From positions 3,605,001 through 3,669,000 of the forward strand of contig NC_134029.1 of assembly GCF_964204645.1 (NCBI RefSeq): a stretch of DNA of 64,000 nt, read 5' to 3'. Position numbers and translations under genes: made by a program. Source of the DNA: Tubulanus polymorphus (lineage: Eukaryota; Nemertea; Palaeonemertea; Tubulaniformes; Tubulanidae). The notes under the pieces are model-generated. The model saw only the letters and a program-made list of their open reading frames with translations. It was not told the DNA's origin and did no database searches. The first letter of the stretch is position 1, and every line of letters starts with the position of its first letter. Positions 1 through 64,000 of the stretch are shown one piece after another.

Positions 1-1791
1 ATCGCTATTAAATTCATCATCCATCTTAAATTCACACTCACACGACACAAGACAGTTTGTTATATCGAAGAATTATTAACTGAGTCTTGAATATGTGGGC
101 GAAGTACAAGCCACAATGGGCAGTATAAGGCAGTGAGAGACTACGTTCATGTCTAACTGTATGTATCAACATATATTAGTTAAACATCAGTTGGAAAAGA
201 AAAACATCCATGCATTCATTTACCATTCAAGCTGCTTCTTATTGTAAAATAAGGCCCGAGCAATGTTATGAACATAATCATACATATTTTTAATCCATCA
301 ATAGTAATTCTAGACATGTTTGGTTTATAAGGAATCGTCATATTCGCTTGTAAAATCCAGTGACTGTTAGCAGTATTAGTTTACTGTATTAATAGTTTCT
401 ATCATCGAAGCAATATTGATATAAATCATTATTACCATGATAATTTTATATTTTTAAGACATTTTCGTGAAAGCGTACGGTGAATGTTTGTTGTACATAT
501 TAGCTACGAACCTACGTGTAATATAATGTATCTTACAATTTACGCTTAAACAGTAGTGGGCACAGCCTTGAAAACAAATAACGTTAACAATTAGTGGAAT
601 CAGGAATTTCAGATTCAATCGATTTGATTTTCACTTCACTCTACACATTTTTATGTTTCATTCACTGTCAAAATTAGCCAGTTCTTTCGCTCCCAGCAGG
701 AAACTGAGCTGGTTGGTCGTTCATAAATGACCCTCAGTAGACATACTACAGTAGACTCTGCCTTAGTCGGTAGCATTAGGACTGTAAATATTTTGCTGAA
801 TTGAGAATGGGGGAAATAGAATGTTTATCTGAATGGATTTGTATGAAAATACACCGACTTGAGTAGTTTACTGGAAGAACCGGTACCGAGTAAGGAAGAA
901 TTTACTGTATGCGCATGATCTCAATGATTTGTAATGAATATAAAGTTGTTATTTTCACCACCACCCTGCCTCGACTGTGTCGGTTTAGTTTAAAGGTTGG
1001 TATCATATTTTTCTCTCTGATTGTAGCAAACGGTAACTAGAGAGAGAGAGAGAAAGGAACGGGGACTGATCTCGCGCGAGTGTCCACCAACGTACGATGG
1101 ATGTTCACTTATTAACACACACACAACACACACAAAATAGCGTTTGTTCGTTTGTATTCGTTTGATAGAAATGTTGAGTAAGTGAAGACTTCAAAATGGA
1201 CACAGTTTGAATTGCTTTATTCTGTAGCATGGTACGAGTGGTCGGTTGATCATTGTCAAAAGTAAATGTTTATGGCATCGCGGACATTGGCAGAAATTTT
1301 AGGTTATATCTTAATGCTTGTCCTATGAAAATAAGAGTTTTTGATTTGTTCTGCCTGTGCCTGATGATGAAAATTGGTTAAATCTTAAAATTATTCGCAC
1401 CATTTTGATTGATATATTGACTTGTGAAACATACCATCTGCACTTGTGGTCCAACTGGTGGGAAAGCTGGTGAATGGTTGATTGTGGTTTTAGCTACCGG
1501 TATCATGTATTTTTACGTTAAGTGAAAATATGAAAGCAAAGATGTACGTACAGTGGTACTGCTGTACATGATGCTTAAATGTTCTAAGTTATCCTCAATA
1601 ACTCAGTAGCTTTGTAGCACATCCCTCCTTGCCCTAGTGTAGTTGTTGTTGGCTAGTTGTTACACTTTTTCAAGAAGGAGGAATTATATAAGCAATATCT
1701 ATGATTCAGAAAATATGATTTCAAATAGTATGATGAAGGTTGAATGTGCCATGTTATTGCTCGTAAATTGCTAATGCTTACATAATAATGT

Positions 1792-1827
<36 letters not shown>

Positions 1828-3690
1828 AAAAGACCTGAGTACATTGGTCTATCGCTAGTCAGTTGATGCAGCAGTCATTGATTTAACTACTATCATCGAT
1901 AGATGCGCAATCATGTAATTGCTTTATAGAATGTATTATTGATCACAAGATGCATAAGCTGTATTATAGAAGGTAATAGATATAATGTACTGGTATGTAT
2001 ACTAAACACCTTGTAATATCCGGTAATATCTATACACTGTAGTTTCATTGTACATTTATCAGCTATAACCAGTATATTCATATAAACTAAATAAGAAATT
2101 TCGTCGGTCGGTGATTCACGATTTTATGATCTCTCATTCATAAATCGGACGAATTAAGACATTCTTCAGTTTGAATACATGTAGAGCCTTGACCTAATGA
2201 ATCTTGCTTATCGCAAAAGCGAAGATATTAAGTATTAGTGTGTAACTGAGTTAGAAGCCTTTGCATCAAAGAGTGTAGCTAGCTAGCTGATATATCAATA
2301 CTAGGTATTTTGGAAAAACCGTGTATGTGCCATTTGTGGTAAAATTCGAAGATATAATGAAGCCAAAAGTTTTAATCGCTTTAGATAAGAGTATGCTGGT
2401 TCTGGTTATGTCGAAAGTGTGCCTTTCATCATCTTTAACTTTAACTTTTGAGTCAAATTGAACCGTGCTGAATATCGGTGTATCGAACCATCTTGAAATA
2501 AAGGCTGCAGTTGCTCGTATGTGATAGATGTTTATTGTGTTATTTACGTGTGTACTTAATGAATAATGATATGAACACAACAAACACCGTCCATCCGTTA
2601 TGTGTGTAGGATGGCTGTGTATATATTTGAGTTGTAAAAACGCTATCGCAATCATTCCTTTCTGTAAACAAATAAACAACAAAAAAAGACGCAAGAACAA
2701 TAACAGTGTGTGTTGTAGTGTGCATGCAGTTAATTGTGCTGGTAAGGCAGGTTTCGATTGGTCCCTACCAATTCTGGTTTATTTCGATCGGAATATGCTC
2801 TACGTATTCCAGAAAAGTACCGGTATATCGTGTAAACCTTACAGAAAGCTGTGTAGAGTTTGAAATCTGGAATTGTGCTATCCATTCTATCAAAACAAAC
2901 CTGCCTCTAAGGCTGACTGGACCTCGCTGGAAGGGCTGTCTAACGGTAAAGTTTGATACTCCTGGATGTTAGTATCACCACGATCAAGTGCGGTCGAGTC
3001 ATGCTATTCTGATTATTGATAGTTAATGTTATAGATACGACGAGAACTGGTGACAATATGTATATTCGTAGTGTATATATAGATATATGATTATTGAAGA
3101 CTGGTTATTTTTTCGTTGCGTGGCCAAAAACTGAAAAAAAGCTTCATTTGTTAGTCATTCGTTTATTTCTAGTTTGCTAAAATTTCTGTTTGAATGATAG
3201 ATTCTTAAATGCAGTAATTGAGTTTCGCCAACTATTTGAACCGTCACAAAACCGAGATCTTGATTGTAATACCGTAGACTCTCATCGGGCAGATGAAGCC
3301 GAGATCAAGAGTTCAATACTTAATACCATCATCGTACCTCTCAATTCTTGAGTCTACTGTAATATAACTTCAGGTCCGATAGATTTAACTATGTCCAGCA
3401 TATGGTATTAAGTTTGTTTGTGAAACAATCAAAATAAACTATAGTCTATTGATTCTAGGTCTAAATGGCTGCATTTGTGACGGTGAATTCAATGTAATCA
3501 GTTATTAAGTTATTTTTCTGTACAGATCGTGTCAGTGTATGATATTCTAACTATTATGAAAACCTGTCATCACTTGAATATTGTGATTCATATACACATG
3601 TTTAATATCGTTTCCTCTTGAAAGAATAAATAATCTGTATAATTATCAAATAATTCATTTGTCTTAAATGGTTTCTCATACAGATTTAGT
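1..3690. other. No supported gene; possible 3' UTR or intergenic DNA
   Basis: I found no coding exon with recognisable homology or a spliceable frame here. The open frames present are short, AT-rich and low in complexity, the longest being 144 codons on the minus strand at 2266-2700. A perfect (AT)n run lies at about 1797-1824 and short AG and AC runs near 1041-1054 and 1117-1135. An AATAAA at 3625-3630 could end the transcript of a plus-strand gene whose coding part lies left of the window, which would make this a long 3' UTR, but nothing in the sequence proves that. Confidence 0.4.
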
Positions 3691-4108
3691 TATGACTGTG
3701 GTATGCCAGTTCAGTCAGCCAAGGATTTGTCCATATCAAGAGCCAAGAGGTTTAAATCACGAAGTAACACTGTGGGAATAGACCCTTCCAGGCCATACTC
3801 ACATATATCCCGGCTTATAGACAAGTAACAAGCACATGAGGGGCAGGCAATGCATTGGTATAGCTTTTTAGCCAACCAATGCCGAGGACTTTGCTTCCTG
3901 GAGTATACCTCAAATTTAAACATATGACAATGATTGATTTCCTCTCCTCGCCGAGACGATTTTTTTAAGCTCTTAAGAAAGACAATTTTTAGAGTTTCCG
4001 TAATCCAATTGGCAGAACAGACAATACAAGAATGAAAAAACAAATCTGAATTCAATTTATAAGTTTTTTTAATTATTACGACCAGTACTTTATACAGGAT
4101 TTATCAAT

Positions 4109-4674
4109 TTACTTCTGTGCCTTTCTCATCTGTTGGATCACACTTTGCATTTCTTCTCTCTTCTTCTTTCCTCTCAAATGTGTTCCCAACTAAAATGATA
4201 AAAAAAAGTTTGCTAGGCTATACAATTACAAATTCTCTTGTGCTTAATACGAGCAAGTCGGAACCCTACGACAGTCTCAGGGTCATGACATGACAATTCA
4301 TAGAATACAATGACTTACTCTTTTCTTGACGAATTTCAGAGCTCGCTTATCTCGGGAAACTCGAAGCAACTCGATACATCTTCGTTCGTATGGAGCGAAA
4401 CCAACAATTTCACGTACGAGATCTCTGATGAATTTATTGTGTTTCGTCAATCTCTGAATGGTAAATAAAATAGATACACGGTGTAAATAAAATATCTTTA
4501 GATATATCGAGTGTAATAGAACCATCAGTAAATCAAATGAACCACGACTTTCTGTAAATATTTAGATTTTGTGACACTTACCCCCTTCCTTCTTGAAGGT
4601 CTTGTCTTAGTGGTATTTTTTGTCACCTTGTGGCCTTTTTCCAGACCAACTGCCATCTGGTAGCGAACTGCCAT
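4109..4674 (-). CDS. RPL36: 60S ribosomal protein L36 (eL36), 3 coding exons
   Basis: Component of the large cytosolic ribosomal subunit. Minus-strand coding exons are 4582-4674, 4319-4453 and 4109-4189 (93, 135 and 81 nt), giving 102 aa, the usual eL36 length. The start region [20 protein letters not shown] and the signature GFAPYERR and [12 protein letters not shown] match eL36 closely; the C-terminus is Lys/Arg-rich and ends RKAQK. All exon joins are phase 0 with GTAAGT-type donors. A TTTCAG acceptor seven bases before the ATG shows that the 5' UTR is itself split, so the first, noncoding exon must lie between 4690 and 5260; I could not place it. An ATTAAA lies just past the stop near 4067. 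The gene is divergent to BLM with 587 bp between start codons, so a shared promoter region is likely. Confidence 0.96.
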
Positions 4675-5261
4675 TTTGATACTGAAACGGATAAAAACAG
4701 AGGATGTAGGCTTCATATATTCACTTGGATCAGGAGCAACAATTTCATTTTCATCAGCCCAAATATCTTTTATTCTAAGGCTTAAAGGATAAATCTATGG
4801 TTAAATGAAACGAATGAATGAATGTCATAATGTATCATCTTGTTTCGTGACTTAAAATATTCGGATTATTGCATCAAAAAGCGATATAAAATCATCGATA
4901 ATACTCACGATAGGCGATCCGAGATTATAACCGGAAAAGGAAGTCGCAAATTTCTGAAAACAGACTTGCCGTCACCGAAAACAATTCAATACAAATACAT
5001 ACTGCATTTTGTGGAATTACAATACTGTAGATAAAAACTCCATTCTAATCATCATACTTGATACATAAGCATTTTTTCTCATGAATTTATATATAGTGGA
5101 TTTAAGTCTTATTTCACTACATGTTGGGATTAAGAGAAGGGTGACTCCGAGACTTCCGATTGGAGCCCTACCTTAATCTTCATAGTACTGTGGAGCCGGC
5201 GCAAATTTAGAAAATTTTCTTGTAGCCTAAATTATTTCCCTGGAAAAAATATAAAAAGTGG
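4675..5261. promoter_or_regulatory. Divergent promoter region between RPL36 and BLM
   Basis: Only 587 bp separate the two opposed start codons, and this stretch must hold the noncoding first exon of RPL36 as well as both transcription starts. I see no clear TATA box for either gene. No protein-coding exon is supported inside it. Confidence 0.5.
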
Positions 5262-17407
<12,146 letters not shown>

Positions 17408-17724
17408 GAGATGATGTCAGACATTACGTGTATTTTGTGATCGGGTCATAGTGCGATTTTTGTGTAAAAAGTTTCCTTTTGTTAATAAAACTATTTATTA
17501 TTTACAAAATCGTGTTATTTCAATTGATTATTTTGTTTACTTTGTGTGTAAGATATATTCTGGTGCGGGATCTAATAATAGTAGAAGTTTATGAGGCTGT
17601 ATTTGTTTTATGGTGAAGATTGACAAATGCCAATTTGAACCTCTTTAGATTTCGCGGGGTTTGACAAATGGCCGAGTCAACCAATCATCGAAACCCAATT
17701 CCCTTAGCGCTAAAAAAAATTGCT

Positions 17725-17844
17725 GGCAGCACTGTACGGTCCCCTAGCGGAAGTTCTGTGAACTAACGTAATACTTCGGACAACCACTCTCAAAGTACTA
17801 CGTTAGTTCACAGAAATTCCGCTAGGGGACCGTACGGTGCTGCC
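17725..17844. repeat. Foldback element downstream of BLM
   Basis: Two arms of about 50 bp form a near-perfect hairpin: GGCAGCACTGTACGGTCCCC at the left end and GGGGACCGTACGGTGCTGCC at the right end, separated by roughly 20 bp. The outer ends begin GGCAGC and end GCTGCC. I found no clear target-site duplication. The element lies between the BLM polyadenylation signal and nocturnin. Confidence 0.75.
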
Positions 17845-18403
17845 ACCAAGTTCACGGAACCAAACATTGTGTATTTGACAGAATCCAGGAAGTAAACAGA
17901 GAAATATATATAACCTCGTGTTATTTCATTAGTTTGATTCGTTTTCATTACAAATTGTGTAAGTTGTTTTATTTGGGGACCAAGCGATCTCATCAGCATT
18001 GCTCAGTCTTCACCCAGTCCTGGTAGTGGTTGTCTCCACAGAGATCTCCGTCGCTCTACCTACGAACGAATTCTAAGTGGCTAAACCATCTGTGGTACAT
18101 CAGACACTAAGCAGGTTCTTGGTGAAGGCTCAGTCTATTGTATCGAGTCAATTGATAGCCTAACGGGGATTTTAGATTCTTTGCAAAAAAGATAGAAAGC
18201 AAATTAATTAATTTTTCAGTAGGCAACACCACGTACGTACTAAAAACTAGTTTAGTTAGCTAATCGACTCGTTGGTGATAAGCTTTTGTAATCGGATAGG
18301 CTTGTTAGAAACTAAACTACTAACTGACTTACCTAACAACTGCTCATGTGTCTTTTCTCTCTTTGTAATAGGTGATAAAACTGACTGATCTCATTGATAG
18401 AAA

Positions 18404-19829
18404 ATGGATAAAAACCAATCAACATCGGTAGATTTCACTGAAACCTACACGAATTCACAGTTACTCGGTTCAGTGAAGAAAATTCTTGTCAACGAAGCGT
18501 CGCCTTTAATCAGAGACTTCATACACTGCAATCCTGCTGCTGTAGAACAGGACAAATCAGCACAGCAGTCTCAACTCATTAGAGTGATGCAATGGAACCT
18601 GTTAGCTCAAGGTATTTCCTACAATCTGCTGTAGGCCTATGTACTATCATAATGGGAAACCTCAATGCTATTGAGGCAATTGGGGTTTCAATTTATGGCA
18701 AGCAATGATCCACCACCAGGTGTCACTAGGAGTAACTCTGTTTTATGCATTCGATTTCTCCTACATTGCAGTTAAACTCGAATGAATTTTTCTCTTACAT
18801 AAATCAATTAATGAAAATCATACCAATCACTGAGTAGAGTAATGGTGGGTCGGAATTTGGGAGTCTGTAAATGAAGTTAGCTGATAGATTATGAGTTTAT
18901 CTTATATAGGACTTGAATGCTCCGGTGGGATAGCTGGTGTTGAGGATCGCTATTAGCACCACTGGACACTACTCTAAGAGAATGTTTTATGAATTGTAGC
19001 TTTATGCGGTGCCGATGATAACTTTGTGCGATGTCCACCAGAAGCGTTGAAGTGGAAATCGAGAAAATGGAAAATTCTTCGCGAGATTCTCACGTATGAT
19101 CCTGACGTGATCGCTTTACAAGAAGTCGATCATTTTGATTTTCTCGAACGCGCGTTGAATTCGGTCGGCTACTCGGGAACGTTCGAACCGAAGCCCGATT
19201 CACCGTGTCTATACGTCGCGGGTAACGACGGTCCAGACGGTTGCGCTCTGTTTTATAAACGCGATAAATTCGAAGCGGTCGATCGCGCGTTCGTGACGTT
19301 AGCGCCCGATCATCCGATCGCGAACCAGGTGGCGCTCTGTTATAAACTACGAACCGTCGACGACGGCTACGAATTCGTCGTTACGACTACGCACTTCAAA
19401 GCGAAAAACGGTCATGACGCCCTTCGTTTGCTCGAGGCGAAACACGTCGTTAGTTATTTGAAAGAAAATTATGCAGATCTGCCGTTAGTTATCTGCGGTG
19501 ACCTGAATGCCCCGCCATCGGAGGACGCGTATAAATACATGATGAATAACGCGCTACTCGATCTGGATAGCGCGTATATCAAACTTAAAAACGATGGCGC
19601 GGAACCCGATTATACGACGTGGAAAATACGCCAAGAAGGTAAAACAGAGAGAACGTCGTGTAAGACGATCGATTACGTGTTCTATTCGCGCGAACGAATC
19701 GTTATTAAATCGTTGTTGAAAATGTCGACGGATGTTGAAATCGGGCCGGATAGATTACCATCGGTGAAATACCCGTCTGATCACTTCGCATTAGTCACCG
19801 ATCTAGTTATACTATCAAACTCGCTTTGA
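18404..19829 (+). CDS. NOCT: Nocturnin, NADP(H) 2'-phosphatase of the EEP/CCR4 family
   Basis: Nocturnin removes the 2'-phosphate of NADP(H), often rhythmically and in or near mitochondria; it was earlier described as a deadenylase. Exons 18404-18611 and 19000-19829 (208 + 830 nt) give 345 aa. The EEP fold markers are in order: MQWNLLAQ (metal-site Asn), LQEVDH (catalytic Glu), FEPKPDSPCL and GPDGCALFY (nocturnin-type), GDLNAPPSE (Asp and Asn), TIDYVFY and YPSDHFALV (catalytic His). The spacing and the ALKW and RLPS(V/F) motifs fit nocturnin better than CCR4 or Angel. An acceptor at 18371 shows an upstream noncoding exon. AATAAA at 20196. The second exon is conspicuously GC-richer than its surroundings, with CGA/GCG codons. 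No obvious mitochondrial presequence is seen. Confidence 0.94.
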
Positions 19830-22311
19830 AAGTTGTTGTAGCTGGGACGATTGTTAAGTCGACGACTTGCACTTAGGACTTCAGAATAGTGATAACATAT
19901 CTGATGATTACTCAACCCAGAGTTTGACATATGGTCATTGGTAAAGGGGCTGATTGCTCAAAAGTTAGTTAAGCCCTTATGTGCTGTTAAATCACCGATT
20001 GTGTCATTAACGACTGGTTTAAATTAATCAGCTTTTTTTAAGCAACTAGCCCAAGAATGTAGCGTGTTCTAATATGACAGTCATAAGTTTATAATACACC
20101 GGTAATATAATGCACCACTACTTAGTATCGTAGTCTATTGTATTTGCAGTGTCTTTCAGTCAGTAGATATCGAGGTTGTTAACTACTAATAGTAGAATAA
20201 AGCACGGGTTTATACACAAGTTCACTTTCTTCACATTTCATCTCATTCCTTTTGTTTTGATTCCAAGTACAGGATCTGGTCCATAGTTAGGGTGTAGAGT
20301 TAAATCAGACGAGTCGGTAGCCAAGTCCTCAGTCAAGCATATGTCATGATGGAAGTTGGCCGGATAAGCGTCTGAAGTTTTCATTGGCAGATGATCATAG
20401 GGCAGAGTCCTCAAAGAATTGAGATAATTTAAATCACAGTCGAACTAAAATAAGAACAATTCTAGTCTAGACGGAACAAATTTATTATCATTGCCATAAA
20501 AACGTTTACATTATTAAGGAAGAGTCAAGCTGGGAAGAGACAGAATTTCATAAGATTTAGTTCAAATTGAAAAATATTTTTCGACAACAAACTCGTGTAG
20601 ATATAACTTTTCTTCAAATTCAACTTTTGAGAATAGATTATGAAATACGTCATTGTGTCAACAGTTTGAAGGTCATAAAATACATACATGATCACCTTGA
20701 TTCTTAAATGCTTCCATTTTATAAACTTACAAATATAGAAACAATCTAAATTTTTTAACAACTGGTCAGTAATCTTTAATAATGCCTGATCAACGACGCA
20801 CTGGTGAACTTCAATATTTTTTCAAATATCCATAGCATTTGTTACAAGCAATTCAAGCGAATAAATCAAATAATTTCAGCTAAGTTTGTAATTTTTCTTT
20901 TCAAAATCAAATTATGATATGATAACTTCACAAGAAATTACACATTAACAACATTGCATCATTACAGGACTCGCATGAAGAGCTGATATAACCGAAAATA
21001 GGAAAATTTGCTGTCGATTTTGTTTATAAGATGTGAACGACTTGAAATTTGTGCACTGCGAGATATTGCACTTCTGGAGCCCGTTCCACAATTATAAGTT
21101 GAAGATTTGACTAAATGAACTGTTGCAACTCTAGTCTAACTTAACCCAGAACCGTGGAACCGGCTCCAGGATTTCAATGGCCAGCGTTGATTAGTGAGAC
21201 AGCATGTTTAAATCAACAGTAACCTCAACTTACAGTCGAGTCTGTGTCATACATTTAACATGAGCTGTTCAAGATTAAGCTCGATTTGAGGTCTCCAACA
21301 AGTGTCCATCTAATGATCTTTTCTTATATAAATTATCACTAATTCACAAATTAGACAATCATTCAGCTATGGCTACATTTTTGTCAAAGCAGTTTAAGTC
21401 TACTATGACCAGTTAATTATGTTTCAACCGCCACAGGCTCATGAAAATGCTTTGAAAAATATGACCAATGTCTGCAAATAAGAACTTCAAACCATTTCTA
21501 ATCAATCGCTACAGTTTATATGGTAACATACACAGCTAATAAACACCTAGTTTACTATCAGTTATTATGTTTAAACATTTTGTAGCTACCGATGGCTATA
21601 AATATCATATCATATCATAAACATTCATAGCAGCAAATAGAAGTTTCAAGATAATGTATAGATAATACATAAGGACGGACGTCTCGCCCGAGATAATTAC
21701 CGATACCGATATTACCCGGATAGGTATCCCCTTTATTAGAAAAATAATATAAACAAATCATATTCATCAACCGTAAATAGTTTTTATTCACAAACTTCTC
21801 TTTTTTCATAAAATATACTTTTTTGATTAATTGGACGTTTTTCGTTAGTTGTGAACCTTAAAGAGTTCTCCCGATATGAATCAATGCATTCAGAGACTGA
21901 AGAAAAAGTAGATTAATATGATGGCACGAGATGTCTTATTTCATTGGGTTCTTAAGATTGATAGACCCGAAATTAGTATTCATGGGTGTGACTACATTTT
22001 GGCTTAAAAGCAGGAGCAGCTTTTCTACTTATTATTGATAATATAATATTTGAAGTGTAGCTTTTGAGTTCCATGATTTCGTGACTTATCATACTATTGT
22101 AGACGCGAAAGAAAAACAATCATTTTGGGCCAAGGGTCATTCATATATAAACATTTAACAAAATACAGTTGTTGATAAATCGTAAAACAAAAATTACATT
22201 CATTAATTACTTTATGTATCATCATTAGCTTTTAAATGAAGCGTTATAATATAACGTAGACGCGGGTGGTGTCGTCGTAGTATCATCAGAAATGTTGCCA
22301 AGCGCTTTATA
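19830..22311. other. Nocturnin 3' UTR and AT-rich intergenic / tetraspanin 3' region
   Basis: The stretch to 20201 is most simply the nocturnin 3' UTR. The remainder has no supported exon. Minus-strand AATAAA signals at about 21732-21737 and 21783-21788 could serve the distal last exon of the tetraspanin gene, making much of 21730-22311 its 3' UTR. Confidence 0.45.
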
Positions 22312-22362
22312 CTATTCTTCGATGCTACGACAAAGACAAATTGAGAAAATCATTGCCATCAG
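22312..22362 (-). other. Distal alternative last exon of the tetraspanin gene
   Basis: After a TATTTTCAG acceptor the exon reads LMAMIFSICLCRSIEE then stops. It is in the same phase as, and clearly homologous to, the proximal last exon at 24449-24511 (LLAMIFAICLCRSIQDDYQA). Both accept the donor at 24969. This is a duplicated terminal exon giving two cytoplasmic tails; only the proximal one keeps a tyrosine. Confidence 0.8.
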
Positions 22363-25300
22363 CTGAAAATATACAAACAAAACTGTTTTAACATTAAGTC
22401 CATCTGCGAGGTTCGTTAGTGGTTTCTCATTTACCACACTTCAATTTCTTCTACTTTAAATTCGAATCAATTTATCAATCAATTAGTTTAATCAATTGAC
22501 ACTGAAATCTTTACCATAAACTGAGAAACTGAATCATATATCTATTCAATGACTTGTTTGATAATATTTGGATTTGGAAGCCTAAAATTCAAGTTCCTCA
22601 GTGAAATTTCAACCCAGTGTATTATTGTGCCATCTGGTGGTGCGTGCAACCAGGACCTCGTTTCAAACAGTATCTGGCCTAATTCAATCTTTTGAATACT
22701 GGTATGTCTGGTCAAAGCTGAACAATAATAGCTGGTAAACTCCAGCTACATGCAAATTGATTACCGCTGAATCATCTTGAATGTTATGCGAATCATTAGC
22801 GATTAGAACATGCATGAGAAAGCTGGTGTTAAACTGCGTGGGATACACTAACAATATCAAGAATCAAGTTCGAATTTCGTGTGTCCTCATTCATCGATAA
22901 TACTAGCAGTTAGCAGACCTCATAAATATCTTACCAGGAACACATATATTTTATCAGGTATTTAAAGAAAACTATTTATTTTTCAGCAGGATGATGAGCC
23001 TTTCCAGACAACAGGTCTAAAGGGTCTACAGTGAGACCATGATTTTGCAACAGATTTTCGAAGCACAATTATTAGAAAGCAGGTGTATTAATCGAATCTT
23101 TGTTAGCTGAAAAAACTTCTGATTACGTGCATCTTCAATTAGTGTCCAACTTTATCTCAACTGCCAGACATTGCAATATCAACCAGCCTTATTATCTTTA
23201 AGCTGGTTCAATAGATGTCACCATATAAAATCCTTTAATCATAATATTGCTACTTAAATTAGGGAGCGTTTGACAACCTAAGCATAATGACATCGCTACG
23301 TCTGTCTTAACCCTCTCAGCGCGTCTACACCACAATGCGGTGTATGAATCGGTGGACTTTGCTAGCACACCGCATTGCGGTGTATTGATGTAATTAGTTT
23401 TTATCTCTATTGAAAGATGGCAGCACCTGTCAAACATAGTGAAATATTAGTAACTAACAATATAACCGCGCCGCGGTGTATACACACTTTAGTGGTATTC
23501 CCGTTATTCAACACACTAGGGTGGAATTTTTCAAATTATCTCCAGCACTATAGGGTATTGATTAGTCAGCACTGAAAGGGTTAAATAGCCAAATTTCCAG
23601 TACATATTGAAACAATTGATCGATAAGACGGTTAGGCATGACCTACTCTCCTCGACGCTTTCACTGAAGCGAGGATATTAAGTCCAGTAATTAGGAAATG
23701 AGGACAGATTGTTGTGAGGATATGTAATGTAATCCATTTTTGCATCCAACAGTTTTCGACAAAGTATTTACATCTTTTAAAGAACAGTGCCCCCTATGAG
23801 AAAAATTCTTCAACCCGACCCCTGTATGAATGTAGTAGATAATTTCTTTTTGAAGGCTCCCTTTCAAATTAATAATATTATAATTATGGGGATCTCAAGA
23901 AGACATCTTTCTAGTTAAATAGCACGAAAGTCTACTTACCAGTACAGACTAGCTCGGGGAATATAATTTGCTTGTGACAGATGAAGGGTTAGTAAGTAAT
24001 GAGACACGCTGATTGCTTATTTCGAAAGAGATTGAAGTGAATGTTTAGAGAATTCGACAATAACAACGAAAAAATATTCAGTCAGAAAATATTTTCTCGA
24101 GTTACTAGTAGTAGTTTATTCAACATTTCGACTAAGCTTAAAAATTCTAACATTCATCTTCAGGAATACAGAGAATTGAATTAGAGTTGGAATGTTGAAT
24201 AAAATTCGGACTTTACATCATTTCTTCGTTATCATTATGGGATTCTCTATACATTATCATCATAACAGTAACACGGATATAGTGTTTTATCAATTGTTAG
24301 ATCGAAGTGATGTTTAGTCGAATATAGAATTTTGAAACTGGCACGCATTGTTCATATGATACTGTGCTATTCAGTGCCGTGCTCGCAGCAGCCACGAGGA
24401 TATGAAAATAACAGAAAAAATTATATTTTATGACCACACCTCTGCAACTTATGCCTGGTAATCATCTTGTATAGACCGACACAGGCAAATTGCGAATATC
24501 ATTGCCAACAACTGCAAAACAAAAATCAGCCAATCGAAGATGATCAGTGATTGTGCGCAAAGAAATAAATCAGGTATCAACCACAAAAGACTAACAGTGT
24601 TCTCCCCATGGGGTTTTAGAGGGGCAGCTACCCGTCATTTCTAGTCAGCGCTCTGAATATCAACCAACCCTGTTAGAAAATCAGCTGCCTTTACACATGA
24701 ATTGACGTCAATGTTTTGAACAGAAGTGAATGAAAGCAGCAGATTACACAGCAACTTAACTTACAGTCTACCGAAAACATTCAGCATTGACAATGTTACA
24801 CTAAATAATGAATAAAGCCCCTCCAATATCCCAGCATATGGATAACACTGCTAGCTACTTGAAATAATCTTTTCAAATAGGTATCAAACATTTATCAGCA
24901 CATAACACATTGAATGGAGTCTTAGTGACTGAAATCATGAAGTCTTAGTGACTGAAAATGTTTACTTACCATTAGCAAGGCAATACCAATCCCAACACCG
25001 GCAACAATAGGAATGTTATCCTCAATGGTTTTCACGACAGCGCTGTAGCAGCCCTAGTAGAAAAGTAAGGTGGGAAAATGAGTGAAAACAATGACAGAAT
25101 AGGATAGAAATTTTCAATACAAAAGACAGATATAAGTCGAAATAATGCACCAGCCAGCCAACCAATCATATCCATAGTCTCTAAACTCCAGCCATATTCT
25201 CTAATATTCATATGCACTATTCCGACTGAATAAATTTGACATGGACCAGACTTTTATCAGTTCATTCCTGAAAACACAAAAAATGTCTTACCATTTCATT

Positions 25301-27867
25301 CAGGTTTGGATTTTTAACTGTATTAGGATAATGTCTTGGTGCAGCATTCGCTGCATCTGTCTTTCCGGTACAGGAATCAATAGTCGTGTTAGATTTCAAT
25401 GCTTCACTTGTACAGCATGATTTCGGAACATACATGTGATTACCTGAAAAAAGCGTTGTATGCAGCTTATTAGTGGATACGTGAATAGTAGACTGTCCAA
25501 CTCGGATAACCGTTCAAATCGCATATTTTTTCTAAATATTATTTGTCACACTATATAAAATAATTGCCCATGGGCCATAGAGGTTTACCACAGCCTTATG
25601 CAATGGAGAGATGAGATGATCTAATGTAGTTCTAAATATATCAGAAAGCGAAATACAGATGCAATTGGTGTGATATATAAGCAATTACATTGTTGAGAAT
25701 TATCGGTCCCCGTAAGAGAAATGGTCTGTGGCAGCTGCACGACTTGAACCCATTGTTGCTAGGAGGATTTTGGTTACATAATGGATCAATGATGGGGAGT
25801 TATGAGTTTTGATGAAAAATTACTTACTCGAACCAGCAGCCATTTTTTGTTCCTTATACCAATCAGAAGCACTCCACGCATACCAAGATGAATTTGATTG
25901 GTATCCGCCTTCCATTCCACAGCAAGTAAACTAAGTTCAAAACATAAATAAAGATTGAAATAATGCGTCATACCAATACTTTAAATAGCGATATTCCATT
26001 CGTCCACTTACAAGTGTCTGAAAAGCGTTCCATGCATCTGTGGCAGCTAGGTTAGTCTTGTTATTAGCTGTGTCAATACCGTATTGCTTCAACATCGACT
26101 TACTCATTTCCTCCTTCAATATCGTGACTGCCTGATAAGAAAAACGTCACAAAATAAATGTTTTCATCATTGAACCGGTATAAACAAAGCTAGTCTTCAT
26201 TCATCGAAATGGAAAATTCTAATATCAGCAGACTGCTATGAATGTAAGCCAGGTTTTGATTGCTAACATTTTCCAGTTCAGGAATAGCAATTTCAGTTTT
26301 CGAAAAATTCTCCACTGGACGCTTCCACAAGGTTTACAGATTATCCTATTCCGCAATAGGTAGAGCATATTCTGGTCTAAATGAACGCACCAGAAGAAAA
26401 TTCGGGAGACCAATCGAAAATTGCTTTATATTAGATAAGAAGATGATGTTCGAAAACTGGCTGTTGGAATATCTTTCTCCAAGTGAAAAGCTGGCTACAT
26501 TGTGGACTGTATTTGTGATCAGGTTTGAGGACATGGGCTACAGATTTGAGCAAGGAACGATATGAAAATATTCCCAATTGACAATAGCTACTGGCAGAGA
26601 TCAGATCAGTGAACTCTTTTCCCACATCCCCACAATATTGGCTATTTTCATACACAAAAAAATACCAGGGACCAGTTGCTCTTAAGTTGGTGACAAGATA
26701 TAGTGACAATCAAAATATCATTGCTGCTTATCCGCCGGATATCTGACATCTTTAACCAGCTTTTGGGCAACTGGCTCCTGGATATTTCACATTTTTCGCA
26801 TCAGACTCCTGTACTGGATAAGCGCGACGGCTTATGACTTCATGCATACATACTTTGTTCTTGAAAACGACAGCGAGAATTCCTCCGACGAGCAAAATGA
26901 TGAAAATCAAGAACAACAAGGCAAAGAACTGAAAATATGATTGAAACGAACATACATTAAACCATTGAACTACCGGGTATTCAAATGAGACAGTAATTTA
27001 AGCAGATTTCAAATATCAGATACCGGTAGGTATACCGTGTAGTTATTTCTATTTTTAATAATTCACATTAACGTAGCCTTGGTGTTAGTATTCTATTTTG
27101 CTACATGGCAGATTACTGACTGGTTATGTAATAAGAAAGTTTCACTTTTTTTTAATACAAGTTGTTGAAAAATGGGAGAAACATGAACGCTTCTTCCAAC
27201 AGCGCCATTCCAGAAATATCTACTTAATTTTTTTGTGCGTGTCTGACAAAAATAACCTCATCTACACCATCAAAGAGTAGAGTAGTTACACATACCGTTC
27301 CGAGCATACACTTGCTCTCCTTGATCGCGCCACAACATCCGAGGAATCCGAGAATGAGTACGATAGCACCGCACGCGATCAGCAAATACCCAGCCGTTTT
27401 ATACATGTTCATCTGAAGCATGGCGCCGATATGCTCGATCGCGCCGGGGTCGGCGATTATCCATATTCCCACTCCGAGCACCGCTGCACCACCGATCTGC
27501 AAAAATTGATAATAATTTTAAGCCAAAATCTCATGAACACTTTTATCAGAAACGCTAGTTTTCGGTGGCGGCATCTACAATACATTGGATGCTTAACCAG
27601 TACAAGTAAATTGTTTTTGCCTGCCATATTAATTTCTCACTACCCTCATGCCCCTCACATGAAAGTAAATTCACTGCTATCTAAAGATTATGAAAAAGAA
27701 TTTCAATTCACCACCTGTAACGCCTGAAATAGTGGAACTATCTCTAATTACAGACATTGAATGACAATAAAGATATTTTGACGCTGGTACAAATTACTTA
27801 CGAAAATGAGGAAATTGAACAGAAACACCGCGTATTTCAGGAACTTGCCACAACCTTCGAGAGCCAT
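22312..27867 (-). CDS. Tetraspanin with two alternative last exons
   Basis: Four-pass membrane organiser. Minus-strand exons: 27802-27867, 27296-27496, 26854-26928, 26012-26131, 25828-25930, 25292-25443, 24970-25053, then either 24449-24511 (287 aa) or 22312-22362 (283 aa). All joins are in phase. TM1 begins in KYAVFLFNFLIF; TM2 is GYLLIACGAIVLILGFLGCC followed by the GAIKESKCML loop; TM3 is FFALLFLIFIILLVGGILAV, a 75-nt exon typical of the family; the large loop has CCG (CCGMEGG), PKSCC, a further Cys and GC; TM4 is IVAGVGIGIALLM continuing in the last exon. The intracellular tail is CRSIQDDYQA or CRSIEE. It resembles the CD9/CD63-type group, but I cannot name an ortholog. An acceptor just upstream (at 27898) shows a noncoding first exon further right. 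Confidence 0.93.
23308..23585. mobile_element. Inverted-repeat element between the alternative last exons
   Basis: TTAACCCTCTCAGCGC at the left is mirrored by GCACTGAAAGGGTTAA at the right (two mismatches). The interior repeats the motif CACCGCATTGCGGTGTA and a CGCGCCGCGGTGTA palindrome. It is noncoding and looks like a MITE inserted in the final tetraspanin intron. Confidence 0.6.
24449..24511 (-). other. Proximal alternative last exon of the tetraspanin gene
   Basis: The acceptor GTTTTGCAG is followed by the end of TM4 and a tail CRSIQDDYQA. A minus-strand AATAAA at 24115-24120 could end this isoform. Confidence 0.8.
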
Positions 27868-27999
27868 TATTCTCAATACTTATCGATCAGCAGATTACTG
27901 AAAATACAAAACATTCATTTAATTAGACCCTATTCATTTCTCACATCTAATGAATTGTACGAATCAAATCTACATAAGAACCCTAGGTTTTATGCCGAT

Positions 28000-30900
28000 A
28001 TAAAAAAAGAAATTGACATCGTCAATGCCACGACCGACTTATATGAAGAACCATGGAATGTTAATAGAAAAATGGCGAGGTCAACTCAATCGGAATGCAA
28101 GCATTTATCAGTAGAATATAGGACTCTTCAGCAGCTCACAATATTGAATTCTACGTCTCATGGATCTAAGACGGATCCCAGTCCAAACCCTAGTTAGAAC
28201 AAAAACCCCAGAGCAATTCTCTTTTAAGTTGGACTGATAAAAAATCTGATTTTTCGAATGATAAATACCTTTCAAACACCAAAACAACCGAAGTCTTCGG
28301 GAGTGTTCAGTACAGTACGGTATAAATAATGTGTGGTATAACTTGACCTTAATTATATGGAAAACGCCTATGATTTCACTATACTGTCGCGCTATCGATC
28401 AATAGGTAATGCTATATATAAAATTCTAATACAGTCAATTTCTCGTGATTCAAAATACCGGTGTAGACATAGCCTACCTACTGTTGATATAAATAAAACT
28501 ATATAGAATTGATAAGGCCGAACTATATTTATATGTTTCCCCGAAAAACCTGTCACATTTTGAAATCTGTTTTCCATTCAACCATTAGATATTGCTGAAT
28601 CGAACTTGGTCACGTTTTTAAAAATCCCAACATAAAACTAGAGCAGTGATGCCTTCTTTGATTCTAGTTTACACTAACTCTCTACCAGCCGCTTCTCTCG
28701 GGGTTGCGGATTATACTTTATTGGAATCGGTAGAGCTTCGTCGGAACCTGCCTGAGCGAGAGATGGGAAATGCTGCACCCCCCACGAAATTGACCTTTTT
28801 GACCGAGTCATGATAATTGCTATGACACAATCTGCAAAACATACGGTGCTTTCCGCAATTCTGTACATGACTGAAATAATCATGGAATTCAAGCTACATA
28901 TAATCATTATGATAAGAGGTTTACACTTGCACTCATTCCATACTGCTGTATATTTAGACATTTCAAGCAGAATCAACAAACCGTTCTCAGATCGACGAAC
29001 CTTGACAGCAAACCTGAGAAAGTAATTCGATGATTAGCATAATAATAGCTCAATCAGCAGATAGATCGATTAATTCCGGAATTTTCACATTTTTCAAATC
29101 CTTGCAATCGGTTTTTCTTTTTAAACAAAAGAAAAAAACAACAACAACAAAAAAAAAAACCCTGGAATTTTGACGCATAACTTTTACAGATCTTACACTA
29201 ATAACATTTATCAAGCTTTCAATATTGATCATAATCTGGACAGATCATATTTCTTAAACTTTAACACAGCATGTACATAGACTTCAACGGTGTATGGTTT
29301 AGACAGGCGATCACGATACTTCGACAACCTTCTTAAATTTTTGACACATTTTCATGATTTTCAAATTTTTCAAAGCTCAATCACAAGAAAAAGCAATAGA
29401 CTGTAGCTACACATTGATATCTCAGTTGTTTCGCAGTAATTTCGACACGTGTCCAGGTTTGGTAAATCTTATCTCAAATCATGGTTTATGACCAGTAGCA
29501 TGGTTCCCAAAGTTATATGAATTCAAAATTCCCAAGTATTTCATGGGTGATTTTTCAATTTTCCCAAATGGACACACATTGTCATGCAACAGTCAACATT
29601 TTAGCGGTGACTGGTTGATAAAGGTGATTTTCTAGGGAAATTGCTGAAGAAAGTTGCCCTTGGCAAATGCAATATGTGATATGTAATGAATTTCCCAAGT
29701 ATTTCCCTGATTTTACGAAAATTTTTCAAATTCCCAAATATTTCCAAACCGGGAGTTATTATTTCAAAATTCCCAAGTTTTTCCCAATTTCCCTGTTCTG
29801 CGGGAACCATGCCGTAGATCCTTTACTCATCAAAATTGGTCGTTTAATTTAAGTCGAGATATCGCATTTTAAATGTAGCACAAAAGAACGCGACAGAACG
29901 ACGTCTGGTTGGTAAAAGTCACACACAAAATATTCGAATAAACTGCCTCGGCGGCGGTTGTTGGATACGCTGGGATTGTAGAGCGATGTAGATCAATGTT
30001 GATACATCCAGGACTAGGTGAATTGTACACAAATAAATCGATACAAACACGGAATGGCCCGAAAAAACTATTTATACGAAGAGAATATCTGACTAAGTGG
30101 TTAGCAAATATCAATATTCAGGACATATCTCTTAAACACAAAGGATTCTTCAAAGGAGATTTTTATCTATTTCAACCCTAGAGCAACAAGACTGCTTTCA
30201 TGAACACATGAAGCCTGCAATGCGATTCATAAAATGAAACCGGTTCTATTTGCACAATAGAATATCGTTAAATTTATTCAAATTTGAGGTTGATGTTTCA
30301 TATATGCGTTAAGCATTGCGCGAAGCGGCTCTTTATTTTGTAAATATTCAAGACTATTTTTCCTATGAATTATAAATGAATGCCTGTATGCATACACGAA
30401 GCAAAAATCATTTCAGGTAACAAGTTCTAAAATGAATTATTTATATCTCATTAACAATAAACCGAGTAATTTGCCAGCATCTTCCCGGTCATAAAACAGA
30501 AGGACAAATAAAAGCAGACTTCAATATCATAAAACTGGGACATTATATCGCGTGTACTGTAGTTGATACAAAGAAAGGTCACCCAGAAAGGTCATCTCAT
30601 TGCCAGGCGCGCGGGTTTTAAAATACCCGATTCGATACAGTGAAACAATCGTGAATTAATTATGAGATTTTGTATTCAATTTGCCACCTCCTCCACCCTG
30701 TATACACTGAAGAATGAATTGGTTTTGCATGAATTTTATACATTGTTACCATGGCATCAGGATCAAATGGCGCTCGGAACAATTGTGCACTAATACATAA
30801 ATAATCGTATCGCCACGACTGAAATACTTCCAATTTTCATTTCCAATTGGAAAGAAGACATGTTTGAAAAAAATTACCTATGTCCAGCAAAATGTCCTGC

Positions 30901-31800
30901 ATTCATTTGGTCACATGCATTCATTCATAAATGCACCATCAGTTATATTAGACTACCAGAGACAAACGTATGTGGTGTATGTCGCAGCTCTTGGGAAAAA
31001 TGGTCGTTGGCTTCCCGAACCGCACACTAACGTAACTATGGTAACTGTATTCGAGTGTTTGAGACAGACACGAGCTACTATAACACAAATATATCGGCCA
31101 CAGTATAAGTAGTTTAATTACTAGGCCTGCACTCTCACGGGTATCAACAACAAAAACCTTCTGTCTGATTAAGGTAGCTTACATGTCATCAGTGTTGAAA
31201 AAAGAAGTTGATGAAAAAGACTGTATCTAAAAAATTTAATTGTGAGAGTAACAGTATTAATAGAAATATCAGCGACATCATTCAAGTAGGCCTAGTTAGA
31301 CCTGTACTCTCACGAGAAGACACGAGCATTTAGAAAAAAAACCCTTCTGAATGATAAAAAAGGTCTCTGGTGTTACTGCTAAGTCACATTTCAACAGAGT
31401 TGTGAAAGGTGATGAGAAGTTAAAAAAATATCGGATATTCGAAAAGTACGCACGGCGATACTGATATCGGTTTCGAGTCACGCTTATAATTAATGTCGAA
31501 AATCAATAAAATAGCCTAACTGTTGACAATATTATGCGTGTAATATGTACAGAGTTCAAAAATACACGCCACGCATCATAATTCCAACAATTAAATCCAA
31601 AACGTTTATCTACAGCTTTCATCGGCAGGAATTCAAACCCTATCTTGATTTTAGGCTTTCACTTATGGCTGTGGTTATTTAGCCGGATCCGGTCACTGAC
31701 TTCGAAGGATATTTTGCCGGATATCGTCTCTACTGATTTATTCCGCGCATGCCCAGAGAGGTGCCCGACTTAGAAAATTCGAAGAAAGTGTGGAGGAGTC
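28000..31800. other. Gene-poor region 5' of the tetraspanin gene
   Basis: I see no coding exon here. It must contain the noncoding first exon and promoter of the tetraspanin gene, which I could not place. A MITE copy lies at 29499-29811 (separate entry). An imperfect duplication of a short segment occurs at about 31120-31220 and 31290-31400 (shared CCTGCACTCTCACG / CCTGTACTCTCACG and AACCCTTCTG-like stretches). Confidence 0.4.
29499..29811. mobile_element. Second copy of the CATGGTTCCC MITE
   Basis: The element runs from CATGGTTCCCA to CTGCGGGAACCATG and contains the interior of the BLM-intron copy in reverse orientation (CCCAAGTTTTTCCCAATTTC and CCCAAGTATTTCATGGG). The flanks CAGTAG and CCGTAG may be a decayed target duplication. 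It is longer and more diverged than the copy at 10116-10358. Confidence 0.7.
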
Positions 31801-31827
31801 TTGAGTCTGAGAAAATAGAGCGGATAG

Positions 31828-31896
31828 AGCGAGACTCGAACCCGGGCCAGCAAATTACTAGCGCAGCGTCTCCCCACTAGACCACCGAGCTCGCTG
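31828..31896 (-). repeat. tRNA-derived SINE head
   Basis: On the minus strand the sequence begins GCGAGCTCGGTGGTCTAGTG and later reads CCCGGGTTCGAGTCTCGCTC. TGGTCTAGTGG fits the RNA polymerase III A box and GGTTCGAGTCT the B box; the outer GCGAG and CTCGC can pair like an acceptor stem. The T-stem does not pair properly, so this is a tRNA-derived repeat rather than a functional tRNA gene. A tail of unique-looking sequence extends to lower coordinates. Confidence 0.65.
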
Positions 31897-32170
31897 AAAA
31901 CCACCCGAATGTTTTAACTAAATATAGCCTCACCTTACCCTAACCCTAGTTGTGAAACGGAACCCTCTGGACCCTCTTCTCACCCTCTTGACACTATAAA
32001 CCCTAACCCTAAAAACCCAATAAAATAAGCATAGAATCTTTTAAAATTATCAAATGAAACTATTTCTTAAAATTTTGACTGAGGACTTAGTGGAACTCTT
32101 TAAAATGTTTAGGGTGAACACTCCTGTCTCCTGCAATGACCGGAGTACAGTTCAATCAGCAGTCAAGGAC

Positions 32171-32742
32171 CACAGGGGTTTGGCGATGGGCTTGGATTTT
32201 ATTTCCGGGTTGTTGATAATCTCGCGAGAATGGCGCTAAATATGAACTGCGAATAAATTCAAAATATCAAGGAAATACCTTGTGTTTATATTGTTTATTT
32301 ATCCGATATAAAGTTTTGATAAACAATTGGTCGTTAAGAATCATTATCAGACGGTCGCCACGCTACTATATAAAATAACAAGGGATGAAACGCAGTTCAA
32401 GTCTGTGAATATGTTAACTTTTCATGTTGAAGTTTTAAATGCGATGACGTCATCAGAATGTCACGTGACTGTCCCAACTTTCTGGCCGAAAATTTAAGTA
32501 CAGCGGAGGCCTGGCATTTCATCCCTTGTTATTTTATATAGTAAAGCGTGACGACCGTCTGATAATGATTCTTAACGACCAATTGTTTATCGAAATTTTA
32601 TAGATAGCGGATAAATAAACAATATAAACACAAGGTATTTCCGTGATATTTTGAATTTATTCGCAGTTCATATTTAGCGCCATTCTCGCGAGATTATCAA
32701 CAAACCAGAAATAAAATCCAAGCCCATCGCCAAATCCCTGTG
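32171..32742. mobile_element. 572-bp hAT-like MITE with long inverted arms
   Basis: The ends are CACAGGGGTTTGGCGATGGG and CCCATCGCCAAATCCCTGTG. The inverted arms extend some 230 bp each and include GCGAGAATGGCGCTAAATATG and AACAAGGGATGAAA with their mirror images, around a spacer of about 100 bp. A perfect 8-bp direct repeat TCAAGGAC flanks the element at 32163-32170 and 32743-32750. An 8-bp duplication with CA-GGG termini is typical of the hAT superfamily. There is no transposase. Confidence 0.85.
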
Positions 32743-33289
32743 TCAAGGACTCAATGAGTTTCTAGTTTAGCCGCGCGAACGCACGACACATGACGTCAAG
32801 ACTATAGACTAAGCGAAGGCTAAAAACGAAAATAAACGGACCCTTTCATCTTCTCGATTAACTCGCCAGGAGGGGTTCAAATTGATTGACAGCAAAAATA
32901 CTACGACGAAAAGGACTTAGGAAGGTAATACATACAATTCATTTATCAGTTTACATGTTATTTAGTGACAATTTTATGCGCATTACTTACCTAAAAAATA
33001 AGAGCGGCACCAGGGCGTTTGACCTAAATCTCACTACAATCGATTAACATTTACTCATTCGCAATCCGCATAAGTAGTGACGTCATGAAGTCATTCATCG
33101 ACAACACCCAATGTTTGTAGGTTGTAATGTGAATGGAATCCGGCGATCGGACCGGAGAGACGCTTTCGCGATCGTGGTACTTGTAAGGGCCAGCAGCAAT
33201 TGTGACAATTTATCACTAATATTTGCATGTAAGACAACCCCTAGGAACAAAGTATGTCGTGTGCATTGGGTTTTTTAGACTTCCCAACA

Positions 33290-33620
33290 TCCCGGGCCCG
33301 GGGGCGGGGCAGTTCGAGTCGGCCGGGCGTCAGCGGTCCTCCCTCGGCTCTCCAGTGACGAGCGCCGATGATGAAACCGGTTTATGACTTAACAATGCAA
33401 TCGGATTGCTCTAACAAATGCGCCTTACCAGGTTTTCTAGAAATCAGATATTCCCGCTCGCACACTACTTGCCTGTGGGTTGTCGACCAGATCGAGGTAA
33501 GATTCACTGTTCACATGGTCGTAAGGCGGTGGACGTCAACTGTGAGTGTTTTGACTTAAGCAGAGCCTGCGCTGATTTGGAAACAATGCGCTGTCAGGTC
33601 AGATGTATTCTATAGGTCAG
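33290..33620 (+). other. GC-rich patch with cysteine-rich open frame, unassigned
   Basis: A CpG-rich block (CCCGGGCCCGGGGGCGGGGC and beyond) precedes an open frame at 33418-33615 containing GCRPDRGKIHC and VNCECFDLSRAC with regularly spaced cysteines. A good donor (GAG|GTAAGA) at about 33500 lies inside it. It could be the first exon and CpG-rich promoter of the adjacent methyltransferase gene, a fossil of a secreted cysteine-rich protein, or chance. I do not assign a function. Confidence 0.25.
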
Positions 33621-33895
33621 GGCACGCCGCATCGTGCAGAAATTAATCAATGAACGGCATATTAAGCCATGAAATGACCTACATATTATCAGATTATATC
33701 ATATACGTCCTGTACACGACCATTTCCAGCCTTGGAATATTTCTATAAACTCTGAGCTCCTGAATAGGAAAACAAAGTCTGAAGTCCAACTTAATGAGAC
33801 TTCGGATAACTAACATTTTATCGTATATATCATGTTTTAGGTGTTAAAAAATAGTATTGTCCAAATTTTGTTCTGGAAGCACTACCTCAATCAAA

Positions 33896-35155
33896 ATGAC
33901 TGCAAAGCCGGCACCAGTGGAAAGTTATCTAAAACTAGTCGCTAAGACACCTTCTAACGAAGAAGTGATAGACACTTATAATAATTGGACGGGTACTTAT
34001 GACACGGTAAGAGACGTCTGTATTTTGAAGAAAACACATCGAATGAAAGTGAATATTTCATTGGCGTGTCTTTTGCATTCGTAATTAGATAATATAAATG
34101 TATAATAGATGTTAATATGAATTAAAAACACAGTGGCAGTTATTGTCTTCATTTTCAATGAAATTTGATGATCCACAAGCAATGGTAGTGAATAATGTTT
34201 CGTGTATCTTAAATTTAAATTTGTTCATTTTGCAGGAGCTGACCCCGGATAAATATCGTGGACCACCAACTCTAGCAAAAACGGTAGTAAAATACGTATC
34301 GGATAAAAACACACGTATTCTGGACGTGGCCGCTGGCTCTGGGTTATTGGTCGTAGAGGTATTGACAAAAAAATGAAGATTTCATCTATTTGAATAATAT
34401 TTGCTAAATGGAAATTATTTTCTTACTTGTCTTGGTCGACATCATTTAGCTAGGTGACATGTGTTAGAATATTGTATTTCGATTTTCTATAATTTAGCTG
34501 CGGAAATTGGGTTTTGTCGGGCTCTTTGATGGGTTAGACCCCGCTGTAGAGTTGGCTAAAAAAGCAATTGAGAAGAAACTGTATGAAAAGTATTACCACT
34601 TTTTCATAAAACCCGATGAACCGTGCAGTCTAGCTGATGGTAGGCGAATGCGTCTTATTAAAAGACACCCCTGACTTTCGTTTTTTTTGAAATCACGAAA
34701 TGTTCTATTTTCAGGGTCGTACGACCACATAACGTGTTGCGGTGCAATAATTCCTGGCCATATTCACTATACAGGAATTAATGAATTTTTGCGCTTATGT
34801 AAAAAAGGTGAGGGAAAATTCGTTGTACATGTACCAACTATGGACTAAAAAATGTATTCTGTCGTCCATAGTTGTACAAATGATTTTTTATTTGATCGAC
34901 CTTTCTTTACAGAAAAAGAAGAGAGCGATAGGTGTTAGTAATTACATGTATGTATGTACTTAAATATTTTCAGGTGGTTATGTGTTTATAGCTATGAAAG
35001 GTGGTTACATCCAGCCGGACGGACAGTTCCCCGGATTTGATGATCACTTGAAAAGTCTCGTTGATTCCGGCGTCTGTGACGTCGTAGAACGATTTAATTT
35101 CGAAAACTATTTTTTCACTGATGCAGGAGTCTTGCTTGTCTTGCAAAAGAAGTAA
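33896..35155 (+). CDS. METTL27-like (WBSCR27-like) methyltransferase, array copy 1
   Basis: Class I SAM-dependent methyltransferase of the METTL27 family; the substrate is unknown. Exons 33896-34006, 34236-34358, 34498-34639, 34715-34807 and 34974-35155 sum to 651 nt, 216 aa. Landmarks: YNNWTGTYDT (YxxWxxxYD motif of the family), SAM motif I ILDVAAGSGLL, motif II acidic residue in FDGLDPAVELA, CCGAIIPGHIHY and the late GGYVFIAMKGGY strand. Intron phases are 0,0,1,1, shared with every copy in the array. The ATG at 33896 follows an acceptor at 33840, so the 5' UTR is split. AATAAA at 35224. Closest in sequence to copy 2 (EKKLYEKYYHFFIKPDEPCS against EKKLYENYYHYFINPDEPCS). Confidence 0.92.
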
Positions 35156-35275
35156 ATGACTGATAGTCCGAATTTATTCACCAATTTTTGATGTTTTACA
35201 GTTGGTCTTTAAAGTAAACCCAAAATAAAGATGATTTACATATATTTACATATTTCTTGAAGTGTAATACTTATC

Positions 35276-35750
35276 ATGAAACTGAATCCACTTCTATTGC
35301 ATCCGGAATCAATGAACGCTTTAATGCCAGTTTACAATCGGGAAATAGCAGTTTGCGTTAAAGGCACTTATTCTAAAAGGTCGACGGATAGTTTTATCAA
35401 TTGCGGTGTCCCTCAAGGTTCCATCCTGAGCCGCCTGATTTGTTGGAATGTACGACCTTCCTTCATGCTGACAACGCCTCCATACAGATCCAAGTAGAAA
35501 ACGACAACAGCGTGGTCAGAGTGGTTAGCTTAATATAATGGGGTATATTTTCTAAACCTAGAATTTCAAAGTTATCTTTACAAAGCGTGGTTCTCATGAT
35601 TATCCGACATTTATCCAAGATAATCCCTCAAACCCCATCCCGATGGCTTTGTGTTGGACGAAAACTTGTCATTTAGTTGCCACGAAGAGCACCTTAAGAT
35701 TGAAATAAAAAACGGCTCCTCTCGACTCTCGAACTCCAAAGCTTAATCAA
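35276..35750 (+). mobile_element. Remnant of a non-LTR retrotransposon reverse transcriptase
   Basis: The frame SFINCGVPQGSILSRLI matches the conserved GVPQGSxLGPLLF motif of LINE reverse transcriptases. About 45 bp further, in another frame, FHADNASIQIQ corresponds to the catalytic YADD region, here HADN. The piece is short, frameshifted and lacks the catalytic Asp pair, so it is dead. It lies between array copies 1 and 2. Confidence 0.7.
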
Positions 35751-36068
35751 ACCGCACTTTGACCCTGCAATATTCTAAATCATAGTGCTAAAAAGCTTAA
35801 ATTACAGCGGCCAGACAAGTGTATCAGAAAGATAAGTGTATATGTTTTGCAAAATACAATGCACATGGTGACACAGTAAGCGATATGAACATTTAATGAG
35901 ATATTCAGTCGAACACGTGGATGTGAACATAACATATATATGATAAATGATTTAGTTTCTAAATTCGAAGTATTATCTGAAAGATATGTTTATCGTTCTG
36001 GCCCACTTGACCTATGCAGTTTTGTACAATCGCCGAAAACCCCATTTTTTGTGTAAAGGTGCATCAGA

Positions 36069-38077
36069 ATGGACGGGAAGTTGGGGCAGATCATGAAAAT
36101 GGTGTACGACGTTGAATCACCGACTAATGCTGATATCATAAACCACTATAACAACTGGACTGATACATATGAAGAGGTAACATTCTTTTCACATTCACGA
36201 TCGCCCGTGATTAACGCCTTCAATAATCTAGGATCAAGTTACACAGAACTGAAATCTGGACTGTGATACAAAACAACAAACAAAATGCATAATTTCATAA
36301 GTTTGCTAAAATCGTTTGAACGTTCAAATACCATACAAAAAATAAGTTATGCAGAAATGTTTTTCGAATCATCAATTTGCGAATTTTTTTTCGAGGCGCT
36401 TACTGGTCGTCAATCGTCGGAGCTTTAGAAAGACTCAAATTGTTACTATATAATACAGAATGTACACCATGTAATAAGAACAAGCCCACTTGGGACTTAA
36501 GTTGCATCCTTCCGTCCGTCCATCCGTCCGCCCGTCGTCCGTCCGTAGACAGAATCCAGTAATTGTGAGAAGTTTTGAAGACGCCTCAATGGATTGTCCT
36601 CATGAAACAGTATTTGGTTTATACATGTATCAAAAACTGGCCCGCAGAATCAAGATGCCTTGTCCACTGAAATCAGTACATTTTTCACATTGTTGAAGTT
36701 TTCATAAAAATTTTGAAGACGCTTCGATCAACTACTTGATCTTAATGTATATTTATATCCCCCAAGGGCCCTCAGCATAAGAAAATTTGGGTCGATCGGA
36801 CACAAGATGGCTGTCCAGTGACCTTTCTGTGCCCAAAAAGGAAATTTTTTTGGCCTGAATTCCGAGACCTATAGCCTCATAATGATTGCCATTTACCATT
36901 GAAAACTGTGATGGATATTCTTTGGGAAGGTATCGGGTTTTGCGATCAGTCGATTATCTTGATGTTTGATTATCATTAGCGCTGTTAAGGATACATCTCC
37001 TCACATGGAATTGGGGTCACCCAATTTTTATTGTCCTTGCCACGAGGAAGAGTTAAATATTGGCCTACAATATTTCCAACATTGTCTAATATAACACTTG
37101 AACTACAACCTTAAATCTAATAAAAAGAACCCAATAGTTTATCAAACCTGATAAAGGGCGGATTCATTATCAATCTTACCTAAGCCGTTAGTGAATATAC
37201 ATACATATTAAATACTTTGTATTTAGTCGAATGTGGGAATTATTTTTTTTTGTGAATTGTAGGAGATGGGACCGAAGAATTATCGTGGGCCATCAACTCT
37301 AGCAAAAACGATAGTAGAATACGTATCGGATAAAGACACGCGTATTCTGGACGTGGCTGCTGGCTCCGGGTTATTGGTCGTCGAAGTAAAACTGCATTCT
37401 CTCTCCATTGCGATTACGTCTATCTAACTTGAAAAAATATGATAGGTCTCTCTGCAGTTTATTTTCTGTATTTATGTTTCAATGATTTAGCTCAGGAAAT
37501 TGGGTTTTGCCGGATTGTTTGATGGGTTAGACCCCGCTGTAGAGTGGGGGAAAACTGTTATTGAGAAGAAACTGTATGAAAACTATTACCACTACTTCAT
37601 AAACCCCGATGAACCTTGCAGTCTAGCTGATGGTAGGTGAATGAGTCTCATTGAAATGAGTGGATTTTCTTGCTTTCGAACTAGGAACACGCGAGAATGT
37701 ATATTTCCTATTTCTAGAATTGTACGACCACGTAACGTGCTGTGGTGGAATAATCCCGGGCCATATTCCCTTTAAAGGAATTCGTGAAATGTTGCGGCTA
37801 TGTAAAAGAGGTAAACAAAAAGTGGGTGCTAAGACGAGAAAGATCATAATGCGTGAGGGCGTATTTAAAGTTTACTACATTTTTCTACTTTTCAGGTGGT
37901 TATGTGTTTATAGTTATGAAACATAGTTACATCCAGCCGGACGGCCAGTTCCCCGGATTTGATGTCTATTTGAAAAGTCTCGTTGATTCTGGTGTCTGTG
38001 ATCTCGTAGAAAGATCCGTATTCGATCGATATCTTTTTGAAGATCTCGGAATTGTGTTTGTCCTGAAAAAGAAGTAA
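36069..38077 (+). CDS. METTL27-like methyltransferase, array copy 2
   Basis: Exons 36069-36176, 37263-37385, 37491-37632, 37718-37810 and 37896-38077 sum to 648 nt, 215 aa. Same architecture and intron phases as copy 1: YNNWTDTYEE, ILDVAAGSGLLVVE, FDGLDPAVEW, CCGGIIPGHIPFKG, GGYVFIVMKHSYIQPDG. It keeps the SAM-binding Gly-rich loop and the motif II acidic residue, so should bind cofactor. The first intron is long (1086 bp) and contains a CCGT-rich microsatellite and an interspersed repeat. AATAAA at 38158. The last exon carries a 170-codon antisense open frame, which is a shadow. Confidence 0.92.
36478..36910 (+). repeat. Interspersed repeat with CCGT microsatellite in intron 1 of array copy 2
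   Basis: The stretch opens with CCACTTGGGACTTAAGTTGC and a (CCGT)-type run at about 36509-36545, then reads GAAGACGCCTCAATGGATTG and TGGGTCGATCGGACACAAGA. The repeated TTTTGAAGACGC segments at about 36572 and 36711 suggest internal repetition. I judge it an interspersed noncoding repeat from its composition; no terminal structure was found. Confidence 0.35.
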
Positions 38078-38859
38078 ACATGTTATCCAATACATGTCAA
38101 TTTCTATATTTAGGTGGAAATAATAACCCTCAGATTCGGTAGAACCTCTTGAATCAGAATAAAAGTGTACATGTGCATATATATGTATATGTGAAAATTT
38201 CGTATCTTGCATTTTCATCCTTCTGATCCTAATGATTTTCTTCGGCCTATGTGACCTAAATATTCTATTCTTTATGTCTTGCTTTACGTGGCAAAAAGCA
38301 AACGAAAACACGAACGCGTGTACTCTTAAACCGTACGAAGCACGATGAATGAAAACCCGTTCTATATACCAAAGCCGTTTAGACCTTTTCTTCGCTAGGA
38401 ACATTTTTCATAAATCGATTATATGAGAATTGTATTTATGTCAATACAGCAAGTTCTGTATAAGCATGTATTCCGATTCCGATTCCGGACCGGGTTAAGT
38501 CAAGCGTTGTTCGGTTGCAGTATTTCGAAGTATAACGGTAGACAGTTGGGTATTCTTCATTACCCCTCGGCTCTGTCCTTACAATACTTATCAATATCAA
38601 CTAAAACCTAAGCTTACGTGAGAATCTTGCTTAACATATATTTATCCCGGGCAACCAGCTGGTGCAAAAAACCTGTGTCGAGGGTATACAATGAAATAAA
38701 TGCGACCCGGTTCACTTAATTGCTGCCTGTTCCTGCAGTAGTAAGAACCCCAGTTTTAGCGCTCTCTGGCTCGGTATAATCTCCACTCTGTTCGTCAAAA
38801 TTGACCATTCGAAGGGGAGGTGAAAAACCGCTTTGTCCGTATCATACTCGATATTCGAA

Positions 38860-41301
38860 ATGAGCTTACAGTCGGAAACGGTGGATAATTATGAGGTGTT
38901 GTTGAAATCGCCATCGCCTCTGGATGTGGTCGACTTTTACAACAAATGGACCGGTTATGACGAGGTACGTACTACAATTTATTCTGAGGAATTATTGATT
39001 GACCAGAGCATCGTTATCGAAAATAGATGTCTTTTACCTATGCTACCACACCTAAGACCAAATTCAAATTAAGTAATGCCTACCACCATTAAGTGTTTCA
39101 GGGGCGTGGCCAGCCAGTCTTTCTGTATTTTCACGAGCCCAGCCGCGGCAGATAAAGCTAGCTGATAACCGCCCTTAATGTTAAATAACAATCAATGGTC
39201 CTGACGTAGCCCCCTAGTGATATTATTACTATAATCATTATTGTTAAATATGTATAGTATCAATAACTCATTCAGAGTATCTCCCCTTATGGTACAGGCG
39301 CGGCTTAAAGATGTCCTTCTCTACATATGTATGCATTATGTTCGTGTGTTAGTTAGAACTAAAAGTATCATAGTTATGATTATCAATGACGTCGGGAACA
39401 AGACTTCCAGTTCATAGACGGTCAAACGTGTAAAAAGTTACCATTTTCAATGCATTATTCATGATGTTTTAAGAAACTACTATTCAAGTATTCGAAACAA
39501 ATATACTACTTACAAATATACTTTTTATCTTGCAAGATATATATCATTCGTTCGTTCGTTCGTTCGTTCGTTCGTTCGTTCGTTCGTTCGTTCGTTCGTT
39601 CGTTCGTTCGTTCGTTCGTTCGTTCGTTCGTTCGTTCGTTCGTTCGTTCGTTCGTTCGTTCGTTCGTTCGTTCGTTCGTTCGTTCGTTCGTTCGTTCGTT
39701 CGTTCGTTCGTTCGTTCGTTCGTTCGTTCGTTCGTTCGTTCGTTCATTCGTGCGGCGTTAAATGGTCTGGGCATGGCGAAACCCGTATGTTACGCATAAG
39801 CATTGTGTGAACGAGAAATGAATTTTTAACACGAAGGGAGAATTTCTCTCTGTAAATCATACCCGGTATTAAAATTTTGCGTGGAGTACTGCAGTTTTTT
39901 TTTTCAAACACACCGTTCCGATATGGAACTATTCTATTCAGTCGTGAGTATTGAGAAAGCAAAACATGTACCCTATCTATTGTATACTTGTCACACAGCT
40001 TAGCAGTGAAATGAAAAAAATACACAAATGGTGTCCATCCTACCTATTCGATAAACTATGATGGTTCACTTTTTTCGAATATCTTTTGTGATCGAATGAA
40101 ATAAAGTATTTTTGAATTTGAAAAGGCTACCCTAAGCGTCACGCGTGACTACGACTGTATCAACGATGCACCAACTGAATCGAAAAGTGAAAATTTGCTG
40201 TAATGATCAACATCTTATTGCAAATTAGCGTAATGAGCTATACGACTAACGAGTGAGGGAAACACCCCTCCAAAGTCATGGAATAGTGTGGGCTATTTGA
40301 TAAATTACACCCTACTCGACATTGAAATGCAATAACATATGATTCTGTATTGTAGGATGTAAGTACTGTGCACTATCGTGGACCGCCCGTACTGGCAACA
40401 ACGATTCTAAAATATGTATCTGATAAAATCGTGCATATTCTCGACGTGGCTGCTGGATCCGGCTTCTTAGCTTTAGAGGTATAAATGATAGTTCGTGTTC
40501 TCCAGAATAACACGTTATCAGTAAAAATTAAAATGTATATATACGTAATATTCGACAGTTAGAAAAGCTTGGTTATAAGGGATCGATGGATGGATTGGAT
40601 CCCGCGACAGAGTTTGCAAAACAAGCCATTGAAACTGGGCGGTATAAAGACTTCTACTACGATTTCATCACTGAGGAACCATGTAGTATAGCCGAAGGTG
40701 AATATCGTCAATGGGTTGGGTAACTCCTGGATGATCTTACGCATAGATTATTAAATGTTATTCGTATACATTTTCTAGGTTCTTTTGATCACGTGGCCTG
40801 TTGTGGTGGACTGATCCCCGGTCATATCCACTTTACCGGAATCCGTGAACTGTTGCGGTTATGTAAAAAAGGTTTGAACTATTTTTAGTTGCAAATCGTT
40901 GGAATTCGATCCTCAAACTGATTTTGAATTCAAATCTATCTCATTTATCGTCATTAGTGACCTGTTTATAATAACATAAAACCGATGAATATTTATTTTT
41001 ACATATTTTTACATATTTTTACATATGAGTATAATAATTAGATAAGTTGGCCTACATCAATATTTCATAGATTTTTCTCAGTGGAAGATTTGTAAATTAG
41101 GATTTTTTACTTCTTGCAGGCGGTTATGTATTCATTGCCATGCGACACGATTTCATAAACGAGGGAGAACAGCTGTCTGGACTTGACGATTATGTGAAAG
41201 AACTAATCAGCTCCGGGATCTGTAACATTGTTGAACGGTTTGCGTTCGAACGATATTTTTATGAAAATGAAGGACTCGTTATAGTTTTGAAAAAAAACTA
41301 G
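38860..41301 (+). CDS. METTL27-like methyltransferase, array copy 3
   Basis: Exons 38860-38964, 40356-40478, 40559-40697, 40779-40871 and 41120-41301 sum to 642 nt, 213 aa. Landmarks: YNKWTGYDE (one residue shorter than copies 1 and 2), ILDVAAGSGFLALE, MDGLDPATEFA, CCGGLIPGHIHFTG, GGYVFIAMRHDF. Near-identical to copy 5 of the array. The first intron is 1391 bp and holds a 49-unit TTCG tract absent from the copy-5 intron. AATAAA at 41817. Confidence 0.92.
39547..39750. repeat. (TTCG)n microsatellite
   Basis: 49 perfect TTCG units run from 39547 to 39742, followed by TTCA and TTCG. The tract is open in several frames on both strands (SFVR and NERT repeats); those frames are artefacts. It sits in intron 1 of methyltransferase array copy 3. 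Confidence 0.97.
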
Positions 41302-42136
41302 ATGTGAGAAATATTTCAATGAATTATGGCAATTTCGTATTTATATTTTCTTTGATCTACACTCGTTGTTAGTCGGTCAAATCGGTGAATTCTATCAAAA
41401 TCTAAATGGCTAAACTTTCAGTTTCCCAAATTCTCAGCTCGGTATCCGGCCAACTCGTTGGGATATTTACATTCCCAACGCTATACCGAGTATGGCGGAG
41501 TCTACTGGATCTTGCTGCTTATATTCTGAAAACAATTTGTTAAGAAGTAATTATATTTTTATTCATGTATTAAGTTTTAGCTCGATACCTATTCATCTGT
41601 TATTTATTGATACAAATATTTTATCTCTTTAAAACTCTCGATCGTTCGTTTTTGAATACACGTATATCATATAATTATCATGTTTATTGTCGGAAGAACC
41701 AGTATCCTTTATTCCTTATCTCTGACTTCGCTTCGTTTTGAATGGACTCTGTTGGTTCCATTTTGTTCGTCTCAGGTGACTGTGCTGTAATCTAGTTCAC
41801 CGTATTTCAATTTATCAATAAAATAGCGTTATCTTTACAAATTCTCTATTTAGCGAGTTGTAGGTATTTCATTTGCTTTCATTCTGTTGGATCCAAGTTA
41901 AGGAATATGATATTTATACCAAGTGACCCATGAAATTTTCGATTATAAAAGATTCAACTTTTGATAAATGTTTCTGCATGAGAAACAATTGAACTTATGG
42001 CCGCCATATCGAGATATATCATCTGACACTATTATTCATTGATTTATCCGGCCTCGAAGACACGACATCAGTTTGAAATATCTTTTGTGAAGTAAGAATT
42101 TCGTAATCACTGAAAAAGGTTTATATGTGCATAATG

Positions 42137-42475
42137 CAACCTCCCCCGGCAGGGATTCGAACCTGATGGCATCGAGATTGCCACGGTACGAAACCCTGCC
42201 ATAATCGACCGTGTGCGCAGATACATGCGCAGTTCAGATGATGTGATTTTTAGCCAATCAGAAATCCCGTTTTATTTTAGCCCGGGTTTTCCCATTTATA
42301 GTTCTTCCTTGAAATTTGCCTCAACGATTATACAACGAGCAATCTGATTGGTGCCGCCAGTTTTCGTTCGGAAAGCTGCGCATGTACCTGCGCACCCGGT
42401 CTACTGTGGCAGGGGTTCGTGCCGTGGCTGAGTGTAGCGATGCCATCAGGTTCGAGTCCCTGCAGAGGGAGGATG
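42137..42475. mobile_element. Foldback element with tRNA-like arms and 8-bp target duplication
   Basis: Inverted arms of about 135 bp enclose a short core. The left end reads CAACCTCCCCCGGCAGGGAT and the right end mirrors it as CCCTGCAGAGGGAGGATG. Inner matches include GCGCAGATACATGCGCAG and CTGCGCATGTACCTGCGC. An exact 8-bp direct repeat GCATAATG flanks it at 42129-42136 and 42476-42483. The right arm carries TGGCTGAGTGT (A-box-like) and GGTTCGAGTCC (perfect B box), as in tRNA genes, and the left arm carries their mirror. No protein-coding capacity. Confidence 0.8.
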
Positions 42476-42832
42476 GCATAATGGGGCTAGTTTTCATACT
42501 TCAAGAGGAAATAGATTTAGATTTAGTTTTCAATGTAATTTTTATTAGGTTGAGGAGATTCCATCGACAAAGCTAAAAGTATCCCTGAATGATTGTTGTT
42601 ACGGCAGTTAAATGAGTATCAAACAACCCCGAAAATTGCCGTAAACGATGTAATACGCTTGGTTTCTACAGAGACTTTTAGATTCCCATCTATAATGCAA
42701 ATGGACAGAATAGTGACGTAATACACTCAAACGTCCCGCGTTATTGGGAAAACGTGTGACAAGAACTCTCAACTCATCCAAGTCAAATATGTTATTGAAT
42801 TCTTAACTCAAACGATTTATTTCCGCGAAAAA

Positions 42833-43037
42833 AATGGGATTCAAATTGACGACTATCGAAAAAACATAGAATTCAATAAAAAACCGAGTTTTCATCTAAT
42901 TTTATGATTTTTCACTCATCCAAACAATACTTATCTTTGGAATGGGATTCAAATTGACGACTATCGAAAAAAACATAGAATTCAATAAAAAACCGAGTTT
43001 TCATCTAATTTTATGATTTTTCACTCATCCAAACAAT
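42833..43037. repeat. Tandem duplication, period 108 bp
   Basis: AATGGGATTCAAATTGACGA begins both copies, at 42833 and 42941; they are nearly identical, differing by one extra A in a homopolymer. The second copy ends at about 43037. Noncoding and between methyltransferase copy 3 and the pseudogene. Confidence 0.9.
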
Positions 43038-43684
43038 TAGAAAAAAAAATAATCATGTCCCCAGGGCGCTTCCGTAATTTACACCATGTAATAAAAACAA
43101 TGTTTTTTTCTTTTTCATGCAGCACCGATTTACACGGCCACTAGCCTATGCATACGCGTAGCAGTGTAGTGCAGCGTCCGGTCCCCCACCTACTAGATTT
43201 TCCGATCAAAATTAGACTGCCAGAGGCTGAAACGCAAAAATCGCGTTTATTACAGACGTGTGTGTACGCAGTGGGTTATTGCAACTCGAAATGTATACCT
43301 GTTTATCTGGTAAATGGCGAAGACGCCTGGTCTTGACCAAACAAATCGACCTTTCGCAGAAAACTAACCCTTGTTTTCCGTACTGACGGTTGGCGATAAC
43401 TTCGGCAACGAAATTGCTAAATAAAAATTAATTGAATTTCGATTGATAAATTCTGGACTTTCAGGGGCCGGTCTGCGGCGCTTAGCTAATTACACATCGT
43501 ATCACAATAAAGGACTCGAACAGCATGTATTCAACCTTTAATCCAATCGACACAACTGAATCCAATACTTTTGAACAATACCTATAATTCCTATGAACCT
43601 GACCTAACCACAAACTCCGAGTGCATAGAATTCTAAAACTTTTTTTGCTTTTTAAGAGCCTATTTCGTCAAAAATAGCTGATGG

Positions 43685-44175
43685 GCTTACAATCAAACTT
43701 ATCTAAGCCGTCAGTGAATATAGATACATATTACATCCTTTGCTTATCCGAATATTTGCGGAAAATAGAATTGTTTAAACTAATGCTCACAAAAAATTAT
43801 TGTGGACCATCAACTCTAGCAAAAACCATAGCAAAATAAGTATTCTGGACGTGGCCACTGGCTCTGAGATATTGGTCGTCGAAGTAAAACTACATTCTCT
43901 TGTCATTGCGATTGCGTCTATCTAACATGAACAAAAATATTACATCTAGTTTTATTTTTCCTAATTCAGTTCAGGAAATTGGGTTTTGCGGGATTGTTTG
44001 ATGGGTTAGACCCCGCTGTAGAATGGGGCAAAAGGTGATTGAGAAGAAACTGTATGAAAACTATTACCTCTATTTCAAACCCCAATGAACCTTGTATTCT
44101 AACTGATGGGATGTATGCCCTTTTAAAAAATGAGTGGATTCTCTCGCTTTCGAACTCGGAACATGTATTGATGTG
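43685..44175 (+). pseudogene. METTL27-like pseudogene, array position 4
   Basis: Relic of array copy 2. Remnants of exon 2 (about 43796-43883, GGACCATCAACTCTAGCAAA, an internal deletion and an in-frame TAA, then CTGGACGTGGCCACTGGCTC) and exon 3 (about 43978-44106, GATTGTTTGATGGGTTAGAC with frameshifting deletions) are recognisable. Exon 1 is absent, and exons 4 and 5 are deleted: sequence resembling intron 3 of copy 2 passes near 44170 directly into sequence resembling the 3' flank of copy 2. It cannot encode a methyltransferase. Confidence 0.85.
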
Positions 44176-44789
44176 TGATTTTCTTCGAGCTCTGTGGCCT
44201 TAATATTCTCTTCGATTTTTACCCTGCAAAACTAGTAGGTTTGTACTATTTACCTGTACGAAGCACAATGAAAATGAAAACCTGTTCTCTACCAAAGCCG
44301 TCGAGACCTATTCTTCGCTGAAAAAAAATGAGAATTGTACATATAAGATTTGTATCTATGTCAATCCAAAAAGTTTTGTATAAACATGTACAAAGCTTGT
44401 ATTTAATACGTTACGATTCAAGACCGGGTCAAGTCAATTGGTTGTTCGGTTGCAGTATTTCCAAGTAACGATGGACAGTGCAGTATTCTTTCCTACCACT
44501 CTGCTCGTTCATCCTTCAATACTTATCAATGACAACTAAAACGTAGGCATAAACGAGAATCCTGCTTAACATATATTTATCCCGGGCAATCAGCTGGTGC
44601 AAAACCTGTGTCGAGGGTATAATGAAATAAATGCGACCCGGTTCACTTATTTGCTGTCTGTTCCTGCAGTAGTAAGAACCCCAGTTTTAGCGCTCTCTGG
44701 CCCGGCATAATCTCCACTCCGTTCGTCAAAATTGACTATTCTAAGGGGAGGTGAAAAAAGCTTTGTCCGTATCATACTCGATATTCGAA

Positions 44790-46312
44790 ATGAGCTTACA
44801 GTCGGAAACGGTGGATAATTATGAGGTGTTGTTGAAATCACCTTCGCCTCTGGATGTGGTCGACTTTTACAACAAATGGACCGGTTATGACGAGGTACGT
44901 ACATGACGAAAATTCTACAATCAATTCTAGTGGAGTCTAATGATAATTAAAAAAAATCCCCCATCTGGATCGTAATCTCAAACTCTAGCGATTAAACATC
45001 AGTCGTCAAGAAAGATATTAAAAGAATTCGAACGCAGGCCTAAGTTGGGAATATGGATTTTACGACGATATTCTAAGATTAATCGAATTCGCAATTTTTC
45101 TGAAACGCGATAGAAATATGCGGTCCTTGCTTTATCATCGTCGCTGCTGTCAATTTTTGCGTTCGAAAAACCTGAGAATGACGAGCAAAAATCTGTTTTT
45201 CATTTCTTTTGATGCAAAAATCAAGTTTATCAAGCTAGGGACTGAAGAGCTGATTGATATTCGATCAAAACTTATGTTTCGAAAGAGAGCGAAAATTATC
45301 GCAAAGATCGTTATTTGGAAAGTTACACCCGACTCGATATTGAAATAGAATAACATATGATTCTGTATTGTAGGATCTAAGTCCCGTGCACTATCGTGGA
45401 CCGCCCGTGCTGGCAACAACGATTCTAAAATATGTATCCGATAAAATCGTGCATATACTCGACGTGGCTGCTGGATCCGGCTTCTTAGCTTTAGAGGTAT
45501 AAATGATAGTTCGTGTTCTCCAGAGTAACACATTTCTATGTTATCAGTAAAAATTGAAATGTATATACGTAATATTCGACAGTTAGAAAAGCTTGGTTAT
45601 AAGGGATCGATGGATGGATTGGATCCCGCGACAGAGTTTGCAAAACAAGCCATTGAAACTGGACGGTATAAAGACTTCTACTACGATTTCATCACTGAGA
45701 AACCATGTAGTATAGCCGAAGGTGAATATCGTCAATGGGTTGGGTAACTTCTGGATGATCTTACGCATAGATTATTAAATGTTATTCGTATTCATTTTCT
45801 AGGTTCCTTTGATCACGTGGCCTGTTGCGGTGGACTGATCCCCGGTCATATCCACTTTACCGGAATCCGTGAAATGTTGCGGTTATGTAAAAAAGGTTTG
45901 AACTATTTTTAGGTTTTCGGTTGCAAATTGTTGGAATTCGATCCTCAAACTGATTTTGAATTCAAATCTATCTCAATTATCGTCATTAGTGACCTGTTTA
46001 TAATGACATTAAACCGATGAATATCTATTTTTACATATTTTTACATATTTTTACATATGAGTATAATTAGATAAGTTAATTAGATAAGTTGGCCTACATC
46101 AATATTTCATAGATTTTTTACTTCTTGCAGGCGGTTATGTATTCATTGCCATGCGACACGATTTCATAAACGAGGGAGAACAGCTGTCTGGACTTGACGA
46201 TTATGTGAAAGATCTAATCAGCTCCGGGATCTGTAACATTGTTGAACGGTTTGTGTTCGAACGATATTTCTATGAAAATGAAGGACTCGTTATAGTTTTG
46301 AAAAAGAACTAG
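44790..46312 (+). CDS. METTL27-like methyltransferase, array copy 5
   Basis: Exons 44790-44894, 45374-45496, 45583-45721, 45803-45895 and 46131-46312 sum to 642 nt, 213 aa, matching copy 3 exon by exon. The first exon differs from copy 3 at two nucleotides only. Replacements include SPVHYRG for STVHYRG, TEKPCS for TEEPCS, IREMLRL for IRELLRL and FVFERYFYEN for FAFERYFYEN. All cofactor-binding motifs are intact (ILDVAAGSGFLALE). The promoter-proximal 220 bp is duplicated too, so expression may be similar. AATAAA at 47042. Confidence 0.92.
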
Positions 46313-47713
46313 ACGAGAGAAATATTTCAGTAGATAATAAGTATATTTTTCATGATATAAAATATCATTGTATGTGAATAGAGTAGACTCTTATAGTCTT
46401 GAAAAAGTGCGAGAAATATTTTGATAAATTTTGGAATTACGTATGTGTATATTTTCCATGACCTAGACTCCTCGTTTATCGATCAAATCGGTGAATTCTA
46501 CCAATATCTAAATGTAAAACTTTCAATTTCCCCAATTCTCAGCTCGTTATCCGGCCAACTCGTTGAAATATTTACACTACCAACGCCATACCGAGTATGT
46601 CTACTGTATGTTTATGGAAACTGCTTATAGTCTGATTTCAATTTGTTAAGAATGAATTATTTTCATTCATGTATCAAGTTTTAACTTACCTATTAATCTA
46701 TTATTTATTGATATAAATATTTTATCTACTCTTTTGGAGTACATGTATATGGTTGATATAATTATCATGTTTATTGTCGGCAGGACCACGGTATAAGTAC
46801 ATGACGGTGGCCTCTGGTGATAGGATTAAACTTCGTGTCATTCTAATTCGACAGTTAACCTCGCCTAACGCGGCAAACCTTTGGACCTTTGACTAATTTG
46901 GACAAAAACGAAATCATTTTCTGACTTCCAAACGTATCTTTCTTAATTAACTTGGACTTTGTTTCGCTCAAACCAATTGTGTCGGTCCCAGTCTGTCCCA
47001 GTTCGGCGTCTGTGTTGAAGTTCGCTGTACTTCAATTTATCAATAAAATATCATAATCAAATTCTCTATTTAGCGAGTTGTAGGTATTTCATTTGCTTTT
47101 ATTTTATTCAATCAACTTACGATATATCAGAGATATCATTAAAATATGATATACCAGAGTGAACCATGAAATTGACCACTTTGAATTTTTCGATTTTAAA
47201 AGATTCGACGCTTGTTTCCAGACGAGAAACAATTGAACTTATCTCCACCATATCGAGATATATCATCTGACACATAAAATGACAATTTATTGATTTATCC
47301 GGCTTCGAAGACATGAAATCAGTTTGAAACGATTTTTCTTAACTTCTGATTTCGTAATCACTTTGTAAAAGGTCTATTTGCTAGACTGAGAAAAAAACAA
47401 AATATTTCGACCCGTCCTGACCTGACCAGACAACCATGATTACACCATGATGATCAGGTCCTTACCAATGTATTGTATTACGTGGACATTGATCTTGTAA
47501 GGTAGTCATTATTTTCCACCACCCATGAGACGGCAGACAAATTCTCGAAACCCTAGAACATGTGACTGACGTAATCTTAAAATAATCAGATCGAAGTTTG
47601 CCATAGTTCGATAAGCCGCCTGTATATAAGCTACGTATTTTTGAATAATTCATAATTGTCACGATCTAGTCTCATTCTGGTTGCTTATTTGCTTTCGAAA
47701 CATTTCATCAACG

Positions 47714-49033
47714 ATGGCTGAACTTCTTTCGAATAAACTTGATGACTTCATGAACGAAACTCATGTTTTACCGAAACATGACATCATTAATATGTACAAC
47801 CAATGGACCACGACGTATGAAAAGGTAAGTAAATGACGACGTTTAACAATGGTTTTTTATTTCGGTCCGTTTCGGTTTCATCGGTACTTATACGTTAAGT
47901 AGTTCGTTCTGTGAAACGGACTCGATATAACTATTTGTTTTCGATTTATTCAGGAAGTCGGAGAGAATTACGAAGCACCTAACCGCTTGGCAGAAAGTGT
48001 CTGCAGACATGTCCACAATAAGAAAGCATCATTTCTGGATGTCGGAGCGGGCACCGGTCTCTTTGCTGAGGCGGTAAGTTCCTCGCTTTGAATTTGCTTT
48101 TGTTTAAGGTTTTCGTATTAAACACGGAAACATACATGCGTAAAACCTGATGCCTACAAGATTTTAAGTTTAGATTTAGTGTTTTTAGGAGCTAAACAAA
48201 TAACACTCGAAATGCTTCCGTTACAATACTCGGTTGTTGTAAAGACCGTACAAATATTTTTGCAGCTTCTCAAGGCTGGATTCAACGGCCATTTCGACGG
48301 GTTAGACCCAGCGACCGGATTTGCCGCTAAAGCAAAAGAAAGGAAACTTTATTATAACTTCTATCACGAATTCATCACTGAAGAACCTTGCAGTATTCCA
48401 ACAGGTCAGTTATGCATCCGAGAATAAAACTTAATGCGATCGTTTTTATTTTATATATTCATATTTACATCAAAAGTGATATCAATTTGATTTTCAGAAA
48501 CATACGACAATATCGCAGTATGCGGAGCTATAGTACCTGGCCATATTCATTACAACGCTATCGTAGAGCTTCTGCGTATGATTAAGAAAGGTAATTATCC
48601 AATCATATATGTATTCTTCTGGTTTTTCAAAAACTAGATAATTCGATTCAGACACGACGTTACTGCCACGAGGCGCATTGACCGAAAGGTTTAGACAGGC
48701 TTGGCGCAATCTTAAGGTTCAAATCCTTATGGTTTCTTGATATCTTCGATGGTTTTTCTCTTTTTGGAGAGAATATTTCAACTGTCCGACGTTGGACGGT
48801 TCAATTAAGGTCATCTATTGAGGTTGAAATTTTTTAAAAATGAATCCGTTTTTTCAGGTGGTCACATTTTCATCGCGATGCGCGAAGAATATACGAAAAC
48901 GAAGTTCTCGGGAATGGACGAATTTTTAGCCGATCTTGAAAATGCTGGAAAGTGCAAAGTTGTCGAACGATCAACATACACAAATCATTACATCCACTAC
49001 AACGGATTATTACTGGTCATTCAGAAATATTAA
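47714..49033 (+). CDS. METTL27-like methyltransferase, array copy 6 (most diverged)
   Basis: Exons 47714-47824, 47954-48073, 48266-48404, 48498-48590 and 48858-49033 sum to 639 nt, 212 aa. Intron phases equal those of the other copies. Landmarks: YNQWTTTYEK, FLDVGAGTGLFAE (GAGTG in place of AAGSG), FDGLDPATGFA, VCGAIVPGHIHYN (CC of the others is VC), GGHIFIAMREEY. It is the oldest branch of the array by sequence. AATAAA at 49450. Confidence 0.92.
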
Positions 49034-50642
49034 AAACTTAATCGGACGAAGAATTAATGCAAAGGATTATCGTGTATCACTGTAAAGAGTTTTTGATCGC
49101 CATTCGAATGTAAAAAGTTGGAACAACGAAGTAAAAATGTATATATGTAATCGCTCCATATATTATTACAAGAATACGTCTTTATTAATGTCACTATGTC
49201 AATTTATCTGCGGTTGGTTTTTATGCGGGACTATGTCGCGAGTTCAAAAAAAATTGGTGAACAATAAATATAGAACGGGTTTTGACGCTATTTATCGAAA
49301 AAAGGTTCGATGTAATATAAATAACAATGACGACGAACAATCCAATAGAATAGATGTTCATATTATGTAAATAGCCAAATGAAGAAAATGTCTAGGCTTG
49401 TTGTAAACTGTCTACATGTTTGAGACAGTATTAATGTTTTTATAGTTTGAATAAATGATCGTTTTATTGTCATTTGAAATTCATCATCGTTAATTCATCA
49501 GTAATGAAGCCGGGCAAACATCTACATGCGCAACATAGAGGACACTACAAGGACCGAATTGCGCCATGCTCCTAAGCGCAGCGCGCTCAAGGAATTGTAT
49601 CTGCAGCATTTATAAGCGATAAGCGAAACCTGCTGTTGGTGATATAAACGTTTATTAGAGGTTCAAAACCTCATCTTATATCATCAACTGTTGGTTTCGC
49701 TTTGAACATAAAAAAAACTGAGCATATATCAGTCTACCAGTCATTTACAAGCACTTATCGTCACCCGTGTCAAATTGAATATAAAACAATTCTTCAGTTG
49801 CTGTTATTTCTCCATTGAAAGGTACCGTGCCATATTGAATATAAAACAATTCTTCAGTTGCTGTTATTTCTCCATTGAAAGGTATCCGAAGTGAGCTTTT
49901 TGCACGGGGAGATAATGATTTCATCAATTCTAGTTTAATTCCATATAATACAGAAATTGACACACATGTAACATATATTCAATTTTCGTAAACCCTATAA
50001 TACGTTCAGTCAAATGAACAGTAAATACTTTTTGATTAATTACATACATAACACATTTTTGATAACACGGTTACGAGTTATCAACGATTGATCCGCTAGC
50101 CAAGAAAACTCGTTTATTCCGGCTCGGAATTAACCTCAACGTTCGAGAACGTACTTTGCGCTGCGTCGAAGATTATCAAACATATTAGATATTTGGCGAA
50201 TACGCTGGACAAAATACGCTGGACTAAACGCTCTCACAAGCCGAATTTGGTGTCATGCACTTAGCTTACACACAGACAAGTCAACATCTCTATATACATG
50301 CGGCAGACATAAACCCCACAAATTCCAACTTTTTCATTTCATACGAGATTAAACATAAAACATTATAGACTACGGTTGAATATCGGAACCAAAATGGATT
50401 GAATTAATTTCATCATCATTTGCCAATTCAATATCATTTTTTATTCATAACACCACCCGACGTTTTCAAAGCGGAATTAATGAAATCCACGCGACAGATG
50501 TAGCATACTTATGCAGATCCATTATCAACCTATTTTATCAAAATATAAGCATCTATTTGTATGCAGTGTATATATTGAAGTTAGCATTTGGCACGGTAAT
50601 CTAAAAAGATACAGAAATACAAGAAATAAATACAGGACAAAA
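49034..50642. other. 3' UTR of array copy 6 and intergenic repeats
   Basis: To 49455 this is probably 3' UTR. A hairpin lies at about 49621-49703 (AAGCGAAACCTGCTGTTGGT and the mirror ACTGTTGGTTTCGCTT). A two-copy tandem repeat of period 60 follows at 49765-49884 (CAGTTGCTGTTATTTCTCCA in each). The rest, 49885-50642, should contain the promoter and 5' UTR of the glutamate receptor gene; no TATA box is convincing. Confidence 0.5.
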
Positions 50643-53600
50643 ATGGAATTCAACGCGTACATATCAATACTTTTACTATTTGAATTGTTTTGGATTGTTA
50701 ACTCGGCTATTTGGAGGGATAAATGGGGCAATGCCTATGAAGAAATCGGATGCACTCCTGGATCCTCGACGATCACATTGCAAATAGGTAACAATATAAT
50801 GTCGTGCTCCAGAATTCGGATCCAATGTAACGTATTTCGAAATATATGCGGGAATACGTATTCATTCAATTCCATTTCATCATATCAAATCATTATTTAC
50901 CACCGAAGAAGGCCTTAGGTCTATATACGGACAGCCTCTTAGTTTTGATTTCATTTCGGTAAATCTTTCGAATTCCTAAAATGCACGTGTATATATTACT
51001 TTGTCAGGCGTGGTCAGTACAAATCACCACGGCGATGATGAATATCTTCACGTATTGAAACGGGCGGATGATGTGCTTTCACAAGATCACATAGGAAATC
51101 TCATTCACGGAGTCATGTCGAAAAAGTTCTTCACGTGTTACACATTCAATCTATCTGAAATACTAGTACCGGCTGAGTATTCGCAGTATGTGACTGAAAC
51201 GGGTAAAACTACAAGAAAAATCACAATCAACAAATCTAAAAAAGATGAAATTCCTTAAGATCTTTATCGTCTCGATAATCAAGGCAATTATTCCACTTAG
51301 TTACATTTTGAAGTAATCTTACAATCGATTCGATTCGTCTGATTGGTATGGTATAAACTTTGCATTCAAAGAGATCAGCTTCTGTTAGCCTTTATCACGA
51401 AACTGCTTTGTTATTTTAAGCTTACAATTGGTTCATGGACGGAAAGAAATTGGAATCCTTTCATTTTCTCATCGGATCCTTCGTGAAATCTGTAGCAGTT
51501 ATGACGTCAGCTGCCAATCTGCCATACTACGTCATCACTCCTTTGCCTACATCGGGAAAGGAACAACACTTCGAATTTGAACGGAAGGCCGGGCTGTTAA
51601 AAGGTCCCATCTTGAATATGCAGCCATTCTATTCATCTACTGTAGCTCTGACGATTAGTGACTATGTTCGCGCAACGAAGAGAAATCGCATATTATTGCT
51701 TTATGATATCGCATACATGACAGGTTGGTTTAATGCGTGAGTTTCTAATCAAATCGTTTGGAAAAACGCGTATATTATTTTACATTATTCATTATATATA
51801 AATGAGTTTGATAATGACGACAGGAAATATGTTGCGTATGCAATTTTCTAAATCAATTAAGTGAGAATATTGTTTTTTCTAATCACCAGACACGGCGGCA
51901 ATCGATAATCAGTTACACGGAGGCAATATAGAATTCACGTTACATTTTGCGTTGCGTAAGCCTATGTATGACGTACGCTATAATCACGTGCCAGGGACGC
52001 ATCACGAATCTGTGCAGGAGATTGCCTACACTATTTTCATGCACGACATCAATACTGTGATTTTCTTTTTTCACGCCAAAAACAGATGGAGCAACTACGA
52101 ACGAGTAGGTATAGATCCCGGTTGCTAACATCTGTGTTTGTGTGAACATGCCAATATTTTGGCACAATAAGGGGCACTTTTCCGAAATTTCTGGGGGTAA
52201 TTGCCCCCTGCCCCTTCTAAATACGACCCTGCATACCCCATACTCGAGATAAATTTTCACGAAAATACCCCTTGTTTCATGACAGCTCGCCTACTTATTT
52301 CCGCCGCCTGATTCTTTTTTTCAGTTGGTCCATGAGATCGAAACAGATGAGAAACACATTACTTGGATTTGCGGTACATTTGTGAGTTCAAGCGATATTC
52401 CTTATAACGTCTGGCCACATAAATTTCTTTTTTTATAGTTTGTTGCTTTAATTTTTGCAAGAGAGAGATGTTGATCCGTCGAATAATCACCAATTTGGCA
52501 TAGTTTTCAATCTAGTTTATTTTCTGGCAAATTGTCAATTAAAACTGAAATGAAACAATAATAACAATAACAATCTCACCTCTGAATTGGATTTCTTGGC
52601 CGATCGTCAACATGAAAAGGTCAGATTGCGTCGTTTTGTCACCGTATCTCGTATCTATATCTAAGATTACATTTTATTTTAAGTCACACGTTCGAGTAAA
52701 CAAATAAACCATTCACATATTTTCCAGATGGATTTTGCCGAAAAACCAATGACCTATGGGATGGCGTTGAAGCTTTTTACCCCTCTGATAATGCTACCCT
52801 CGACTATGTCTCAGAAACGGCTTTACAAACCGCTGAAGCAGTCAGCCGTCGATATGTACTTACTTCATTTCGGCGCAATGTTACGCATGCAGTTGAAAAC
52901 TTTCGATTTAGAAAAATTCGATACATTGAGATTCTACGAGAAAATGAAATCGGTGAATATAGCGTGTAAAAATCTTCAAGAGATTGAAGTCAATTGAACA
53001 CAAAACCAATCGTTTTGTTCGTTTAAGGCTCATTTAGATTACGTAACAAATGGAATGGTTATGTGTAATCGGTCTAATCCTACTGGAAAAATGACGATGT
53101 TCAAACTTTCAATGCATGTTGAATACGACACATTCGGCATACGACGAAATGCTTACATCACTATTAGAGATTACGATGATCTGACCAGGGTATGATAATA
53201 AGAATTTTAAAAATTAGAGAATATTATTTTTCTGATTTGACAATGCTTGTCTAAAAATCAAGTTGCGTTATAGGTCATGTGGCTATATGCCAATCTCTGC
53301 AACCGATTTTACCGCTGGTTTGAGCTGGTTAGTGTTATCTACGAGCAATTATCTAACTATCTAGTTAGATAATTGCTCGTAGGTGTTATCTATGCATGAC
53401 TTATGACATGATCTACTACCCTCGATTAATTACCCGTCTTTCAGGTTCGTTATTGGTACGCGAATGGACCCACCCCTGAAACAAGAATAACGCCGAGAAA
53501 AAATATCTGCAACATTTCCTACACTTTACCACCGACCAAAGTACTCGTAGTAATAGTGAGTGAAATATCCAAGAAATTATTCATTGAGACAATATTTAAG

Positions 53601-56040
53601 GCTATCATAAAAACCCCTAAACTAGTGATTCAATGATAACTATAAGCTCTGTCTGTGATCCTGACGTTTCATCCCTTCTTCAGAGTTTATTCAAAATGAC
53701 AGTAGATAGATACAGATAGTAAGTTTGATAAGCCGCACTGGTAAGCTCTCCTGAAGGGAGATTGATAGAGGTCAGGATCACAGAACTTATATTTATTCAC
53801 TAGGGTTTTTAAGACTGCGACTAAAATCTAAATTAAAACTTCGATACTTAAGCCTGATTTTTACCAAATATTTTGAGCAGGACGAACCATTTGTTTATAT
53901 GCTGGACGATGAATTTGGTAGGTTGAAGGGAAACGATAGATTCAGCGGCATATTTGTCGAGTATTTTGAGTTGGTGGCTGAACATGTTCGTAAAAACTAC
54001 GGCTTGAAATTTCATTACGAGTTGGTGCACAAACCGGGCCTCGATTACGGACGATACGAGAACGGGACGTGGAACGGTGCCGTTGGTGAAATACTATCCG
54101 GTAGATATGAGGTAATGAGCATGAAATGGGTGTTGTTTTCCATTGAAGAAAAACCCACAGTACGAAGTGAGCTAAAAGAGGGCGTTTCGACTCAAATGCT
54201 ATGAGCTTTTGTTAAAATGGCTCTAAAATGGCTCGTGGCGTTCGAGTCGAATCGTCAAAATCCTCGAATAGTTTTACTTCGTATTGGAGGTTTTTTCTTC
54301 AGTTGAATAAGAAATTCGCGTGACTGTGGAAGCCAACACTTTCCCTCAATCTCCCATGAATAGTAAAACGATGGCACTAGTAGTTCACTTATGTAATGAT
54401 GTAAGACTTCGATACGCGAACGGAAATGCTGTAAAACGATACTGCAATCTGCAAAAGAATTTCTACTCGTTAATAGTGAATATTCAAATCAACATCTATG
54501 TTGATTATGGATATTGTATTATGTAATTATGTAATTAAGTTTTAGCGGAGACGCAGAACCGACTTGATTTGAATACGAATATTTTGTGTTTTGATTGTTT
54601 CAGATAGTATTAGCGGCTATAAGTAAAACATATTCGCGAATGGAAGTGATATCGTTCACGCCTGGAATTGTGAGCGACGGTTTAACGTTCATTTACCGAC
54701 CGCATCACGAAGCAACGAACTTCTACTATTCGTTCTTGAAACCACTCGGATATTTCGCCTGGCTCGTCGTCATTTCCGGCATCGCGTTGACCGCATTTAC
54801 GCTACGCATATTCTATAAACTGAATCCAACTCACGAAGAAATCGACGCCGAGCATCATTTTACGATGCGATACTGTTTATGGTACGGCTACACGACGTCT
54901 TTGCGGTTGGGTGCCCCGATGACGCCGACCACTGTCCCGATGCGCTTGTTCACCTTTTTCGTAATGTTTTTCGCTATGGTTGTCATAAGTTCGTACACGG
55001 GAAACATGGCCAGTTTTCTGACCGAGGAAACCTTCCTGGATCAGCTAGATAATTTATCGCAATTAGCGACGCAGACGAAGTTTGCATACGGTTTCGAAGT
55101 AGGAGGTACGGACGACATGTTCTTCGCCAATTCGAAAGATCCAGCTTACAGTAAAATGAACGCACATATGCGTAAACATAACACGACAGTCGAAAGCATC
55201 GAAGCCGGAATCGATAAAGCGATGAACGAAGATTACGTGTTCATAACGCAATCGATCGGTGTCAATTATTTCAAGGGTAAGACCTAGACGAAGCTAGTTA
55301 AGTGGCTGGTAAACAGCTCCCGAATGATCATTTAATTCACCTAAAAGGCGAAATAACTCGTTATCTACCGGTACTTCGGAGATAGCGATTCGTTTAAAAG
55401 AGTTTCACGATTGCTCCAGAAATGCCTTATATTTCCAGCGTTGAAGAAGTACTGTAAACTGAAAATGGGCGAGGGACGGATATCTATACACGAGATTGCG
55501 ATACCGATGGCGAAAGATTCTCCTTACGTAAAACCATTATCGGACGCAGTCAGAGAGATCCGTGGGTCACATCAGAGCAGAGATATAATCAACTAGTAGG
55601 TATAGAAAGAGTTACGGGATCAAAACCACGTGTGTGACTGTCCTGGTATCGCAATGGAAATGTCGTTAGCCTGTTCATTTGAATTTCCTAAATCACTGTT
55701 CTCTATTTGTGCTTATTTCTATAGTTGGTTGCACGGTAAAGATCCATGTTTGAAGACGGAGAATGTCCTACCGAAACAGATCAGCTACGCAAATTTCAGC
55801 GGCGGGTTCATAATGCTCGGTATCGGAGTCGGAATCTCATTTTTAGCGTCGGTTATCAAACGCGTTTTGATACGTTTCAATTTGTGTTCTCGAATCATAC
55901 ACCCCAAACCAGAACGGAATCCTCCGGGTAAAGCGCCGTCGATACGGCGAAATCAAGTGGGCGACGCGATTGAAGTGAGATTACCCACGACGACCCAGCC
56001 TGGTTTAACGGGTAGATTAGAATCGGTCACGAAATTCTAG
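50643..56040 (+). CDS. Divergent ionotropic glutamate receptor subunit
   Basis: Ligand-gated cation channel subunit of the plasma membrane. Exons: 50643-50787, 51008-51202, 51421-51723, 51890-52104, 52325-52381, 52728-52952, 53028-53189, 53445-53555, 53881-54111, 54604-55276, 55439-55595, 55725-56040; they join in phase to 929 aa. Signal peptide about 1-22 (ISILLLFELFWIV), a weakly conserved amino-terminal domain, ligand-binding S1 from about 465 (DEPFVYMLDD, WNGAVGEILSGR), M1 about 598-619, pore loop near 641-651 (WYGYTTSLRLG), M3 with SSYTGNMASFLTEE about 677-690, S2, and M4 about 852-873. The ligand carboxylate-binding Arg aligns with R560 (TYSRMEVI). The acidic residue that binds the ligand amino group in GluA2 (LLES) aligns with Q764 (ITQS), and SYTANLAAF is SYTGNMASF. 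Early exon joins, especially at 51723, are less secure. AATAAA at 56132. Confidence 0.88.
53332..53391. repeat. Perfect 21-bp palindrome flanked by direct repeats
   Basis: CTACGAGCAATTATCTAACTA at 53339-53359 is followed after two bases by its exact complement to 53382. The 9-mer GTGTTATCT stands at 53332-53340 and 53383-53391. It lies in the glutamate receptor intron between the exons ending at 53189 and starting at 53445. Confidence 0.9.
53609..53811. mobile_element. Inverted-repeat element in a glutamate receptor intron
   Basis: AAAACCCCTAAACTAGTGA with GTCTGTGATCCTGAC on the left is mirrored by GTCAGGATCACAGA and TCACTAGGGTTTTT on the right. A noncoding core of about 100 bp lies between. 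It has the shape of a MITE with imperfect arms; no target duplication was found. Confidence 0.6.
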
Positions 56041-56542
56041 GTATCGGTACTGCAGCAGCATTTTGGTTACGGCAAACAACGAACAAGACATCCACAAAAC
56101 TTCGATAATACTCATGTACACTATCTGGTCGAATAAAATCTCCCTTTGCAATTAAAAGTAGATTTTTGTCTGAATTCTGTTATGGATCTGTTTCACAAAA
56201 TTGTGATACCTAACTACAGTCCAGATTTGGTTGAATCCCCACGTTATCTACTGGTGGAACTCAAAACATACGATATAGGCCGGGAAAATCTTCGTTGGTA
56301 ACAACGATAAGGCCCTGATTTATCTCTGAAGACCTTCGGCCCTTCTTTTGTGTTGCGCATGTAATCACAGTAGGCAATAACATAACTATATATTATTAAT
56401 CGTATCGCGTATTTAAAGTATGAATAAGCGAAAAATTCGGGTCAGTTTATTCATGGTAAATTTGGCAAAGTAATTACACTATAAGTATTGCTATATACGT
56501 ACGAACAGTGTGTCATTCAGCTGCAGTGGCTTGTATCTAAAT

Positions 56543-58693
56543 ATGGATCAAAAAAGATCATTGTTAATCGTCGCAACCTTCGTGGTTTTCTGCTATAATT
56601 ATGGGGTGAGTATTGATGCATTATTGAAACTAGTGAAATCATGTACTGTATTTCCTGAAGTTATGTTTGAATGTCATGTGTAACGTATATCTTATATAGG
56701 AAGCAACTGAAAACACGATTTGTTCCGAAGTTGAACTGCCGACAATCGTAAGATTAGAAGTTTCTCGATTCGAGGTCGGATCCGGCGCGTCCATCATAGT
56801 CGATTTGAACATTCAACGCGGAGGTGACGTTAAAGTGAAATGGTTTCGTCAACAGGAAGAAACGTCGTATCTCGTTGCGGATACAGGTACTTATCTCAGA
56901 ACATATTATTTAGATTTATTATATCTCTAACTCTGATATTTTACCAACTTATACGCAGTTGTACAATGACGGTTGTACAAGTAATTCAAGGGTGGATCCG
57001 ACTTGCGCACTTGCATTGAGTACTGCTCACATTTAGATTTCTTTAGAAATCCTCAAATCAGCAGAGGAGCCAGGGGTCCTTGTACTGAAAACTCCGACGC
57101 GAGGAGAAGCATTCTTTCGCATCTTGATTATGGCCGTAATACAAAGCTGAATAAAAGGAAAAATACCAAAAGTTTGCAAATTCTTTTTCCCGAGTACCGC
57201 TCGAGCAATATGAGTGGTAGGTTGGATCCACCGCTGAACATATATTTGATGGGATCATTATTACACCAGCATTCCAGTTCAATCTGTTTATCCATTACCA
57301 TTTATTCAACTATTTTCCTTCTATTTGCTTCCAGTAAATACGCAATCGTTTGAAATAATTCGAGGCGGAAATCGCCGAGCGAGATTGCACGTGAATTCGG
57401 TTAAATATCGAGACTTGAAAGAGACACATATCCTTGAAATAGCTCCGCGTTCATCGTGCGCCGATGTATCAACGAGAATCATTATCGTTCACAAACAAAC
57501 CTATGTCTCTAATATTCGTCTTCCCACGATAAAAGACGTCAGCGGTAAATTTGTTCTTTCGGAAAACGTCGACAAATCATGGAGACTGTCGGCAACTGTC
57601 GTCGTACACGGAGTGGAGAAGTATTTGGGACGTTACTCGCGGCCGCCACGCATAGGCGCTAATTCCTGGAGAAAGATTATCAACAGAGATGCTTCTCCTG
57701 TCAATAGACGCCACTTTGAACCAAATGGCGCCAAATACAAACACACGAAAGCCGAAGAATGGATTTCCGAATCCAGTTATCAAATTTGGCGTATTTTAGA
57801 TGTTACAAATGCGACTTGGAATGAAGCGGGCATGTACAGTTTTGAGTTCAATCATGGTTTTACCGGGGGATTCAGGTATACAGTGCGTGTTTTTAGTGAA
57901 ATAGAATTACCAACATATCCCGGAATTCTACACGGAATGTATGTGCAGTCGTGTTCCGGTCACGTGCCACACATTGACGGATCGCTGCCGATCAGGAAGA
58001 ACTATGACGACTGTATAATGTGCCGTATTTCCGGGTATCCGAGACCTTATATCCGGTGGTCACGACACAGCACCCAGACTGGTGTCTACCGTCCATTCGC
58101 AGCGAGTGATGTTTCGACGCCCGGCCACTCGTACAGAACCGACACTCAATACATCCAAGGCGACACACGCTATATGGGCCGTTACAAATGCGAAGCTGGG
58201 TACAACAAACCGATCCTAAGTGTTACTTATAAAGTGGCAATTTTTGAACCGATCAAGTTCCTCTTTTCGAGTTCTTCATCGGTGATACTACTGGGTCAAA
58301 GTCAGGTATATATGAGTTAGATACTTTTTTCTATGTTCGTGTATTCGGACTTGACATTTTAATGATTTCTTTTCTATATCTTTACAGATACAATTCGTAT
58401 GCAACGCTTCCGGTGACCCATTGCCAAATATCTCGTTTTATAAAGGCCCCACGTTTTCCGAGCTTCCCGTGGACCATACGACGAAACTACCCTGGTTGCG
58501 AGTCGTTCCGTTTGCAACTAGAGTTTCTATTCAAATACGAAAAGACAGACGAACGATGACGTCAGTGGGTATTATGACCTTGAACTATCCGGGGGACGAG
58601 GTCGTTGGAAGAGGTCAGTGGGATTACAAGTGCGTCGCTTCAAATCACTACGACCGCAAGTTTAGGACGATGTCGATACAGGCAGATTTTTGA
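56543..58693 (+). CDS. Secreted immunoglobulin-domain protein
   Basis: Exons 56543-56605, 56700-56886, 57335-58305 and 58388-58693 sum to 1527 nt, 508 aa. The first exon is a signal peptide (SLLIVATFVVFCYNYG) ending at a junction, as usual for secreted Ig proteins. Immunoglobulin-like landmarks: VKVKWFRQQE in the first domain; CRISGYPRPYIRW paired with GRYKCEAGY in a C2-type domain; FVCNASGDPLPNISFYKG paired with WDYKCVASNHYD in the last domain. The protein ends shortly after (QADF) with no transmembrane segment or GPI signal, so secretion is inferred. A long central stretch (about 100-280) is not recognised. AATAAA overlaps the stop codon at 58693, and another is at 58806. Role unknown; adhesion or immune-type binding are both possible. 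Confidence 0.85.
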
Positions 58694-59770
58694 ATAAAAC
58701 TCTGAAGTTGATGCGAAGATGAGAAATCTCATCATTTAAACTAAGTTGACTTCACACCAGACTATCCTCTGTATACCACCAAAGCCGACGCTATCTTACT
58801 GATCAAATAAACTGTCTGAAATTTACCGGTGTAACAATTTATCAGATTTTTAATTTAGTGGTCGCCGATGCGGAAGGCAAATTTACGATCTGTTTGGCGA
58901 TTCCGATGTTTCTATAATTACTGTCACATAATTTAAGGCCAAGGCAATATCGCAAACCACACAGTGTTGATCATCTTGTGTACTTTGCCATAAACCAATG
59001 ATAATATGCGTCATTAATTTTCGGACGTGGGTCTTTCAGACGCTTGTGTCAGTTGCAGAGTCGTCATAATCGGAATTAATATAGGCTTTGATATATCTCG
59101 ACCTTGATTGTGCAACTGGTCTGCCTAAGTCTACCCTTGGGGCAATCATTTTGTCCGCCAGAATAACTGCAAGGACTACCGTCATATTTCTCCAGAAATT
59201 GGATGTTGTATATATTTATTCGTGTATTGAATTGAATTGAATGCTTTATTTTTCAAATATAGCCTACAGCATAATGTACATACATGCAAAATACAAAATA
59301 CAGTTAACTAGACATGGAGTGGGCCTGTTGAAAACAAGAAATAGATTATATAAAGCAGTTCCCTCATTAAAGAAGTGAAGAAGAAAAAGAGAAATGTTAA
59401 AAACTCAAACTCGCTCTCAGTCAACCCTCAAATACACAACATGCACACTTCGAATTTAAAAATATATAAATGATATTTGATGGTGTCTGTAACCTGTTCA
59501 GTTAAGCCTGAATGTGATGTAGGTAGGCTGTTTCAAGAGTACAAGTTAATCGGGTGAAGCATGGACTCTAAAACAGAGTCCATTGGTGAAGTGAAGTAAG
59601 CAATTAAATACCCTGCCGTTAATAGATCGTATGATGTAAACAGAGTTTGTATCAATATTGCGCTCGCGCGCGCGCGGTGCGAAATATCCATGCACCATTT
59701 ATACATCGTATTATTGTTTAACCTGTCGTCTTCGGGTTTGAGAGTTAAGCGAACAAACACACACGGCGAA
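58694..59770. other. Intergenic region with microsatellite and no gene
   Basis: I see no supported exon. A CGCGCGCG run at about 59661-59675 and CpG-containing sequence up to 59820 may mark the promoter of the channel gene to the right. Confidence 0.4.
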
Positions 59771-59783
59771 CGAACGACTAACA

Positions 59784-59894
59784 ATGATGGATGTCAACGT
59801 TCCCGACGACAAAACGTGCTAGATCCGAAGTTATCGGCTTAGTTCATCAGCATCAGGTTCGACCGAAAGCAAACCGAATACCGATAACCACAAG
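59784..59894 (+). promoter_or_regulatory. 5' UTR exon with short upstream ORF of the TRP-like channel gene
   Basis: An upstream ORF starts at two adjacent ATGs at 59784 and stops at 59820-59822 (MMDVNVPDDKTC). The sequence CCACAAG|GTAAGG gives a strong donor at 59894, and an acceptor TTTTTCAG ends at 60774, 25 bases before the channel ATG. An intron of 880 bp is therefore inferred. An upstream ORF in the leader could lower translation of the channel. Confidence 0.55.
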
Positions 59895-60799
59895 GTAAGG
59901 AATGTAAAATCTAAATGAAATCTGTTCGTAAACTGTCTAGACATTTCAGAATTTTTGATTTAGTCTGAGTTTGACTTATAATCGAAACTAGTCATTTCAT
60001 AGTATAACATAATTTTATTATTTGGCTAAGAATTGTGAAAATCCTTACGCATCACGAGAAATTTCAAAAACGTCATTTTTGCTGCTTCATTTCAAACTAT
60101 TTAGTCCTTACATTCAGGTATAAATGAGTTAAATTTATTTTTCATAACGTATTTTTTAAATAAATGCATCTTTTTGAATCTACAAATCATAAAAGTCTAG
60201 AGAAGTCTTGACTTCGATACACCATGATTGAGTTAGATGACTTACACGCGGCTGTATTCAGTGTGTCTGATCACGTAACAACGCTCGTTATGAAGCCTAC
60301 GGGAATAAAGTACCATTATTCAATCAATTCTGGCGATTCTAGACGAGATAATGTGACAAATATTCCTAGGGATGATACATCCCCCAGATTTATACAGCTA
60401 TTTAAGGACACTTTCGCCTCTGCGCAGATAATACGCATTTTCGCCTAGAACAAGACAGTGATTGAATGAACAGTTAATATCGATTCGATATTGCGACAAA
60501 ACTGCTGGAAGTTAATTATTCAGTATATTGACTAAAGTTGGTTTAGAAATTTAGCATATATCAACTTACCAGGTTACTGCGACTGGCAGGTTTTATTTGA
60601 CTCAACATGAGTTCATTTGGAATTAGTCCATTACCTTCCATCGATGTCATAATAATTCAAATCATTATGTAAATAGTAATTTAATCTGTTATGGTTTCTT
60701 GTAGAAATTAATAACTAATAACTAGTACAAGCTGGGACAAAAATACTCAAAACTAACATCGTTCAGTTTTTCAGGAGCTAAGGTTTGAAATTTGCTACG

Positions 60800-62587
60800 A
60801 TGTCTGTCCGTGGTGACGATCTGGAAACTTCGTCTTATGTCGAAGCGATCGAGCATCGCACCGAAAAATCACTTCTCATCGATAACTTCCAAGATTGGTA
60901 CAGAATTCTCACGCTCGATGACGTCATGGCATACGACACGCATAAAGCTATGTACGGAGAACAAGCGATGAAGTCTTTCATCAATAATAAGTTCATTTAC
61001 AACGACCACAATAACCTAACACCATCCGGTACTGTATTCACGATTCCGTTGATAATGGCCGCTTGCAGCGGGTCCGTAGGTGTGTTAAAGCGCCTCTTGG
61101 AGGACGGCGCCGACACTACTGCATCGGAGAAATTTGACTGGAATGTTTTACACTGTTTGATAAGAACTGTCGCAGAGGAACTCAAACCAGAGGACGATCT
61201 TCTGAAAAGTTTGGAAATCATTCTCGAGCATGTCTCCGCCGAGACCAGGTATCGATTGATCATGTCTACGGATGGCGATAATTTCAAACCGATCGAACTT
61301 TCGGCGAAACTCGGAACTTACGGTATATTCAAACGCCTATTGAATTCAGACGCGTACGCCAAGAAATGTGACGTCATCGGTCTCCGACGTTACGTAGAAT
61401 ATGACGTCACTGAGTACGAAAATTTCGAAGATTATGCGCGGGAATTGCGCTCGCCACTGCGCATGCTCCTTTACGTCACTATCGGGCAGACGGCGACTTT
61501 GGAGCGGTATCGTATTTTAGAAATGCCCGTCATTCAACAATGGGTAAAACGTAAAACCCTACAGAACGTTCCGTATCTATTTTTCTGGTTCATCATACGC
61601 TTTCTAATTCTGGTCGCAATGCTCGCACTGCAACCGGTCGCTATGGTGGAAAAGAACTGGCTCTTTTACAAAGCGCTGTGGCCGAACGTTACATCGGTAA
61701 ACGGGACTATTCAATGTTCAGGTATGCCGATCGTTGCGGAATATGAAGGTTTTCTTGACCTGACTTTGGAAATGATCGATGTTTTCTTCATATTCGTTAT
61801 CGTCGATATTGTTGAGATCGTATACAGATTGTGTCATCGAGATTTCCGTACCGTGCGATCTGTACGCGTGAAAAACACCGACCGATCGAACTATCTTGTT
61901 AAAACTCATTTCTACCGCGTCAATCAATTCATTCTGTATTTTGTCAGTCAGGTCGGTAAATTTGCTATAACTCACGGTGGTGCAGGTCTCATTCCTCTGG
62001 TAATCAACCCAGATAAGTATAATACATGTAGCGGGCTTTTCCACGAAGCAGCAGCGTATCTATTTCGAGCTTTAAAAGCGCTTTATTTGCCATTCGTCCT
62101 CTTCAGTATCCTCTACCTGACTGAATGGTTACCTTTCATCGGTACGTTTTCGATAGATCTGCGCTGTATGATGGCCGTGATGATAAAGTTTAGCACGCTG
62201 ACGTTTTTTGTACAGTGTATCTACGTTACGTACGTGGTGACCGTTAAAGAAATGGCCGTCTACAAAAGTCTGGACGCTTTCTACAAAGTGTTTCTCGTAC
62301 AAATCGGAACGAGCGATTTCAACGGCCCGAAGCCGGCCCTTGACATTCGATTCGTCCACGTTATCTATTATTACACGGCTTCAGTGCTGTTGGTTAACTA
62401 TCTTATAGCCATAATGACGTCACACGCTAGTCGCAGTAACGGTCAGAAAATGCACATGCAACAATTGAGACGTCTGGATGCGGCTTTCCTGGCAGAAGAT
62501 CGCTTTGGTCGATGGGCACAAAAGGCTTATCGCATGATCACTAAACGACAGTCGGGTGATGTTCGGATCTGCGTCATCGATCCGTAA
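60800..62587 (+). CDS. TRP-like ankyrin-repeat six-transmembrane channel, intronless coding region
   Basis: 595 aa from the ATG at 60800. The N-terminal third has an ankyrin-like repeat (TIPLIMAACSGSVGVLKRLLEDGAD, broken here as IMAACSGSVGVLKRLLEDGA with the following WNVLHCLI). Six hydrophobic segments follow: YLFFWFIIRFLILVAMLAL, IDVFFIFVIVDIVEIVY, FILYFVSQVGKFAI, ALYLPFVLFSILYL, MMAVMIKFSTLTFFVQCIYV and VIYYYTASVLLVNYLIAIM. The re-entrant pore region between the last two is FLVQIGTSDFNG, and the sixth segment ends in LIAIMTSH, like the LIAxM end of TRP S6. This order (ankyrin, 6TM, short basic tail) is that of TRPV/TRPA-like channels. No canonical TRP box is evident and the family assignment is by architecture. 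A coding region without introns next to multi-exon genes suggests retrocopying or an intronless subfamily. Confidence 0.78.
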   Translation: MSVRGDDLETSSYVEAIEHRTEKSLLIDNFQDWYRILTLDDVMAYDTHKAMYGEQAMKSFINNKFIYNDHNNLTPSGTVFTIPLIMAACSGSVGVLKRLLEDGADTTASEKFDWNVLHCLIRTVAEELKPEDDLLKSLEIILEHVSAETRYRLIMSTDGDNFKPIELSAKLGTYGIFKRLLNSDAYAKKCDVIGLRRYVEYDVTEYENFEDYARELRSPLRMLLYVTIGQTATLERYRILEMPVIQQWVKRKTLQNVPYLFFWFIIRFLILVAMLALQPVAMVEKNWLFYKALWPNVTSVNGTIQCSGMPIVAEYEGFLDLTLEMIDVFFIFVIVDIVEIVYRLCHRDFRTVRSVRVKNTDRSNYLVKTHFYRVNQFILYFVSQVGKFAITHGGAGLIPLVINPDKYNTCSGLFHEAAAYLFRALKALYLPFVLFSILYLTEWLPFIGTFSIDLRCMMAVMIKFSTLTFFVQCIYVTYVVTVKEMAVYKSLDAFYKVFLVQIGTSDFNGPKPALDIRFVHVIYYYTASVLLVNYLIAIMTSHASRSNGQKMHMQQLRRLDAAFLAEDRFGRWAQKAYRMITKRQSGDVRICVIDP

Positions 62588-63236
62588 AATGTCTTTGATG
62601 AATAACCTTAATTACCTACTACGGGTTGGATCGCAGAAGATACCCCAAAAAATCTCGCCAAACTCCCATCTAATGCGGCAGGGGGCGGTGGGAGGTCGAT
62701 ATAGTATATCCTGTCAAGTGGTATGATATTCGTAGCCTACATAAAATTGGGAGTTTAGCAAACGACGTTTCTTCCTAATATGTTGCATTTTTTCCACTTT
62801 GATTTGATCAATACCATTTTGATTTATTACAAACTACGTTTCTACAACCGAAGAGCGGGGTCGTTCCAGTACATGATATGCTTTGAAGGGTAACAGAAAG
62901 TGCCAGAGAAATCCGATGAATTACTGAACACCTTTTCTCCATTCACGTCAAGAACTCTATACAAAAAATGAACCAGATAGAATATAAAAGATAAGATATG
63001 TGTTAACTTATCATTTCATTTCTTATCTTCTTGTCCAAAATATTAACGCATACAATATCAGGTCGGACATTTTGTTATCTTATATCAGTGATAATTTATG
63101 AAGTATCTTTACAATATGATAACGCTTGCTTGGTTAATTAGATTAAATATTTGATCTCACTGTCCAGAGAATACACTAGAATAGAAAGTAAACTAGCTCT
63201 TCATTTCCTTTTGACGAGATATTACAGTAATATAAA
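62588..63236. other. Convergent 3' region between channel and GST genes
   Basis: The two genes end tail-to-tail. No exon or repeat is supported. The region presumably holds both 3' UTRs. Confidence 0.5.
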
Positions 63237-63968
63237 TTAATACTCGGTCTTTGGACGTTTTGCAAGATAGGCAGAAATGTTGGGCAATTTGGCGACGCGA
63301 TCCTGAAGCGCGGTAACCGTCGGGTATGTCTTGAGCAGGTTATCAACTTCGGGCCAGTTCAATCCTTGTAGCCTTTCAATAGCAACGAACGCGATCATAT
63401 CCGCCACAGACACCTGAAAATAACATCGAACATTGTGGATGCGTTCATCGAGTAAATCTTTTAAGTTTGTTCACTGTAGCTCAACTTACCGTTCCCCCAG
63501 CCAAAAAGTCATTGTCTCCAAGAATGGTTTTCAGGGCGTCCAGAAGTCTTGGGAATTCAGCCGTGATCAAATTCTCTTTAACTTCTTGCTAGAAATGCCG
63601 ACAGAAATACATTTATACAAACGAACTAACAACTAACTCTTAGAAATTACAATTTTACAAGTTTCTAGCGTTTTCTCGACCTTTTTCGTTTCGTTTTTCT
63701 CATAACGTTGTTTTGAGTCATTGTTCAGGATATCATATGACATATAGTAAGCCTCGTAGACTTTGGCCATTTCCAGGTTATCCTTTCCTTCCAAACCTAT
63801 AATGATTCATAAATGGGTTAAAAAACCATTCTCATTGGTGTTATTGCATATAGATATCATGAAAAATGAGCCTACCAAATTCTCTGGCAAGATATTGTAC
63901 AATAGCTTGACTCTGAGCGATAGGTTTACCGTCGATTTCGAGGATTGGTAGTTTCTGAAAAGGAGTCT
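63237..63968 (-). CDS. Sigma-class glutathione S-transferase, 3' part (gene runs off the window)
   Basis: Conjugates glutathione to electrophiles, or acts as prostaglandin-type isomerase, in the cytosol. Four minus-strand exons are visible: 63876-63968, 63681-63796, 63490-63588 and 63237-63413, all in phase. The first shows the glutathione-binding end of the thioredoxin domain: PFQKLPILEIDGKPIAQSQA with the cis-Pro and the Q-S that contact glutathione, then IVQYLAREFG. The helical C-domain reads LEMAKVYEAYYMSYDI, FPRLLDALKTIL, GGTVSVADMIAF (N-capping Asp) and ends RPKTEY. The catalytic Tyr exon must lie beyond 64000. The 63681 donor (GTCGAG) is non-typical but keeps the frame. Confidence 0.93.
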
Positions 63969-64000
63969 CTACAAAAAATAACAAAACAATCTTGATGATA

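Follow-up and report, generated by a model that had tools for sequence, protein, structure and literature searches.

How did a row of METTL27-like genes arise in the genome of Tubulanus polymorphus, and do its copies still perform one reaction? METTL27 (WBSCR27) is deleted in Williams-Beuren syndrome and is described, in the passages of two articles drawn on here, as having no known substrate (PMC9240639; PMC13410288). The window, meaning the whole 64-kb stretch of DNA that was analyzed, belongs to contig C5; the genome spans 268 Mb. The explanation that we consider moderately likely, taken as a whole, is that the array is a tandem cluster of an expanded family of METTL27-like SAM-dependent methyltransferases acting on small molecules.

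The array contains five intact METTL27-like genes, all on the forward strand and each with five exons. C1 (33896..35155, 216 aa) was identified from its gene model and homology, and C2 (36069..38077, 215 aa) shares 70% amino-acid identity with it. C3 (38860..41301) and C4 (44790..46312) both encode 213 aa and are 97% identical to each other, and in C3 the W-to-Y spacing of the lid is one residue short. Gene C5 (47714..49033, 212 aa) is the most divergent of the five. Amino-acid identity among the five ranged from 41% (C4/C5) to 97% (C3/C4). All 20 introns of these models have GT-AG splice sites, the intron phases are 0,0,1,1, and no internal stop was present. Motif I (DVAAGSG or DVGAGTG) was intact in all five. 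The analysis confirmed what the preliminary description had read at this locus, namely five intact five-exon genes of 212-216 aa with phases 0,0,1,1, intact cofactor sites, and one pseudogene.

The pseudogene is a partial decayed copy of C2 (43783..44116, forward strand), with exon-2-like and exon-3-like stretches that carry stop and frame lesions and with 74% DNA identity to the C2 region. When the five proteins were compared to the 64-kb window by tblastn, seven of the 96 matches fell outside the modelled exons, all of them at 43783-44116, so that in this search the pseudogene was the only family sequence besides the five genes. Exons 1, 4 and 5 of the pseudogene gave no match above chance when 42000-44790 was searched with lenient settings.

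Self-blastn and an identity profile revealed an old two-gene tandem duplication on the forward strand. Block copy 1 (37169..42127) includes C2 exons 2-5, C3 and flanks, and block copy 2 (43692..47380) includes the pseudogene and C4. Since no counterpart of C2 exon 1 was detected above chance in 42000-44790, the block breakpoint probably lies inside C2 intron 1. In the profile, the block flanks and the pseudogene part were 70-87% identical between the two copies, and C3 and C4 were far more similar along two probable conversion tracts on the same strand. The first (38664..38968) covers the C3 promoter and exon 1 and is 95-98% identical to C4, compared to 73-83% just upstream. The second (40331..41263) covers C3 exons 2-5 with introns 2-4 and is 96-99% identical to C4, compared to 76-87% downstream. 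Introns 2-4 of C3 and C4 were 97-98% identical, and their exon 1 showed no amino-acid change. These tracts of 95-99% amid flanks of 70-87% point to gene conversion after an older duplication. C3 and C4 were homogenised by gene conversion after the block had been duplicated, and the C2 half of the second block decayed.

The near-identity of the C3 and C4 proteins is also what an allelic or assembly duplication of the array would produce. However, the flanks of the duplicated blocks are just 70-87% identical, intron 1 is mostly unalignable between C3 and C4 and differs in size (1391 vs 479), and a pseudogene stands in one block at the position that C2 takes in the other. For C3 and C4, on which this check was run, the divergence profile excludes an allelic or haplotig artefact, and we regard such an origin of the array as very improbable. 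The copies are real tandem duplicates, as had been proposed, according to both the two-block self-comparison and the C3/C4 divergence profile.

A similar pattern was observed in the first pair. Synonymous divergence between C1 and C2 was saturated in exon 1 and dS was 0.39 in exons 2-5, with more synonymous differences in exon 1 than in exons 2-5 (p=1.2e-4). This suggests that exons 2-5 of C1 and C2 were also homogenised and that exon 1 was spared. Tandem duplication, a pseudogene and gene conversion together make up an ordinary gene-family history.

The relation of these genes to METTL27 was analyzed at the level of proteins, structures and trees. Four proteins (C1-C3 and gene C5) were scanned with the Pfam class I methyltransferase models; C1, C3 and gene C5 passed at least one cut-off, and C2 stayed below with E ~1e-3. 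In a PDB search, mouse METTL27/WBSCR27 (7qcb) was the top match for both window copies searched, with E 7.1e-15 for C1 (next match 0.017) and E 1.8e-15 for gene C5 (next match 0.0059), in agreement with the METTL27-like identity first assigned. Judged by sequence comparison, the Pfam and 7qcb matches of the window proteins are far beyond chance. The METTL27 match of a gene on contig C9, outside the window, reached 85 bits, compared to 58-60 bits for C1 and gene C5. One-to-one orthology of the window genes with METTL27 was rejected on these scores, and the window genes are thus METTL27-like paralogs. The contig C9 gene is the best METTL27 candidate in the genome and a possible ortholog. It grouped with mouse METTL27 in the tree without bacteria (98/93). 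In the tree with 16 bacterial relatives, mouse METTL27 joined a cyanobacterial protein (89/85) inside the bacteria, and the contig C9 gene lay beside this group.

Exon-wise searches of the genome gave family matches on contigs C3 (four places), C5, C6, C8, C9 and C10. At least 17 intact genes were recovered at nine places on six contigs, 12 of them outside the window. These 12 models were assembled from nine genomic stretches, and the number of copies obtained by exon-wise searching is a minimum. A fragment of mouse METTL27 had no match in the genome at E 0.1; it missed even the contig C9 gene, which marks a limit of the exon-wise search. The exon finder used for the 12 outside genes presupposed the phases and similar exon lengths of the window genes, so their shared exon layout is partly built in. 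Every outside place held five stop-free exons with GT-AG borders in the expected order, and c8_176 lacks about ten residues of exon 5. Across all 17 genes, the motif I glycines and an acidic residue (D/E) at the position of mouse D99 were retained.

C1-C4 formed one clade in the trees both without and with bacteria. Gene C5 lay nearer the genes of contigs C3, C6, C8 and C10 in the tree without bacteria, at weak support (80.8/72), and joined C1-C4 in the tree with bacteria. The local amplification put forward in the preliminary description therefore holds as far as the tandem array goes, and its setting was incomplete; the array is one cluster within a family that numbers 17 or more genes and is spread over six contigs. 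No report of METTL27 tandem expansion in animals appeared among the papers listed from the openly licensed literature, to which that search was confined.

Divergence among the copies was unevenly distributed over the exons. The mean pairwise identity of the five window genes was 0.415 in exon 1, 0.569 in exon 2, 0.618 in exon 3, 0.687 in exon 4 (the highest, and the exon with the IPGHI motif) and 0.515 in exon 5. Among 16 genes of the family, the values were 0.297 for exon 1, 0.492, 0.510 and 0.578 for exons 2-4, and 0.414 for exon 5. Divergence had been placed mostly outside the cofactor motifs, which stands, and near IPGHI, which does not; exon 4 is the most conserved and exon 1 the least, followed by exon 5. 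By analogy with the mouse protein, exon 1 matches most of the N-terminal lid segment of WBSCR27. According to the sections of the WBSCR27 structural study cited here, this segment takes on an ordered form when SAH binds and contributes much of the substrate site, and W37 is proposed to contact the substrate and Y41 the cofactor (PMC9240639).

Both lid residues (W37 and Y41 in WBSCR27 numbering) were present in all five window copies, with the shortened spacing in C3 and C4. In the whole family, the Trp was kept in 14 of 17 genes and replaced by R in c3_747b and by L in c6_053 and c10_933, and the Y position was aromatic (Y/F) in every gene. Counted from the W position irrespective of the residue there, the W-to-Y spacing was +3 in nine genes including C3 and C4, +4 in seven, and +5 in one, compared to +4 in mouse; about four changes are needed on either tree. 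A tree of exon 1 gave a conflicting topology, though not significantly so (AU p=0.307). Since the copies differ mainly in the lid, a modest divergence in substrate or expression would be likely. Substrate diversification among the window copies is possible.

Selection was analyzed by pairwise and by codon-model comparisons. Whole-gene dN/dS by the Nei-Gojobori method was computable in six pairs, all among C1-C4, and the four pairs with gene C5 were saturated in dS. The values were 0.147 for C3/C4, 0.379 for C1/C2 and 0.18-0.22 for the four pairs of C1 or C2 with C3 or C4. The M0 omega was 0.214 for the five window genes and 0.176 for 16 genes. These results show that purifying selection predominates in the family. 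Codon site models (M0, M1a/M2a and M7/M8) were fitted to five gene sets using our own implementation, with branch lengths proportional to those of M0. No positive selection was detected in the five window genes (M1a/M2a p=1; M7/M8 p=0.89) or in 16 genes (M1a/M2a p=1; M7/M8 p=0.074). One of the ten likelihood-ratio tests fell below 0.05 uncorrected (c3_604/692, M7/M8 p=0.037), and this was lost after correction for ten tests. In power simulations with 5% of sites at omega 3, selection was detected in 5/5 runs with 16 genes and in 5/12 runs with five genes, so the null result carries weight for the family and little for the array by itself. Site-specific positive selection, which had been suggested as a check on diversification, thus found no support in either set.

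The first of the weighed alternatives, neutral or dosage amplification, holds that the copies catalyse one and the same reaction, varying in tissue or amount, with an unchanged substrate. It agrees with dN/dS below 1 in all six computable window pairs, with the gene conversion that holds C3 and C4 at 97% identity, and with the unsupported positive selection at sites. The repeated change of the lid spacing, together with the replacement of Trp in three of 17 genes, argues against it. So does exon 1, which was compared to the remaining exons by two-omega versus one-omega models in five gene sets. With all 16 genes, exon 1 had an omega of 0.268 against 0.158 for the rest (p=0.011), and an excess was also observed in the c3/c8 clade (0.413 vs 0.196, p=0.022); the values were 0.319 vs 0.155 (p=0.17) in c3_604/692 and 0.243 vs 0.270 (p=0.81) in C1-C4. 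Single-exon dN/dS outside the window, calculated from few changes, was about 1 for exon 1 of the recent pair c3_927a/b (1.03), 0.86 for exon 1 of c3_692a/b and 0.87 for exon 2 of c8_176/177. Selection specific to exon 1 was rejected for the window five (omega 0.177 vs 0.206, p=0.73). In these genes exon 1 evolved more rapidly across all sites (scale 1.91 vs 0.91), as would be expected if exons 2-5 had undergone conversion. We regard amplification with an unchanged substrate as a serious though less probable explanation. Similarly tentative is the proposal that the exon 1 lid may serve as the diversification module of a small-molecule methyltransferase family, with exons 2-5 held or homogenised. 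If it is true, the substrate class of METTL27 would become apparent from a comparison of the 17 paralogs.

An adaptive diversification for chemical defence or detoxification could also account for a lid that was remodelled repeatedly. In the parts of the respective reports cited here, a WBSCR27-like gene was upregulated after metamorphosis in Rapana (PMC4938671) and another was listed for a vent crab among genes under positive selection (PMC5446156). Against this stand the site models, which gave no supported signal with either five or 16 genes at the power noted above, and the neighbourhood of the array. Pfam analysis of ten window ORFs identified helicase, Exo_endo_phos, glutamate-receptor-channel and Ig domains, with no domain in four ORFs, and no biosynthetic or defence gene was recognised among the ten. 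The earlier idea of defence chemistry is therefore without support from these ORFs, and we consider this explanation quite improbable.

The type of substrate was considered in light of work on mouse WBSCR27 and of bacterial relatives. In the cited sections of the mouse study, WBSCR27 bound SAM, and no RNA or protein substrate was detected; on the basis of the structure, its authors lean towards a nucleic acid, and they keep a small molecule as a possibility (PMC9240639). The table of a July 2026 review, in the portion cited, gives the substrate type of METTL27 as unknown (PMC13410288). At least 48 bacterial METTL27-like loci were confirmed, e.g., in Rhodobacteraceae and cyanobacteria. A metabolic setting was observed in four of the at least 48 loci listed: one locus carries a TauD dioxygenase fused with the methyltransferase, and three cyanobacterial loci have three consecutive genes, for a saccharopine-dehydrogenase-like protein, the methyltransferase and a hydrolase-like protein. 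The other 44 of those listed contained neither of the tested metabolic partners, which, like the low identity of the bacterial relatives (24-34%), counts against a small molecule. From the absence of a detected RNA or protein substrate of WBSCR27 and these four metabolic loci, we infer that small-molecule methylation is favoured.

Nucleic-acid (RNA or DNA) methyltransferases are the alternative that the mouse structure itself brings forward. The WBSCR27 lid has a topology like that of RNA/DNA methyltransferases, and stacking of W37 on a base is considered possible in the cited sections (PMC9240639). However, the same group reported no RNA or protein substrate there, and it is not evident why an invariant target would call for 17 divergent genes, three of which have replaced W37. 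We regard nucleic acid as an unlikely substrate of this family.

In the favoured explanation of an expanded small-molecule family, several parts are shown by the sequences. The family has expanded in this animal to 17 or more intact genes, the copies having arisen through tandem and segmental duplication. Locally, one two-gene block was duplicated, after which its C2 half died and C3 and C4 were homogenised by gene conversion. Based on the METTL27 structure and the relatives, each enzyme probably binds SAM in its Rossmann core, and the N-terminal lid encoded by exon 1 would fold over the cofactor. The W/Y motif and the conserved GH(I) histidine would then line the site in which a small molecule is methylated.

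In the available portions of three other studies, WBSCR27/METTL27-like genes were differential in pearl-mussel mantle (PMC12652611) and in polychaete larvae (PMC8298564), and a WBSCR27/METTL27-like protein appeared in a proteomics table of the prawn antennal gland (PMC5490968). These mentions show expression in other animals, not function. The array is therefore real and was correctly read, and it reflects an ordinary gene-family expansion. Its value lies in the METTL27 substrate question, for which this animal offers a panel of no fewer than 17 naturally occurring variants, some of them changed in lid residues, that could be used in activity screens and in the profiling of metabolites.

Compared to known systems, the window proteins show a weak class I core similarity to UbiG, UbiE and BioC. 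Membership in these families was rejected for the two proteins scanned (C1 and gene C5), which scored far below the NCBIfam curated cut-offs, e.g., 30.9 vs 184.95 bits for BioC. Mouse METTL27/WBSCR27 (7qcb, 7qcc) has the class I Rossmann fold, motif I and the YxxW...Y lid motif in common with the window copies, and differs from C3 and C4 in the W-Y spacing, which is one residue shorter in these two. It also has SEGQV where the window copies have IPGHI or VPGHI. The motif histidine (GH), present in 16 of the 17 nemertean genes, is Gln in mouse METTL27. The bacterial relatives lack introns and are 24-34% identical to this family, with no closer kin among the matches listed (at least 48 loci; best identity 34%). 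In the 16 bacterial proteins examined from these loci, the W-to-Y spacing was always +4 and the GH histidine was kept in 15. Thus, IPGHI is the local form of an older motif.

Intronless receptor genes of the rhodopsin family, each a few kb or less from METTL27-like genes, were located at L014:4156-5214, L014:7771-8727, L015:4953-5936, L017:2098-3093, and L012:6407-7375 (coordinates internal to each of these other stretches). The contigs with such receptor and METTL27-like neighbours were C8 (three receptors), C10 (one), and C3 at 9.27 Mb (one). Compared to the C10 receptor, the three C8 receptors displayed 64-70% identity, although the adjoining methyltransferases are deep paralogs, and the contig C3 receptor only 30%. 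No receptor match was found in the window or in the searched stretches L009, L010, L011, L013, and L016.

The tandem pair c3_692a and c3_692b on contig C3 (L010) was identical in the DNA of exon 2, with only 79% identity in exon 1 and 71% in intron 1. Judging from sequence, another gene-conversion boundary likely lies within their intron 1.

Within the window, intron 1 of the C3 gene holds a (TTCG)n array (39547-39751, approximately 51 copies, 99% matches); the same repeat analysis reported none in intron 1 of the C4 gene. Between the C3 gene and the pseudogene, a 109-bp unit forms two tandem copies (42833-43037, 98% matches).

The Pfam scan of neighbouring genes in the window matched DEAD/Helicase_C helicase pieces (9701-12646), presumably RecQ/BLM-like, an Exo_endo_phos enzyme that we take to be nocturnin-like (18993-19826), a glutamate-receptor-like channel (53755-55284), and, weakly, an Ig domain (57250-58317). 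The long ORF at 60782-62584 had no Pfam match; it appears to resemble an ankyrin/TRPV-type channel.

In a cyanobacterial protein from a Symploca MAG (L019:4149-5639), a METTL27-like methyltransferase is fused with a TauD dioxygenase. This fusion protein was the nearest neighbour of mouse METTL27 in the tree that included bacteria.
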